From: Collimonas fungivorans
Lineage (GTDB): Bacteria; Pseudomonadota; Gammaproteobacteria; Burkholderiales; Burkholderiaceae_D
Assembly: GCF_001584145.1 (NCBI RefSeq)
Contig: NZ_CP013232.1
Span: 1,798,001 to 1,862,000 of the forward strand
DNA: 64,000 bases
Direction of reading: 5' to 3'
The stretch's first letter is position 1. Each line of letters starts with the position of its first letter. The translations under genes and the position numbers were made by a program. Under the pieces are notes generated by a model. It ran no database searches, was not told the origin of the DNA, and worked only from the letters and a program-made list of their open reading frames with translations. Shown piece after piece: positions 1 through 64,000 of the stretch.

Positions 1-1
1 T

Positions 2-196
2 GCTGCATTATTGAACGCCGCGAATGAAGTGGCTGTCCAAGCTTTCCTAGATGGAAAAATCGGGTTTCGCATGATTGATCAACTGATAGCGCGCACCATG
101 GATAAGTTGCCGCTGTGCGCAGTAAGCGATATCGATTTGTTGCTTGAGCAGGATCTTCTAGCGCGCCAGACGGTTCACAGTTTCCTGAACGCATAA
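2..196 (+). CDS. dxr: 1-deoxy-D-xylulose 5-phosphate reductoisomerase, C-terminal part
   Basis: Only the last 64 codons are inside the window, and the gene begins upstream. The readable peptide contains [13 protein letters not shown] followed by a helical tail, which is characteristic of the C-terminal part of DXP reductoisomerase (IspC), the NADPH-dependent second step of the MEP isoprenoid pathway in the cytoplasm. The stop at 194-196 lies 9 bp before rseP. The order dxr-rseP-bamA-skp-lpxD-fabZ-lpxA-lpxB is the classical proteobacterial arrangement, which supports the call despite the short fragment. Confidence 0.9.
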
Positions 197-205
197 ATCG
201 TACAA

Positions 206-1582
206 ATGGCCTTCCTGCAAACCATCCTCGCATTTGTTGTCGCCCTTGGCTCCCTGGTCATCATCCACGAGCTTGGCCATTATGTGGTCGCGCGCTTGTG
301 CGGGGTCAAGGTGCTGCGTTTTTCGGTAGGGATGGGCAAGATTGTTTTCTCGCGCAAGTTCGGCCCCGACCAGACCGAATGGGCGATTTCCATCCTCCCC
401 CTGGGCGGCTACGTCAAGATGCTCGATGCGCGCGAGCAAGACGTCAGCGGCTTGTCGGCGCAGGAACTGAAGCGCGAATTCACCGGCCAGTCGGTATGGC
501 GGCGCATGGCGATCGTGGCGGCTGGCCCCCTGGCTAATTTTGCTCTTGCCATTTTGTTATTTGCCGGCCTCTACATGCACGGCGAGATGGAGCCGACGCC
601 GCGGGTGCGCACCGTCGCCGAGCAGACTGCTGCCTACCAGGCGGGCTTGCGCGGCAATGAACTGATTACCGCGGTCAACGGCGAAGCGATCCAGACCTGG
701 TCCGAGCTGCGCTGGAAAGTGCTGCAAGGGGTGATCGACAAGACGCCGATCAGGCTCGACGTGCGCCGGTCGAATCCGGGCCCGGGTGGGGATAACCGGG
801 GTAACCTGTTGGATACGGTCAACCTTCCTATAGACGGGCTGAGCACCAAGGACCTGGAAGGCGATTATCTTGGCAAGTTAGGCATCAAGATGGCGCGCGC
901 CAAGCCTATCCTGGGCACGGTCATGCCAGGCGGTCCCGGGATGCTGGCCGGCTTGCATGAAGGCGACCTGATCACCAGCATCGACGGCGAGCCAGTGGGC
1001 GACAGCGGCACTTTCGTCGACAAGATCAAGGCTTCCCCGGGCAAGCCGCTGAGCCTGACAGGTTTGCGTAACGGCAATAGTTTCACTGTGAGCGTGACGC
1101 CGCAGGCGGAAGCCGGCAAGGAAGGGCAGATCGGCCTGATAAAAGTGGTCATGTCTGGCATGCCGGAAATGATCCTGGCCAGCAGCCCGCCGCTGGAAGC
1201 GCTGGCCAAGGGCGCCAGGCGCACCTGGGACAGCAGTATCTTGACCCTCAAGATGCTGGGTAAAATGGTAACTGGCGAGGTTTCCTGGAAAAATATCACC
1301 GGTCCCATCACCATTGCCGACTATGCAGGCCAGACTGCGCGCATCGGCGCATTCAGCTACCTGAGCTTTATTGCCTTCATCAGCATCAGCCTGGGCGTCA
1401 TGAATTTGCTGCCCATTCCGGTGCTAGACGGTGGCCATTTGCTGTATTATTCGCTGGAAGTTTTGACTGGACGTCCCATTCCCGAGCGAGTTGGTGCAAT
1501 TGCACAGCGCGCGGGCATTGGTATTCTGATGACGTTGATGATGGTCGCCATGTTTAACGACATCGTTCGGCTCATATTTTAA
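206..1582 (+). CDS. rseP: RIP metalloprotease RseP (site-2 protease, M50)
   Basis: Inner-membrane zinc metalloprotease that, by family, cleaves the anti-sigma factor RseA in the membrane during the sigma-E response and also clears signal-peptide remnants. The 458-residue protein has HELGH at residues 21-25 within the first transmembrane segment (two zinc-ligand histidines and the catalytic Glu). The second motif is NLLPIPVLDGG at about 400-410, with the third zinc ligand near D408. The region between, roughly 100-330, fits tandem PDZ domains, and several hydrophobic segments close the protein. Length matches the family (about 450). It is probably co-transcribed with dxr and bamA. Confidence 0.97.
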   Translation: MAFLQTILAFVVALGSLVIIHELGHYVVARLCGVKVLRFSVGMGKIVFSRKFGPDQTEWAISILPLGGYVKMLDAREQDVSGLSAQELKREFTGQSVWRRMAIVAAGPLANFALAILLFAGLYMHGEMEPTPRVRTVAEQTAAYQAGLRGNELITAVNGEAIQTWSELRWKVLQGVIDKTPIRLDVRRSNPGPGGDNRGNLLDTVNLPIDGLSTKDLEGDYLGKLGIKMARAKPILGTVMPGGPGMLAGLHEGDLITSIDGEPVGDSGTFVDKIKASPGKPLSLTGLRNGNSFTVSVTPQAEAGKEGQIGLIKVVMSGMPEMILASSPPLEALAKGARRTWDSSILTLKMLGKMVTGEVSWKNITGPITIADYAGQTARIGAFSYLSFIAFISISLGVMNLLPIPVLDGGHLLYYSLEVLTGRPIPERVGAIAQRAGIGILMTLMMVAMFNDIVRLIF

Positions 1583-1641
1583 GTTCTCTCTCTTGTCTGA
1601 CAATCGTGGCAGGCAAGGACATTGATAAAAAACGATCGCTA

Positions 1642-4020
1642 ATGAAATTACATTCTGAGCACTTCCCTTTGTCGATTCTTCCCCGTCGTTTGATTGCTGC
1701 TGCCGCCTTTGCCGTGTGTTCAGGCCAAGCGCTGGCGGTGCAACCGTTTGTGGTCAAGGATATCCGCATTGAAGGTATTCAACGTACCGAGGCCGGCACC
1801 GTTTTCAGCTACCTGCCGGTACGCGTCGGCGAAACCTTTACCGATGAAAAAGGCACGGCAGCGATCAAGGCGCTGTACGCGACCGGTTTCTTCAAGGATG
1901 TCCGGGTTGAGTCCGAAGGCGATGTGCTGGTGGTCATGGTGGAAGAGCGGCCATCGATTGCCGGCGTCGATTTTTCCGGCATCAAGGAATTCGATAAAGA
2001 CCAGTTGACCAAGGCCCTGAAGGAAATCGGCGTTGGCGAATCGCGCATTTTCGACAAGGCCCAGGTCGACCGCGCCGAGCAGGAGCTGAAGAAGCAATAC
2101 CTGTCGCGCGGCCTGTACGGCATGAAGGTGACGACTACCGTGACGCCGATCGAGCGCAACCGGGTCAATGTGACGTTTGCGGTGGATGAAGGCGAAGTCT
2201 CGCGCATCAAGGAAATCCGTTTCGTCGGCAACAAGGAATTTTCCGACAGCAAGCTGCGCGACCAGATCAAGCTGCGTTCGCCAGGCTGGTTTACCTGGTA
2301 CACCAAGGCTGACCAGTATGCAAAAGAGAAATTGTCGGGTGATATCGAAACCCTGCGTTCGTATTACCTGAACCGCGGTTATATCGAGATGCAGGTGGAG
2401 TCGACCCAGGTCTCGATCACGCCGGACAAGAAAGACATCTACATCACCATCAATATCAACGAAGGTCAAAAATACACGGTTTCCGATATCAAGATGGAAG
2501 GCGAGATGTTTGGCCGCGAGGACGAACTGCGGGCCTTGATGGAGCTGAAAAAAGGCGAAGTATTCAACGGCGAAAAGCTCAACAACAGCACCAAGAAGAT
2601 GTCGGAGCGGCTGGGCAATTTCGGTTATGCGTTCGCCAACGTCAACGCCAATCCGGAGCTGAACCGCGACAAGAAAGAAGTCGCGTTTACCATCATGGTC
2701 GACCCTGGCAAGCGCGTCTACGTGCGCCATATCAACGTTGCCGGCAACACCAAGACGCGCGACGAAGTGGTGCGCCGCGAATTCCGCCAGTTCGAGGATT
2801 CCTGGTACGACGGTTCGAAGATCAAGCTGTCGCGCGACCGGGTTGACCGCCTGGGCTACTTCAAGGACGTCGGCATCGAAACGCCGGAAGTGCCGAACAC
2901 TTCCGACCAGGTCGACATCAACATGGCGGTCACTGAAAAACCGACCGGCAACATCCAGGTCGGCGCCGGCTTTTCGCAGCAGGACAAATTGAGTTTGTCC
3001 GGTTCGATCCAGCAGCAGAATGCCTTCGGCAGCGGCAACACCATCGGGCTCGACGTCAACACCAGCAGCTACTCGCGGGTGATTGCGCTGTCCCAGACCA
3101 ATCCTTATTTTACCGATGACGGCATCAGCCGCACCTACGACGTGTACTACCGTACCGTGCGTCCGTCGCAGTACACCACCGGCGACTACAAGGTGCGGAC
3201 CATCGGTAGCGATATCAAGTTCGGTGTGCCGTTCTCGGAACTGGATACCGTGTTCTTCGGCATCGGCGTGGAAAACACCAGCGTCTCGGCCGACGCCTCC
3301 AGCCCGCTGCTGTACCAGCAGTATGTCTCCGACTTCGGCAGCGGCAAGCTGGTCGACAGCGGCCTCGGTTATAACGTGCTGCAGAACCCGGCGACGGCAA
3401 CCACCAACAGCTTCCCGCTGACGGCCGCATGGCAGCGCGACAGCCGCGACAGTGCCCTGGTGCCGACCAAAGGCCGCTACCAGCGCGCCAGCCTTGAAAT
3501 TTCCGCAGTAGGCACCTTGCGCTACTACCGCGCAAGCTACCAGCACCAGTACTTCCAGCCTTTGTTCAGCAATGCCGTGACCTTGGCCATGAACGGCGAA
3601 ATCGATTATGGCCGCGGCATCGGCGGCAAGCCGTTCCCAGTGTTCAAGAACTACTATGCCGGCGGTATCGGCACCGTGCGCGGTTTTGAAGGCTCGACCC
3701 TGGGCGTCGGCACCAACGTCGACCAGTACGGCGATTCGATGGGCGGCGCCTCGCGGGTGTTCGGCAACCTGGAAGCGCAGTTCCCGTTCCCGGGTTCGGG
3801 CAGCGACCGCACCCTGCGCTGGTTCACCTTCCTCGACGGCGGCCAGGTGTATGCCGACAAGGCGCCGATGCAGTTGAGCGAGTTGCGTTACTCTACCGGC
3901 ATCGGCTTGAGCTGGGTATCGCCTATCGGTCCGCTGAAAATCAGCTACGGCAAGCCGCTGAATGCGAAACCTACCGACAAGCAGCAATCCTTCCAGTTCC
4001 AGCTGGGCACCGGGTTCTAA
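1642..4020 (+). CDS. bamA: Outer membrane protein assembly factor BamA
   Basis: Core of the BAM complex, which folds and inserts beta-barrel proteins into the outer membrane. The ATG at 1642 is chosen because it gives a normal signal peptide (basic start, hydrophobic AAAAFAVCSGQALA, cleavage near residue 32). A GTG at 1606 would add 12 residues before the signal. Mature protein: five POTRA domains, about residues 33-420, then a 16-strand barrel to the C-terminal aromatic residue (QLGTGF). The conserved barrel loop motif VRGFEG is present (around 3680). At 792 residues the length is typical. Its substrates here may include the autotransporters at 47479 and 54173. Confidence 0.97.
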   Translation: MKLHSEHFPLSILPRRLIAAAAFAVCSGQALAVQPFVVKDIRIEGIQRTEAGTVFSYLPVRVGETFTDEKGTAAIKALYATGFFKDVRVESEGDVLVVMVEERPSIAGVDFSGIKEFDKDQLTKALKEIGVGESRIFDKAQVDRAEQELKKQYLSRGLYGMKVTTTVTPIERNRVNVTFAVDEGEVSRIKEIRFVGNKEFSDSKLRDQIKLRSPGWFTWYTKADQYAKEKLSGDIETLRSYYLNRGYIEMQVESTQVSITPDKKDIYITININEGQKYTVSDIKMEGEMFGREDELRALMELKKGEVFNGEKLNNSTKKMSERLGNFGYAFANVNANPELNRDKKEVAFTIMVDPGKRVYVRHINVAGNTKTRDEVVRREFRQFEDSWYDGSKIKLSRDRVDRLGYFKDVGIETPEVPNTSDQVDINMAVTEKPTGNIQVGAGFSQQDKLSLSGSIQQQNAFGSGNTIGLDVNTSSYSRVIALSQTNPYFTDDGISRTYDVYYRTVRPSQYTTGDYKVRTIGSDIKFGVPFSELDTVFFGIGVENTSVSADASSPLLYQQYVSDFGSGKLVDSGLGYNVLQNPATATTNSFPLTAAWQRDSRDSALVPTKGRYQRASLEISAVGTLRYYRASYQHQYFQPLFSNAVTLAMNGEIDYGRGIGGKPFPVFKNYYAGGIGTVRGFEGSTLGVGTNVDQYGDSMGGASRVFGNLEAQFPFPGSGSDRTLRWFTFLDGGQVYADKAPMQLSELRYSTGIGLSWVSPIGPLKISYGKPLNAKPTDKQQSFQFQLGTGF

Positions 4021-4101
4021 ATTATCGGAATGGTGCACAATTGCAGATTCTTGCAAGAGTGGCATAATGCACAAGTTGCATCATTTGAATTGCGGAGAAT
4101 A

Positions 4102-4629
4102 GTGTTGAAATCTCTAATTAAAACCTTTACATCATTGCCAACTGCCGGATTGCTGGCGGTATGCTTATTGTCGGCGGCCCCGGCGCGCGCAGATGAAGGT
4201 TCGAAAATCGCCTTCGTCAGCAGCGAGCGCATCTTGCGCGAGGCGACCCCGGCCAAGGCTGCCCAATCCAAGATCGAAGCCGAATTTTCCAAGCGCGACA
4301 AGGATCTGCAAGATCAGGCGACCCGCCTGAAAGGCATGGCAGACAAGCTGGACAAGGATTCGGCCGTGATTTCGGAAACCGAGCGGATCAAGCGCCAGCG
4401 CGAGTTGAGCGACCTCGACAAGGATTTCCAGCGCAAGCAGCGTGAGTTCCGCGAAGACCTGAACCAGCGCCGCAACGAAGAGCTGGCGATCGTGCTGGAG
4501 CGCTCGACCAAGGCGATCAAGCAGATTGCCGAAGCCGAGAAATACGATATGGTGTTCCAGGAGGGCGGGGTGTATGTCAGCCCGCGCATCGACATCACCG
4601 ATAAAGTATTGAAAATCCTCAATAAGTAA
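4102..4629 (+). CDS. skp: Periplasmic OmpH/Skp-family chaperone
   Basis: Periplasmic chaperone that carries unfolded outer-membrane proteins to BamA. The start is the GTG at 4102, preceded by GGAGA with 5-6 bp spacing. It yields a 175-residue protein with a clean signal peptide (LLAVCLLSAAPARA). An upstream ATG at 4030 would add 24 residues unlike a signal sequence. The middle of the protein (about 50-135) is strongly charged and alanine-poor, as expected for the long coiled-coil tentacles of Skp. It lies 81 bp after bamA and 21 bp before lpxD, its usual place. Confidence 0.93.
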   Translation: MLKSLIKTFTSLPTAGLLAVCLLSAAPARADEGSKIAFVSSERILREATPAKAAQSKIEAEFSKRDKDLQDQATRLKGMADKLDKDSAVISETERIKRQRELSDLDKDFQRKQREFREDLNQRRNEELAIVLERSTKAIKQIAEAEKYDMVFQEGGVYVSPRIDITDKVLKILNK

Positions 4630-4650
4630 ATTCATTCTGTTAAGGCCACT

Positions 4651-5730
4651 ATGAGCATTCGGCTAAAAGAACTGGTCGAAAGCTTGGGTGGCCAACTGAT
4701 CGGTGATGCGGATACCCAGGTAACCGGCATTGCGCCGCTGAGCGACGCCAGCGCATCGCAGATTACCTTCTTGTCCAATCCCAAGTTTCGGCCCCAGGCA
4801 GCGCAAACGCAGGCGGCGGCCATTATCCTGTCCGCGGCGGACGATGCCGTGGTCGGCGCCGATTACCATGGCGCACGGATTGTCGCCGCCAATCCTTATG
4901 CATATTTTGCGCGGGCGGCGCAGTTTTTTGCTGCCAGTAACGCAATCCCCGTCATTCCGGGAATCCACCCTGCGGCTACTGTCGACCCTACTGCCCAGAT
5001 TGCGGCGACCGCCTATATCGGCGCCAATGCGGTAATCGGCGCCGGCGCTTCGATCGGCGACAAGGTCCAGGTCGGGGCCGGATGCGTGATCGGGCGCGGC
5101 GTCGCGATAGGCGAGGGAAGTTATCTGTATCCCAACGTCACGATTTATGACGCTTGCCAGGTCGGCCAGCGCGCAATCATCCATTCAGGCGTCGTAATCG
5201 GCGCCGACGGCTTCGGTTTTGCCAACGATGGCGGGGCCTGGGTCAAGATTCCACAGACCGGGCGGGTGCTGATCGGCGACGACGTCGAAATCGGCGCTAA
5301 CACCACCATTGACCGTGGCGCCCTGGCCGATACGGTGATTGAAGAAGGGGTCAAGCTGGACAACCAGATCCAGATCGCCCATAACTGCCATATCGGCGCG
5401 CATACTGCGATTGCAGCCTGCGCCGGAATTGCCGGCAGCGCCAGGATCGGCAAATATTGCTCTATCGGCGGGGCGGCGATGATCCATGGCCACATTACCA
5501 TCGTCGATCACGTGCATGTATCAGCGGGTACGCTGGCACTGCGCTCGATTTCCGAGCCAGGCCAATACACCGGTTTTTACCCGATTGCCAAACACGGCGA
5601 CTGGGAAAAATCTGCTGCTTTGGTGCGCAACCTGAATACAATGCGTGAGAAAATCCGGGCTCTGGAAAAATCCATTAAACAGCTCACCAAACAGTTACCG
5701 CAACAGCTTACTGAAAAAGATAATGAATAG
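4651..5730 (+). CDS. lpxD: UDP-3-O-(3-hydroxyacyl)glucosamine N-acyltransferase LpxD
   Basis: Third committed step of lipid A synthesis: transfers a 3-hydroxyacyl chain from ACP to the 2-amino group of UDP-3-O-acylglucosamine in the cytoplasm. The protein (359 aa) has an N-terminal uridine-binding domain (1-100) and a left-handed beta-helix of hexapeptide repeats (about 110-310; repeated IGAxxxIGxG). The catalytic-histidine region is [18 protein letters not shown]-terminal helix ([15 protein letters not shown]) closes it. It overlaps fabZ by 8 bp. Confidence 0.97.
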
Positions 5731-6229
5731 TCCAAACCAAACGCTAGACATCAACCAGATCAAGACCTACCTGCCGCACCGTTATCCGCTGCTGCTGGTT
5801 GACCGCGTATTGAATTGGGAAAGCGGCAAGTCGATCACGGCGATCAAGAATGTCACGATCAATGAAGAATTCTTCAACGGCCATTTCCCCAACAAGCCGG
5901 TGATGCCTGGCGTCCTGACCATAGAAGCCCTGGCGCAGACCGCCGCGCTGCTGTCGTTCCTGACCGAAGGCCGCAAGCCGGACGAAAATACCGTGGTGTA
6001 TTTCCTCGGCATCGACAAGGCCCGTTTCCGCCGCCCGGTCGAGCCCGGCGACCAGATCAAGCTGGAAGTCGAGATCGTGCGCGTGGTGCGCGGCATCTGG
6101 AAATACAAGGCGGTCGCCAGCGTCGACGGCGAGCTGGCGGTAGAAGCCGAATTCATGTGCACCATGCGCACCGCGGTCAGCCCCGGCGCTGCTGCGACTG
6201 TGGTGGTGGATGCCAGCCCGTCAGAGTGA
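5723..6229 (+). CDS. fabZ: 3-hydroxyacyl-[ACP] dehydratase FabZ
   Basis: Dehydrates (3R)-hydroxyacyl-ACP in fatty-acid elongation and balances flux between phospholipid and lipid A precursor. Hot-dog fold protein of 168 residues. The catalytic histidine lies in [12 protein letters not shown] and the catalytic Glu in [10 protein letters not shown]. The start at 5723 is chosen because the family N-terminus ([20 protein letters not shown]) follows directly; longer readings run through the lpxD tail in another frame. The ATG overlaps the lpxD stop, so translation is probably coupled. Confidence 0.96.
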
Positions 6230-6233
6230 TCCC

Positions 6234-7022
6234 ATGACGCGCATTCACCCTACGGCCGTCATCGATCCCAAGGCGGCCCTCGACAGTTCCGTGGAAGTCG
6301 GCGCCTATACGGTGATCGGCCCCAATGTAGCTATCGGCGCCGGCAGCAAGATCGGGCCGCATGCCGTGATCGAAGGCCATACCACTATCGGACGCGACAA
6401 TTCGATTTTCCAGTTCGGCTCGATAGGCGCTGTGCCGCAAGACAAGAAATACGCTGGCGAACCGACCCGGCTGGAGATCGGCGACCGCAACACCATCCGC
6501 GAGTTCGTCACCCTCAACCTGGGCACCGTGCAGGATGGCGGCGTCACCCGCATCGGCGACGACAACTGGGTCATGGCTTACGTCCACGTGGCGCACGATT
6601 GCCAGATCGGCAGCAATACCACGATCGCCAATAACGCGACGTTGGCCGGCCACGTCCATATAGGCGACTGGGTGCTGCTCGGCGGCTTTACCACCGTGCA
6701 CCAGTTTTGCCGTATCGGCGCTCACGCGATGACAGCGTTCACCGCTGCCGTCAGCCAGGACATCCCGCCGTTCGTGACCGCCGCCGGCAACCGCGCCGAA
6801 CCCGCTGGCATCAACAGCGAAGGTTTACGCCGCCGCGGTTTCAGTAGCGAGCAGATCATGACGATCAAGCGCGCCTACCGCATCATTTACCGTTCCGGCC
6901 TGGCGCTGGAAGACGCCATGACGGCCCTGGCGCAGGAAGAGCAAAAATTACCTGCATCCGCCGCGGACCTGAAGCTGATGCGTGATTTCATCGCCGGTTC
7001 TACGCGCGGCATCATCCGCTGA
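6234..7022 (+). CDS. lpxA: UDP-N-acetylglucosamine O-acyltransferase LpxA
   Basis: First step of lipid A synthesis: transfers a 3-hydroxyacyl group from ACP to the 3-OH of UDP-GlcNAc in the cytoplasm. The 262 residues equal the E. coli enzyme's length. The left-handed beta-helix (residues 1-190) begins [11 protein letters not shown] and shows regular hexapeptides. The catalytic His region is [12 protein letters not shown], and a helical C-terminal domain follows. The ATG at 6234 places this family start correctly; it lies 4 bp after the fabZ stop. Confidence 0.97.
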
Positions 7023-7023
7023 G

Positions 7024-8214
7024 ATGGCGGACGCCAATTCCAATGTGACGATTGCGATGGTCGCCGGCGAAGCCTCCGGCGACCTGCTGGCCAGCCGCCT
7101 GCTGTCCGGGCTGCGGCCGCACCTGCCGCAGGCCCGTATGCACGGCATCGGCGGCGCCAGGATGGCGGAATATGGATTTGTCAGCGACTGGCCGATGGAA
7201 AAACTGTCGGTCAACGGCCTGTTCGAAGTGTTGGCTCATTACCGCGAGCTGAAGGGCATCCAGATAACACTGCGCGATCGCCTGCTGGCGGACAAGCCGG
7301 AAGTGTTCATCGGCGTCGACGCTCCCGATTTCAACTTTGGCCTGGAAACGCAGCTGCGCCAGGCCGGCATTCCCACAGTGCATTTCATCGGCCCTTCGAT
7401 CTGGGCCTGGCGCGGCGGCCGCATCAAGAAGATCGCGCGCGCGGCTTCGCACATGCTGGTCATCTTCCCGTTCGAAGAAGAAATTTATCGTAAAGCCGGC
7501 ATCCCGGTGACCTACGTCGGCCATCCGCTGGCGCAGGTGATTCCCATGGTGCCGGATGTGGCCGCGGCACGCAGCGCGCTCGGCTTGCCCGCCGGCGGCA
7601 GGGTGGTTGCGATCATGCCCGGCAGCCGCATGGGCGAGCTGAAGCACAATACGATAGCTTTTGTGCAAGCCGCCAGGATACTGGCGCAGCGCGATCCCGG
7701 CATGCGTTTCATCGCGCCCATGGCGGGCGAGAAACAAAGCCGGTTTTTCCGCGAACTGGTCAGCCAGGCCGGCTTGCAGGACCTGCCTATCCAGCTGCTG
7801 GACGGACAGTCGCACACGGCGATGGCGGCGGCCGATGCGGTGCTGGTCGCTTCCGGCACCGCATCGCTGGAAGTGGCTCTCTACAAGAAGCCCATGGTGA
7901 TCGCCTACAAGATGATGCGCGCCACCTGGGAAATCCTGCGCCACATGAGCTACCAGCCGTGGATAGGCCTGCCGAATATCCTGGCGCGTGAATTCCTGGT
8001 GCCGGAGCTGCTGCAGCATAATGCCACGCCGCAGGCGCTGGCCGATGCGCTCTGGGCGCAGCTGGAAGATCCGGTGCGCCAGGCAATGCTGCGGCAACGC
8101 TTTACCGACATGCATCACGCTTTGCTGCGTGACACCGCCAACGAAAGCGCGCAAGCTGTATTGCAAGTGATTGAGCAGAACCGTCGGCAGCCTCGACGCG
8201 CATCGCCGGCCTGA
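7024..8214 (+). CDS. lpxB: Lipid-A-disaccharide synthase LpxB
   Basis: Peripheral-membrane GT-B glycosyltransferase that joins UDP-2,3-diacylglucosamine and lipid X to form the lipid A disaccharide. The ATG at 7024 follows the lpxA stop by one base and gives 396 residues. The family motif [13 protein letters not shown] sits at the N-terminus. [28 protein letters not shown] and the C-terminal [12 protein letters not shown]...PMVIAYK are conserved signature blocks. It is part of the tightly packed lipid A operon. Confidence 0.97.
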
Positions 8215-8257
8215 TCCGGCGCACTTATTTTGTACTTATTGCCGTGAAATTATTGCC

Positions 8258-8875
8258 GTGACCTCATCCGATCCAAATTTCTCTCTTTTTACCTACGACG
8301 GCGAAACCATCTGCGGCGTCGATGAGGCCGGCCGCGGCCCCCTGGCCGGCCCGGTGTTTGCCGCCGCCGTGATACTCGACCCGGCGCGTCCGATTGCCGG
8401 CTTGCGCGATTCCAAGAAGCTGACTGCCGAACGGCGCGAGCTGCTGGCCGGACAGATCAAGGCCAATGCGCTGGCCTGGGCCATCGCCGAATGTTCCGAA
8501 GCCGAAATCGACACGCTGAACATTTTGCAGGCAACCATGCTGGCGATGCGGCGCGCGGTCGAAGGATTGTCGATCCTGCCGACGCTGGCGCTGATCGATG
8601 GCAATCGCTGCCCGCAGCTCAGCATCCGCTCCGAGGCAATTGTCAAAGGCGACGACAAGGTGCAAGCCATTTCGGCTGCGTCGATCCTCGCCAAGACTGC
8701 GCGCGACGCCGCGCTGCAGCTTCTGCACGAACAGTATCCGCATTACGCATTCGATCAGCACAAGGGTTATCCGACTGCGCTGCACATGGAGCGCCTGCGC
8801 CTGCATGGCGTCTCGCCGGTGCACCGCAAATCCTATGCGCCGGTGCGGGCCTTGCTGGCGATCGGAGCAGCATAA
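8258..8875 (+). CDS. rnhB: Ribonuclease HII
   Basis: Cleaves RNA in RNA:DNA hybrids and initiates removal of misincorporated ribonucleotides. Catalytic acidic residues appear in [19 protein letters not shown] and [21 protein letters not shown]. The GTG at 8258 gives 205 residues, the usual size. Longer in-frame readings would add a non-conserved leader overlapping lpxB. The stop codon overlaps the next start (TAATG), so the downstream methyltransferase is translationally coupled. Confidence 0.94.
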
Positions 8876-9657
8876 TGAAAAGCATCACCTCGTCCGCCAA
8901 TCCTTTATACAAGGAACTCAAGCAGCTGGCGACCAGCGCCCAGGCGCGGCGCAAGGCTGGCCGCACCTTGCTGGACGGGGTCCACCTGACCGAATCGTAT
9001 CTGCAGCACGGCGGTAGACCGGAACTGTGCGTCGCCAGCGAAACCGCGCTGTCGCATGCCGAGGCTGCGGCAGTGATCCGGCAATGCCAGGCAGCGGCGG
9101 TGCAGTGCGTGGTGCTGCCGGACGGCCAGTATCAGGCACTGAGCCAGGTCGAGCACGGCGTCGGCCTGCTGTTCGTGATTGAAACGCCGAAAACCGCGCT
9201 GCCGGCTGCGCTAGCCCAGTCCGCCGTGCTGCTCGACAACCTGCAGGATCCCGGCAACCTCGGCTCCATCCTGCGCAGCGCCGCCGCCGCCGGCATCAAG
9301 CAGATCTATTGTTCGGAAGGCAGTGCGTCCGCATGGTCGCCGAAAGTCTTGCGGGCAGGGATGGGCGCTCATTTCATACTGGATATCTTTGAAGGCGTCG
9401 ACCTGGCGGCGCTAATGAAGGCGACGCAGGTGCCGGTGTTCGCCACCAGCTCCTATGCTACCCAAAGCATCTACCAGGCCGATCTCAGCGCGCCGCTGGC
9501 GTGGCTGTTCGGCCACGAAGGGCAGGGCGTTGCGGAAGACCTGTTGCAGCTGGCCGGCCAACAAGTCGTGATTCCACATCGCGGCCAGATGGAATCGCTG
9601 AATGTGGCTGCTGCAGCGGCGGTATGTTTTTTTGAACAGCTGCGGCAAACCAGCTAG
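8875..9657 (+). CDS. TrmH/SpoU-family RNA 2'-O-methyltransferase
   Basis: Predicted SAM-dependent SPOUT methyltransferase acting on rRNA or tRNA ribose. The 260-residue protein has an N-terminal substrate-binding domain (ALLDGVHLTESYL) and the three SpoU motifs: LLDNLQDPGNLGSILRSAAA (motif 1), WLFGHEGQGV (motif 2) and IPHRGQMESLNVAAAAAVC (motif 3, trefoil-knot residues). It starts inside the rnhB stop codon. Family membership is firm; the target nucleotide cannot be assigned from sequence. Confidence 0.92.
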   Translation: MKSITSSANPLYKELKQLATSAQARRKAGRTLLDGVHLTESYLQHGGRPELCVASETALSHAEAAAVIRQCQAAAVQCVVLPDGQYQALSQVEHGVGLLFVIETPKTALPAALAQSAVLLDNLQDPGNLGSILRSAAAAGIKQIYCSEGSASAWSPKVLRAGMGAHFILDIFEGVDLAALMKATQVPVFATSSYATQSIYQADLSAPLAWLFGHEGQGVAEDLLQLAGQQVVIPHRGQMESLNVAAAAAVCFFEQLRQTS

Positions 9658-9988
9658 ATCTGCAAGTACTCGCTATTCCTCCTCCTCTGTAGAACCACAG
9701 GCGTTATCCGTCAATAATTCATTACGTCCGCTGTGCTTGCGATAAGGCTGTCACGTCGCCAGTAAAAATCACATTCCAATTCTGTATTTTAAATACTGTT
9801 GGTTGTTATATTTCCGGCTATTTTCATGTAATTAAATGTCGGATTTTTTATTTCAGAATCTATTATTGTTTTTGTAATTATTCGCCGATTGAAGCGACTA
9901 TATCGAAGGCCAAGTAGCCAGGTTATCTGTGCTTACTTCGCTGTTGGTATTTGTTTCCTTGATTCAATTTGATAGACGGTGAGGTTTT
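9658..9988 (+). other. AT-rich intergenic region before the Ig-like gene
   Basis: About 330 bp without a plausible gene, clearly richer in A and T than both neighbours from about 9780 to 9960. It ends with GGTGAGG 6 bp before the ATG at 9989. It probably carries the promoter of the Ig-repeat protein, but no convincing -35/-10 pair could be chosen by eye. Confidence 0.4.
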
Positions 9989-12514
9989 ATGGATTCCAAT
10001 AATAGAAATTTTGGTGTGCCCGGTTTGTCCGATGACATAGGCAATGCAGCGTTTCTGACAGAGGCGGCCAAGTCCGATCTCCAAGGCGTCTCGAATGTTG
10101 CGCCAGTTGCTGTTCTTCAAGAGATTGCGCTCCCCTCGATTGACAGTATCCGTGACGCGGCCGGTACCGAAACCGGCAATGTGGGGAGCGGCGCCACCAT
10201 CGACGACGTGCGCCCTATTATTCAGGGACATGGCGGCGAGCCAGGCACAATCATCGAGATCCACGATCAAAAAGGCGAACTGGTAGCCTTGTCGCGGGTT
10301 GGCCCGCTTGGCGAGTGGAGCGCCAGGATCACTCCTGACCAGACGCTTGCGGCGGGCGAGCATGTGTTTACTGCGGTCACTGAGGGTGGTGTGGTGTCGG
10401 AACCGTTCACATTGAATGTGGATATTCCCGCTTCATCCAGGCCGACAATTGATGCGGTATTCGACAATGCGGGTGTGACCGGAGAAATTGCCAATGGCGA
10501 CACGACCGACGACCGTAATCCGATGCTGCGCGGTCATGGTGAACCTAACACATCGGTGGGGATTTATATCGATGGCGCGCTGGTTGAATATACATTGGTT
10601 GACGCGAATGGTTCTTGGGAATACAGCGTTAGAGACAATAACTCTCTGTCGTCGGGCGAGCACGAGTTCAAGGTAAGCGTCTTAGGCATTGCCTCTGAAC
10701 CATTTGTGTTGACAGTGGGTGATACTGAGACGGTCCTTAAGCCGGTGATCGATTCGGCGTTTGACGACGTCGGCGCCCCTGCTTATGTCGCCAACGGCGG
10801 CAATACCGACGACGCCACACCGTTCTTGCAAGGCCACGGCGCGCAGCCATTCGGCTTATTGTCCGTCTACGACGGCAGCACCCGCGTCGGCTATGCTTAT
10901 GCTGACGGTAATGGCAGCTGGAGCTTCGATGTGAAGAACGCGCTGGCATCGGGTGAGCACAGCTTCACGGTGGTGGAGGCAGGCGTTAGCTCCGATGCAT
11001 TCGTGCTGAACATCACAGCGGCGAACTTGCACAAGCCGGTGATCGACTCGGCGTTTGACGATTTCGGCAGCGTTGGCATTGTCGCCAATGGTAGCAATAC
11101 TGACGACGCGACACCGCTGCTGCAAGGCCATGGCGCGCAGCCATTCGGCTTACTGTCCGTCTACGACGGCAGCACCCGCGTCGGCTATGCGTATGCTGAC
11201 GGCAACGGCAACTGGAGCTTCGATGCGAAGCAGGCGCTGACGTCGGGCGAGCACAGCTTCACGGTGGTGGAGGCAGGCGTTAGCTCCGATGCATTCGTGC
11301 TGAACATCACAGCGCCGGACTCGCACAAGCCGGTGATCGACTCGGCGTTTGACGATTTTGGCACCATTGGTTATGTCGCCAACGGCGGCAATACCGACGA
11401 CGCCGCACCGTTCCTGCAAGGCCATGGCGCGCAGCCATTCGGCTTACTGTCTGTCTACGACGGCAGCACCCGCGTCGGCTATGCTTATGCTGACGGCAAT
11501 GGCAGCTGGAGCTTCGATGTGAAGAACGCGCTGGCGTCGGGTGAGCACGCTTTCACAGTGGTGGAGGCGGGCGTTAGCTCCGATGCATTCGTGCTGAACA
11601 TCACTGCGCCGGATGCGGCCAAGCTGGCGATCGATACGGTCATCGACAACGTTGGCACCGTGGAGGCTCTCATCAATGGCGCTACTACCGACGATGCGCG
11701 GCCATCGTTCCACGGTCATGGCGAACCCAATACCGATGTTTATCTTTTTGATCATGGCGTCTTTGCTGGATCTGGCAGGGTGGAGGCGGATGGCAGCTGG
11801 GTCTTGAATGTCGACCGTCCGCTTGCTTCAGGCGAGCATGAGTTCTCGGTAGGTAGCACTGACGCTAGCGGGACGTCCGAGCCGTTCCGCTTGACGGTAG
11901 AAAATGCGCCGGAAGCGCCAAGGCCTGTGATCGAATCGGCAATTGACGATGTCGGCGTAACTGGCGTGATCGGCAATGGCGACAGCACCGACGATGTCCA
12001 GCCGGTATTCCATGGCCATGCGGACGCTGATGCCAGCAGAATTGCGTTCTTTGACGACGGCAAGTACATCGGCGAGACGGCGGTGCGAGCTGACGGCAGC
12101 TGGACCTTCGAGCTGCTGGATGCAAACCAGAGCGTTGTGCTGCATCCAGGAGACCATTCGATTACCGCATCCACCGATGGCCTGGTGTTCTCCGATCCGT
12201 TTGTGCTACATGTGGTGGGTGCTGCGACTGCCGCCATGGGCGGGCAGGCTGTGGAAACAAGCGATGGCGCGGATGTTTCTGGCTTGTCGCTGTCCGATCT
12301 GCTGCAATCGGCCGCCGAGTTGTTTGCTGGCGAGGCGCAAATCTCGCCGTTCAGCGACACCGTGCATGCGCTTGACCTGTCGAGCGCCGGGTTCGGCGAC
12401 AGTGCGCAGGCAGGCTCGCAGTTCGTCGAAACTACTGGCGGCGTCAGCGCCGCTTTGCCGGCAGTGACGCCGACGGAGCTATGGCAGCAGGAAGCTGCAC
12501 AAGCTGTAGCGTAA
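9989..12514 (+). CDS. Large protein with bacterial Ig-like repeats
   Basis: 841 residues made almost entirely of about eight Ig-like repeats of roughly 95-98 residues. Each has the frame PxIDxxxDDxG...NGxxTDDxxPxxxGHG, then a Trp core (GSWSF/V) and GEHxFxV. Three central repeats are nearly identical in DNA. No signal peptide or membrane segment is seen. The C-terminal tail (LSDLLQSAAELF ... ELWQQEAAQAVA) resembles that of the following paralogue, so the tail may be a secretion or anchoring determinant (inference). Such repeats are typical of surface adhesins and biofilm proteins. No transporter gene lies nearby. RBS GGTGAGG supports the ATG at 9989. Confidence 0.8.
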   Translation: MDSNNRNFGVPGLSDDIGNAAFLTEAAKSDLQGVSNVAPVAVLQEIALPSIDSIRDAAGTETGNVGSGATIDDVRPIIQGHGGEPGTIIEIHDQKGELVALSRVGPLGEWSARITPDQTLAAGEHVFTAVTEGGVVSEPFTLNVDIPASSRPTIDAVFDNAGVTGEIANGDTTDDRNPMLRGHGEPNTSVGIYIDGALVEYTLVDANGSWEYSVRDNNSLSSGEHEFKVSVLGIASEPFVLTVGDTETVLKPVIDSAFDDVGAPAYVANGGNTDDATPFLQGHGAQPFGLLSVYDGSTRVGYAYADGNGSWSFDVKNALASGEHSFTVVEAGVSSDAFVLNITAANLHKPVIDSAFDDFGSVGIVANGSNTDDATPLLQGHGAQPFGLLSVYDGSTRVGYAYADGNGNWSFDAKQALTSGEHSFTVVEAGVSSDAFVLNITAPDSHKPVIDSAFDDFGTIGYVANGGNTDDAAPFLQGHGAQPFGLLSVYDGSTRVGYAYADGNGSWSFDVKNALASGEHAFTVVEAGVSSDAFVLNITAPDAAKLAIDTVIDNVGTVEALINGATTDDARPSFHGHGEPNTDVYLFDHGVFAGSGRVEADGSWVLNVDRPLASGEHEFSVGSTDASGTSEPFRLTVENAPEAPRPVIESAIDDVGVTGVIGNGDSTDDVQPVFHGHADADASRIAFFDDGKYIGETAVRADGSWTFELLDANQSVVLHPGDHSITASTDGLVFSDPFVLHVVGAATAAMGGQAVETSDGADVSGLSLSDLLQSAAELFAGEAQISPFSDTVHALDLSSAGFGDSAQAGSQFVETTGGVSAALPAVTPTELWQQEAAQAVA
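10739..11620 (+). repeat. Three tandem 294-bp repeats encoding Ig-like domains
   Basis: Units begin at 10739, 11033 and 11327, each starting AAGCC(G)GTGATCGA, exactly 294 bp (98 codons) apart. The next, diverged unit begins at 11621. The three units differ at only scattered bases, while flanking repeats in the same gene are much more diverged. That points to recent unequal duplication or gene conversion. Confidence 0.9.
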
Positions 12515-12761
12515 GCTGGTAGCAACCCCGGCCGTCCTGCAATGGGACCGTCGGGATTGTTCAGGTCATCTATCCATCGGCAGGTAGGCCCTGAGCAAGT
12601 TTTTCCCGTTTGCCTGACTGATTTTTCCTATTCTGACGGGGTCATGCTCCTTTATCTATTTCAATTGCAATAAGTGCAATAAAATGGATTGTTGTTATCG
12701 TTTTCCCATTTTTGTCGAGTATATTTTCTCTTGATCTTAGCCTAGGGAGCAATGAGATTTA

Positions 12762-14299
12762 ATGAGTTCCAATAAAAAGAAGTCTGGCGCATGGATCGAG
12801 CTGGATGAATTTGGCCCCGCAGTTTCCATGGCCGATGCAGTAAGGTCCGATGCGCAAAGTCCGGCCAATGACATGTTCGCTGCGGTTGACGGCGTGGCTG
12901 CCAGATCCGCGTCAGTGCCGGCTGACAGTGTTCATAGGGATGCCGAACTTGAGGTAGCCCCGGTGAGCCGGCTGGCTGCTATCGACCATCCCCCTCCATT
13001 ACCGTCTAATGTTGCTGCCCAAATCCTGGACAATGGCACGCTGATGAGTTCGGCTTATGTCGACCAGGCCGGCGGCTGGGAGCCACAATGGCTCCGCCCG
13101 GCTCGCCTACAGCAGTCGAGCTGGTAGAGAACGCGGCATTACCCGATATTACCGACCAGACGCTGTCCGAACCTCTCCCGGATCCGGAGCTTCCCGGCTT
13201 GCCGCCGCCTGTGATCGCGCTGGCGCTTGACGATTTCGGCAGAACCGGAGTCGTCGCCAACGGCGGCGCTACGGATGATGTAACGCCGGTGCTCAGCGGC
13301 CAGGGCGCGCCGTTGGCCCAGCTGATGATCTTCGACAATGGCATCTATCTTGGGCAGGCCACGGCAGGCCAGGACGGCCAATGGCGGTTTAATGTGATCG
13401 AACCGTTGACGCAAGGCGAGCACGTGTTCACTGTGGCCAGCGCGGGTGTGACGTCGGCACCGTTCGCGCTGACGATAGGCGCTCCGGACTCAGCCAGGCC
13501 GATGATCGATCAAGTGCTGGACAACATCGGCGCAACGGCACAGCTGGCCAGCGGCGACACGACCGACGATGCGCGCCCGGCCTTCCATGGCAGCGGCGAG
13601 CCCGGCACGCTGCTTGAACTCTACGACAACGGGGCGCTGGTCGGTAGCCTGCCGGTGGGCCTGGACGGCCGCTGGAGTTACACCGATCACTTCGACCGGC
13701 TTAGCCCGGGGGAGCATGTATTCACCCTGGTCGGCGCCGGCGTGGCCTCTGAACCGTTTGTGCTGCATGTGGCGAATGTCCCTGCGGCGCCGGTGCCGGT
13801 GATCGACAGCCTTGTCGGCCAGGCAGGAGACATCTCCAGCGGCGCCGTGACGGACGACAATCGCCCTGTGTTCAACGGTCGTGGCGAGCCGGATGCGCTG
13901 GTGCGGCTATACGATGGCGAACTGTATCTAGGCGCGGCCATTGCCGATGAAAACGGCAACTGGACGTTCCGGCCGGGAGAGCATGCGCCGTTGAGCGATG
14001 GCGCGCATGTATTCACCGCGGCTACCGGTGGCGACAGTTCAGCGCTGTTTGTGTTGCATATCGCTACTTCTACAGCAGGAGGGGAGGCGCTTGCCTTGCT
14101 GGCAGCTGAAGAGGGACTTGGTAGTTTGGTGTTGGCTGACCTGCTGCAACCCCCGGCAAAGGAATTGTTGGCGGACCAGAAGAGCGGCGATGTTGTAGAT
14201 ACTTGCTTCGTCAAAAACGCAATCGCCGATGGTGTGGTTTTGCCGGTAGCGATGCCGGCGGAGCTATGGCTGCAAGATGCTGCACCAGCCATAACATAG
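12762..14299 (+). pseudogene. Second Ig-like repeat protein, interrupted by a frameshift
   Basis: Paralogue of the gene at 9989. Reading one (12762-13127) starts MSSNKKKSGAWIELDEFGP and ends early. Reading two (from about 13088) carries four Ig-like repeats and the shared C-terminal tail (AELWLQDAAPAIT). The frames differ by one missing base. Restoring a G in the GGG at 13078-13080 would join them as ...GGWGATMAPPGSP, resembling the EWSARITP strand of the first paralogue. A chance GGGAG lies 5 bp before the ATG at 13088, so the second part could be translated alone. Either true decay or a sequencing error. Confidence 0.7.
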
Positions 14300-14355
14300 C
14301 GCCGACAGATTTTTTGCCCACGCTGAATTTTCTCCTCGGATAATCGATGCCCCGC

Positions 14356-14373
14356 GTGGGCACAGGTGCCCAC
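14356..14373. repeat. Short perfect inverted repeat (GTGGGCAC/GTGCCCAC)
   Basis: Two 8-bp arms (14356-14363 and 14366-14373) separated by AG, followed by CCTACCAAGG. It lies in the gap between the converging Ig-like gene and ppsR. It looks like a REP-type dispersed palindrome, but only one copy is present here, so this is inference. It could also act as an mRNA 3' hairpin. Confidence 0.45.
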
Positions 14374-14407
14374 CCTACCAAGGCCTGCAATCGGCCCTGT
14401 CGGATCG

Positions 14408-15256
14408 CTAGAATGTCCGTATATCCGGCTTGATATCCTGCAGAATCGTCGCCGCGATTTCTTCGATCGACTTGGTGGTCGACGACATCCAGCGTATCCC
14501 TTCGCGCCGCATGATCTTTTCCGCTTCGTTCACTTCATAACGGCAGTTCGCCAGCGCCGCATATTTGCTGCCAGGGCGGCGTTCGTTGCGGATTTCCGAC
14601 AGGCGGTCGGCGGCAATGGTCAGGCCGAAAATCTTTTGCTTGAACGGTAGCAGCCCGCTCGGCAGTTTGTCGCGTTCGAAATCTTCCGGAATCAGGGGGT
14701 AGTTGGCGGCCTTGACGCCGAACTGCATCGCCAGGTAGAGGCTGGTCGGGGTCTTGCCGGAACGCGAGACGCCGACCAGGATCACATCGGCGTCGGCCAG
14801 GTTCTTGTGCGACTGGCCGTCGTCATGCGCCAGCGAGAAATTGATGGCTTCGATACGGTTCTTGTATTCGTCGGTATTGGCCGTGTTGTGGGTGCGGCCG
14901 ATGGTATGGGTGGACTTGACGCCCAGTTCCCTTTCCAGCGGTTCTACAAAAGTCTGGAACAGGTCCATGTGCATGGCCTTGGCCTGCTGGATCACTTTCG
15001 ACAGGTCGGCCTTGACCAGCGTCGAAAACACGATCGGCAGCTTGCCGTCCGCCACGCATGCCTCGTTGATCTTGCGGGTGGCGTCGTAGGCTTTGTCCAG
15101 GGTGTCGATGAACGGCAGGCGCACTTGCTTGAAGCGCAGCTCGAACTGGGTCAGCACCGAGTGGCCGAAGGTCTCGGCGGTGATGCCGGTGCCGTCGGAA
15201 ACGAAGAATACGGTGCGATTGGCTGGGACCAGCGGGGCGGGAGCGGCATCTAGCAT
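14408..15256 (-). CDS. ppsR: PEP synthase regulatory protein (bifunctional kinase/pyrophosphorylase)
   Basis: DUF299-family protein that inactivates PEP synthase by ADP-dependent phosphorylation and reactivates it by Pi-dependent phosphorolysis. The N-terminus shows the family block [22 protein letters not shown]-loop [16 protein letters not shown] lies near residues 155-170. The ATG at 15256 gives 282 residues, close to the usual 270-280; a longer in-frame start at 15304 adds a hydrophobic stretch not expected in the family. It is divergent from its target ppsA across a 262-bp shared promoter region, which strongly supports the assignment. Confidence 0.95.
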
Positions 15257-15518
15257 AATGTTGTCGAAAATAAAGTAAAAAATAAAAAGCCAGGCGCTGC
15301 CCAAGGACCGCGCAAGCGCCGCAGCGCCGCCGAAACTTTTAACCGAGTACCGACTCTAGCTTACAGGCCGTTGCATACTGCCATGTGCGCCTGTGAACGC
15401 TAAATTGGCATAAAATGGCAGCCAACCGAATATTTAAGCTACCTGACGAAGAATAACAAAAAGCCAAGGGCGGCGAAGGCAATTGTGAAGATTTCTTATC
15501 ATCAAACTAGAGGTTGTT

Positions 15519-17945
<2,427 letters not shown>

Positions 17946-17983
17946 AGTTGATACACGGGACGATGATTCGTCCTGGTCATAAG

Positions 17984-18010
17984 AAACGCGAGCCCTGGGC
18001 TCGCGTTTTT
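17984..18010. terminator. Intrinsic terminator after ppsA
   Basis: CGCGAGCCC (17987-17995) pairs with GGGCTCGCG (17997-18005), with a minimal loop once the inner pairs open. A T-run follows (18006-18010) and an A-run precedes. With A on one side and T on the other it can serve both ppsA and the minus-strand TPR gene ending at 18021. Confidence 0.85.
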
Positions 18011-18020
18011 ATTTTCAGGG

Positions 18021-19793
18021 TCAGATGCTAGCCTGGTTGTCTAGCAAGACATGTAAGGATTCGGCTACGCGCAGTATCGGACTTTGCCAGTCACCGGCCT
18101 GTTTTTGCCGGAACAACCTTGCACTCGGATACCACGGGCTATCCTCGCGATCCAGCAGCCAGCGCCAGTCCGGCACCCAAGGCAGCAGGATCCAGACCGG
18201 CACTCCCAAGGCGCCGCTCAGATGGGCGACGGAGGTGTCGACGCTGATGACCAGGTCGAGATTGGCAATGATCGCTGCCGTGTCGTCGAAACCGCCAATG
18301 TCGTGGGCGACCAGCTGCAGTCTTGGCGTTTGCTGCACATAGGCGTGATCCGAAGCCCTGATGTCTTTCTGCACCAGGAAAAAATCCACGCCATCCAGTT
18401 GCAGCAGCGGTGCGAATTCCTGCAGCGGCATGGAGCGCCTGTGATCGTTGGTATTGCCTGCGTTGCCTGAGCCGACCAGGCCGATTTTCAGTTTGCCGCC
18501 GGCGAAATCCTGGCGTTTTCTCCAGCTTTCTTTTTTCCTCGCATCGGCTGTGAAATAAGAGGGCGGGGCCGGGATGGTCGCCAGCTCGGTCTTGAACACC
18601 AGCGGCAGGCTCATCAACGGCGTCTGGCAGTCGACCGGCGCGAACACTTCACCGATGGCGATCACCTGGAAATCCCCCATTGTCTGGGCGATTGCTTTCA
18701 GCGCAGGATCGACCTCCAGCACTACCTCGGCCCCTAGAGCCGCGACCAGGACGGCGTAGCGGCAAAACTGGATAGTGTCGCCCAAGCCCTGTTCCGACCA
18801 TAACAAGATGCGCTTGCCGCCGATGGCTTGCTGGCCCAGCCACAGGGGAATTCCGGTATGGCGCGGAAAATCCGCATTGCCTTTTTTCCATCGGTATTCA
18901 TAGCTCTGCCAGCCGGCCTCGAACTGCCCCAGCACCAGTTGCGACAGCGACTGATTCGACAGCGCATCCGCGTAGCCGGCCTGCAGGCCGATGGCGCGCT
19001 GGTAGCTGTCGAGCGCTTGCTGGTGGCCGTTCATGCGGCTCAGGGTCAGGCCGTGGTCGCCCCATGCTTCGGCGTTGCCGGGCGCCAGCGCCAGGCCGGT
19101 TTCATTGTCGCTCAGGGATTCGGCATAGCGTTCCAGCTTGTGCAGGATGACCGCGCGGTCGAGCCAGTAGGCAGCGGTTTTCGGCGCCAGTGCGAGGGCG
19201 CGGTCGAGGCTGGCAAGGGCGTCGGCATAACGCTCCAGCTTGTCCAGCGCCAGGCTTTTTTTATACCAGCTGTCGGCCATGGCCGGCTGCAGCGCCAGCG
19301 CGCGGTCGAAATGAACCAGCGCTTCTTCATGCTGCTGCAACTGATACAGCAGGGCGCCCTTGTGGGCCCAGCCGTCGGCGTAGTCGGGCCATGCGGACAG
19401 CGTCTGTTCGATGCAGTCCAGCGCTTCCTGGCGGCGCTGCAGGCTGAGCAGGGTCACGGCCTTGGCCAGCAGGATCTCGGGCTTGACATATCCCAAGGCG
19501 ATGATTTTTTCATAAGCGCGCAGTGCGGCTTCGAACTGGCCTGATTCAAACTGTACCCGGGCCAGCTTGTAGTGCAGCGAGACATTCTTGCCGTCCAGCG
19601 CCAGCGCTTGCCCGAACAGCTGCGCCGCTTCGTTGCGCTGGCCGGTGGCGGCGCAGATGACGCCGAGGATATGCAGGGCGTCGAAGTTCTGCGGCTGGTT
19701 CTTCAGGATGTCCTTGAGCGAGCGTTCGGCATGGCCGGCATTTCCGTTCTGGAAATCCTTGTATGCTTGCTGGATAAGTTGAATCGTATTCAT
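18021..19793 (-). CDS. TPR-repeat protein with C-terminal glycosyltransferase-like domain
   Basis: 590 residues. The first about 300 form eight or more tetratricopeptide repeats (AxxxYxxALALxPxxAxAW pattern), a protein-protein interaction scaffold. The second half (about 310-590) contains GKRILLWSEQGLGDTIQFCRY and a late block DLVISVDTSVAHLSGALGVPVWILLPWVPDWRWL. These blocks recur in TPR proteins with a GT-B/heptosyltransferase-like domain, often linked to flagellin or surface glycosylation. The ATG at 19793 fits better than one 20 codons upstream. The acceptor substrate is unknown. It stands alone, convergent with ppsA. Confidence 0.82.
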   Translation of the reverse strand: MNTIQLIQQAYKDFQNGNAGHAERSLKDILKNQPQNFDALHILGVICAATGQRNEAAQLFGQALALDGKNVSLHYKLARVQFESGQFEAALRAYEKIIALGYVKPEILLAKAVTLLSLQRRQEALDCIEQTLSAWPDYADGWAHKGALLYQLQQHEEALVHFDRALALQPAMADSWYKKSLALDKLERYADALASLDRALALAPKTAAYWLDRAVILHKLERYAESLSDNETGLALAPGNAEAWGDHGLTLSRMNGHQQALDSYQRAIGLQAGYADALSNQSLSQLVLGQFEAGWQSYEYRWKKGNADFPRHTGIPLWLGQQAIGGKRILLWSEQGLGDTIQFCRYAVLVAALGAEVVLEVDPALKAIAQTMGDFQVIAIGEVFAPVDCQTPLMSLPLVFKTELATIPAPPSYFTADARKKESWRKRQDFAGGKLKIGLVGSGNAGNTNDHRRSMPLQEFAPLLQLDGVDFFLVQKDIRASDHAYVQQTPRLQLVAHDIGGFDDTAAIIANLDLVISVDTSVAHLSGALGVPVWILLPWVPDWRWLLDREDSPWYPSARLFRQKQAGDWQSPILRVAESLHVLLDNQASI

Positions 19794-19965
19794 GTGTGGC
19801 GGGTTGAGAGCGGCTTTGGCCGAGGGCAATTCGTGGAAAAGGGAGCATAGCACCGGATTGGAGAGCCATCATCTTTGGCGGCGCCAACGAAATCTGGTGT
19901 GAGTTATTGTAACTTCAGTTGTCAGATGGATTACACTGTGTGTTCTACATAACGGAGAGGGTCAT

Positions 19966-20418
19966 ATGGCCGGATGGGTGATGTGGATGTTGGCGGCTGG
20001 TTTGCTGGTGGTGATGGAACTGTTCACTACGACCTTGTATTTGCTGATGGTGGCGATTGGCCTTGCCGTGGGCGGCGTCGCCGCGCTGATCGGGTGGGGC
20101 GTGGAATGGCAGTTGCTGGTTGCCGCCGTGGTGGCCCTGGTTGCCACTTACCTTTTGCGGCGGAGCAAATTCGGCCGCCGCACCAAGGTCCAGGCTGAGC
20201 GCGACCCGAATGTCAATCTCGACATCGGGCAATCGATCACGGTCGAACAATGGCAGCAGGATGCCGGGGCGGCCGGTTATACGGCGCGCGTCAAGTATCG
20301 CGGCGCGATGTGGGATGTCGAACTGGCGCCGACGGCAAATGCGGATGGGGGGCTGTTTTTCATTCAGGAAATACGCGGCAGCCGGCTAATTGTCGGCAAC
20401 AGCCCGGGCCAGCACTGA
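19966..20418 (+). CDS. NfeD-family membrane protein
   Basis: 150 residues: two or three hydrophobic helices (residues 1-65; WMLAAGLLVVMELF, LLVAAVVALVATYLL), then a basic linker and a soluble C-terminal OB-fold-like domain (LDIGQSITVEQW...YRGAMWDVEL). This is the short NfeD1b-type architecture. NfeD proteins are partners of SPFH proteins in membrane microdomains, and here the gene sits directly before one, separated by 63 bp. GGAGAGGG lies upstream of the ATG. Confidence 0.88.
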   Translation: MAGWVMWMLAAGLLVVMELFTTTLYLLMVAIGLAVGGVAALIGWGVEWQLLVAAVVALVATYLLRRSKFGRRTKVQAERDPNVNLDIGQSITVEQWQQDAGAAGYTARVKYRGAMWDVELAPTANADGGLFFIQEIRGSRLIVGNSPGQH

Positions 20419-20481
20419 TCGGCCTCGGCTTTCGCCGTTGCGTGGCGAATGACTCTGTTTCAATTCATAAGGAAAAAAATC

Positions 20482-21399
20482 ATGTTCGGAAGCGTCTCGT
20501 TAGTCCTGCTGGTGATAGTCATTATCTTTATCGCCAAAACGATCAAAGTGGTACCGCAGCAGCATGCGTGGGTGGTAGAACGCCTGGGCAAGTACCATGC
20601 AACTCTGGGGCCGGGGCTGAGCATCGTGGTGCCGTTCATCGACCGCGTCGCCTACAAGCACATCCTGAAGGAAATCCCGCTGGATGTGCCGCCGCAGGTT
20701 TGCATCACCCGCGACAACACCCAGTTGCAGGTGGACGGCATCCTGTATTTCCAGATTACCGACCCGATGCGCGCTTCTTACGGTTCGTCCAACTACATTG
20801 CCGCGATCACGCAACTGGCGCAGACCACCTTGCGTTCGGTGATCGGCAAGATGGAACTGGACAAGACTTTCGAAGAGCGCGATCACATCAACACCACGAT
20901 CGTTAACGCGATTGACGAATCGGCCGCCAACTGGGGTGTCAAGGTGCTGCGTTATGAAATCAAGGACCTGACGCCGCCGAAGGAAATCCTGCATGCGATG
21001 CAGGCGCAGATTACCGCCGAACGCGAGAAGCGGGCGCTGATCGCCGCTTCTGAGGGCCGCAAGCAGGAGCAGATCAATATCGCGACCGGTGAACGCGAAG
21101 CGTCGATCGCCAAATCCGAAGGCGAGAAGCAGGCGTCCATCAACCGTGCCCAGGGTCAGGCCGCGGCGATCTTGTCGATTGCCGAAGCCAGCGCCGAGGC
21201 TATCCGCAAGACTGCGGCTGCGATCCAGTCGCCAGGCGGTTCGGATGCCGTCAACCTGAAAGTGGCTGAGCAATATGTGGCGGCCTTCGGGCAATTGGCG
21301 AAGACCAATAATTCGATCATCGTGCCGGCCAATCTGGGCGATATCAGCGGCTTGATTGCTACGGCGCTGCAAGTGGTCAAATCCCAGACCAAGTCTTAA
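20482..21399 (+). CDS. qmcA: SPFH/band-7 (stomatin-like) membrane protein, QmcA type
   Basis: 305 residues. An N-terminal transmembrane segment (FGSVSLVLLVIVIIFIAKTI) is followed by the band-7/SPFH domain (about 25-190; VPQQHAWVVERLGKY, RDNTQLQVDGILYFQ). A long alanine/glutamate-rich helix (RKQEQINIATGEREASIAKSEGEKQASINRAQGQAA region) is the oligomerisation coiled coil. The ATG at 20482, preceded by AAGGAAAA, is preferred to one 11 codons upstream. Paired with NfeD, it probably scaffolds inner-membrane protein quality control; the precise client is unknown. Confidence 0.9.
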   Translation: MFGSVSLVLLVIVIIFIAKTIKVVPQQHAWVVERLGKYHATLGPGLSIVVPFIDRVAYKHILKEIPLDVPPQVCITRDNTQLQVDGILYFQITDPMRASYGSSNYIAAITQLAQTTLRSVIGKMELDKTFEERDHINTTIVNAIDESAANWGVKVLRYEIKDLTPPKEILHAMQAQITAEREKRALIAASEGRKQEQINIATGEREASIAKSEGEKQASINRAQGQAAAILSIAEASAEAIRKTAAAIQSPGGSDAVNLKVAEQYVAAFGQLAKTNNSIIVPANLGDISGLIATALQVVKSQTKS

Positions 21400-21410
21400 T
21401 CGGCGACAGA

Positions 21411-21458
21411 AAAAAGGGCGGGCCGGCGAAATGCATGTTTCGCCGGCCCGCCCTTTTT
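21411..21458. terminator. Strong bidirectional terminator between qmcA and smpB
   Basis: A long perfect hairpin: GGGCGGGCCGGCGAAA pairs with TTTCGCCGGCCCGCCC around a TGCATG loop, flanked by AAAAA on the left and TTTTT on the right. It terminates both qmcA (+) and smpB (-). Confidence 0.95.
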
Positions 21459-21483
21459 GTTGGTGTCGCTTATTGGCGTCGCT

Positions 21484-21933
21484 TCAACGCCGGTGCTGTT
21501 TCATCGCAGCCTGGACTTCCCGTTCGCCGTCGCGTTGCCGCTCGGTGTCGCGCTTGTCATGCTGTTTTTTTCCCTTGGCCAGGCCGATTTCGCATTTGAT
21601 GCGGCCGCGCAGGTAGTGCAGGTTGATCGGCACCAGCGTGTAACCGGAGCGTTCGACCTTGACGATCAGTTTCTTGATTTCCTCGGCGTGCAGCAGCAGC
21701 TTGCGGGTGCGCACCGCTTCCGGATGGACGTGGCTGGAGGCGCTGAGCAGGGCGCTGATATGGGCGCCGAACAGGTAAATTTCGCCGTTGCGGACGATGA
21801 CGTAGGCTTCTTTCAGGTTGGCGCGTCCGGCGCGGATGGACTTCACTTCCCAGCCATGCAGCTCCATGCCGGCCTCGAAACGCTCTTCGATGAAGTAGTC
21901 GTGGAAGACTTTTTTGTTGTCAATAATGCTCAT
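21484..21933 (-). CDS. smpB: SsrA-binding protein SmpB
   Basis: tmRNA partner in trans-translation, rescuing stalled ribosomes. The 149-residue protein contains the conserved [22 protein letters not shown], the tmRNA-binding beta-barrel motifs ([48 protein letters not shown]) and a basic unstructured tail. The gene is divergent from ratA across 67 bp, the usual arrangement in beta- and gamma-proteobacteria. Confidence 0.97.
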
Positions 21934-22000
21934 GTATTAGGAAAATCGCGCAGGTCGGTTAAAATTTCAAGTTGTGATTCTATCAAACGGTTGATATTCA

Positions 22001-22441
22001 ATGGCAGTAGTGCATAAAACGGTTCTTTTGGGATATAGCGCTGAACAGATGTTTGCGCTGGTCGACCGGGTCGAAGACTACCCGCAATTCCTGCCGTGGT
22101 GCGGCGGGGTGGATGTGCGTGAACGCGATGCCGGCAAGCTGGTGGCGACGCTGAATATACATTACCACGGCATCAAGCAATCGTTTACTACGGAAAACAC
22201 CAACACGCCGCCCACCAACATGCAGATGCGGCTGGTGGAGGGGCCTTTCAAGCAGCTCGACGGCAACTGGAACTTCAAGGCGCTGCGGGCCGACGCCTGC
22301 AAGATCGAATTCGACCTGCACTACGAATTCTCCAACCGCATCCTGGAAAAGCTGATCGGGCCGGTATTCAGCATGATCGCCAACAGTTTTGTCGATTCCT
22401 TCTGCAAACGCGCCGATGCGGTGTACGGCCGCCATGACTGA
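22001..22441 (+). CDS. ratA: RatA/Coq10-family START-domain protein
   Basis: 146 residues of the START/Coq10 fold with the family pattern SAEQMFALVDRVEDYPQFLPWC near the start and FSNRILEKLIGPVFSMIANSFVDSFCKRA at the end. In E. coli RatA was described as a toxin blocking 50S association, but members are also ubiquinone-binding chaperones; which applies here cannot be decided. The stop overlaps the rnfH start (ATGACTGA), so the two are translated together. Confidence 0.92.
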   Translation: MAVVHKTVLLGYSAEQMFALVDRVEDYPQFLPWCGGVDVRERDAGKLVATLNIHYHGIKQSFTTENTNTPPTNMQMRLVEGPFKQLDGNWNFKALRADACKIEFDLHYEFSNRILEKLIGPVFSMIANSFVDSFCKRADAVYGRHD

Positions 22442-22733
22442 GGCGGCCGCCGGCGAAATACAGATACAGGTCTGCTACGCCAGCCCCGGCGTGCAGGCCC
22501 TGAAGCAGCTGTCGGTGCCAGCCGGGACGCTGCTGCACGAAGGCATCAAGCGCAGCGGCCTGCTGGAAGAAATACGCGAAATCGACCTCAGCTGCTGGCG
22601 CGTCGGCATCTACGGCAAGCTGAAGACGCTCGATACCGTGCTGCGCGACCAGGACCGGGTTGAAATCTACCGTCCGCTGATCGCCGATCCGATGGAGTCG
22701 CGCCGCAAGCGGGCCGATAAAAAAGCCCGCTGA
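22434..22733 (+). CDS. rnfH: RnfH family protein
   Basis: 99-residue ubiquitin-like beta-grasp protein. Conserved stretches are IQIQVCYASPGVQ, LPVPAGT-type LSVPAGTLLHEGIKRSGLL, VGIYGKLKTLDTVLRDQDRVEIYRPL and the terminal DPMESRRKRADKK. It follows ratA with an 8-bp overlap, a pairing conserved across proteobacteria. Its function is poorly defined and there is no rnf operon nearby. A hairpin serving the convergent gene overlaps its stop codon. Confidence 0.93.
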   Translation: MTEAAAGEIQIQVCYASPGVQALKQLSVPAGTLLHEGIKRSGLLEEIREIDLSCWRVGIYGKLKTLDTVLRDQDRVEIYRPLIADPMESRRKRADKKAR

Positions 22734-22741
22734 AGGCGGGC
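22718..22741 (-). terminator. Terminator of the DUF4124 gene, overlapping the rnfH 3' end
   Basis: GCCCGC (22725-22730) pairs with GCGGGC (22736-22741) around TGAAG. On the minus strand it is followed by a run of T (plus-strand AAAAAA at 22719-22724). It therefore terminates the gene coming from 23283 and is built into the last codons and stop of rnfH. Confidence 0.8.
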
Positions 22742-22758
22742 TGTCGGGGTTTGCTGCC

Positions 22759-23283
22759 TTATTGGCAATCGTTCAAGGTTTCCCGGTTCTGTGCATTTTG
22801 CTGCGCTCGCTGCTGGTCGCTCATGAATGAGCGCTGGCCGTTGGCGTCGGTCTGGGCAACCCTTGCGCCGGAATCCAGGGTGCGCTGGTTGGCGCGGGCA
22901 CGGGCGCAATTTTCAGCCTTGCTGGAGGCCAGCTTGGCTTCCTGCTCGGCTTTCTTGTTCTTCTCTGCCAGTTCGGTCTTGCGTTTCTGGAATGCGGCGT
23001 TTTGCTCAGCGACGGTCGGCGGTGCTTTTGCTTCCGGCTTGCTGTCGGCGGCAGCGTCGGCGGCGGCTCCCGGTTCTTCTTCGGCGGCGCCGCGCGGCAG
23101 GCTTTGGCTCGGCGTTTTCAGGATGCGCTTGTTCGGCACCGAGGAGGGCGGCGGCATGTCTGAATACTGTTTCACGCCTTTTTCATCCAGCCACACGAAT
23201 TGCGCCAGGGCGGAAGTCGCCAGGCTGAGCAAGACCGTTGCCGCGGTGGCGGAAAAGACATGTTTCAGGCGGATTGCATTCAT
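22759..23283 (-). CDS. DUF4124-domain exported protein
   Basis: 174 residues. A signal peptide (about residues 1-28; FSATAATVLLSLATSALA) precedes the short DUF4124 domain (FVWLDEKGVKQYSDMPPPSSVPNKRIL). An Ala/Glu/Lys-rich coiled-coil segment and a Gln/Asn-rich tail ending NDCQ follow. The ATG at 23283 puts the signal peptide at the N-terminus. DUF4124 proteins are periplasmic and functionally uncharacterised. The gene ends at the hairpin inside rnfH and is divergent from guaB. Confidence 0.85.
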   Translation of the reverse strand: MNAIRLKHVFSATAATVLLSLATSALAQFVWLDEKGVKQYSDMPPPSSVPNKRILKTPSQSLPRGAAEEEPGAAADAAADSKPEAKAPPTVAEQNAAFQKRKTELAEKNKKAEQEAKLASSKAENCARARANQRTLDSGARVAQTDANGQRSFMSDQQRAQQNAQNRETLNDCQ

Positions 23284-23431
23284 TGCTGTTCCTTGGGGCG
23301 GTAGAAGTAGATTGAGCGCAGATTTCGCCATGTTTCACTAGTCGTGTCAATTGATCGGTAGTGCTTTGTGGAAATATTTTCCCTGTTGTGGCTAAAATTG
23401 CGCAACGTTAGGCGAGTTGTCCGGTTTTCTG

Positions 23432-24924
<1,493 letters not shown>

Positions 24925-24956
24925 TAGCTGGGTTGTTCAGTGATCTAGTCCAGGAA

Positions 24957-24989
24957 CGCGCCACCTGCGGGGATACCGCCGGTGGCGCG
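24957..24989 (+). terminator. Large GC-rich hairpin between guaB and guaA
   Basis: CGCGCCACC (24957-24965) pairs with GGTGGCGCG (24981-24989). After a one-base mismatch, GCGG (24967-24970) pairs with CCGC (24976-24979) around GGATA. No T-run follows, so this may be a weak or processing hairpin rather than a full terminator, possibly adjusting guaB versus guaA transcript levels. Confidence 0.5.
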
Positions 24990-25029
24990 TGCACTTTAAA
25001 GATTCTCATTTTTTGCTAAATCAGCCACC

Positions 25030-26610
25030 ATGCACTCAAAAATCCTCATCCTCGATTTCGGCTCCCAGGTTACCCAACTGATCGCACGGCGCGTGCGCGA
25101 TGCTGGCGTGTTTTCTGAAGTGTTTCCCTACGATGTGTCGGATGAATTCGTCCGCAACTACGGCGCCTCCGGCATCATCCTGTCGGGCGGCCCGAACAGC
25201 GTCACCGACGGCGACACCCCGCGCGCGCCGCAAGCGGTGTTCGAGCTGGGCGTGCCGGTATTCGGCATCTGCTACGGCATGCAAACCATGGCCGAGCAGC
25301 TGGGCGGCAAGGTCGAGATGGGCAAGGTACGCGAGTTCGGCTACGCCGAAGTGCGCGCCCGCGGCCACAGTGCGCTGCTGGAAGGCATCAGCGATTTTGT
25401 GACGCCCGAATCGCATTCCATGCTGAAAGTCTGGATGAGCCACGGCGACAAGGTCGATCACATGCCGCCTGGTTTCAAGCTGATGGCATCGACGCCGAAC
25501 TGCCCGATCGCCGGCATGGCCGACGACGAGCGCCGTTTCTACGCGGTGCAGTTCCATCCGGAAGTCACGCATACGGTCAAGGGTGAAGCCATCCTGAGCC
25601 GCTTCGTGATCGATATCTGCGGCTGCAAGCCGGACTGGAACATGCCCGACTACATCGCCGAAGCGGTTGAGTCGATCCGCCAGCAGGTCGGCAGCGACGA
25701 AGTGATCCTGGGCCTGTCCGGCGGCGTCGACAGCAGCGTTGCTGCAGCCTTGATCCACCGCGCCATCGGCGACCAGCTGACCTGCGTCTTCGTCGACCAC
25801 GGCCTGCTGCGCCTGGACGAAGGCAAGATGGTGATGGAGATGTTCGCCCAGAACCTCGGCGTCAAGGTGATCCATGTCGACGCCACCGCCCAGTTCATGG
25901 GGCACCTGGCCGGCGTCACCGATCCGGAAGCCAAGCGCAAGATCATCGGCCGCGAATTCGTCGAAGTGTTCCAGGTCGAATCCGCCAAGCTGCAGAACGC
26001 CAAATGGCTGGCGCAGGGCACGATCTACCCGGATGTCATCGAAAGCGCCGGCAAGGGCAAGAACGCCGCGCACACCATCAAGAGCCACCACAACGTTGGC
26101 GGCCTGCCGGAAACCCTGAACCTGAAATTGCTGGAGCCGCTGCGCGAGCTGTTCAAGGACGAAGTGCGCAAGCTTGGTGTCGCCCTCGGCTTGCCGCACG
26201 CGATGGTATACCGCCATCCGTTCCCAGGCCCGGGCCTCGGTGTGCGCATCCTGGGAGAAGTAAAAAAGGAATTCGCCGACCTGCTGCGCCGCGCCGACGC
26301 CATCTTCATCGAAGAACTGCGCAACACCAAGGACGACCAGGACGAAAGCTGGTACGACAAGACCAGCCAGGCGTTTGCGGTGTTCCTGCCGGTGAAATCA
26401 GTCGGCGTGATGGGCGATGGCCGCACCTACGAATACGTGGTGGCCTTGCGCGCAGTGCAGACCCAGGATTTCATGACTGCGCATTGGGCACATCTGCCGC
26501 ATGAGTTGCTGGGACGGGTGTCGAACCGCATCATCAATGAAGTGCGCGGGATCAATCGGGTGGTGTACGATATTTCGGGCAAGCCGCCTGCGACTATCGA
26601 GTGGGAATAA
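25030..26610 (+). CDS. guaA: GMP synthase (glutamine-hydrolysing)
   Basis: Aminates XMP to GMP with glutamine and ATP. 526 residues: class I glutamine amidotransferase domain (catalytic C81 in [11 protein letters not shown]176 and E178 in FHPE), ATP pyrophosphatase domain (P-loop SGGVDSS at 230-236) and C-terminal dimerisation domain ending in PPATIEWE. The last codons form the attachment site of the downstream island. The present GAG TGG GAA TAA end was probably supplied by the island; the displaced chromosomal copy at the far end reads GAG TGG GAG TGA, so the protein is unchanged. Confidence 0.98.
26598..26606. other. Left attachment site (attL) core in guaA
   Basis: The 9-bp core CGAGTGGGA at the very end of guaA recurs at 45364-45372. 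The integrase gene starts 330 bp inside. The guaA 3' end is a known integration hotspot for tyrosine-integrase islands. Core identity is seen directly; the exact crossover point is inferred. Confidence 0.8.
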
Positions 26611-26935
26611 GGGAAGTATTTTTCCCATATAAATCAATAACTTAAAAAATTACTCAAAAATAGTTAACGAGAATGTGGTTTCTCTAAGTTGTTGATTTTA
26701 AAGGTATTAAGAATTAGTTTTCGTTCTAATGCCACTTCCAAGGTGGTGAATCTGACGGTAAAACTGACGGGGTGCATGAGGCCTTTCCATTGGACCTTTT
26801 TCGTGCTTCCACAGCAATACCGTCTGTGACGGTAATATCTATGCGCATTAGCTAAGCTCCATGCGGGCTCGCAGGGATATGTAGGTGTCGTGATAGGTGA
26901 CGGCAATCGGCCGTCTCAATCAGGAGACCAATCCC
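26611..26935 (+). other. Non-coding left end of the island with arm-type repeats
   Basis: 325 bp of AT-rich sequence between guaA and the integrase without a credible gene. It carries TGACGGTAAAACTGACGG at 26753-26770, TGACGGTAA at 26827-26835 and a variant GTGACGGCAA at 26897-26906. The same GACGGTAA motif appears twice at the right end of the island. GGGAA/TTCCC just after the guaA stop (26611-26626) may form a small hairpin. Confidence 0.6.
26753..26835. repeat. GACGGTAA direct repeats, left island end
   Basis: GACGGTAA at 26754-26761 and 26828-26835, with a partial copy GACGGGG at 26766. They match those at 45283 and 45295. Spacing and location at both ends of an integrase-bearing element fit integrase arm-type or recombination-directionality-factor sites (inference). 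Confidence 0.55.
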
Positions 26936-28171
26936 ATGCTCACAGACTTTGCCTTGCGCAACCTTAAACCTCGCGCGACCCCTTACAAAGCCGCAGATCG
27001 AGATGGCATGTACGCCGCCATCTCGCCGAAAGGCACTATTTCCTTCCGATACGACTACCGGATCAATGGCCGGCGTGAGACGCTGACCATCGGTCGCTAT
27101 GGCTTCGGCGGCATCTCACTTGCCGAAGCCCGGGAACGGCTGCGAAATGCTAGACGGCTGCTGGGTGAGGGAACTTCACCAGCACTACAGAAGCAGCGGG
27201 AGAAGGCTCGTGGACCCGAAACGCAGACTTTCAGCGATCATGCGACCCGGTGGCTTTATGGAGCCACCATGGCAGAGTCGACGCGATCGATGCGAAAGAG
27301 CGTACTGGATCGCGACATCCTGCCCAATTTTAAAAAGCGTCTTCTCTGCGAAATTCATGGTGAAGATCTGCGGGCGCTTTGTATGCGCGTGAAAGCGCGC
27401 GGTGCTCCAGCAACTGCCGTTCAAATTCGCGACATCGTGAAGCAGATCTATGGTTACGCGAATTTGCATGGAGAGAAAGTAGCAAACCCGGCCGACAGCG
27501 TAGATGCAGCTTCCATTGCGACTTTCGTGGCGAAGGACCGAGCCTTGTCACCGCAGGAGATTCACCTGATGTCCAAGCAATTGGAGTCTGTAGCTACCTA
27601 TCCGACCATCCGGCTGGCGTTGCGCATGATCTTGTTGACGCTGGTGCGTAAGAGTGAACTGATAGAGGCGACTTGGGACGAGATTGATTTCGAGAATGCG
27701 ATCTGGACGATTCCAAAACAGCGTATGAAGGGGCGTAAGCCTCATGTGGTCTATCTGTCGCGACAAGCGCTAGACATCTTCATGGCACTGCATACTTGTG
27801 CCGCAGGATCTAAGTTCGTGCTGCCGTCGCGTTACGATGCTGATCGATGCATGTCACGTGCAACTCTGAACAGGGTCACGCAGATTGTTGTAGAACGAGC
27901 CAAGACAGCGGGCGTACCGTTGGAGTCGTTTACTGTTCACGATCTACGTCGCACTGGCTCGACACTCTTGAATGAAGCGGGCTTCAACCGTGACTGGATT
28001 GAGAAGTGCTTGGCTCACGATGAGGGGCGTTCTTCGCGCTCGATCTACAACAAAGCCGAGTATGCCGAACAGCGGCGCCACATGCTGCAGGAATGGGCGA
28101 ATATGGTTGATGCTTGGGCGGAAGAGCGTGCCTATACTTCCACGCTGTTCCCGGCGCCTAAAGGAGGGTGA
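26936..28171 (+). CDS. Tyrosine recombinase/integrase of the island (P4/Bcep22-like)
   Basis: 411 residues. The N-terminal DUF4102 arm-binding domain (LTDFALRNLKPRATPYKAAD; YGFGGISLAEARERL) is followed by a core-binding domain and a C-terminal catalytic domain. Catalytic residues are R238 (LVRKSEL), H335-x-x-R338 (HDLRRTGSTLL), H361 (LAHDE) and nucleophile Y371 (IYNKAEY). The ATG at 26936 follows CAGGAGA; an upstream in-frame start lacks family similarity. Its position just inside guaA and transcription away from it fit the enzyme that inserted the 18.8-kb island. It appears intact, so excision may still be possible. Confidence 0.95.
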   Translation: MLTDFALRNLKPRATPYKAADRDGMYAAISPKGTISFRYDYRINGRRETLTIGRYGFGGISLAEARERLRNARRLLGEGTSPALQKQREKARGPETQTFSDHATRWLYGATMAESTRSMRKSVLDRDILPNFKKRLLCEIHGEDLRALCMRVKARGAPATAVQIRDIVKQIYGYANLHGEKVANPADSVDAASIATFVAKDRALSPQEIHLMSKQLESVATYPTIRLALRMILLTLVRKSELIEATWDEIDFENAIWTIPKQRMKGRKPHVVYLSRQALDIFMALHTCAAGSKFVLPSRYDADRCMSRATLNRVTQIVVERAKTAGVPLESFTVHDLRRTGSTLLNEAGFNRDWIEKCLAHDEGRSSRSIYNKAEYAEQRRHMLQEWANMVDAWAEERAYTSTLFPAPKGG

Positions 28172-28191
28172 CAAGTCATTTATCAGTCAAC

Positions 28192-28227
28192 TTGACAAGT
28201 GTCAGAAGTTTTTGCATAATTCTGACA
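28192..28227 (+). promoter_or_regulatory. Promoter with palindromic operator for the AbiE pair
   Basis: -35 TTGACA (28192-28197), exactly 17 bp, then -10 CATAAT (28215-28220). TGTCAGAA (28200-28207) and TTCTGACA (28220-28227) form a perfect 8-bp inverted repeat that fills the spacer and overlaps the -10. Binding there would block RNA polymerase, as expected for the autorepressing antitoxin of type IV AbiE systems. Confidence 0.8.
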
Positions 28228-28242
28228 AATAGGGCGTTTCAT

Positions 28243-28839
28243 ATGCAAACCATTGCCAAACAAGTACTGGAATACGCAGCCGGATTGCCGGAAGGCACCC
28301 CTTTGGTCGCGAAGGAGCTTCTGCATTTGGGTGGCAGGGCTGCTGTTGATCAAGTGCTCTCTCGCCTGGTGAAGCGCGGTGCCTTGTTGCGGGCTGGGCG
28401 AGGTATTTACGTTTTACCCGTGGAGAGCCGTTTCGGGACGCATGCGCCGTCCACCAGCAAAATGGTAGAGGGACTGGCTGTCCAGCGTGGGGAAACGATC
28501 GTGCTCCACGGGGCAGCTGCGGCCAATGCGCTTGGTCTCACTACCCAAGTGCCGATGAAGGCTATCTATCTGACATCCGGGCGCAATCGACGTCTGAGGG
28601 TTGGCGCGCAAACGGTCGAATTCCGGCACGCGCCAATCTGGCAACTGATCTTTCCTGGTCGTCCAGCGGGAGAAGTAGTGCGAGCGCTCGCTTGGCTGGG
28701 GCCTGAGAAGGCTGGCGAAGCACTGCGCAAGCTTCGGTCCAAACTGCAACCGTCCGAACTCGAAGAAGTCGCATCGGCGCGTGCGCGCCTGCCGACCTGG
28801 ATGGCGCAAGAAGTAAGCGCTTTGCTGGCGCATGGCTGA
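28243..28839 (+). CDS. AbiEi-like antitoxin/transcriptional repressor (DUF6088)
   Basis: 198 residues. An N-terminal winged-helix region (VLEYAAGLPEGTPLVAKELLHLGGRAAVDQVLSRLVKRGALLRAGRGIYVLP, reported here as residues 8-58 in outline) precedes a C-terminal domain with ALGLTTQVPMKAIYLTSG and RHAPIW. This is the architecture of AbiEi/DUF6088 antitoxins, which repress their own promoter and counter the partner toxin without direct binding (type IV). It overlaps the toxin gene by 8 bp. The ATG at 28243 lies 23 bp after the -10. Confidence 0.85.
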   Translation: MQTIAKQVLEYAAGLPEGTPLVAKELLHLGGRAAVDQVLSRLVKRGALLRAGRGIYVLPVESRFGTHAPSTSKMVEGLAVQRGETIVLHGAAAANALGLTTQVPMKAIYLTSGRNRRLRVGAQTVEFRHAPIWQLIFPGRPAGEVVRALAWLGPEKAGEALRKLRSKLQPSELEEVASARARLPTWMAQEVSALLAHG

Positions 28840-29878
28840 GTTTTTCGAACTCTCCACTGCTGAGCGTCTGGAGGCGCTCAACGCGGCTGCCAGCAGTTCC
28901 GGCCGTCTGCCTCATCTGCTTGAAAAAGATATCTGGGTCGTCTGGTCGTTGCGGCACCTGTTCGATGGTCCGCATGCAGATCATCTGGTTTTTAAGGGTG
29001 GCACATCTCTGTCTAAGGCCTACGGTGTCATCCGCCGGTTTTCGGAAGATGTCGATTTGACCTACGACATCCGCGCGATCGCAGGCGATCTGGTTGGAGA
29101 CGCCGATGTTCCCCTGCCAGTTAGCAAGAGCCAAGAAAAGAAGTGGAGCAAAGAAATTCGGGCGCGCTTGGCAGAATGGGTTGCCAGCGAAATCGTGCCG
29201 AGGCTCAAGCAGGACCTTGAGCAGCAGTCTCTGCCCGCATTGGTACGCGCCGAAGATGACAAGGTCTTTATCGATTACATTCCGTTATCCGCTGGTACGG
29301 GCTATGTTGCCCCGGCCGTCATGCTGGAGTTTGGTGCTCGTTCTACCGGCGAACCCAGCGAACCACGTCTCATCCAGTGTGATGCGGCTACGTACCTGCC
29401 GATGCTTGTGTTTCCCACTGCCACGCCGCAGGTGATGCGCGCCGAGCGTACCTTCTGGGAAAAGGCCACGGCGATTCATGTCTTCTGCGCTCAAGGTACT
29501 TTCCGTGGCGGCGAACGCTTCGCCCGTCATTGGCATGACGTGGCTCGGCTTGATAAGGCCGGATTCGTTGACGCAGCCATCGCGGACACGGCGCTCGGCA
29601 AAGCAGTTGCCGATCACAAGAGTATTTTCTTCGCGGAGAAATCCTCGCATGGAGAACTGATCGATTACCACGCTGCAGTTTCTGGTGCCCTGCAGCTTGT
29701 ACCAGATGACGGTGCGCTGGTCACGCTTGCTTCCGACTATCAGCACATGGTCGATGACGGTTTGTTCCTGGATGACGCTGAGCCTTTTGAGGTTCTGCTG
29801 GAACGATGCCGAATCATTCAGCAAAAGGCAAATACAAAACCGTCTCAGGACGCGATTTTCCTAGGCGCAACCGTGTAG
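28832..29878 (+). CDS. AbiEii/AbiGii-family nucleotidyltransferase toxin
   Basis: 348 residues of the DNA polymerase beta-like nucleotidyltransferase superfamily. The signature KGGTSLSKAYG (residues 55-65) and the metal-binding EDVDL (72-76) are intact. A later block FWEKATAIHVF...RHWHDVARL is also typical. Family members transfer nucleotides to tRNA or block GTP use and cause abortive infection. Translation is coupled to the antitoxin through the 8-bp overlap. Its position directly after the integrase suggests a role in island stabilisation and/or phage defence. Confidence 0.88.
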   Translation: MAEFFELSTAERLEALNAAASSSGRLPHLLEKDIWVVWSLRHLFDGPHADHLVFKGGTSLSKAYGVIRRFSEDVDLTYDIRAIAGDLVGDADVPLPVSKSQEKKWSKEIRARLAEWVASEIVPRLKQDLEQQSLPALVRAEDDKVFIDYIPLSAGTGYVAPAVMLEFGARSTGEPSEPRLIQCDAATYLPMLVFPTATPQVMRAERTFWEKATAIHVFCAQGTFRGGERFARHWHDVARLDKAGFVDAAIADTALGKAVADHKSIFFAEKSSHGELIDYHAAVSGALQLVPDDGALVTLASDYQHMVDDGLFLDDAEPFEVLLERCRIIQQKANTKPSQDAIFLGATV

Positions 29879-29908
29879 GCATCTATCCTCACTTAACCGG
29901 AACAGGCG

Positions 29909-30202
29909 ATGTACCTTTCAGAAATCCAGATCAAGAATTTTCGCCAGTTCGGGGCTGAAGAACAGATTTTCTGTGTGTCGTTTCATGAGGGCATGACCGC
30001 GCTTGGCGGTGAAAATGATGTCAAAAAATCCTCTGTCGTCGATGCGATTCGCCATGTGCATCTGACCCGCGACATTGAGTTCATGCGGCCGCAGCCTGAT
30101 GATTTTCACATTCGTCTGGATATGCAGCCTGCTGTAGATGTCACCACCTGCAGCAGGCTATTGAAGCTGCCCGACTCATCCGTACTGACCGGAGATCAAT
30201 GA
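29909..30202 (+). pseudogene. N-terminal remnant of an OLD-family AAA ATPase
   Basis: 97 residues. The start MYLSEIQIKNFRQFG and following block are those of an OLD/RecF-type ATP-dependent nuclease. The Walker A region reads GENDVKKSS where GENDAGKSS/T is expected, so the key Gly before Lys is lost. After about 65 residues similarity ends and a stop follows; the ATPase lobe, signature motif and TOPRIM are missing. It may be a remnant displaced by the genes that follow, or a short protein kept for another reason. The next ATG lies one base after the stop. Confidence 0.65.
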
Positions 30203-30203
30203 A

Positions 30204-31628
30204 ATGGCCAAGACCATCGTATCGTCTTGGCTAACAACATTGCGGCTACATGTCGAATCGAAACCTTGCGTTCTGCTGCGGTTGGACGAAGCCGACAGCA
30301 CCCAGCTTAGGGAGTCGCGGCTTGGCTTCAATGAATTTACTCTGGCTCGGCCGCACGAACTTTTATCAGGCATTAAGACGCCAACAGTGTGTCTAATCTT
30401 CGAGACAGCTTCGAGCTGGGTGCGAGAGGAGGATGCCTACAAGCATGCTTATATCGGGATCGTAAGCTCACGCAGTGCAGTTACCACACTCGACACTCGT
30501 ATCAAAATCAAGCGCGCAGTACGCATCGAGCCGGGTACGGAGCAGGCTCTCTTGAAACTCCTCGGTACCAGCTCTCATGCTGACCAGCTGCGGAAAAAGC
30601 TAGAACTGGCGGCGCCAGTCATTGTGCTATCGCCCAAACTTAGTAGCGCGCTAATCAGCTGTCTGGCTGGTATTGCTGGCAATGAAGGTCCGATGCGAGC
30701 AGTTATCGAATCACTTCATGCGCCACAGCGCTATACGAATTTTTCCGCTGTGCAGGAGGATGCTGTACAGACGGCGTTGAAGGCCTTCGGCTTGGGCGCG
30801 AGCGATCGAGCTGAACACGTTGAACTATTCGAAGGGAAGGCGACGGCGCTGGCGCGAGTGCCGCTGCTTGAGGACGCGGTGATCGAGAATCCACGGGCGT
30901 CAGCCAACAATGATCTATTCCTCACGGTTCAGCAGCGGATGCCGCTGATCGAAGACTCTGCAATAGAGAAAGACGCTCGCTCGGTTCCTGGCTACACACT
31001 TACGTCTAGTGATCTCACAGGCCGCGCCGTATTCAAGAAGGGGCAGGAAAGGCTTGAAGTGTTTACGGCTAACCGACGTGACCTGGAACACGTCTTCGGT
31101 GTGGATTTGATTTACCTGAATCTGACCAAAAAGAACATCGTTATGGTTCAGTACAAGATGCTGGAACCGAACCGCCGGGATGGACAGCCTTCCGATTGGT
31201 TGTACCGGCCAGAAGCCAGCATGACGAAAGAGGTAGCGCGGATGAAGATGTTCGCCAAACAGCATGCACCTGGCCCACTTGAATACCGCCTCAACCCGCA
31301 AGTGTTCTATCTCAAATTTGTTAAGCGTGACGGTGCGCTAAGTAGCGGCGGTATTGTCACGCCAATCGATCACTACGAACAGTTGCTTGCTGATCCTGTT
31401 TGCAAAGGACCGCGCAATGCCATCCGGATTAGCTATGAGTCATTGGGTGGTCGGTATCTGCGTCAAGGAGCCTTTCTGGATCTTATACAGTCGGGGTACA
31501 TCGGCGCGCATGCAGCGACGACCGATTACCTCAACACTTTGGTGGATGCTGTATTGAAGGGGAATCGTGCGGTCATCATGGCCGTGCAATCTCCAAGCGA
31601 CATTGCTAACGAAACGGGTTCGTCATGA
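30204..31628 (+). CDS. Uncharacterised protein with predicted PD-(D/E)XK nuclease core
   Basis: 474 residues, no recognised family. The N-terminal half has no motif I can name. In the C-terminal half, residues 293-318 read DLEHVFGVD followed by hydrophobic strands and VQYKM. The spacing E295, D301, Q316-x-K318 fits a restriction-endonuclease-like (Q/E)xK active site. GGAGA about 8 bp upstream supports the ATG at 30204. Its stop overlaps the natural start of the next gene (ATGA), so both are translated together. Function is inferred only; a nuclease effector or DNA-sensing partner in a defence cassette is plausible. Confidence 0.6.
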   Translation: MAKTIVSSWLTTLRLHVESKPCVLLRLDEADSTQLRESRLGFNEFTLARPHELLSGIKTPTVCLIFETASSWVREEDAYKHAYIGIVSSRSAVTTLDTRIKIKRAVRIEPGTEQALLKLLGTSSHADQLRKKLELAAPVIVLSPKLSSALISCLAGIAGNEGPMRAVIESLHAPQRYTNFSAVQEDAVQTALKAFGLGASDRAEHVELFEGKATALARVPLLEDAVIENPRASANNDLFLTVQQRMPLIEDSAIEKDARSVPGYTLTSSDLTGRAVFKKGQERLEVFTANRRDLEHVFGVDLIYLNLTKKNIVMVQYKMLEPNRRDGQPSDWLYRPEASMTKEVARMKMFAKQHAPGPLEYRLNPQVFYLKFVKRDGALSSGGIVTPIDHYEQLLADPVCKGPRNAIRISYESLGGRYLRQGAFLDLIQSGYIGAHAATTDYLNTLVDAVLKGNRAVIMAVQSPSDIANETGSS

Positions 31629-33159
31629 CCATCAAGTCGATTTCGCCCTCGCGCCTAATGCATCGCTGTGTAGCGATGTCGGGTATGCAGCGTTTTTTTT
31701 CGTCTCCGGTGTCGAGGCGTTAATGGGAGCGCCAGCCCCACGAATTGCGCTTGATACCTTGCGAGACCGCATTGCCGAAGGCATTAAAGAAAGTGCGAAG
31801 TCATACGACGTTCCTGCCGTCTGCGTCAGGGTAGGAATTCAGGAGCGTGTGGAGGAGGGCGATACCGACGAAGCCTTTCGAAGCCGCAAGGTCTATGTCA
31901 AGAGCCGATTGATGGAGCGTGACCAGCCTGCGTTGCTGGTCATCGCAATTGCTGTTCTAAAGGAATTCGACGTCCCCAGTTTGGCTGAGGCTGTGAGCGA
32001 ACTGACCGTACACGCGGAGCACCGCATCACAGAAATTACTCGGCGAGACGCACTGAAGGTTCTAAATCGTCTTGATTCGTTATTCAATGACGTTGACCTT
32101 TTCGAAGGGCTCAATATCATTTCGTACGAGTACCTGACCTACGATGGCGTCGATCACCATCTCAATTTCTTACCCGCCCTCTCCAAAGACGTCGTCCAAC
32201 ATTATGTACGCAATCCCGACGACTCCAACGAAGAAGTACTGATTCGATGTGGTGCACTGACATGCAGCCAGACCAAGTTTTTCGCGCTACTGGAAAAATT
32301 GCTTCACCCGGTTGTTCGACGAGGCGATGAGCAGGTCGAGCTAGTAATCCACTTGAATGCCGTTCTACGGCCCGATGGATTTCAGGCCGTAGTGGTCGGT
32401 GAGCAATCCACGCATCCGATCTACGCCGTTCAGCGCATAGGAAATGGTGTTGCAGGCGCGGTCAAGAATCTGATCTTCGCGTCCGTAGGACCAAAGCCGG
32501 AATTGATACTGCGCGATGCGGTCAGCAATGACATCGAAATTACTAAGCATGCAGACATGTGTCTGGTGTTTGACCGTCCGTTGCCGGTGAGTGGCCTGGC
32601 GTGGGTAGATATGGCCGAATGGTGGCAAGAGCGCCAAGGGCTGGCGGAGTTGAAATCCGCGCGTCAATCTTTGGGGGAGCGCCTGAAGCGATCGGTGGAG
32701 CTTTCGCATTCTCCAGGGGAATACGCGATCTTTCGTACCTACCACGAAGTGTTTGGCCCGAAACTTGGAGATCGTTTACCTGCCTTAATCCCACAGGTCT
32801 ATCTTCACTACGATCCTTTCACGCAGGCCGAGCGCATGCAACTGGGAAAAGACAGCGTGCTGGCACGACAACGCATGGATTTCTTGATGTTATTGGATAG
32901 CCGTGTTCGTATCGTGATTGAGGTTGATGGGCAGCAGCACTACGCGGAGGGGGGTAGAGCGTCTCCCGCTCATTACGCCATGATGGTCGAGGAAGATAGG
33001 CGGTTGCGACTCCAAGGTTATGAGCTATACCGGTTTGGCGGCGCCGAGTTTCCCGATGCGGACAAGAGCAATGATCGCTATGTTGTAGGACCGCAGTCCA
33101 AGAAAGTGGTGATCGATTTTTTTGAACGTTTGTTCGACAGACATAAGGTCAAGCCGTGA
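31625..33159 (+). CDS. Predicted DUF559/Vsr-like nuclease protein, possibly frameshifted at a T8 run
   Basis: Large protein of unknown family. Its C-terminal domain (about 32860-33060) contains RMDFLMLL...RIVIEVDGQQHY and a downstream DRRLRLQGYELYRFGG. This is the D...ExDGxQH pattern of Vsr/DUF559-type PD-(D/E)XK nucleases. The uninterrupted reading runs 31567-33159 (530 codons), but its first about 40 residues shadow the previous gene. The natural start appears to be the ATG at 31625 (MTIKSISPSRLMHRC), in the other frame, joining at TTTTTTTT (31693-31700) if one T is added or -1 slippage occurs. An alternative start at 31723 follows GAGG. The stop overlaps the next gene's GTG. Confidence 0.6.
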
Positions 33160-33875
33160 CAATTCCCAGCGATGATGAAGAACCGCAATTGGACGACCTC
33201 TTTGATTCGATCGATGGTGTCTCATTCCCTGTATCCGGTGACAAACTTTTCAAAAGTGGTTCCTGGGTTGACAGCGCGCAGCTTAACCACCGCTTGTATG
33301 GCGACAAGTGGTCGGTCTATGCAACAGGCTACAAGGATGCTGCGGACATGCTGGTGGATCAAGCGGCAGGGACGGGTCGACATCTGGACTTTCTGGTCTA
33401 TCCCATCGTCTTTTTGTACCGCCAGCATATCGAATTGATGGTCAAGAGTCTGATCCGCTCGCTGTGGTTGTTGTTGGAGAAGAATCCCTCGGACAAGCAG
33501 GCTGGGTTGGTGGGCCATCGCCTGGGAACATTCTGGGCCATCTTGCGCCCTCTCTTGGAGGAGCATGCGCCCTGTCAATCAACGGTCGCCTTGGATCAGA
33601 CGGGAAGTTTGATCGACGAATTGTGTGCTGTTGATCCAGAGTCTATGGGTTTTAGATATCCCCACGGCATTCCAGATAAGACAGGAGCCCGATTGCCGAC
33701 ACTCAGTGGCCTGGCCGAGGTTGATCTACGGAACTTGAAAGCTGTGATGGAAAAAATTGCTGTCCTGTTAGGGGCCTGTGAGATGTCCATTGATGCGGCT
33801 TTGCAGAGCAAAGCCGAGATGCATGCTGAGTGTCTGTCCCTCAACGGGGCGAATGGAGATCCATATGGCCCTTGA
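33156..33875 (+). CDS. Uncharacterised protein, possibly HEPN-like helical
   Basis: 239 residues, predominantly helical. The segment YPIVFLYRQHIELMVKSLIRSLWLL resembles the second helix of HEPN-type proteins in outline, but no convincing Rx4-6H ribonuclease motif is placed, so membership is only suspected. It starts with GTG (33156) inside the stop codon of the upstream gene (GTGA) and is therefore coupled to it. It ends 90 bp before the DUF3800 gene. No function can be assigned; conservation of this adjacency in other genomes would be informative. Confidence 0.55.
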   Translation: MTIPSDDEEPQLDDLFDSIDGVSFPVSGDKLFKSGSWVDSAQLNHRLYGDKWSVYATGYKDAADMLVDQAAGTGRHLDFLVYPIVFLYRQHIELMVKSLIRSLWLLLEKNPSDKQAGLVGHRLGTFWAILRPLLEEHAPCQSTVALDQTGSLIDELCAVDPESMGFRYPHGIPDKTGARLPTLSGLAEVDLRNLKAVMEKIAVLLGACEMSIDAALQSKAEMHAECLSLNGANGDPYGP

Positions 33876-33965
33876 ATTGTTCGGAAGCATTGTATCGTCC
33901 AGTTTTTGGCCCGCGCACAAAATGGCGAAGGCAACACGCTCGTATGTCGTCGAAGAGAGCCGGCC

Positions 33966-35054
33966 ATGACTCTTTCGTTTTTCTTCGATGAGAGCGGACA
34001 CAGCGGCGATCTCGTCAAATCAGGCGTGGCCTACGATTTTCTGGATCAGCCGTTTTTTGTCTTGGCGGCGTTAGGCATCGAAGATGAAGCGCCGCTTGTG
34101 CAGCAGATCGAGGCGATGCGGCTCAGGCATAGGATACCGGCAGGTGAACTGAAATCGAAGTCGCTCCAAAGCCAATCAGCCTTCGTTGCCGAGTTGCTCT
34201 CTGAAGTGCTCGACGCGGGGCTCCCGCTTTTCATCGAGGTTGTCGACAAGCGCTACTTCATTTGCATGAACTTGGTAGACCACCAGTTGTTGCCGCCCGT
34301 GATGGGTTTTCCTGACGGTTCGCAGCTTCATTTTCTGAAGAACGTTGCCGTCGACTTCCTGTACGACGAGGTCTCTGAGCACGTCCTGAACCGGTTTGTC
34401 GAGGCTTGCCTCTCTCCGTCCGATCATTCGCTGATGAGCTTGTTCGGAAGTCTGATGCTGTTTTCTGCGGGAGAGTCCACGATGCCCAAGAATCAGGATA
34501 TACGTGACGGCGTGCACCGCATGGTCATTGAAGCCGCAACGGAATACGGCGAGATGCGGAAGGCTGACCCAACGGCTTACCTGAGGTTTCTTCCTTCGCC
34601 CGATTTGAACAGGCACAGCAAACAGGTATGGATGCTTCCCAATCTTTCGTCGTTCACGAATATCTACGCAAGGATCAACCTGTTCCGTAGGCGAAAGCTA
34701 GCAGGCGTGCGTCTTGTGCACGACCAGCAATTGGAGGTCGAAGAAATCCTGCGTGAGGCCAAACGCACTGCGGAGGGTATTAAGGATTCAGGCTTTGAGG
34801 CATTCACACCCGCTGCCGACTATATGTTTCATGAGCAGGCATCGCTTGAATTCGCGGCATCGCATGAGTCGGTAGGCATTCAGGCTGCCGATGTGATCGC
34901 AGGGACTGTGATGAGATTCTTTCGAGATATGCAGCGCAACCCGGAGAAAATTCATCCTGACGTCGATAGGTCGATGCGCGAGTTACAGAAGCGCTCCGAT
35001 GAAATTACTGCATTTGGCTTGAACCAAGTCGTGCCGCGCCGTCACATGCTGTGA
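33966..35054 (+). CDS. DUF3800 domain-containing protein
   Basis: 362 residues beginning MTLSFFFDESGHSGD, with the family's DESG signature (residues 8-11). Near the C-terminus is the matching acidic motif SVGIQAADVIAGTVMRFF. Acidic residues at both ends plus alternating strands and helices suggest an RNase H-like fold nuclease, as proposed for DUF3800; biochemical function is unknown. The ATG at 33966 follows GAGAG. DUF3800 genes recur in defence islands. It is the last member of the packed block that starts near 29909. Confidence 0.78.
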   Translation: MTLSFFFDESGHSGDLVKSGVAYDFLDQPFFVLAALGIEDEAPLVQQIEAMRLRHRIPAGELKSKSLQSQSAFVAELLSEVLDAGLPLFIEVVDKRYFICMNLVDHQLLPPVMGFPDGSQLHFLKNVAVDFLYDEVSEHVLNRFVEACLSPSDHSLMSLFGSLMLFSAGESTMPKNQDIRDGVHRMVIEAATEYGEMRKADPTAYLRFLPSPDLNRHSKQVWMLPNLSSFTNIYARINLFRRRKLAGVRLVHDQQLEVEEILREAKRTAEGIKDSGFEAFTPAADYMFHEQASLEFAASHESVGIQAADVIAGTVMRFFRDMQRNPEKIHPDVDRSMRELQKRSDEITAFGLNQVVPRRHML

Positions 35055-35126
35055 GATGTCTGTGATTCAGAACGATCTATTTGCTGGATAAAGCTCTTTA
35101 TTTTGAATAATTTTGGGGACAGGGGA

Positions 35127-36038
35127 ATGACGAAATCAGCCGTAGATGTTCGAACCTTGCTTGCTGCTGCGGCCGACAGCATGTGGGCTACGTTTAAGGC
35201 AAGCGCAGCTAGCACTCGTCCTGATCATAAGGGTGGGCCGCGCGAGCAGCAAGTACGCCAGTTCCTCAAGGAGCGTCTTCCGCCTAAATGGGGTGTCACG
35301 CGCGGGCATGTGTTTTTTGCCGGTAACGCTACATCACAGGAGTTCGACGTGATTGTCTATGACGCACTAAATTGCCCAAGCTGGACACTGGACGGCAGCG
35401 ATGATCCGCGGCGCCTGGTACCCCTGGAGGCAGTGATCGGCGTCATTGAAGTTAAGTCGACACTTGACGATCGTACTCTGAAATCCGCGATCGACAAGAT
35501 CGCCGAGTTTGATTCGATTGTTGAGAATGGAGATATCGATAGTTCCTATCGCCCGTTTCGCTATTTGTTTGCCTACCGACTTGATCGCGATGCCGATTTC
35601 GATGGCTGGGGTGGTCCAAACCGAATCCTCACCCGCTACGCGGGGGCACGTACTCAACCGGATGGTGTGTTTGTGCTGGACTCAGAATTTTCTGTCCTGA
35701 CTGCGCGACACGATATTGCTCGTTCGTTCGCGCTTCACCGTGGAGAAACCGTCGATGAAGTTCTTGCGAAAAGTTGGGATGTGCAAAATGAGGAAATCCG
35801 TCGCGACATTGAGTTGGACCCGTCATACTGTCACGACTATTTCACCACTCGGGCAAACGATGGGCTACTCCTCCTCTCATTTTTGACATTCGTGCTGGAA
35901 TCGGCTTCGTCCTATCGAGTGTCCGAAATTGACTATGCAGATATTTTCTGTCGCTGGGGTGGGCCGATGTTGGGAGGATTGCTGCACTTTCACGAACCGA
36001 GTAATTTAGATTTGTTATCCGTTCCAATCATGAAGTAG
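35127..36038 (+). CDS. DUF6602-like predicted nuclease
   Basis: 303 residues. The N-terminal region has REQQVRQFLKERLPPKWGVTRGHVF (residues 39-63 in outline), then EFDVIVYD (72-79) and VIGVIEVKS (104-111). E40, D74 and E108-x-K110 form a complete PD-(D/E)XK-type constellation, as in DUF6602 proteins and type I/IV restriction subunits. AGGGGA just upstream supports the ATG at 35127; a TTG at 35103 is less likely. It lies 72 bp after the DUF3800 gene and 90 bp before the OLD nuclease, so it may belong to either block. Confidence 0.72.
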   Translation: MTKSAVDVRTLLAAAADSMWATFKASAASTRPDHKGGPREQQVRQFLKERLPPKWGVTRGHVFFAGNATSQEFDVIVYDALNCPSWTLDGSDDPRRLVPLEAVIGVIEVKSTLDDRTLKSAIDKIAEFDSIVENGDIDSSYRPFRYLFAYRLDRDADFDGWGGPNRILTRYAGARTQPDGVFVLDSEFSVLTARHDIARSFALHRGETVDEVLAKSWDVQNEEIRRDIELDPSYCHDYFTTRANDGLLLLSFLTFVLESASSYRVSEIDYADIFCRWGGPMLGGLLHFHEPSNLDLLSVPIMK

Positions 36039-36127
36039 ACGGTCAATCCATTCGAGTAGAATTTTGACTAAAAATATTTATGTCGCGAAGGCCCATCTCG
36101 CGGAGCTTCTTTCAATGAGGGAGACAC

Positions 36128-37837
36128 ATGAAAATAAGAAAAATCAGTATCCAGAACTTCAGGGGCATCAAGCAGTTGGAATGGAATTTACCTGATCAGA
36201 AAATATTTTGTCTGATAGGGAAGGGAGACTCTGCCAAGTCGACGGTCCTTGAGGCCATCCGATGTGTTTTCAATCCTCAGTGGAACCTTGCATTCAACGA
36301 CTCTGACTTCCACCTTTGTAAGACAGATGGCCGGATTCAAATCGAGATCATCATTGGTGATCTACTCGACGAATTCTGTTCCGAACAGAGGTACGGTGCG
36401 CATTTGCGAGGCTGGGATAGGATCACTTCCACGCTTCACGACGAACCTGAGGATCACGATGAAGTAGTGCTCAGCGTTCGCCTCAGCGTGGCCAAAGACC
36501 TAGAGCCGAAGTGGAAAATCGTCACGGCTAGAAACCCCGACGGCGTTGACTTCAGATCGGCTGATCGAGCCAAAGTCAACGTTGGCCTTATCGGTTCCTA
36601 TAGCGAGAAGCAGTTGACTTGGGCCGCCGGCACCGCGCTGGCCAGGATCACAGAATCCGACAATCTGAACGAGTCGCTCGTTGATGCGACACGTGCTGCA
36701 CGAAGCTCGCTTGATGGACAGCGAGCCGTTGCGTTGAAGAATTTCGATGCGGCAGCAACCCGATCGGAGGCCGTGGCAAAGAAACTCGGAATTCCCGTAG
36801 ACGACTCTTTCAAGGCTCATCTTGATCTCGGCTCGATCAGTATTCGCGTCGGCGGGTTGACGTTGCACGACGGCGACATGCCGTTACGTCAACTGGGACT
36901 TGGGTCTCGACGAATGCTGCTCTGTGGCATCCAGAAAGAAAACCTCGAAGAGCAACACATTACGCTGTTCGACGAACTTGAACTTGGGTTGGAGCCCCAT
37001 CGGATCGCGCGGCTGATCAAGCACATTAAGGACGACGCGACAGGGCAGTACTTCCTGACGACACATTCGCCCTCTGTGCTGAGAGAGTTGACGGTGGAGC
37101 AGCTCCACGTCGTGCACAAGGCGGCCGGCAACGTGGAGGTGGTGGCAACGACGGGTAAGGAACTAGAGGGACTCAACATCCAAGGACATGTCCGGTCCAG
37201 CGCGGAAGCGTTCCTCTCTATGAAGGTCATCGTCTGCGAGGGTGCAACGGAGGTGGGTTTTCTGCGGGGCCTCGATAACCTTTGGGCAGCGTCCAGCTTG
37301 GCCCCGTTTTCTTATCTCGGGGCGGTATTGCTGGATGCGCATGGCGCCAGCAAGGTTAAGAGCCTTGCCTCCGGATTCAAGGCGCTGCATTACGAGGTGT
37401 GTGCAGTTGCCGATGGTGATGCACCGGCACAGTTCTCTCCGCAGGATGCGGAAGACTTGACGGCGAAGGGGATCGAGGTACTCATCTGGTCCGATCAATT
37501 GGCTCTGGAGCAGCGCGCGATGTTTGATCTACCTTGGGCCAGTGTCCAGGCAAGTGTCAAGTTGGCGCAGGACTCTGGGCTTGATGTGCATGCCAACGTC
37601 CGGTCGAAATGGAACGTCGAGCTCGACATGGATATTATGAAGTGGGTCGATTCGCGCGACCTTCGTAAGGCAATCGGCGATGCTGCGAAAGCCAAGGCAT
37701 CACCGTGGTTCAAGACCATTTCCGATGCGCAAACGTGGTTTGAACTTATTGCACCAGCTTTCGATGACCCCGAATTCAAACAGCGGGAGATGGCTACCAA
37801 GCTGAGTCGCCTTCGCGTCTGGGCGGATCATGGATGA
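36128..37837 (+). CDS. OLD-family ATP-dependent endonuclease, Gabija GajA-like
   Basis: 569 residues. The N-terminal ABC-type ATPase starts MKIRKISIQNFRGIKQLEW, has Walker A at 31-39 (GKGDSAKST, with Ala for the usual Gly, which may be a subfamily feature) and Walker B TLFDELELGLEP, then the switch His in YFLTTHSPSVL. The C-terminal TOPRIM nuclease domain has KVIVCEGATEVGFLRGL (catalytic Glu) and CAVADGDAPAQ (DxD). This is the GajA layout. It overlaps the helicase gene by 8 bp. By analogy it would nick phage DNA when nucleotide pools fall. GAGGGAGA precedes the ATG. Confidence 0.85.
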   Translation: MKIRKISIQNFRGIKQLEWNLPDQKIFCLIGKGDSAKSTVLEAIRCVFNPQWNLAFNDSDFHLCKTDGRIQIEIIIGDLLDEFCSEQRYGAHLRGWDRITSTLHDEPEDHDEVVLSVRLSVAKDLEPKWKIVTARNPDGVDFRSADRAKVNVGLIGSYSEKQLTWAAGTALARITESDNLNESLVDATRAARSSLDGQRAVALKNFDAAATRSEAVAKKLGIPVDDSFKAHLDLGSISIRVGGLTLHDGDMPLRQLGLGSRRMLLCGIQKENLEEQHITLFDELELGLEPHRIARLIKHIKDDATGQYFLTTHSPSVLRELTVEQLHVVHKAAGNVEVVATTGKELEGLNIQGHVRSSAEAFLSMKVIVCEGATEVGFLRGLDNLWAASSLAPFSYLGAVLLDAHGASKVKSLASGFKALHYEVCAVADGDAPAQFSPQDAEDLTAKGIEVLIWSDQLALEQRAMFDLPWASVQASVKLAQDSGLDVHANVRSKWNVELDMDIMKWVDSRDLRKAIGDAAKAKASPWFKTISDAQTWFELIAPAFDDPEFKQREMATKLSRLRVWADHG

Positions 37838-39260
37838 TGATTTGCCAGCGAAGCTCGCGGCATTTTCTGGCAAGGGATATGTGATCGCGCCGGCCGGCTA
37901 CGGCAAGACGCATCTCATTGCTATGGCGGTCAAAGCCTCATTACAGCGGCAGTTAATCCTGACGCACACTTATGCCGGGGTCAATGCGATCAAGAAGAAG
38001 ATGCAGATGCTGTCCGTTCCAGCATCGCGCTACCAGATCGACACCATTGCAAGCTGGACGCTCCGGTTGTGCCTTTACTTTCCCAATACGTCCAAGTGGA
38101 ATAAGGAGTACCCCAGCGGAAAAGAGTGGGCGAAGCTTTATGAGGCGGGAACTGCGTTGCTAGCTAAGCCATTCGTTGAGCGATTTGTTAGAAGCTCATA
38201 TTCCGGCGTCTACGTGGACGAGTATCAGGATTGCTCATCTCAGCAACATACATTGGTAGCGGCAATCGGAAAACATCTGTCTTGCCGACTCTTAGGTGAT
38301 CCGATGCAGGCGATCTTTGACTTTGCCGACAAGCCGGTCGATTGGGAGCGAGATATCTATCCTCACTATCAGTTGCTGGGCGAACTGAAGAAGCCTTGGC
38401 GATGGCACTCGGCTGGCGCTCCAGAACTGGGAGGTTGGCTCGATGAGGCCAGCAAGCGGCTTCGTGCGGGCGAGAGGATTTCGATCGCCACACCGTTGCC
38501 AAAGGGCGTCAACAGGGTTGCGATCGATCTAACTGACTTCACGAACCCCAAGCGCCTCAACTGTTTCTTTTCTTTTTTAGACAATGACGATGCTGTGATT
38601 GCTATCCACTCTGGCGATCAAAAGTCGAAGAATAAGACGCACAAATTGGCACAGGCGCTCGGAGGCAGGTTTTCCAGCATTGAAGAGGTCGAAGGAAAAG
38701 ACCTGTTCAGTTTCATAAAGAAGCTGGAAGCTGCCAAGACAGTTTCCGAGAGGCTCTGTCTGGTCATCGAGTTCGCCAAAAAATGCTGTAACGCCGTAGA
38801 TGGCATCTTCAGCGCCGCCACCAAACGTGGTGAGCAGGCGAGAGCTACGAAGGCGACAAAGTATCCCGACATACTGGAACTCGCCAATCGCTATCTGGCT
38901 GACCCGTCAAGTCCGAATCTGGCGCGCCTGCTGGCCGCTATTCAATCCAATCCAGAGACGTCAACGTATCGGCGGGACCTGCTGAACAGATTCATGAAGA
39001 TCCTGCGCGTGCATGAGGAAAACGCCGCATTAAGTCTTCAGGAAAGCGCGCAGCGTTACCAGCGCGACTTTCGTCATTCAGGCCGGCCGATTCGGCATAA
39101 CAAGCTTATTGGAACTACTTTGCTTGTCAAAGGCCTGGAGTACGACCGCGCCATCATTTTGGAAGCCGATTCGATGTCTCCTAAAGAGCTGTATGTCGCA
39201 TTAACGCGTGGCGCGAAGACTATCACGATTGTTACACTACGCAACACCATTCCGGCCTGA
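37830..39260 (+). CDS. UvrD-like superfamily 1 helicase, Gabija GajB-like
   Basis: 476 residues, short for UvrD as GajB proteins are. Walker A is APAGYGKTH (20-28). Walker B/DEXX is VYVDEYQDCS, followed by LLGDPMQAIF (motif III) and LKKPWRW (motif IV). The late motifs are TLLVKGLEYDRAIIL (V) and ELYVALTRGAKTI (VI). It is translationally coupled to the OLD nuclease (8-bp overlap), as in two-gene Gabija operons and class 2 OLD systems, so the pair is read as a complete anti-phage system. Confidence 0.87.
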   Translation: MDDDLPAKLAAFSGKGYVIAPAGYGKTHLIAMAVKASLQRQLILTHTYAGVNAIKKKMQMLSVPASRYQIDTIASWTLRLCLYFPNTSKWNKEYPSGKEWAKLYEAGTALLAKPFVERFVRSSYSGVYVDEYQDCSSQQHTLVAAIGKHLSCRLLGDPMQAIFDFADKPVDWERDIYPHYQLLGELKKPWRWHSAGAPELGGWLDEASKRLRAGERISIATPLPKGVNRVAIDLTDFTNPKRLNCFFSFLDNDDAVIAIHSGDQKSKNKTHKLAQALGGRFSSIEEVEGKDLFSFIKKLEAAKTVSERLCLVIEFAKKCCNAVDGIFSAATKRGEQARATKATKYPDILELANRYLADPSSPNLARLLAAIQSNPETSTYRRDLLNRFMKILRVHEENAALSLQESAQRYQRDFRHSGRPIRHNKLIGTTLLVKGLEYDRAIILEADSMSPKELYVALTRGAKTITIVTLRNTIPA

Positions 39261-39334
39261 CCATACCTGAAGTGGCCTTGGTCGTGCTACCCAAAAGAAG
39301 AAGTATTAATCAGATAACCAACGCATAAAATCTT

Positions 39335-40255
39335 ATGACCGAACTTACCTTTACCCTCCGAGAAAATTCAATTGATAGCCTGAACGAAGCCCTCGATAAA
39401 TTTCAGCAGGGCCAGGATGGTAACGTTCGCGCACTTAAATTTTCTATCCTTTTCACCGCGCAATTTATCGAACTCCTGCTAAAGCAGTATCTTATTAGTA
39501 TTGACCCGTTTCTTGTCTACACAAAATGCTTTAGGGAAATACAGAAAAAAGCTAAGACTGACAAGGTCGATATACGTCAAGCCTATGAAACGCTTAAGGC
39601 AGACGGTTTTGATTTCAATGCGTTAGTAAAGGGTGACCCTAATCCACATACTGTTGCGCTGGACGATGCTCTAGGCTTTGCCCGGTTGGAAATGTGCTCT
39701 ATCACCGGGGGCGAGTTGGTTGACAATGATTTTGCCGACGACATCTCATGGTTGAAGCAGCTGCGAAACAATATTGAGCATTTCGAGTTTACGTTGACCG
39801 CACAAGAGGTGCGCCTTTGTATTGGCCGTATAGTGCGGGCGGCCATCGATTTTTGCGAAACTTTCTCTTTGATGGACTTGGCAGATGAGATTGGTAAAGA
39901 GCGATTCCACACGTTTGAAATGCTGGCGGACGAGTACACGCAACACAGGACGGAAGCGAAAGCCGAAATGAAAAGAGGGGAGAGTGATGCTTTCCGTGGC
40001 TTGCGGCCGAAAGAATGGCAGTTTGTGGAATGGAACGTATATCGGTGTGATGCTTGCGGTGAACACACGATGGTGCCAGACGATGAATCAGCAACCGGCT
40101 ACAAGTGCAAGATGCCTCTGTGTGGGAATGAAGAATCAGAAGACATCGAAGTCCCCTGTGACGTTTGCGGTGTGCCTTGTGCGAATGGTGACATGCAATA
40201 TTGGGACGAAGGATTGCCTAACGTTTGCCCCCAGTGCAATAGCCATTCGGACTAA
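39335..40255 (+). CDS. HEPN-domain protein with C-terminal zinc ribbons
   Basis: 306 residues. A helical N-terminal domain (1-180) contains LRNNIEHF, where R144 and H149 form an Rx4H HEPN ribonuclease motif. The C-terminal 70 residues have four cysteine pairs: C238/C241 with C258/C263, and C275/C278 with C298/C301 (C282 also present). These suggest two zinc ribbons for nucleic-acid or protein recognition. Predicted role: metal-independent RNA cleavage triggered by a partner or invader. It starts 74 bp after the Gabija-like helicase and is followed within 20 bp by the PLD-like gene, suggesting a two-gene unit. Confidence 0.72.
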   Translation: MTELTFTLRENSIDSLNEALDKFQQGQDGNVRALKFSILFTAQFIELLLKQYLISIDPFLVYTKCFREIQKKAKTDKVDIRQAYETLKADGFDFNALVKGDPNPHTVALDDALGFARLEMCSITGGELVDNDFADDISWLKQLRNNIEHFEFTLTAQEVRLCIGRIVRAAIDFCETFSLMDLADEIGKERFHTFEMLADEYTQHRTEAKAEMKRGESDAFRGLRPKEWQFVEWNVYRCDACGEHTMVPDDESATGYKCKMPLCGNEESEDIEVPCDVCGVPCANGDMQYWDEGLPNVCPQCNSHSD

Positions 40256-40275
40256 AAATCTCATTGGAGGTGAAA

Positions 40276-40935
40276 ATGGAATCCGAAGTCTTTTTTGTAA
40301 AGAGTTTCGATAAAAATAAAGATATAAACACTTTTTTTAAAGAGTTGAATCGGTCTGGATTAAACAATGAGTATTTGGTTTGCAGGATGAATCCAACCAA
40401 TATAGGAGATTATCTAAGAGAATATTATGTGAAACATGGCATCTCCTCCTTGTTTCACTATTCGCTGGCGTGTGATGCAGTGCTACACGCCGGCATTCAT
40501 GTCGATGAGATTGAAAATATCGTGGTGGAATTTCTGAGCAGTCTAAAAGGAGTGAGGAACCTATTAATAATAGACCCCTATTTTTTTAAATGTGCTGCGG
40601 ACATTGCATCCTTGGAATTGTTTAAAAGAATAGTAGCTGAAATTTCAGAAAACTTAGAAAAGGTAACGTTTATTACTAATGGTTCGGGAATGGTTGGAAA
40701 GTCTAATGTGTTTGACGCATTAAAATCTGTCAAATCATCTGTTGAAGTTAGCGATGTGAAGACCGACGAATTCCACGACCGTTTTTGGATAGACCCTGAT
40801 ACGAACAAAGGGATAGTCATGGGAACTTCTTTGAATGGAATCGGAAAAAAAATTGCGTTAGTGGATAAATTGCAAAATCATGATGTTAAAGAAATTTTAC
40901 GTCTTGCACGCCAAATTATTGGGGCCGGCACTTAA
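40276..40935 (+). CDS. PLD-like (HKD-type) protein, low GC
   Basis: 219 residues with strongly AT-rich codon use compared with all neighbours, a sign of separate origin. The C-terminal part reads FHDRFWID...GIVMGTSLNG: H167-x-R169, D173 and GTSxN (183-187). This is a variant of the phospholipase D signature HxKx4D...GSxxN. A single motif would require dimerisation. The GGAGGTGAAA ribosome-binding site directly upstream supports the ATG at 40276. The gene lies 20 bp after the HEPN/zinc-ribbon gene. Predicted nuclease or phosphodiesterase effector; substrate unknown. Confidence 0.6.
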   Translation: MESEVFFVKSFDKNKDINTFFKELNRSGLNNEYLVCRMNPTNIGDYLREYYVKHGISSLFHYSLACDAVLHAGIHVDEIENIVVEFLSSLKGVRNLLIIDPYFFKCAADIASLELFKRIVAEISENLEKVTFITNGSGMVGKSNVFDALKSVKSSVEVSDVKTDEFHDRFWIDPDTNKGIVMGTSLNGIGKKIALVDKLQNHDVKEILRLARQIIGAGT

Positions 40936-41481
40936 GATGGGTGAAAAATCGTAGTGCTAAGGACGCTGCAAGCAATCGTGACGATCATGCCGTCGTTCGC
41001 CAAGCTTGTATCGTGGGCAGAACCAGAGACGCAAGGTAACGCGTGTCCTCTGCCGTGCCGGAGCAGTCGAATGACAAGGATATGGTCACGAGAGACGCGG
41101 TCGTGATGAGTGGCCGAACAGTGTCCAGAAATCCTAGTACTTCTTCGTCCGACCACGCGTCGCCAGGATCGTCGAGACCTATCCACTAGAACGGTTGTCG
41201 ATTTCCTAGCGGATATTTTCTCCAAGGAACACGCACTTTTTGAATAAATGAGTTAACCCGAAATAGCTCCATTGTCTTTTTTTCGCCACCGTTAACGCAT
41301 GGCTAGCGACAGATACGGTATTAAAAGATTTGTGATAATGTTTATGATTATGTATGCAGCTGAGGCACGAGGATAAATGGCCTTGGTGACTTTGTGTCAT
41401 AGTGACCTGTTCGTCCTTCGTTTCGAACACCGCACACAAAATGATGTCGCACAATAATAAATGAGGGGAAGGCGGGAAAAA
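40936..41481 (+). other. Gene-free stretch between two defence modules
   Basis: About 545 bp. The first 280 bp are GC-rich without a convincing reading frame in any direction. The last 200 bp are AT-rich and probably carry the promoter of the three-component ABC operon. No repeats, tRNA or hairpin with T-run stood out. It separates the HEPN/PLD pair from the ABC genes, so they are probably separate transcription units. Confidence 0.4.
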
Positions 41482-42693
41482 ATGACTCAACCGAGCGTGT
41501 CGACCTTCGGCGCTGGTGCGTCGATGGTGGGTTACCTCTACCAGGTACGAATCGCACTGTTGTGGGCGATTCGCCGCAGCCGCGTCAGCGACTTCACGGT
41601 CAGCATCGAGACCTTGGACGATGTGAGCTTCGAAGTCGATGGCGAACCCGCCGCCGTCCTGCAGGCCAAGCATTCGCTTAACGCCGCTGCCTCATTGACC
41701 GATTTCAGTCCCGAACTATGGAAGACGCTACGCGTCTGGATGGTCGGCCTGGCCAGCGGCGAGGTTCCTCTCGATACGGCCCGTTTCCTAATCGCTACGG
41801 CAGACGCACCGCCGGGGAGTGCGTGTGCCGCGATGGGAATCAGCCCTGAACGCGACATCGCCGAGGCTGCCAAGCGGCTTAAGCATGCCGCTGTCACCTC
41901 AAGCAACAATGACCTCAAGAGTGCATTCGACGCATACCTGACTCTGGGCGAAGCCGAGCGAGAACATCTACTGTCGCGCATCTACGTCGTGCCGACCCAA
42001 CCCGATGCGGCCGCAATCCTCGAACAGTTGCAAGCCGAGCTGTACCACGTCTCTTTGCACCACCAGGATCTCTCGGTGCAAATGCTGGAGGGCTGGTGGT
42101 TCAAACGAGTGTTGAACGAGCTGGTTCATCCTGACGGGGGCATCCCTCGCGCCGAGATCGACGCCCAGATTTCGGAGATTCAGGAATCGCTCAAGCCCGA
42201 CTCGCTACCCATTGACGAAGAACTCGACGCGCTAATGGTCGCGCTTGATCAGTTGCCGGAGTTCTCGACTCGTCCGTTCTATAAGCAGGTGGAACTTGTC
42301 GGTGGTAGTCAACTGCGCATCCGCAACGCGATCACCAGCTACCTGCAGGCCTTCAGGCAGCGTTCTGCATGGACCCGCCACGACCTGCTATTCGATGCCG
42401 ATCTGCAGAAGTACGACAAGCGCCTGCATGCCGAGTGGGAGCTGCAGTACGCACAGGTCTGCGACGAACTTGGCCCAAATGCTACTGAGACCGCGATGAC
42501 CCGGGCGGGACGCGCAATCCTGAAGTGGGCCGAGGATGCGCATCTCCCAATCCGATTTGGCGTCAACGTCCCTTGGGTATGTCGCGGTTCATTGCACATG
42601 CTTGCAGAAGACCGTCGCCTCGGTTGGCACCCAGAATTCGAGACCCGGCTCAAGGCCATCTTCGACGCGCCCGTTGAAGGGAAAACGGCATGA
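41482..42693 (+). CDS. ABC-three component (ABC-3C) system nuclease-type component
   Basis: 403 residues. The N-terminal about 70 residues carry GASMVGYLYQVRIALLWAI, then SIETLDDVSFEV and VLQAKHSLN: E43, D47 and Q61-x-K63 fit a Cap4/DUF4297-like PD-(D/E)XK nuclease. The remainder is helical and matches in style the C-terminal domain of ABC-3C system proteins. The ATG at 41482 has AAGGCGGG before it; an in-frame ATG 7 codons upstream is less likely. It overlaps the middle component (ATGA). In ABC-3C systems an SMC/ABC-like ATPase is thought to license such an effector on invading DNA. Confidence 0.75.
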   Translation: MTQPSVSTFGAGASMVGYLYQVRIALLWAIRRSRVSDFTVSIETLDDVSFEVDGEPAAVLQAKHSLNAAASLTDFSPELWKTLRVWMVGLASGEVPLDTARFLIATADAPPGSACAAMGISPERDIAEAAKRLKHAAVTSSNNDLKSAFDAYLTLGEAEREHLLSRIYVVPTQPDAAAILEQLQAELYHVSLHHQDLSVQMLEGWWFKRVLNELVHPDGGIPRAEIDAQISEIQESLKPDSLPIDEELDALMVALDQLPEFSTRPFYKQVELVGGSQLRIRNAITSYLQAFRQRSAWTRHDLLFDADLQKYDKRLHAEWELQYAQVCDELGPNATETAMTRAGRAILKWAEDAHLPIRFGVNVPWVCRGSLHMLAEDRRLGWHPEFETRLKAIFDAPVEGKTA

Positions 42694-43205
42694 CGGCTTG
42701 GCAGGAGCGTACCATCGAGCAGCGCAACCTGCTCAATCCGGCCTTCTGCGCCATCGTCGTCTGGCACCTTGTGCGGGGCTACCGTACCGAATCGACAACG
42801 CTCGGAGTACCCGCTAACGGCTTGCCTGTCGAACTCGCATTCGTGGGAGCGAGTCTCGTGCTGCGTGGCCAGACGCGAGATCAGCTCCCTCGCACGATCG
42901 CCAGTTCGCTCGCCACCTGGGTGCACGACAATCCGCTGGAGCGTTCGGCCGTTGCGAAGGGTGTAGTTGTACTTAGGGACACCGTGCGGGAAGCCGTACT
43001 CTTCGGCGCGCTGCACGGAATGCTATCACTTGATGGTCGTCGGATCGACGCGAACGACGCCCAAACGAAGAAGATTAACGCCTACCTCCAAGCATCAAGC
43101 GACGAGGTGAAGGAGTGTATGCGCCTTGCCGTGTTCGTCGGCCGTTGGCTGTGCAAAGCGGGAGCGCCCCCGACCGTGTTGGCGCTGTTGGGAGTACAAG
43201 CATGA
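42690..43205 (+). CDS. ABC-3C system middle component
   Basis: 171 residues, small and helical (ERTIEQRNLLNPAFCAIVVW at the start; ASSLATWVHDNPLERSAVAKG; AYLQASSDEVKECMRLAVFVGRWLCKAG). Size, position and the NLLNPAFC opening fit the three-component ABC middle component, which contains a small wHTH-like or helical adaptor. It starts inside the preceding stop (ATGA) and its stop overlaps the ATPase ATG (ATGATT), so all three genes are translationally coupled. Confidence 0.75.
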   Translation: MTAWQERTIEQRNLLNPAFCAIVVWHLVRGYRTESTTLGVPANGLPVELAFVGASLVLRGQTRDQLPRTIASSLATWVHDNPLERSAVAKGVVVLRDTVREAVLFGALHGMLSLDGRRIDANDAQTKKINAYLQASSDEVKECMRLAVFVGRWLCKAGAPPTVLALLGVQA

Positions 43206-45147
43206 TTCAAATTCGCGCTATCGTGACCTATAGCCATGATGGACGTCAACGCGTTGTCCCGTTCGAGCCGGGCCGCGTCAATATTATCTCGGCGACTCGC
43301 GCACCGGCAAGTCGGCCATCCTCGGCATCATCGAGTATTGCTTTGGTGCTTCGGAAATCGATGTTCCAGAAGGTAAGGTTCGGCGCAATGTCGCGTGGTT
43401 CGGCCTGTTATTGCAGACACGTCGTGGTCAAGCCTTCGTCGCGCGGCAGTTGCCGCGGGGCGATGGCAAATCCAACGAAGTGGTCTATGTACAGACCGAC
43501 ATCGAAGTGGCGATCCCATCAGCGAGCGTGCTGCGCCAGACCACCAATCGTGAAGGTTTACGCTCGCTGCTAGGCTCCTGGGTTGGGCTTTCTGACTACC
43601 TGCACGAGCCACCATCGGGGCAGACGCGTGTGCCGCTGGCAGCCACCGTCAGCCACGCTCTCATCTTCTGCCTGCAATCTCAAAACGAGATTGCGCAGCG
43701 ACGGCATTTGTTCCACGGGTCGAGCGACCGTTTCATCGCGCAGGCGATCAAAGACACGCTGCCTTATTTCCTCGGTGCGGTCTCCGACGACTACGTGGCA
43801 CAACAACAAGAACTAAAGCGTGTGCGCACGGAGATACGGCAAATCGACCGCAGGCTAGCTGAAGCCGCCGCAATCCATGGCGAGGGCGTCGGTCGGGCTG
43901 ATACGTTGCTGGCTGAGGCCAAGGCCGCTGGCTTGACCGCACTGGACGACAGCGCGGCATGGCAGGAGAAGATTAATGTGCTGCGTGCAATTCAGAGCAC
44001 ACCCATACCTTCTGCCATGGTGGGGGTTGGTGAGGATGCCGAGTTTCGACGCCTATCTACCGTGCGTAGCGAGCTAGTGGAAGAACAGAGGATGCTGCAA
44101 TCGACCCTGGAGCGCGCACGCAGCTTCGAGGGTAGCTCCAAGGGTTACTCAGCCGAGGCCCGCGAGCACACGGCGCGTCTCAATGCAGTGACCGTTTTCG
44201 AGCACGAAGCGCCAGGCCACTCATGCCCGCTGTGTCTGCAGGGCTTGCCCGAAGCCTCGCAGGTGCCATCCATCGGCGACCTCCGCGCTGCACAGAATTA
44301 CATTGGTGAGCGTAGCGGAGCAATGGATTCGGCAACGCCTCGCATCACGACGGCAATTCAGGACGTCGAAACCAAACTCGCCGACGTGCGGCGCCGTATC
44401 GATGAAAACCGTGTTCTGCTCACGGCAGTCAAGCGTGCCAACCAGCGCTTGCAACTGGCGACTGACATCGAGGCCCGGGGTGCCATGGTCCTCGGGCGAA
44501 TCAGTTTATACGTAGAAAATATTCCGCAGATGCCCGACATCAGCGAGCAGCAGATGCGGTTGAATGAATTACGAGCGCAAGAGACCCGGCTTGATGAGGC
44601 TGTCAGCACTGACGTTATCCAGGCAAAGATGGAGTCCTGTCTGTCCAATGTTAATCGGTACCTTTCGGATTACGCCAAGCAAATTGATCTGGAATATTCG
44701 GATTCCCCGCTTCGCCTTGATCCTCGTGGGTTGACGATTGTCGCAGATACGCCCGAGCGGCCGGTGCCCATGCGTGAGATCGGCAGCGGCGAGAATCATG
44801 TGGGTTACCACATCGTCGCACATCTCGCGTTGCATACGTGGTTCGCGAACCGTGACCGGCCAGTACCGGCGTTCTTGCTGCTCGATCAACTATCGCAGGC
44901 ACATTTCTCTCCTGACGCCGTACTAGGCGACGGAGTGACACAAGAGAAGATCGACGCGGATCGCAAAGCGGTCAAACGTCTCTTCGGATTGATATTCGAC
45001 ATAGTCGACAGCCTCGAAGGCAAGTTTCAAGTGATCATCACTGACCATCCAGATTTCAGTGACGATCCCAGGTTCCAGAATGCAATGCGGGAGCGATGGC
45101 GCGACGGGCTCAAGCTAGTCCCAGAGGACTGGCCACGTGAGTCTTGA
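43202..45147 (+). pseudogene. DUF3732/SMC-like ATPase of the ABC-3C system, frameshifted in Walker A
   Basis: Starts MIQIRAIVTYSHDGRQRVV at 43202. At 43289-43294 the bases read TCGGCG where TCGGGCG would give SGDSRTGKSAILGIIEYCFG, the Walker A of DUF3732 ATPases. One G is missing, so the first frame continues as ATRAPASRPSS and stops, while the rest (43292-45147) is open in the next frame. The downstream part has coiled-coil arms, a zinc-hook-like HSCPLCLQG (around 44219-44245) and REIGSGENHVGYHIVAHLALH plus FLLLDQLSQAHF, the signature and Walker B. As written the ATPase is inactive. A G-run undercall is possible. Confidence 0.8.
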
Positions 45148-45281
45148 CCTCATTAGGGCCAACAAACGCACATGGGCCCCTTATTTTCTGTACCCTTGGA
45201 GCTGATTGATCATTGCTTTGAAGACGTTGCCGCCTCCGCAAACTGCCCCATCTCCCGCGTGAGCAAAGGATGTGCGTTTTT

Positions 45282-45303
45282 TGACGGTAAAAGCGACGGT
45301 AAA
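45282..45303. repeat. GACGGTAAA repeats at the right island end
   Basis: TGACGGTAAAAGC (from 45282) is followed at once by GACGGTAAAG (45295), two copies 12 bp apart. They mirror TGACGGTAAAACTGACGG at the left end (26753). Probable integrase or excisionase arm sites, about 70 bp inside attR. Confidence 0.55.
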
Positions 45304-45363
45304 GCCCAAGTCAATCACCACCAATCCCTTTAACCACGCGGGTCTAGGTGGCTTGTTGATGAC

Positions 45364-45372
45364 CGAGTGGGA
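45364..45372. other. Right attachment site (attR) core with the stranded guaA end
   Basis: CGAGTGGGA matches the attL core. The following bases give GAG TGG GAG TGA, i.e. E-W-E-stop, precisely the expected last codons of guaA with different wobble bases from the present guaA end (GAA TAA). This is what site-specific insertion into the guaA 3' end leaves behind. It marks the right boundary of an 18.8-kb island. Confidence 0.8.
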
Positions 45373-45421
45373 GTGATCCGATGTCTAGCACTCGCTAGTA
45401 CTCAGAAGTAGAAAATGCCTG

Positions 45422-45448
45422 AAAGCCCGTGTAAATGCGGGCTTTTTT
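45422..45448 (+). terminator. Intrinsic terminator, probably the original guaA terminator
   Basis: AAAGCCCG (45422-45429) pairs with CGGGCTTT (45438-45445), and a T-run follows (45443-45448). It lies 46 bp past the stranded guaA stop and has no gene immediately before it today, so it is best explained as the native guaA terminator displaced by the island. Confidence 0.8.
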
Positions 45449-46174
45449 GCTTTTTGGTTCGGCATTGGCTGGTACGCTAACGTATACTCCAACTGCTCAT
45501 GGAACAACAGTCAGGCGGAAATCGTCGTTTAAAGCGTGCCTTCAAAGTGCAGTCTGCAGCTTTTATGGCCGCACTGATGATTGGCAACTGGCCAGTGTTC
45601 CAGCCGCCTCCAGCGATTGCGGCGATGCCGGAGCGACATTGCTGCCGCTCAGTTAGCCAGTTTTATGCAGTTGGGGCAGTCATCAAAAGAGCCAATGGCA
45701 CATATCGAGAGTGCTTTCTGGACCGACCTGGTGCAAAACCATATTGGGGGCGGAATCTCGTCCTCGTTCACGTGCACCGCGACTGATTTAGATGTAGCGG
45801 CTGAGACTTGGCCTGACAACGATTAGCAGATGGATTAGAGTCGTCTTTGGTCCGCAACCGGCCGAGGCTGTGTAAAAACGCAAAATAAATTTCATTGAAG
45901 AAAAATCGACTTCTTAAAACACCCGCTGTGCGATTTTTTCGACCTCGGCAAGGGTGTGCCTACCCACGATTTTTGTCAGATTTACGTTTTTACACAGCCT
46001 CGGCCAATTGCGGACGGTCGGATGTGCCTGCCAAATTGATGCTGACTCAACATATTGTGCAATAAACACATTGGCCAACAACAGGACTTGCCCTTCAAAT
46101 ATTTGCTGAATACTCCTTATGCCCCTTATGTATTGTTCAGAATCTACGTTCTAATTTTATTGCTGGACTCTCTG
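45449..46174. other. Mostly gene-free flank with a MITE
   Basis: No convincing gene. Short overlapping readings exist at 45499-45786 and 45581-45826. The first starts MEQQSGGNRRLKRAFK and has a hydrophobic segment, but there is no clear ribosome-binding site and no family. A MITE-like element lies at 45850-46015. Confidence 0.4.
45850..46015. mobile_element. MITE-like element with about 30-bp terminal inverted repeats
   Basis: A perfect 21-bp inverted repeat (45860-45880 against 45985-46005; core GAGGCTGTGTAAAAACG) extends outward, after a 2-bp mismatch, by another 8 bp (GTCCGCAA at 45850-45857 against TTGCGGAC at 46008-46015). The interior of about 100 bp has no coding capacity. GGCTGTGTAAAAAC-type ends are familiar from several IS families, so this is probably an internally deleted non-autonomous derivative. 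Confidence 0.75.
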
Positions 46175-46471
46175 ATGAAACGCCTCCTTTCGACGGTATT
46201 TAATATTGCTTTAATGTTTGCATTTCCCATTTGCGGCTGGCTTTTTTACCTAGATTCGTCACGCCACACTGATTGGTCAAAACCAATTTATTCAATAACC
46301 GTTTGTGCAGTATTAATCTTGATAGCGCTCATAGGAGTACAGCGATTAACCGTGCGGTGGTCATTAAACAGCAGAGTTGGTCTTGGTGCTTTATATTCTC
46401 TTTTTCTATTTTTTATACTTTTTTCCCTTGGTTTCGCATCAGCGTTGGTTGGTGCGAATCAAATGCCATAG
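46175..46471 (+). CDS. Small hypothetical membrane protein
   Basis: 98 residues from the ATG at 46175: an N-terminal membrane segment (LLSTVFNIALMFAFPICGWLFYL), a second (YSITVCAVLILIALIGVQ) and a third (LYSLFLFFILFSLGFASALV), with basic residues between the second and third. A longer in-frame start at 46055 adds 40 residues of less typical sequence. No recognised family and no strong ribosome-binding site. The AT-rich composition and the adjacent MITE suggest an accessory gene. Confidence 0.45.
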   Translation: MKRLLSTVFNIALMFAFPICGWLFYLDSSRHTDWSKPIYSITVCAVLILIALIGVQRLTVRWSLNSRVGLGALYSLFLFFILFSLGFASALVGANQMP

Positions 46472-47478
46472 ATACGCGACAGGCGGCAACCGGCCAGTAG
46501 CAGCCTCTCGGCTCCTTTGCAGTTGTGCCCATCCCAAAGCCGACCCTCGGTAATCCCCCCAATTTTTAGAGCGATCATTTGGTCGGGGATTACCATCTGT
46601 TGCGACTCAAAAAAAGCGTCTAAAAGTGCCGTCTGAATTTCGCGTATGCGATCTCCGGCGGTGCCGGCATCACGACGACAAAGTTTGAAAGAGTATTTTT
46701 TAGTTTATGGGCAATAGGCCGGAATAATTGTTCAGGGCCGACTACTTACCTGAGATGGAGTGCACAGACGAACTCGCTACACCGACGGCCAGGTTAGCTG
46801 CTGCGTTGATGCGTGAGTCCCCTCGAGACGGGACCGTTTCCTCCCTTCGCGGCCGTCGCTGTCCTGCGCACAGGACAGCGCGTAAGAGTGAGTAACCCTG
46901 TTCTAGAGCTCCAAATATTGGCGGAAATTCCTACATTATTTTAAGGATTGCCTGATTGAAATTTATTCTGACATTCCTCACTATTGCAATTAGAGAATTA
47001 AATCAATACCTCTCTAAGCTAATAGCTGATGTTGCGACAAGAGACGTTGTGTGAAGTTTTTTACAGTGCAACTAGCCGGCATTATTTGATATTTCGGATT
47101 TGTTTCCAGACGACGAATACGTTAATAAAGATTGAAAATCTTATGTACTAATCCGGCTTTATTCAGATTGACCGAGCCGACTGTACTGGGCATCAATCTT
47201 CAAGACGAAGCGCAAATTCTACTTATTCTGTGCGACGTTCATCTCTAAAATCTGACCTCATTGCATAGAGGGCAGATGAAAAAAGAAAAGAATAGGCGGG
47301 AGCGGTTGGTACTGCCATATGCTCTTGCGGTTTTTTGCATTCATTGACAGCCATTCTATCTGCGATGGGCCAAAGGCGTCTTCGCAAGCAATTTTTCACC
47401 ACGTAATTTAGCGTAAGACACTGGGAGTACAAGTTTTTCAGACTGTGTTTGCCGCAAGTTATTCACTCGAGTAGATCC
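46472..47478. other. 1-kb gene-free stretch with two inverted repeats
   Basis: No credible gene. GGTAATCCCC (46549-46558) and GGGGATTACC (46585-46594) form a perfect 10-bp inverted repeat 26 bp apart. CGCTGTCCTG (46857-46866) and CAGGACAGCG (46871-46880) form a perfect hairpin without T-run. The last 500 bp are AT-rich and probably hold the promoter of the autotransporter gene. Confidence 0.45.
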
Positions 47479-50319
47479 ATGAATCGCAAACATAGCCGCA
47501 AACATGTCAGCCGTTTTCCTTTGTCAGTCGTTTCCGTAGCCGTCTTGAGCACGCTTGCAGCCTGCGGCGGCGGTGGCGGTGGTTCCAGCAACTCCGATGG
47601 CGTCCAGCCGCCGGTGCCCACTAACGCGGCGCCAGTCACAGCCGCGCCGAGCGTAACGATCCCGACCCTGAGCTCCAGCGATCCGAGCAACGCCAATGCA
47701 GCGCACGCGCGCGGCATTACCGGGGCCGGCGTGACGGTAGCAGTGGTCGACACGGATTTCAATGTCTCCGATCCGGAGTTTGCCGGACGCTTGACCAAAT
47801 ACGTCTATGCCAGCGGCGGCGCCGGTAATTCGCACGGCAGCGAAGCGGCGGAAGCGCTGGGCGGCAGCAGCTATGGCGTGGCGCCGGCAGTCAACATGCT
47901 GGGCGCCGCAGTCGGCACCGGTGGTGAAAACGTCACCTTGAATGCCTCGGTTTACCAGGACTTGTTCAACAAGGGGGCGCGCCTCTTCAACCAGTCGAAC
48001 GCCTTTGGCTCGATCGCGACCCCCGGCGGTAATGGCCCGACTTTCTACAATATCTATCAGCCTTTCGTGAGCAAGGGCAGTTTGTTCATCTGGGCCGCAG
48101 GCAACGATGGCAGCGCCCATCCCAGCTTGACAGCCGGTTTGCCGGCCCTGTATCCCGACCTGCAAAAAGGCTGGCTGGCAGTGGTGGCGGTGAATGCTGC
48201 CGGCGGCGCCCAGGGATACAGCAGCAGCGATACCACGCCAGGCGTGATTTCCAGCTATTCCAACCGCTGCGGCGAGGCCGCCAACTGGTGCCTGGCGGCG
48301 CCCGGCGATTTTATCTCGGCTGCCGCCGGCCGCCGGGTCTACGGCACTTCGTTCGCCGCGCCGGCGGTAACCGGCGCCGCTGCCCTGGTGCAGCAAGCCT
48401 ATCCCTGGATGAATGCCGACCAGATCCGGCAAACCATCTTGTCGACCGCCACCAGCATGGGCGACACCGCCACCTACGGCTGGGGTCTGCTGAACGCCAG
48501 CAAAGCCGCCAACGGTCCTGGCTTGTTCGATACCCGGCTGACCTTGGGCGGCAACTTCGTCGCCAAGTTCGACTCCGCCAGCTCAACCTTCGCCAACAAT
48601 ATCGGCGGCAATGCCGGCCTGCTGAAAGACGGCAGCGGCACGCTGACCCTGTCCGGCAACAACACCTATGCCGGCGCCAATGAAATTCTGAAAGGCACGC
48701 TGAACGTCACCGGATCGGTTGCTTCCGCAGTCACCATCGACAGCGCCGGCGTGCTGTCCGGCGACGGCGGCCGCATCGGCGGCAGCGTCTCCAACAACGG
48801 CCGTCTCAGCAATACCGGCAGCGGCATGACGATTGCCGGCAACTATACGGCCACGGCCAGTGCGGTGCTGGCCAACCAGTTCAATACGACCTTGACCATA
48901 GGCGGCAGCGCCACGCTCGGCAATTCACACCTGGTGGCGACCACGCCTGCCGGCAGCAGCGATCCGTCCGGCTACGTGGCGCAGCAGGTCGGCGTCAAAG
49001 GTAAGGTGTTGACCGCTGCCAACGGCGTATCCGGCGTGTTCCAGGATGTGTCGTTCGAACACGACGGCACGGCTTTCAACCCGGGTACCTTCTTGAACGC
49101 GACGCTGGCTTATACCGCCAACGAAGTTGACTTGAGCATTGCACGCAACGACGTCAAGGCGGTTGCAGCGCAAGCGTTTGCCGCGGATCCTACGCGCAAC
49201 AACAGCGCCGCCAACGTCGAGACCGGACTCAAGGCGGCCGACGCCATGGCCGCCAGCGGCAACACCGGCGGCGGCATTAGCAGCAGCGACAGCGCCTTCC
49301 TGAACAGCGCCGCGGCGCTGCAGCGCACAGCGGATATCGCTGCCGCGGCCCAGGTGCTGGATAGCCTGTCGGGACAGATCTATGCCTCTTCGCAGGCGCT
49401 GACTTTCCAGCAGTCGCAAGCAATCAACCGCGACCTGTCGAACCGCCTGTCGCTGTTGGCTAATCCGGTTGCGGGCGGCGCCAAGGCGGGCTTGTGGGCC
49501 AGCGTGATCGGCGCCAGCGGCAAGCTGGGCGAGTCGGGTTATGCGTCTGCCGACACTTCCACCTGGGGCGGCCAGTTCGGTTTCGATACGCACCTGGATG
49601 ACAAGGCGATAGTCGGCGCAGCGCTGTCCTACTCGGAAAGCAAAGCCAGCTTCGACCGAAACGGCGGTGCTGCAAACAGCCAGGATGCCGGCTTGTCCCT
49701 GTATGGCCGCTATGCGCTCAGCCATGACGGCATCTACGTTTCCGGCCGTGCCGGCATTGCCCGCGTGACCAGCAAGATCAACCGCAGCGTGATCCTCGGC
49801 AGCGAGGTCGACAGCCTGTCGGCCAATCATACCGACAGCATGATTTCAGCCTATGCCGAAACCGGCTACATGCGCAAGCTGTCGGCTACCTCGACGTTGA
49901 CACCGTTTGCCGGCATCAGCTACGACCGCCTCAAGCGCGGCGCGTTTACCGAAACCGGCAGCCCCTTCGGCCTCACCGCCGGCAGCAGCACCTACCATCA
50001 GACTGCGAGCGTACTTGGCTTGCGCGGCGATACCGGTTTCGACTGGCTGGGCGGCCATGCCAGTGTGCAAGCTTATGCGGCCTGGCAGCATGGTTTCAAC
50101 GACGGCAAGCTGGATTTCAACGCGGCTTTCGTGGGCGCGCCGGCTGCCGGTTTTTCGGTGCAGGGCATAGGCCTGGCGCGCAACAGCGGCTGGGCGGGGG
50201 TCGGCATCTCCGGCGTGTTTGCCAGCAACTGGAGCTGGTACGGCAATTACGATGCGCAGTTCGGCAAGGGCGGGCTGGTCAACAATGTGTTCTCGGTAGG
50301 TGCTCGCATGGCCTTCTGA
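47479..50319 (+). CDS. Autotransporter serine protease (subtilisin-like, S8) with lipobox
   Basis: 946 residues. The signal segment VVSVAVLSTLAAC ends in a lipobox-like cysteine (C29) followed by six glycines, so the passenger may be lipid-anchored during transit. Subtilase domain about 75-350: D91 (VAVVDTDF), H119 (NSHGSEAAE), N209 (AAGNDG) and S291 (YGTSFAAPAV) form the triad and oxyanion residue. A passenger-associated repeat (LLKDGSGTLTLSGNNTYAGAN) leads to a beta-helix, and the C-terminal about 280 residues form the beta-barrel ending in VGARMAF. Resembles SphB1/NalP-type lipoprotein autotransporters that process other surface proteins. A TTG 10 codons upstream is an alternative start. 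Confidence 0.88.
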   Translation: MNRKHSRKHVSRFPLSVVSVAVLSTLAACGGGGGGSSNSDGVQPPVPTNAAPVTAAPSVTIPTLSSSDPSNANAAHARGITGAGVTVAVVDTDFNVSDPEFAGRLTKYVYASGGAGNSHGSEAAEALGGSSYGVAPAVNMLGAAVGTGGENVTLNASVYQDLFNKGARLFNQSNAFGSIATPGGNGPTFYNIYQPFVSKGSLFIWAAGNDGSAHPSLTAGLPALYPDLQKGWLAVVAVNAAGGAQGYSSSDTTPGVISSYSNRCGEAANWCLAAPGDFISAAAGRRVYGTSFAAPAVTGAAALVQQAYPWMNADQIRQTILSTATSMGDTATYGWGLLNASKAANGPGLFDTRLTLGGNFVAKFDSASSTFANNIGGNAGLLKDGSGTLTLSGNNTYAGANEILKGTLNVTGSVASAVTIDSAGVLSGDGGRIGGSVSNNGRLSNTGSGMTIAGNYTATASAVLANQFNTTLTIGGSATLGNSHLVATTPAGSSDPSGYVAQQVGVKGKVLTAANGVSGVFQDVSFEHDGTAFNPGTFLNATLAYTANEVDLSIARNDVKAVAAQAFAADPTRNNSAANVETGLKAADAMAASGNTGGGISSSDSAFLNSAAALQRTADIAAAAQVLDSLSGQIYASSQALTFQQSQAINRDLSNRLSLLANPVAGGAKAGLWASVIGASGKLGESGYASADTSTWGGQFGFDTHLDDKAIVGAALSYSESKASFDRNGGAANSQDAGLSLYGRYALSHDGIYVSGRAGIARVTSKINRSVILGSEVDSLSANHTDSMISAYAETGYMRKLSATSTLTPFAGISYDRLKRGAFTETGSPFGLTAGSSTYHQTASVLGLRGDTGFDWLGGHASVQAYAAWQHGFNDGKLDFNAAFVGAPAAGFSVQGIGLARNSGWAGVGISGVFASNWSWYGNYDAQFGKGGLVNNVFSVGARMAF

Positions 50320-50338
50320 ATATAACGTGAAAAATTAT

Positions 50339-50532
50339 GCGAAATTTACTTCGAGAGGGTCGGCAACCCATTTCTGATTGGTTGCCGTTGCCTCAAACTG
50401 CCGGTCCAGCAGATTCGGGACAATTGCATGCACGCTAGGTTGAAGTTGGGCAGGATGACGGCGTCGCTTATGGCGGGCCTTGATGCCGGCAGTCTTCATC
50501 AGCCGCCCCACGCGCTTCTCGCTGCACGCCAA
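50339..50532 (-). pseudogene. IS3-family transposase (orfB) fragment
   Basis: 65-codon fragment reading KRVGRLMKTAGIKARHKRRR...NLLDRQFEATATNQKWVAD, the N-terminal helix-turn-helix part of an IS3/IS2-type InsB transposase just before its DDE domain. Similarity stops after KWVAD and the rest is missing. No terminal repeats of an intact IS3 element are visible. Confidence 0.7.
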
Positions 50533-50804
50533 GCCAGCGTCAACAAGGTGCGAACTATACCTACCCCGCTGCCATGTTGTTACGGCAGCGACTGCATCGT
50601 CTCAGGCCGCCTTACGCGGCTTTTTTAACGCCCCGGCATTGTTGCCTTGCCATGGAAAAAAGCTGTCGGCGAAGACCTTCTGCGACCAGTCTCCCCCACA
50701 CCTGCCCGCCCCGTTAAATGCACTGCTTTTAACGCATTTTGTAAAAGCGCCAAGCCCCCAAGCTGTGCGGGGTGCGCCGGGAAATCGTATGCAACGGGTT
50801 GACG

Positions 50805-50978
50805 CAAAATAACGCATTCTGTGTGCGCAGGTCGGCATTGATCTGGCTCACCAACAGAGATAGCCAGCTGGCGTGGCGCTGAATTAATTTGATCGCCTTG
50901 ATGCCGCGTATGGTTTCCAGGAAATGAGTTTGCTGCTTGGCGGCGTGAATGATTAGTACTTCGGTAGCTATCAGGATA
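50805..50978 (-). pseudogene. Fragment of a peptidase-type ABC exporter
   Basis: Minus-strand reading IATEVLIIHAAKQQTHFLE, then TIRGIKAIKL...SLLVSQINADLRTQ. This is the cytoplasmic loop between membrane helices of C39-peptidase-containing bacteriocin/RTX exporters. A stop codon lies just upstream and similarity is lost after about 50 codons, so it is a small orphan piece. Confidence 0.55.
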
Positions 50979-51003
50979 GGTTAGCGTGACCCAACACGGT
51001 AGA

Positions 51004-51125
51004 TCAAACAGAGCTGGCGCAGCAGTCAGTTTGTACCAGCGCCTGCTCGCCCGACACCGCATCGATCAACACGCGCGTGCCGATTCCGAACCATAATCAA
51101 GACCGATGATAAACGAGCCGCTCAT
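51004..51125 (-). pseudogene. Ribulokinase (FGGY kinase) N-terminal fragment
   Basis: From the ATG at 51125 the minus strand reads MSGSFIIGLDYGSESAR, the ATP-binding start of L-ribulokinase. Two extra bases in CGCGCGTG then shift the frame; the continuation VLIDAVSGEQALVQTD is recognisable in the next frame, and everything is lost by about 51004. A decayed remnant, not a working gene. Confidence 0.6.
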
Positions 51126-51310
51126 TCCTCAGACTCCCTTGCCAACGGCAGGGCCGCCAGCCAATGCGCTACGCACGACCTTTTCAACACGCGTGGCCGT
51201 CAATTTAATCCGCCCACAGTGGCATGAGGCTGACCGGGTTGTCGCCCTTGCGTGGCAGTGGAGGTTGAATCAGCTAGATGGGGTCAACTTCGCAAGCATA
51301 CGAACAAGCG

Positions 51311-51574
51311 CTACGTTGCGCTGAGGAAAGCAAGCAAACTCTCAGGAGAATAAGTGAATTTTGGCATTATTTCCTCTCCATTCTCTTCTCGACCATTGGG
51401 CAGGTTTTCCAGCATCAGAATTCCATACCGGTGGTAGTTGATAGGTGCACCGATTTCTAGCAAATGTTGTTCAGATTCAATCACAAGGGCTAGACGTTGG
51501 TCGCGATTTTTTCTTTCCATTAGAAAACTTTGCTCTTGGGCAGGTTTTATCGTTAATTTGACGTTATCTTGCAC
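51311..51574 (-). CDS. Small hypothetical protein
   Basis: 87 residues from a GTG at 51574 with GGAGA 6 bp upstream. The sequence (VQDNVKLTIKPAQEQSFLMER...RLALVIESEQHLLEIGAPINYHRYGILMLENLP) has the amino-acid balance of a real soluble protein, but no family is recognised. It lies between the gene-fragment zone and the AraC-type regulator, transcribed in the same direction as the latter. Confidence 0.4.
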   Translation of the reverse strand: MQDNVKLTIKPAQEQSFLMERKNRDQRLALVIESEQHLLEIGAPINYHRYGILMLENLPNGREENGEEIMPKFTYSPESLLAFLSAT

Positions 51575-51674
51575 GTTAATTCTCCATGGAGAGGCGACCA
51601 GGAGGGATAGTAATTTCTTTGAATCCGAAAGGATGAGAAATAACAATATTTAACATCCTGTTGTAAATTTACCT

Positions 51675-52709
51675 TTAATTTCCATGGCCACGTAAAAGTT
51701 GCTGCTGCCGTTCATGAGGAGTCTGTCCGGTCCAGCGCCGGAACGCCCGGTTGAAAGTACTTTGCTCGGAATAGCCAAGCAATTGCGCAATTTCGCTCAA
51801 TCGCAGGCGAGGATCCAATAGATAACGTTCAGCTAGATGCTTACGTATATTTTCAAGCAATGACCGATAATTTAATCCCTCTTCGTCCAAGCGGCGCCGA
51901 AGAGTGCGTGGAGTCATATTCAGCTCTTGAGCTACTTGTTCCAATTGAGGCTCACCATCGTGAATCAATCGAGCTATGGACTGCCGGACGGATTGTTCGA
52001 TATCACTGGCTTGCGGCAGCTCTTCCAGCATCATGTCGGCTAACTGTTCAAGCATCTGCAACAGCATTTCGTCAGGCTGAAGTAATCTTGTCGCCAAATG
52101 CCATAACCCGCCTCGTATAGAAGTTACTGGCTGTTCAAATAGCACGGGGCAACCAAAAAAGTCGATATAGGGCTGGATATCCGGCGGCGCCTTGTTAATA
52201 AAACAGATCTGCGTGGCCGAAATCGGCTTGCTTGAAATATTCCTGACAAACTGTACGAAGCTTGCAATTGAACATTCATCCGCAAGGGCTCCACAACGGC
52301 CAGATTCCTCTCCCCACGTAAGGACAAAATCAAAGCCTTGAACGCTAGTATGAAGGTGACCTGCTTCATATACCAAACGGCTATATCCTTTAAATCTTAG
52401 CAGTGCATTCGCCAAGTATCGGCCGGATGAGAAGACATATCCCATTACTCCTAAATGAGCGGCCGTGATATTGCCGCCCAGCCGCAGGCCCAGAAGAGGG
52501 TCATTTAATCGATCGGAAGCAAGTTGCAGCATCGCCCGCCAGTGTTGCATCGGATAGCGCTGCAGGCCGCGATCGAGTGGCTCAGGGGCGGGGATGCCAA
52601 GGAGGACAACGGGGTCTATATCTTGCTGCTTCAGATATTCAAACAGCAAGCGCACAAATCCGCTTGATACGAACCCCTTTACAACTTCCGATTGATGAAA
52701 TTTATGCAT
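51675..52709 (-). CDS. AraC-family transcriptional regulator (Arabinose_bd type)
   Basis: 344 residues. The N-terminal sensing domain is of the OruR/ArgR type (about 20-200; PMQHWRAMLQLASDRLNDPLLGLRLG). The C-terminal AraC DNA-binding domain (about 240-335) has two HTH motifs: LEQVAQELNMTPRTLRRRLDEEG and LSEIAQLLGYSEQSTFNRAFRRWTGQTP, quoted here by their key blocks. Ligand and targets are unknown. The nearest candidate targets are the surface-protein genes to its right. Confidence 0.9.
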   Translation of the reverse strand: MHKFHQSEVVKGFVSSGFVRLLFEYLKQQDIDPVVLLGIPAPEPLDRGLQRYPMQHWRAMLQLASDRLNDPLLGLRLGGNITAAHLGVMGYVFSSGRYLANALLRFKGYSRLVYEAGHLHTSVQGFDFVLTWGEESGRCGALADECSIASFVQFVRNISSKPISATQICFINKAPPDIQPYIDFFGCPVLFEQPVTSIRGGLWHLATRLLQPDEMLLQMLEQLADMMLEELPQASDIEQSVRQSIARLIHDGEPQLEQVAQELNMTPRTLRRRLDEEGLNYRSLLENIRKHLAERYLLDPRLRLSEIAQLLGYSEQSTFNRAFRRWTGQTPHERQQQLLRGHGN

Positions 52710-53436
52710 ATGCCAGGTGTAATACTTCCAACTAGTTCAACGAGGAGCCTCGGTGACTGGATGGCTTCGTTCATTCACGTATTTTGCTGTTTAAATCGCG
52801 AGTTCCATATCGAGCTTGGCACTCGCGATGTCTGCTGTAAAGTGTAATTCGGCGCTTCAAAGGTGTTTAGTCAAGCCGGTGCGATCCAAATTGCTATCTC
52901 ACGGAAATTGCATTAAGAAAAATAACAATGCGGTCGTCGTCGCATTGTGGCGGACACAGCCAGGTCTGCTTACCCATCTCCCTCTCCCACGATTTTGATA
53001 GCGACAGCATCATGGCAACGCGTCATGCACGCTTACGGATGAGATTGCTTTTGACCGTTAGGCGGTTTTGTCTCGGTTTGAAATTTAAGCATTTTTCATT
53101 CCATGAATGGCATTGCGGTGAAGACAGATCCATGCTGCTCTATCGCGCGTATGGCCGAATTGCTAACCCCCTTGCCATCTATGTAACAGGGGATCTGGAG
53201 CCGGATTGCTCCCTCTGCACACATATGGAGCAGGGATCCAGGGAAATTCTTTAAACAAATAATCGTGTGGTCAAATCTGCCAATTATTTGTCCCTTAATG
53301 TCAATTCAAAAAAATGACATCCGTTTAGCATCTGCATATCAGAAATTCAATTGATAGAAATTGAAATCAATTGTTCAGTTTCTCTGAGGGAAGCAATTCA
53401 AGTTACCAATAAATTGTGATGCGTACAGGGATAGTT
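52710..53436. other. Gene-free stretch before the transposase-like gene
   Basis: About 730 bp. A plus-strand reading at 52928-53254 (108 codons) has cysteine- and histidine-rich, unbalanced composition and no ribosome-binding site, and is judged spurious. The last 170 bp are very AT-rich. No repeats or hairpins stood out. Confidence 0.35.
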
Positions 53437-53835
53437 ATGTTTCTTCGGGACGATCAATGGCTGCAATTGGCTCCATTGCTATTAGGAAATAAATATAGCG
53501 GAGGAAAGACAGCTAAAGATAATCGTCTTTTTATTGAAGCCATATTGTGGCGCGTCAATACCCTGAAGCGCTGGTCTGATTTGCCGGTTGAATATGGCAG
53601 CTGGAATACGTGTTACGTACGGTTCAGACGCTGGAATGAAAGTGGTATTTGGAGGGATTTGGTCATTGCTTTGAATGACTTTCCAGAATTGGCGTCCGAA
53701 ATTCAAAAAATTGCGGCATATGGCGCTTTATCCGATGTTCAGGCCATGGCAAGAATGCGGCGAAAAGTGAGTCGAAAAAACCGAGAAAGCCAGTTTTCCT
53801 TATCGATGGAAGGCAGTAATAACATCGTTGGATAA
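53437..53835 (+). CDS. IS5-type transposase N-terminal (DUF4096) protein
   Basis: 132 residues. LRDDQWLQLAPLLLGNK, NRLFIEAILWRVNTLKRWSDLPVEYGSW and YVRFRRWNESGIWRDL blocks are those of the DUF4096 N-terminal domain of IS5/IS1031 transposases. The DDE catalytic half is absent, and the tail (MRRKVSRKNRESQFSLSMEG) is unrelated. No IS ends are visible, so it is either an IS remnant or a domesticated DNA-binding protein. It lies 337 bp upstream of the trimeric adhesin, on the same strand. Confidence 0.7.
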   Translation: MFLRDDQWLQLAPLLLGNKYSGGKTAKDNRLFIEAILWRVNTLKRWSDLPVEYGSWNTCYVRFRRWNESGIWRDLVIALNDFPELASEIQKIAAYGALSDVQAMARMRRKVSRKNRESQFSLSMEGSNNIVG

Positions 53836-54172
53836 TGGGGATTTAAATTCTTCGTAGAATTAATTTTCCTGGTGGATTGAATGCTGAGTTAATACGGATG
53901 CCGGAATATATCGTCTAATTTTGTCTTGGATATATCGCAAAGAAATAATGCAAATTGGCTGCGATTAATATCTAAATCGAATCCTTGATAAAGATCAAAT
54001 AAATCAGTTTGGCAATTTTACCTTATTAATAATGCCAATCATGTTGTTATCATTTTATAAATATTAAATATCGACTTGTTAATTTTAATAATTCATATCA
54101 CGCAATTTTGAGTAATACCGTTGAGGCGCAACCGATCAGGTATTGCAAGCGTTTGCGCGACAGGGGCTAATC
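53836..54172 (+). other. AT-rich leader of the trimeric adhesin gene
   Basis: Without a gene and strongly AT-rich from 53930 to 54110 (several TTAATA/AATAAT tracts), the kind of sequence often silenced by H-NS-like proteins. It ends with AGGGGC 7 bp before the TTG start at 54173. Confidence 0.4.
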
Positions 54173-57100
54173 TTGAATAAAATTTATCGTACTGTTTATA
54201 GCGAAACACTCAATGCATGGGTTGTCGTCTCAGAAAATGCGAAAGCATGCGGCAAACGCAGTGGCTCGACAAAACTGGCAGGGGGAATGGCAGTCGTACT
54301 TGCAGGAAATTTATTTTTCGGCATTTCTGGTGCGCACGCCGATTTTATCGTGAACGATACGGGATTCGGAAATGTTGATCCCGGAGCCTGTCAAGCATTG
54401 GACGGAACAAATACCTCTTCGGTAAAACTCTACGGAGCGAATAACGCAAACTGCTCAGGGGCAAAAACACAGACCGCAAATACTGTTGTGCAGCCGGAAG
54501 GCTTGTCAGTTGGAGGATTTACATACATTAATGGTGTAGATAGTACAAATGGCAATGCTTTAACGATTACAAAGAGTGGCGCCGGCATTGGGTTGAATGC
54601 TGGAAAGATAAGCGGTCTCGCCGCCGGTACCCAGAATACCGATGCCGTCAATTTTGGACAGTTGACTTCCTTGTCTACTGCTGCAAACCGCTACTTCAAG
54701 GTTATTGGCCTTAACGATGGTACTGATGATGCGAAAGCAAGCAGTTCTGGAGCGGTCGCAATTGGTCCCAAGGCAAATGCCAATGGTGCCAATACAATCG
54801 CTATAGGAAACACCTCTACAGCGACTGGCGGAGGAGCAGTGGCATTTGGCAATAATGCCAATGCGGCGTTTGGCAATGATATGGCATTTGGGACGAATGC
54901 TACGGCCGTTGGGGACGCAGGCGGTAAAGCGCCTTCCACAGCATTCGGCAATAGCGCAAATGCTACCGGATCTGGTTCCATCGCGGTCGGAACGCTATCG
55001 AACGCAACTGGGGCTACTTCAGCTGCGTTCGGCTATGCGGCAAGTACCGGTACCAATGCGACGAATGCCTTGGCGGTGGGGACAAATTCGGTCGCTAATG
55101 GAAACCGCAGTGTTGCTGTTGGATCAGGCGCGAACGCCATTGGCGATTTTTCCTCGGCCATTGGTCGGACGGCAAACGCGGCTGGGACGGGTGCAACTGC
55201 ACTGGGAACGAATACCAACGGCGGCGCCTCTGCTGCCGCCACCGATGCCATAGCGATCGGTGGACAGTCCGTTGTTGTTTCCATTGCCACATCCGGCATT
55301 GCCGTTGGCCGTGGCGCGACCGCCAATGGTGCGTTTGGCATCGCCCAGGGCGATGGCGTGACCAGCGGTGCGACGGGGCAAAACGTCGCGATTGGTTCGT
55401 CGAGCACGACCGCCAATTCCGGTACCGCCGCAGGCGGCGCGGTGGCCATCGGCCGCGGGCAGAAAGCGACAGGGGACGGTGCGGTTGCTATCGGCGATCC
55501 CAATACATCGAACGGCACCGGCGCAGTCACCTTGGGGGCCAACAACACCGCGGCAGGCAAGGCGGATGGCTCGACTGCTGCAAACGGCGCCGTGGCAATC
55601 GGCAACGCGAACAATGCGATCGGGCAGGGCGCCGTTGCGCTGGGGAATAGTTCCAACGCCGCCGCTGCGGGTGCGCTCGCGCTCGGCGACACTGCGACGG
55701 CATCCGCATCGAACGCTATTGCCTTAGGCTCCGGAGCCAATGCAGCTTACGCCGGCGGCGTCGCACTCGGCTCGTCGAGCACGACATCGGCTTCTCTGGC
55801 GGCGTTGCAGGCGACAGCGGCATATGTGCCATTTGCGGGCGCGGCCATTTCCGGCGCTGCGCCAGCCGGAGAGGTGTCTGTCGGATCGAGCGGCAACGAG
55901 CGGAGGTTGACCAACCTGGCAGCCGGCGGTGCGCCGACAGATGCCGTCAATGTCAGCCAGCTTTCCACGGCTACCGCTTCATTGTCGACCGGGTTGAGTA
56001 CAACCAACAGTAACGTGACTTCGTTGTCGACGTCTGCTTCGACTGGCCTTAGCACAACGAATAGTAGTGTCAGGTCATTGTCGACCTCGACTTCGACAGG
56101 TTTAAGCACGACCAACAGCAATGTGGCGTCGCTGTCGACGTCAACCTCGACCGGCATCGCTTCCTTGTCGACGTCCACTTCGACTGGCCTGAGCACGACG
56201 AACAGCAATGTGGCATCACTTTCGACCTCGACTTCAACGGGTTTAAGCACGACCAATAGCAACGTAGCATCGTTGTCGACGTCAACCTCGACCGGCATCG
56301 CTTCCTTGTCGACGTCTACTTCGACCGGCCTGAGCACAACGAATAGCAGTGTTACGTCGTTGTCAACCTCGACTTCGACAGGCTTGAGTACGACCAACAG
56401 CAACGTGAACTCGCTGTCGACTTCCACCTCAACGGGTTTGAGTACGACCAACAGCAATGTGAGCTCGCTGTCGACCTCGACCTCGACCGGTCTGAGTACG
56501 ACCAATAGCAACGTCAGCTCGCTGTCGATTTCCACCTCAACCGGTCTGAGCACGACCAACAGCAATGTGAGCTCGCTGTCGACTTCCACCTCGACGGGCC
56601 TGAGTACAACCAACAGCAACGTCAGTTCGCTCTCAACGTCGGTATCCGGTCTGCAGAAATCCGGCGTCAACAACTACTTCAAAGCTGACGGCAAGCTGGA
56701 TGGTTCGGATGATGCGTCGGTCAGTGCCGGCTCGAACTCGGTGGCGATCGGGGCCAACTCGACCAACGGCACCCGTAACAATGTAGTGTCGGTGGGTTCG
56801 GTCGGCAGCGAACGGCAGATTATCAACGTGGCACCAGGTACGCAGAACACGGATGCGGTCAACCTCAGCCAGTTGAACTCTTTGTCGACCTCGACTTTGA
56901 ACGGAATAAGTTCGCTCTCGACTGGTTTGAGTTCGACCAACAGCAATGTAGCGTCGCTGTCGACATCGACTTCGACCGGTCTGAGCACGACCAACAGCAA
57001 CGTGAGTTCGCTGTCGACCTCTACGTCGACCGGCCTGAGTACGACCAACAGCAACGTGAGTTCGCTGTCGACCTCGACTTCGACTGGCCTGAGTACGACC

Positions 57101-58921
57101 AACAGCAACGTGAGTTCGCTGTCGACCTCTACGTCAACCGGCCTGAGTACGACCAACAGCAACGTGAGTTCGCTGTCGACCTCGACTTCGACCGGCCTGA
57201 GTACAACCAATAGCAACGTGAGTTCGCTGTCGACCTCTACGTCGACCGGCCTGAGTACGACCAACAGCAACGTGAGTTCGCTGTCGACCTCGACCTCGAC
57301 TGGCCTGAGTACGACCAACAGCAACGTGAATTCGCTGTCGACTTCGACCTCAACCGGTCTGAGCACCACCAACAGCAACGTGAATTCGCTGTCGACTTCG
57401 ACCTCGACCGGGCTGAGCACAACCAATAGCAACGTGAGCTCGCTGTCGACTTCAACGTCGACTGGCCTGAGTACGACCAATAGCAACGTGAATTCGCTGT
57501 CGACCTCTACGTCGACCGGCCTGAGCACAACCAATAGCAACGTGAGCTCGCTGTCGACCTCGACCTCGACTGGCCTGAGTACGACCAACAGCAACGTGAG
57601 TTCGCTGTCGACTTCAACATCAACCGGCCTGAGCACGGCCAACAGCAACATCGAGTCACTGTCGACTTCGACTTCAACAGGATTGAGCACTACCAACAGC
57701 AACTTGAATTCATTGTCGACCGGTTTGAGTTCTATGACTAGCGGTATTGATTCCCTGTCTACGTCCACTTCGACCGGCCTGAGCACCACCAACAGCAATG
57801 TAGCGTCGCTGTCGACTTCAACCTCGACCGGCATCGCGTCCTTGTCTACGTCCACTTCGACTGGCCTGAGCACCACCAACAGCAATGTGGCGTCGCTGTC
57901 GACTTCAACCTCTACAGGCATTGCTTCCTTGTCGACGTCTACTTCGACCGGCCTGAGCACGACCAACAGCAATGTGACGTCACTGTCGACTTCAACCTCG
58001 ACCGGCATCGCCTCCTTGTCTACGTCCACTTCGACCGGCCTGAGCACCACCAACAGCAATGTGGCGTCGCTGTCGACTTCAACCTCTACAGGCATTGCTT
58101 CCTTGTCGATGTCTACTTCGACCGGCCTGAGTACCACCAACAGCAATGTGACGTCGCTGTCCACCTCGACCTCAAGTGGCCTGAGTACAGTCGGCAGCAA
58201 TATCAGCTCGCTATCGACATCAACGTCTACTGCCATTGCAGCCGTCAGGTCTCCGATTGCATCCAGTGAAGGAAAGGCGTTTGTTGGAGAAGTGGGGGCG
58301 GCAGGCAGCAATTCACTTGCGGTCGGCACAGATGCCGTAGCCACGGGCCAAAACTCGACGGCAGCAGGCCAAGGCGCGGTAGCCAACGCCAGCGGTACGA
58401 CCGCATTGGGGGGCAATGCCAAGGCAACATCTGCCAATGCCACCGCAGTTGGCGCCGGGGCGCAGGCAACAGCTAGCAATTCCGTGGCGGTAGGCGCCAA
58501 TTCCGTGGCGAACGAGGCAAATACTGTATCTATCGGTTCTGCCGGCAATGAGCGCCGCGTCGTTAATGTCGCCTCTGGCGTGAACGGCACAGATGCGGTC
58601 AACGTGAGTCAGCTCAACGCTGGCGTGACACAGGCGATCAATTACACCAATCAGCAAGTAGGGCAGCTGCAGCAATCGCTCAATAACACTGCGGATCGTG
58701 CTTATTCCGGGATTGCGGCGGTAACTGCATTGACCATGATCCCCGATGTGGATAAAGGAAGGAATTTCTCGCTTGGGATCGGCGCCGCGACTTATTTGGG
58801 TCATGCGGCGATGGCGATCGGCGGCACTGCTCGCGTTACGGAAAATATCAAGGTACGCGCGGGTGTCGGCCTAAGCCCCAACGGTAATACGGCTGGGGTT
58901 GGTGCTGCAATGCAGTGGTAA
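54173..58921 (+). CDS. Trimeric autotransporter adhesin (YadA/Hia type)
   Basis: 1582 residues from a TTG at 54173. This start opens the extended signal peptide consensus exactly (MNKIYRTVYSETLNAWVVVSE) and is preceded by AGGGGC. The signal sequence is followed by a YadA-head region (about residues 190-580) of AIG/AVG-xxAxAxG repeats, neck motifs of the type TDAVNxSQL near 54640, 55945, 56855 and 58600, two serine/threonine-rich stalk arrays of 18-residue units, a second short head, and the C-terminal membrane anchor (AYSGIAAVTAL ... TAGVGAAMQW). It forms a homotrimer on the outer surface and probably mediates adhesion, autoaggregation or biofilm. Confidence 0.95.
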   Translation: MNKIYRTVYSETLNAWVVVSENAKACGKRSGSTKLAGGMAVVLAGNLFFGISGAHADFIVNDTGFGNVDPGACQALDGTNTSSVKLYGANNANCSGAKTQTANTVVQPEGLSVGGFTYINGVDSTNGNALTITKSGAGIGLNAGKISGLAAGTQNTDAVNFGQLTSLSTAANRYFKVIGLNDGTDDAKASSSGAVAIGPKANANGANTIAIGNTSTATGGGAVAFGNNANAAFGNDMAFGTNATAVGDAGGKAPSTAFGNSANATGSGSIAVGTLSNATGATSAAFGYAASTGTNATNALAVGTNSVANGNRSVAVGSGANAIGDFSSAIGRTANAAGTGATALGTNTNGGASAAATDAIAIGGQSVVVSIATSGIAVGRGATANGAFGIAQGDGVTSGATGQNVAIGSSSTTANSGTAAGGAVAIGRGQKATGDGAVAIGDPNTSNGTGAVTLGANNTAAGKADGSTAANGAVAIGNANNAIGQGAVALGNSSNAAAAGALALGDTATASASNAIALGSGANAAYAGGVALGSSSTTSASLAALQATAAYVPFAGAAISGAAPAGEVSVGSSGNERRLTNLAAGGAPTDAVNVSQLSTATASLSTGLSTTNSNVTSLSTSASTGLSTTNSSVRSLSTSTSTGLSTTNSNVASLSTSTSTGIASLSTSTSTGLSTTNSNVASLSTSTSTGLSTTNSNVASLSTSTSTGIASLSTSTSTGLSTTNSSVTSLSTSTSTGLSTTNSNVNSLSTSTSTGLSTTNSNVSSLSTSTSTGLSTTNSNVSSLSISTSTGLSTTNSNVSSLSTSTSTGLSTTNSNVSSLSTSVSGLQKSGVNNYFKADGKLDGSDDASVSAGSNSVAIGANSTNGTRNNVVSVGSVGSERQIINVAPGTQNTDAVNLSQLNSLSTSTLNGISSLSTGLSSTNSNVASLSTSTSTGLSTTNSNVSSLSTSTSTGLSTTNSNVSSLSTSTSTGLSTTNSNVSSLSTSTSTGLSTTNSNVSSLSTSTSTGLSTTNSNVSSLSTSTSTGLSTTNSNVSSLSTSTSTGLSTTNSNVNSLSTSTSTGLSTTNSNVNSLSTSTSTGLSTTNSNVSSLSTSTSTGLSTTNSNVNSLSTSTSTGLSTTNSNVSSLSTSTSTGLSTTNSNVSSLSTSTSTGLSTANSNIESLSTSTSTGLSTTNSNLNSLSTGLSSMTSGIDSLSTSTSTGLSTTNSNVASLSTSTSTGIASLSTSTSTGLSTTNSNVASLSTSTSTGIASLSTSTSTGLSTTNSNVTSLSTSTSTGIASLSTSTSTGLSTTNSNVASLSTSTSTGIASLSMSTSTGLSTTNSNVTSLSTSTSSGLSTVGSNISSLSTSTSTAIAAVRSPIASSEGKAFVGEVGAAGSNSLAVGTDAVATGQNSTAAGQGAVANASGTTALGGNAKATSANATAVGAGAQATASNSVAVGANSVANEANTVSIGSAGNERRVVNVASGVNGTDAVNVSQLNAGVTQAINYTNQQVGQLQQSLNNTADRAYSGIAAVTALTMIPDVDKGRNFSLGIGAATYLGHAAMAIGGTARVTENIKVRAGVGLSPNGNTAGVGAAMQW
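55979..56645 (+). repeat. First stalk repeat array (54-bp units)
   Basis: About eleven 54-bp units coding SLSTSTSTGLSTTNSNVx, with two shortened 33-bp units (SLSTSTSTGIA) at about 56130 and 56282. Units differ at silent positions (TCG/TCA/TCC, AAC/AAT), so the array is old enough to have drifted but still prone to slippage. Confidence 0.9.
56881..58242 (+). repeat. Second stalk repeat array (54-bp units)
   Basis: About twenty 54-bp units of the same 18-residue type. The first half (56935-57650) is highly homogeneous. In the second half (57750-58180) full units alternate with 33-bp GIA units, giving an 87-bp higher-order repeat. Copy number probably varies between strains, and the region is a risk for assembly collapse. 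Confidence 0.9.
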
Positions 58922-58990
58922 AAGCATGGCCGGGAACGTGGATAGTGCGGATCCGGCCTGTATGTCCAAATAAAAAAACAGGTAAAGACG

Positions 58991-59287
58991 ATGAAAAAAG
59001 TAATGGTATCGGGATTGTTCCTGTCCACATTGCTCACTGGCTGTTCTGCTGCCTGGGGGCCAACATTCAACGCCTATTCAATCGGTATTGCGAACGGTGC
59101 GGCGATTTATGAAGTTGAATGCCACGGATTGCTGACAGACGCAAGCTCTTGCCAAAAAGCAGCGGAACGTATCTGCGGTGAGCAACCGGTAAACATCCTT
59201 GAAAAGACGGGAAATTTAAGCCAGTCCGGTGACGACATCAAGGATCCACGCGTACTCAGGTTCCAATGCAGTGAGTCGGCACAATAA
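58991..59287 (+). CDS. Small lipoprotein downstream of the trimeric adhesin
   Basis: 98 residues with a lipoprotein signal peptide (MKKVMVSGLFLSTLLTGC; lipobox LLTGC, C18). The mature part has four further cysteines (ECHGLL, SSCQKAAERICG, RFQCSES), compatible with two disulfide bonds. AGGTAAAGACG precedes the ATG. It starts 70 bp after the adhesin stop. Small periplasmic lipoproteins encoded beside trimeric autotransporters (SadB type) help their assembly; a similar role is inferred here from position only. Confidence 0.75.
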   Translation: MKKVMVSGLFLSTLLTGCSAAWGPTFNAYSIGIANGAAIYEVECHGLLTDASSCQKAAERICGEQPVNILEKTGNLSQSGDDIKDPRVLRFQCSESAQ

Positions 59288-59293
59288 ATACCA

Positions 59294-60481
59294 CTATTGA
59301 ACAAATTTTCCCCCATCGCTTAGAAATGTGATGTCGACAAAATCAGACCCGCTTTTTTTGCTGGGGGAGAACGATATGCTGAAGTCGCCTACGTCGACAG
59401 GTCCGGAATTCTCAATGGCATGGCGCAATGATTCCGTCGTAATTGAGCCTGATACCCGCCGCAGCATTTCTGTAAAAACTTTTGCGGTAATGTAGCCTTC
59501 GAGGCCCATGTAAGAAGCCTGGTTTTGTTGGCCTGCGCCTTGCAGCGCCTGTTGGTATTCTTTCGTGATGCGCAGACGTGTTTGCCAGAACGGAGGCATG
59601 ACTTGGGAAAGAATAATGCCGCGGCTTTTATCACCGAGTTCCTTGTAGAGAAGAAATGAACTTCCTACCGAGTTTGTATAAATGGGCGGATGGCTTGGCA
59701 GCACTGACAAGGCCCGGATGACGTTAATGGCAGGCAATCCGGCAGCAATTACATAGACAGCCTGGGCATTGCTTTTCGTCACGCGCTCGGCAACATCGCG
59801 GAGATTATCTTGCTTCGGGTCAAAGCGCAGTGAAATTACCGCGGGATTGCCACCGTCGGTAAGCGCGCGCAATGTAACTTCCTCGATGCCTTTGCCATAG
59901 GCATCGTCGCTACTGACGACTGCAACTCGGGTCTGGCCGATAATCCGCAGATGCGTCATCGTACGGCGCGCTTCATCGGCGTAGGATGCTCGTATATGGT
60001 AGACAGGGAGTTTCGTGTCGCGTAGAACTTCCGCTCCCGTCAAGCCGCCGAAGATAAAGCTGTGGTTCGCCATGGCGACCTTCGTCATGGCGGCGCCGAT
60101 CGCGGTTCCCATGGTCCCGAAGAGGCAAACGACATGATCCTGCTTGATGAGCTGTTCCGCGTTTGCAGCGGCCTTGTCGCCCAAATAAGCATCATCGTAG
60201 GTAACGACCTTGATACGGCGGCCGTTGAGGCCCCCAGCTGCATTGAACTTGTCAAAGAAAAGGGTCTGGCCTGAGATAAAGGCCAAGCTATTCGGCGTAA
60301 ATGGTCCTGTGAGGACGGCGGATTGTCCAACCAGGATCGGATCGCCATCTGCATGTGCATGTGCCGCAAATAAAACCACTATCAAGGCCGCCGTGACGCG
60401 CATCAGATTCAATAAACAAGAGCTCCCGGCTGGTTTTGGAGTTTGTACCGTATGACTGGATTGTTTAAAAAAGAAGGGCAT
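59294..60481 (-). CDS. Branched-chain amino acid/amide-type ABC substrate-binding protein
   Basis: 395 residues, type I periplasmic binding protein (Peripla_BP_6). A signal peptide (RVTAALIVVLFAAHAHA) follows a rather long N-terminal leader. The mature protein starts DPILVGQSAVLTGPFTPNSLAFISG, with FDKFNAAGGLNGRRIKVVTYDD and FGTMGTAIGAAMTKVA. The ATG at 60481 has GGAGAAG upstream; a start 13 codons earlier is possible. It is the last gene of the minus-strand cluster that includes a LivF-type ATPase, so it probably captures the cluster's substrate. A gap of 49 bp separates it from the M81 gene. Confidence 0.88.
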   Translation of the reverse strand: MPFFFKQSSHTVQTPKPAGSSCLLNLMRVTAALIVVLFAAHAHADGDPILVGQSAVLTGPFTPNSLAFISGQTLFFDKFNAAGGLNGRRIKVVTYDDAYLGDKAAANAEQLIKQDHVVCLFGTMGTAIGAAMTKVAMANHSFIFGGLTGAEVLRDTKLPVYHIRASYADEARRTMTHLRIIGQTRVAVVSSDDAYGKGIEEVTLRALTDGGNPAVISLRFDPKQDNLRDVAERVTKSNAQAVYVIAAGLPAINVIRALSVLPSHPPIYTNSVGSSFLLYKELGDKSRGIILSQVMPPFWQTRLRITKEYQQALQGAGQQNQASYMGLEGYITAKVFTEMLRRVSGSITTESLRHAIENSGPVDVGDFSISFSPSKKSGSDFVDITFLSDGGKFVQ

Positions 60482-60530
60482 ATCTTCTCCATTGACGACG
60501 ATTTCAATAAAATCAGCCAATTGCTCGTGC

Positions 60531-62024
60531 TTACCAGCGAGTGTCTTGGTCCAGGGGATAAATCGGCCGGCGCACGTTACGGATCGGGAACAGATTGAAA
60601 TTGGAGCTGGTCGGCCCTCCGGTATCGGAGTCGCATTCTTCCAGACCCTTGCTAATCGGGACGAACACCGGGCGGCAATACATACGCGACTTCAGGATCA
60701 GGTAGGTTTTGCGCGCCGGATCCAGGCCGAGACTGGTGAAGACGCCGAGATCGTAAGGTTCCACGCGCTCTTCTGCCACCACGATTTGCGCCGCGCCGAT
60801 ATCGAACAACACGCTTTTTCCCATTTGCATGGAAGAGCCGGTATAGATCGGCCCCGTTACATGGAAGTGGCCGTCGCTAATCGCCAGCACCGTGCCGCTC
60901 AATCGCAGCGGGGTTTTCTCAATACCTTGCGACAACAACGACACATTGTTGCCAAGTGCGATCGTCGCCTGCCCGCCGATGCCGACGGCTATCAGCTCGG
61001 CCACCGCCTGCGGATCGCTGATCGGTCCCACGCCGATATCAGTCATGCCTTCCGCCAGCGCCGCTTCTAGCACATCCATGGTGTTGCAAGTGCCGCCCGA
61101 CATGACGTTATCGCTGTGATCCAGCAGCAGCACCGGTCCCGGCCCCGCGGCTGCAGCCAATTCCCTGGCGTGCGCCAGCGATTGCCGCAGCGGTCTGCTG
61201 TCATAGACAAAATCGGTACGCTCGTTCCAGATGCTGCGAGCGATGCGGTCGGCCACGCGGTTAGCGAGCGCCGCATCGTTATCCGTCACTACCACCACCG
61301 ACATCCCTGCGTCGCGAAAATCGGACAGCGGGAACCCGGCTAGCACCGACACCGCCAGCACGCCCGCCTCGGTTTCGGCGGCTTGCGCGGCCTGCACCGC
61401 GCGTTGCATCGCACGTAAAGAGGTGTTGCTGGTCAATGTCGCCGACAGCAGCGGCAACTGACACCAGCCAAGCAGCGGACGGCATTTCCCTTGCAGCATG
61501 TCGGCCAGCAGACGGCCGGCATGTGCGCCGGTTTCGTACATGTCGATGTGCGGATAAGTCTTGAAACTGACGATGATGTCGGCATTCGCCACCATTTTTC
61601 TTGTGACATTGCCGTGCAGGTCTAGAGCCACGCAGATCGGCGTATACGGCGCTATCTTGCGGATTCTTTCGAGCAGCTCGCCTTCGCCGTCCGCTGCATT
61701 TTCCGCCACCATGGCGCCGTGCAGATCCAGCATGATGGCATCACAGCCGTTAGCGACCGCCTCCAGGATCGCTCCACACATCGCGTCATAGGCTGCCGCC
61801 GCCACTGTCGCGCTGGGATTCGCCATGGCGGCCAGCGGCGTGACGACAGTTGCGCCCAGCGCGGCGGCTATATCCAAGAAACCGCCCATCGCGGTGCGTG
61901 CGTCCTTCTGGCTGTTGTAGGCAGCGGCGTCCCATTGCGGCGCAAAAGCGGTCAGCGGCGTTGCAATGGGCGAAAAGGTATTGGTTTCGTGATTCATGCG
62001 TGCGATCACAATTTTCAAAAGCAT
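60531..62024 (-). CDS. M81-family metallopeptidase (MlrC-like)
   Basis: 497 residues. Starts IVIARMNHETNTFSP, the family N-terminus with a metal-ligand His. DLHGAMVAENAADGEGELL, ALDLHGNVT and SFKTYPHIDMYETG carry further predicted zinc ligands. DHSDNVMSGGTCNTMDVLEAAL opens the C-terminal MlrC domain. The ATG at 62024 follows AGGGAGCAAGGC. Named after microcystinase C, most members degrade small linear peptides or amides. It sits between the M20 amidohydrolase and the binding protein in one operon. Confidence 0.88.
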   Translation of the reverse strand: MLLKIVIARMNHETNTFSPIATPLTAFAPQWDAAAYNSQKDARTAMGGFLDIAAALGATVVTPLAAMANPSATVAAAAYDAMCGAILEAVANGCDAIMLDLHGAMVAENAADGEGELLERIRKIAPYTPICVALDLHGNVTRKMVANADIIVSFKTYPHIDMYETGAHAGRLLADMLQGKCRPLLGWCQLPLLSATLTSNTSLRAMQRAVQAAQAAETEAGVLAVSVLAGFPLSDFRDAGMSVVVVTDNDAALANRVADRIARSIWNERTDFVYDSRPLRQSLAHARELAAAAGPGPVLLLDHSDNVMSGGTCNTMDVLEAALAEGMTDIGVGPISDPQAVAELIAVGIGGQATIALGNNVSLLSQGIEKTPLRLSGTVLAISDGHFHVTGPIYTGSSMQMGKSVLFDIGAAQIVVAEERVEPYDLGVFTSLGLDPARKTYLILKSRMYCRPVFVPISKGLEECDSDTGGPTSSNFNLFPIRNVRRPIYPLDQDTRW

Positions 62025-62050
62025 GCCTTGCTCCCTTTCCAATTGAAGGT

Positions 62051-63313
62051 TCAATTTGCCACGACGGCGCTGGCTAGCATCGCATGCAGCAGCACGTTGG
62101 CGCCGGCTTCCAGATGTTCCGGCTTGGCATCTTCGATTTCATTGTGGCTGACGCCATCCTTGCAGGGAACGAAGATCATGCCGGCCGGCGCCACCCGCGC
62201 CGCATAGATTGCGTCATGACCGGCGCCGGAAACCACATCCATGGTGGGATAGCCGAGCAGGGCGGCGGCGGCCCGCACCTGTGTTATGCAAACCGGATGG
62301 AAAGGGCAGGGCGGAAAATAAGAAACCTGCTGCAAGACGATGTCCAGGCCGCTGGTGGCGCGCAACTTGCCGATATAGGTCCCGAGCTCGGTCGTCATCG
62401 CATCCAGCGTAGCGTCGCTGACATTGCGCATATCGACAGAAAACCTGACCTCGCCGGGAATCACGTTGCGGCTGTTCGGCGTCACTTGCACGAAACCGAC
62501 CGTGCCGCGTCCGTAAGGACCATGACGCCCGGCGATAGCCACCACTTCCTGCATGATGTAGGTAGCCACTTGCAGCGCATCCTTGCGGCTCTCCATCGGC
62601 GTCGGCCCGGCATGCGATTCGAAACCGGTGACGGTGCAGTCGTACCAGGCCTGTCCCAGCACCGCGGGCACCACGCCTATGATGGTATCGGCATGCTCCA
62701 GCACCGGACCCTGCTCGATGTGCGCTTCGTAATAGGCGCCGATCGGGTGATCCCCGCAGCGCTGCTGGCCGGCATAGCCTATCCGCTCCAGTTCCTGCTT
62801 GACGTTCTTGCCCTCGGTATCGGTGGCTGCGTAGGCGTGCTCCAAGGTGAAGGCGCCGCAAAACACGCCCGAGCCCATCATCACCGGCACGAAACGCGAT
62901 CCTTCTTCATTGGTCCAGACCGCAACTTCAATCGGAGCCTCGGTTTCAATCCCATGCTGGTTCAGTGTCCGCACCACCTCCAGGCCAGCCAGCACGCCGT
63001 AGTTGCCGTCGAACTTGCCGCCGGTCGGCTGGGTGTCGATGTGCGAACCGGTGACCACTGGCGGCAGCGCATTGTTGCGGCCAGGCCTGCGCATGAAGAT
63101 ATTGCCGATCTGGTCAACCGTGACGCTCATGCCCATGTTCCTGGCCCAGGTGCCGACCAGGTCGCGGCCCTGTCTGTCGAGATCGCTCAGGGCCAGGCGG
63201 CAGACGCCGCCTTTAGGCGTAGCGCCTATGGCGCCAAGCTCCATCAGCGACAGCCACAGGCGGTCGCCGTCTATGCGCAGGCTTGCGCTTGCCGATATAT
63301 TCTTGTTGTCCAT
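62051..63313 (-). CDS. M20-family Zn-dependent amidohydrolase (carbamoylase/allantoate hydrolase type)
   Basis: 420 residues. Metal-binding blocks: GSHIDTQPTGGKFDGNYGVLAGLEV, TNEEGSRFVPVMMGSGVF, and C-terminal GAGHDAIYAARVAPAGMIFVPCKDGVSHNE. This is the hydantoinase/carbamoylase (HyuC/AmaB/AllC) subgroup, which hydrolyses N-carbamoyl or ureido groups from amino acids or allantoate. The ATG at 63313 follows ACGGAG. It is followed within 27 bp by the M81 gene and preceded by the LivF-type ATPase (26 bp). The exact substrate is not evident. Confidence 0.9.
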   Translation of the reverse strand: MDNKNISASASLRIDGDRLWLSLMELGAIGATPKGGVCRLALSDLDRQGRDLVGTWARNMGMSVTVDQIGNIFMRRPGRNNALPPVVTGSHIDTQPTGGKFDGNYGVLAGLEVVRTLNQHGIETEAPIEVAVWTNEEGSRFVPVMMGSGVFCGAFTLEHAYAATDTEGKNVKQELERIGYAGQQRCGDHPIGAYYEAHIEQGPVLEHADTIIGVVPAVLGQAWYDCTVTGFESHAGPTPMESRKDALQVATYIMQEVVAIAGRHGPYGRGTVGFVQVTPNSRNVIPGEVRFSVDMRNVSDATLDAMTTELGTYIGKLRATSGLDIVLQQVSYFPPCPFHPVCITQVRAAAALLGYPTMDVVSGAGHDAIYAARVAPAGMIFVPCKDGVSHNEIEDAKPEHLEAGANVLLHAMLASAVVAN

Positions 63314-63339
63314 GCTTGCTCCGTAAATGGTCGATGGCG

Positions 63340-64000
63340 TCAAGCCGGCGTTGGCGCCAGGTTGACGCCGAGATAGCGGTCCTTGGCCTGCTCATCCGCC
63401 AGGAATTCCGCATTGCCGGCGCTATACACGATCCTTCCCTGTTCAACGATGTAATGGCGGTCCGCCAGCTGGGTGCAGACTTCCAGATTCTGTTCGACCA
63501 GGATAATCGCAATGCCACTGGCTTTGATCAGCTTCAGCTGCGCCACGATCTCGTCGACGATCACCGGCGCCAGTCCCTCCACCGGCTCGTCCAGCATCAG
63601 CAGTTTGGGAGCGGTCATTAAGGCCCGTCCGATCGCCAGCATCTGCTGCTCGCCGCCGGACAGCTGGCCGCCGCCGTTCTTGCGCCTCTCTTTCAGGCGT
63701 GGAAAGATCCGGTAGATGTCGGCCAGTTGCCATGGCGATTCGCGGTGCGCTGCCATGGTCAGGTTTTCTTCCACCGTCAGTAGCTTGAAAATGCCGCGAT
63801 GCTCCGGCACCAGGCACAAACCGCGCGCGGCGATACGGAAGGATGGCAGGCCAGTCAGTTCTGCGCCTTGAAACCAGACCTTGCCCCGCGCTGGTTTCAG
63901 CACACCGACAATGCTCTTCAGCGTAGTGGTCTTGCCGGCGCCGTTGCGGCCCAGCAGGGTCACCACTTCGGCCTCTGCGACGGTGATCGAGACGCCTTGC
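63340..64000 (-). CDS. LivF-like ABC transporter ATP-binding protein, partial
   Basis: N-terminus is beyond the window; 219 codons are visible. Walker A LLGRNGAGKTTTLKSIVG, Q-loop region CLVPEHRGIFKLLTVEENL, ABC signature LSGGEQQMLAIGRAL, Walker B LLMLDEPVEGLAP and the switch His position in AIILVEQNLEV are complete. This is the LivF (second ATPase) subtype of branched-chain amino acid/urea/amide importers. Other subunits presumably lie to the right. With the hydrolases and binding protein downstream it forms one uptake-and-degradation operon. Confidence 0.9.
   Translation of the reverse strand, partial: QGVSITVAEAEVVTLLGRNGAGKTTTLKSIVGVLKPARGKVWFQGAELTGLPSFRIAARGLCLVPEHRGIFKLLTVEENLTMAAHRESPWQLADIYRIFPRLKERRKNGGGQLSGGEQQMLAIGRALMTAPKLLMLDEPVEGLAPVIVDEIVAQLKLIKASGIAIILVEQNLEVCTQLADRHYIVEQGRIVYSAGNAEFLADEQAKDRYLGVNLAPTPA

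Follow-up and report, generated by a model that had tools for sequence, protein, structure and literature searches.

The stretch of DNA analysed very probably belongs to a mosaic defence island located at the 3' end of guaA. Contrary to the proposal of a first-pass annotation, four of its neighbouring genes, here called A, B, C and the DUF3800 gene, almost certainly do not form one system. The window (the whole stretch, 64,000 nucleotides) belongs to a 5.6-Mb chromosome (G000) of a soil bacterium; other genomes are likewise designated G and individual loci L. The explanation considered probable for the whole is that of a mosaic island instead of a single system, in which A is a modification-dependent nuclease and B a protein mostly found alone that here overlaps C. 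What would be left of the one-system idea is a possible B−C pair in one lineage and A as a family coupled to other systems. Gene structure, gene context, conservation, predicted folds and a breakpoint between A and B were computed here and are described below.

Features of the island in the window, with the evidence for each
Feature	Position	Strand	Evidence
guaA, insertion neighbour of the island	25030..26610	+	guaA-integrase-AbiE order also in G096
Tyrosine integrase	26936..28171	+	PF00589 9.5e-23
AbiEi antitoxin-like gene, start codon unsettled	28168..28839	+	PADLOC 6.5e-66
AbiEii nucleotidyltransferase-like gene	28832..29878	+	PF08843 3.1e-35; PADLOC 8.5e-100
GajA ATPase remnant, N-terminal part only, Walker A glycine lost	29909..30202	+	PADLOC GajA 5.3e-20; comparison with GajA of L010
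Gene A, predicted PUA-like reader and QxK PD-(D/E)XK nuclease	30204..31628	+	Conservation and model
32-codon frame, from A's stop (ATGA) to B's start (TAATG)	31625..31723	+	
Gene B, AbiJ-NTD3 with C-terminal Vsr/DUF559-like nuclease motif, 478 aa	31723..33159	+	
Gene C, HEPN-like fold protein, start overlapping B's stop (GTGA)	33156..33875	+	
DUF3800 gene	33966..35054	+	PF12686 1.5e-12; 96% identical copy beside B−C in G275
DUF6602 gene, NucC/PD_DExK-like, start codon unsettled	35130..36038	+	PF20247 1.5e-21; PADLOC 1.9e-27
GajA of the downstream Gabija pair	36128..37837	+	PADLOC 5.4e-197
GajB of the downstream Gabija pair	37830..39260	+	PADLOC 1.5e-158
ABC-3C / Lamassu-type set (LmuA-like, middle component, LmuB-like)	41461..45147	+	

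Starting from guaA, the island comprises an integrase, AbiE, a GajA fragment, A, B, C, the DUF3800 and DUF6602 genes, Gabija and ABC-3C, and two genes matching the candidate families PDC-S64 and PDC-S05 lie between the Gabija pair and the ABC-3C/Lamassu-type set. AbiE upstream, and DUF6602 and the apparently complete Gabija pair downstream, lay beyond the limits of the first-pass annotation. No exact same-strand repeat of at least 14 bases was found when 26450-26900 was compared with 26901 to 60000; the longest was one of 13 bases, probably due to chance. Scanning the window for tRNAs and Rfam families gave no matches. Such an island would have arisen by integration and recombination, which brought together fragments of different defences and trimmed them.

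The genes placed at 30204, 33156 and 33966 were confirmed as ORFs (30204-31628, 33156-33875 and 33966-35054), the last of which can also be listed from an earlier TTG at 33906. The start of B, however, had been placed at 31625. The ATG there is in another frame than B and begins a reading frame of just 32 codons, which ends, as TAATG, on the true start at 31723; the latter agrees with the 478-aa database record P0149 and with homologues. The GTGA overlap described for B and C (33156) is real, whereas the ATGA at 31625 overlaps the stop of A and not B. Since A's stop and B's start are 94 bases apart, these two genes do not overlap, and neither do C and the DUF3800 gene, separated by 90 bases. 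Close same-strand spacing is usual among bacterial genes and, as the breakpoint between A and B shows, tightly packed genes of a defence island need not belong to one system.

The linkage of the four genes was evaluated in both directions. A scan of genome contigs, which finds only relatives with one of two conserved peptides, yielded 72 A loci, and no B or C homologue (E 1e-5) was present in any of them within flanks of up to 10 kb, some cut by contig ends. The 30 B loci consisted of the window, 21 phage-like contigs, 6 other genomes and 2 plasmids (four loci with only a fragment of B, L142, L143, L144 and L157, were omitted from the comparison), and A was found in the window only, beside B in 0/29 of the others. 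Among the family genomes, A occurred in 9/392, B in 16/392, C in 10/392 and the DUF3800 protein in 4/383, counts that include the window's genome as well as matches that are weak or partial. A and B shared a genome, besides their own, only in G316, on different contigs, and in G383, where the B match is weak, contains stops and lies megabases from A; A and C shared none of the 392 family genomes besides their own. B was found adjoining C in the own genome, in G275 (complete) and in G096 (remnants). The order A-B-C, whose recurrence in other genomes would have favoured a system, was not found outside the window.

The comparison with G275 located the breakpoint. The DNA of this genome matches the window at 28169-29833 (AbiE, 89.8%) and again at 31745-36344 (91.5%), the second block covering B, C, DUF3800, DUF6602 and the first ~216 bases of GajA. 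In place of the GajA remnant and A, G275 carries the C-terminal part of the HamB helicase of Hachiman (PADLOC 9.7e-128), together with another ORF that, by reading, looks like a transposase. As the second block of homology starts at 31745, in the first codons of B, a breakpoint lies between A and B. In G096, guaA, an integrase and AbiE are followed by just the end of B and half of C. These two comparisons indicate that the island is a patchwork and that A and B differ in history. The AbiE pair of the island (~90% DNA identity) also occurs in G275, G096 and G316, in each case without an adjoining A.

The first-pass annotation had described B as a large protein with a nuclease domain at its C-terminus. 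A Vsr/DUF559-like motif is indeed present there, with Pfam DUF559 below the cut-off (13.0 vs 20.6 bits) and residues D386, E400, D402, G403 and H406 invariant in 20/20 sequences, but the AbiJ_NTD3 domain in the middle of the protein (PF18860, 1.6e-41, 142 bits vs a cut-off of 32.5) had been missed. No HEPN family matched B in Pfam. The nearest named homologue, with 88%, is from Collimonas pratensis. Membership of B in a wider operon was considered and rejected, its neighbours differing among loci (L118-L130 share theirs with each other). B is regarded as a defence-type protein, mostly standing alone. For C, the proposed helical, HEPN-like nature was borne out by a HEPN-like fold in the model. 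No conserved Rx4-6H motif was found among 23 sequences of C, with sporadic matches at differing places, and C as a canonical HEPN RNase was rejected, the catalytic motif not being conserved. It is conceivable, with a likelihood somewhat short of even, that B and C by themselves constitute a two-gene unit in which an AbiJ-NTD3 nuclease is paired with a HEPN-fold protein; the 4-base overlap in the window and in G275, the succession of B's end and C in G096 and the HEPN-like fold of C are in keeping with it, whereas 28 of the 29 other B loci are without a same-strand C and 27 without any, the C match in L131 is weak (E 2.1e-9) and on the opposite strand, and the Rx4-6H motif is not conserved.

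Gene A gave no match in Pfam (up to E 10), PADLOC or NCBIfam. The model consists of an N-terminal PUA-like fold (~residues 7-175), recognised by fold as a reader domain of the PUA superfamily, and a PD-(D/E)XK domain (~180-432) with intact catalytic residues. E295, D301, Q316 and K318 sit in a helix-strand-strand arrangement in the model and agree with the QxK-type PD-(D/E)XK assignment made earlier; they are invariant in 67/67 aligned sequences, of which 36 (the window and 35 from a protein search) are free of pattern bias and 31 come from loci found through patterns containing D301 or Q316-K318, so that for these the invariance is partly built in. The closest folds in structure comparison of the model include base readers, and the PUA-like folds of EVE, YTH and ASCH are modified-base readers. 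When A was compared with 26 EVE domains, the hhalign probability was 0.1, with no profile-level EVE match; A as an EVE domain by sequence was thus rejected, the support coming from the fold. In the viral structure library there was no match at E 0.001, and a weak match bore the name "activating signal cointegrator", which we take to be ASCH. Profile searches of A, B and C against solved structures gave nothing relevant. From the model, the architecture of A is predicted to be that of modification-dependent (type IV) restriction enzymes. The family, which is without a name in the libraries searched, probably represents a nuclease that senses modified DNA, and it is undescribed in the literature searched, covering the article text available in part for PMC12839542, PMC7641849, PMC12707154 and PMC7897488. 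The AbiJ-NTD3 and REase architecture of B was already described in 2013, as far as the available part of PMC3710099 goes.

The neighbours of A were counted in L002-L073 only and were named if tested or blast-clustered with tested ones. A known or candidate defence gene was located on A's strand within 100 bases in 32/72 loci, which is a raw count. GajB directly precedes A in 7/72 loci (gap of -46 to 53 bases, first-start ORFs) and BREX genes flank it in 9/72, mostly PglX before and a DUF3644 gene after. In most of the remaining loci the partner is HsdM or HsdS (type I), Mod or Res (type III), AbiEii (L006, L038), LmuB (L026), a gene resembling Avs1b (L024) or a PD-Lambda-3 gene (L002). Overlaps of 4 bases are common, among them overlaps with genes for PglX, HsdS, Mod and AbiEii. 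The other 40 loci showed no defence neighbour: 17 have no same-strand gene within 100 bases, and in the remaining 23 most neighbours lie outside the tested set. The family is uncommon, being found in 4/398 phylum genomes at E 1e-10, the own genome included. A tree was built from 72 rows (sequences of 380-700 aa from the contig scan, the family genomes and the window), with shorter or split sequences dropped and a long-branch warning from the tool. The BREX-linked members formed one group (support 80/89). The Gabija label needs four changes on this tree, which indicates that partners were exchanged, the type I label five and the type III label four, the last not being clustered at all (500/500 shuffles as low). 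The closest relatives of the A in the window have as partner AbiEii, an unknown 431-aa gene or a PD-Lambda-3 gene.

The OLD ATPase remnant reported at the head of the cassette was confirmed as an OLD/GajA N-terminus. With 97 aa, the Walker A glycine lost and no GajB before A, the segment 29909-31628 does not qualify as Gabija. It may be, although we lean against it, that A arrived as the third gene of a GajA-GajB-A operon, of which GajA was truncated, GajB lost and A left behind: the remnant ends 1 base before A and shares a blast cluster with the GajA of L007, L008, L010 and L053, four of the seven loci in which A directly follows GajB, but the nearest relatives of A on the tree follow AbiEii, the 431-aa gene or the PD-Lambda-3 gene and not GajB. 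Moreover, AbiEi-AbiEii precede A directly in L006 and L038 and with one gene between in L017, so that A could have come with AbiE. Running counter to the latter, the AbiE pair of this island occurs without A in the three genomes mentioned above.

We infer modified-base binding, cutting and phage defence for A. The N-terminal PUA-like domain would inspect a base of phage DNA after flipping it out, and the QxK PD-(D/E)XK domain would cut if that base were modified. Members of the family often accompany other defence operons as an additional gene, placed within or after them; in the window, A follows AbiE and a dead GajA fragment. The family may provide a second layer of defence where modified phages evade the operon. 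This mechanism is an even call. A is accordingly predicted to be a plug-in restriction module, and the further proposal that it founds an unnamed plug-in family, a PUA-like modified-base reader with a QxK nuclease repeatedly added to unrelated operons, is put forward tentatively, with less than even confidence. If correct, the hosts would be Gabija, BREX, type I and III restriction-modification, AbiE and ABC-3C/Lamassu, A would act on phages that evade the host operon through their modified DNA, and several named systems would have a second form with an added layer, including a three-gene Gabija. An unlikely alternative is that A senses a partner system or its inhibition and not a modified base, its PUA-like domain binding protein, RNA or a nucleotide. 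The overlaps with PglX, HsdS, Mod and AbiEii genes and the missing sequence-level link to EVE would suit such a role, and a precedent exists in PrrC, an embedded nuclease that responds when a type I system is inhibited (PMC12707154, available in part), but the many unrelated partners fit poorly with one specific protein contact, the catalytic residues are kept and base readers are among the closest folds. Should A instead work as a modification-dependent nuclease, one nuclease family would connect systems now listed separately, and this would help to explain how restriction, BREX and Gabija operons fare against phages with modified DNA.

The reading of A, B, C and DUF3800 as one undescribed defence system, two nucleases with a HEPN-like effector, is highly improbable and was rejected on linkage, for despite the common strand, the tight packing with the B−C GTGA overlap, the short frame bridging A's stop and B's start and the persistence of B, C and DUF3800 together in G275 (87-96% protein identity), no other examined B has A, no other A has B or C, G275 carries the B-C-DUF3800 block without A, B and C each exist without the other, and a DUF3800 homologue occurs in G366, a genome in which the searches found neither B nor C. 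The first-pass annotation had itself held that independent occurrence of the genes would refute the idea, and this is largely what was observed.

Among known systems, A resembles the EVE-PD(D/E)XK combination named in PMC7641849 (seen in part) in having an N-terminal PUA-like fold and a C-terminal nuclease domain, but differs from it in lacking an EVE profile or Pfam match, in its QxK variant and in being often operon-coupled to other defence systems. PD-(D/E)XK nucleases within BREX loci were described as auxiliary effectors, to which the A relatives in BREX loci (9/72) are comparable; the available part of PMC12839542 singles out no PUA-PD-(D/E)XK family, and its supplementary lists may include A-type proteins. 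B shares with the AbiJ-NTD3 and REase proteins of PMC3710099 (in part) an AbiJ_NTD3 domain followed by an REase-type motif, the fused nuclease being DUF2726 in that source and the weak Pfam match of B being to DUF559. C resembles the HEPN superfamily in fold but not in the Rx4-6H motif. The DUF3800 protein agrees with its original assignment. Gabija, finally, consists of two proteins, GajA and GajB, in the available part of PMC10681800, and no third gene of A's kind appeared in the portions of the literature searched, whereas here a GajA remnant stands before A, a complete-looking pair is found at 36128-39260 and, in 7/72 loci, relatives of A lie behind GajB as a third gene.

The Gabija pair of the window lies 89 bases downstream of the end of the DUF6602/NucC-like nuclease gene, and homology of the related genome G275 to this DUF6602-Gabija block stops about 216 bases into GajA. 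The gene behind GajB and two large surface-protein-like genes, the latter located outside the defence island and past its end, are listed in the table with the other features.

Features of the window and of loci with relatives of gene A
Feature	Sequence	Positions	Remark
DUF6602/NucC-like nuclease gene and Gabija pair	window	35103-39260	
Protein behind GajB	window	39335-40255	PADLOC candidate match PDC-S64, 1.9e-17
ABC-3C / Lamassu-type set	window	41461-45147	
LmuB-like gene of this set	window	43115-45147	
Surface-protein-like gene, autotransporter-like	window	47449-50319	translation read by eye only
Surface-protein-like gene, repeat-rich adhesin-like	window	54143-58921	translation read by eye only
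Gene for unnamed 431-aa protein	L004	8681-9976	
LmuA-like gene to A	L026	6152-11356	
Cyclase gene, A relative and Gabija pair	L172 (G383)	7523-14139	

Homologues of B (AbiJ-NTD3 with a Vsr/DUF559-like nuclease motif) were found among the neighbours shared by phage-like or integrative elements that resemble one another (L118-L130), and of the 85 plasmid records matching B, 41 were Streptomyces. The HEPN-like protein C had homologues in 263 plasmid records, and Klebsiella or Escherichia made up 192 of these. Three such plasmid contexts were inspected (L160, L162 and L163); in two of these C had an integrase gene on one side and a gene about 118 codons long on the other, and in the remaining one a DUF6035 gene preceded C.

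Relatives of A, the predicted PUA-like reader and QxK PD-(D/E)XK nuclease, were accompanied by several partners. In L003, L004, L005 and L013, a gene for an unnamed 431-aa protein, with no Pfam or PADLOC match when the L003 copy was searched, was placed 3 bases upstream of A, and in L006 AbiEii preceded a very closely related A. In L172, an oligonucleotide-cyclase gene (CBASS type) lay close to the A relative on one side, and on the other side a 443-aa gene stood between it and a GajA-GajB pair of the same type as the Gabija of the window.

Within the window's ABC-3C set, the LmuB-like gene looks broken, since the PADLOC match begins only at profile position 74 and the start is apparently in a different frame. 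In L026, an LmuA-like gene, a middle gene coding for 159 aa, LmuB and A form a single row; this row and the window's set are relatives, with A attached in L026.
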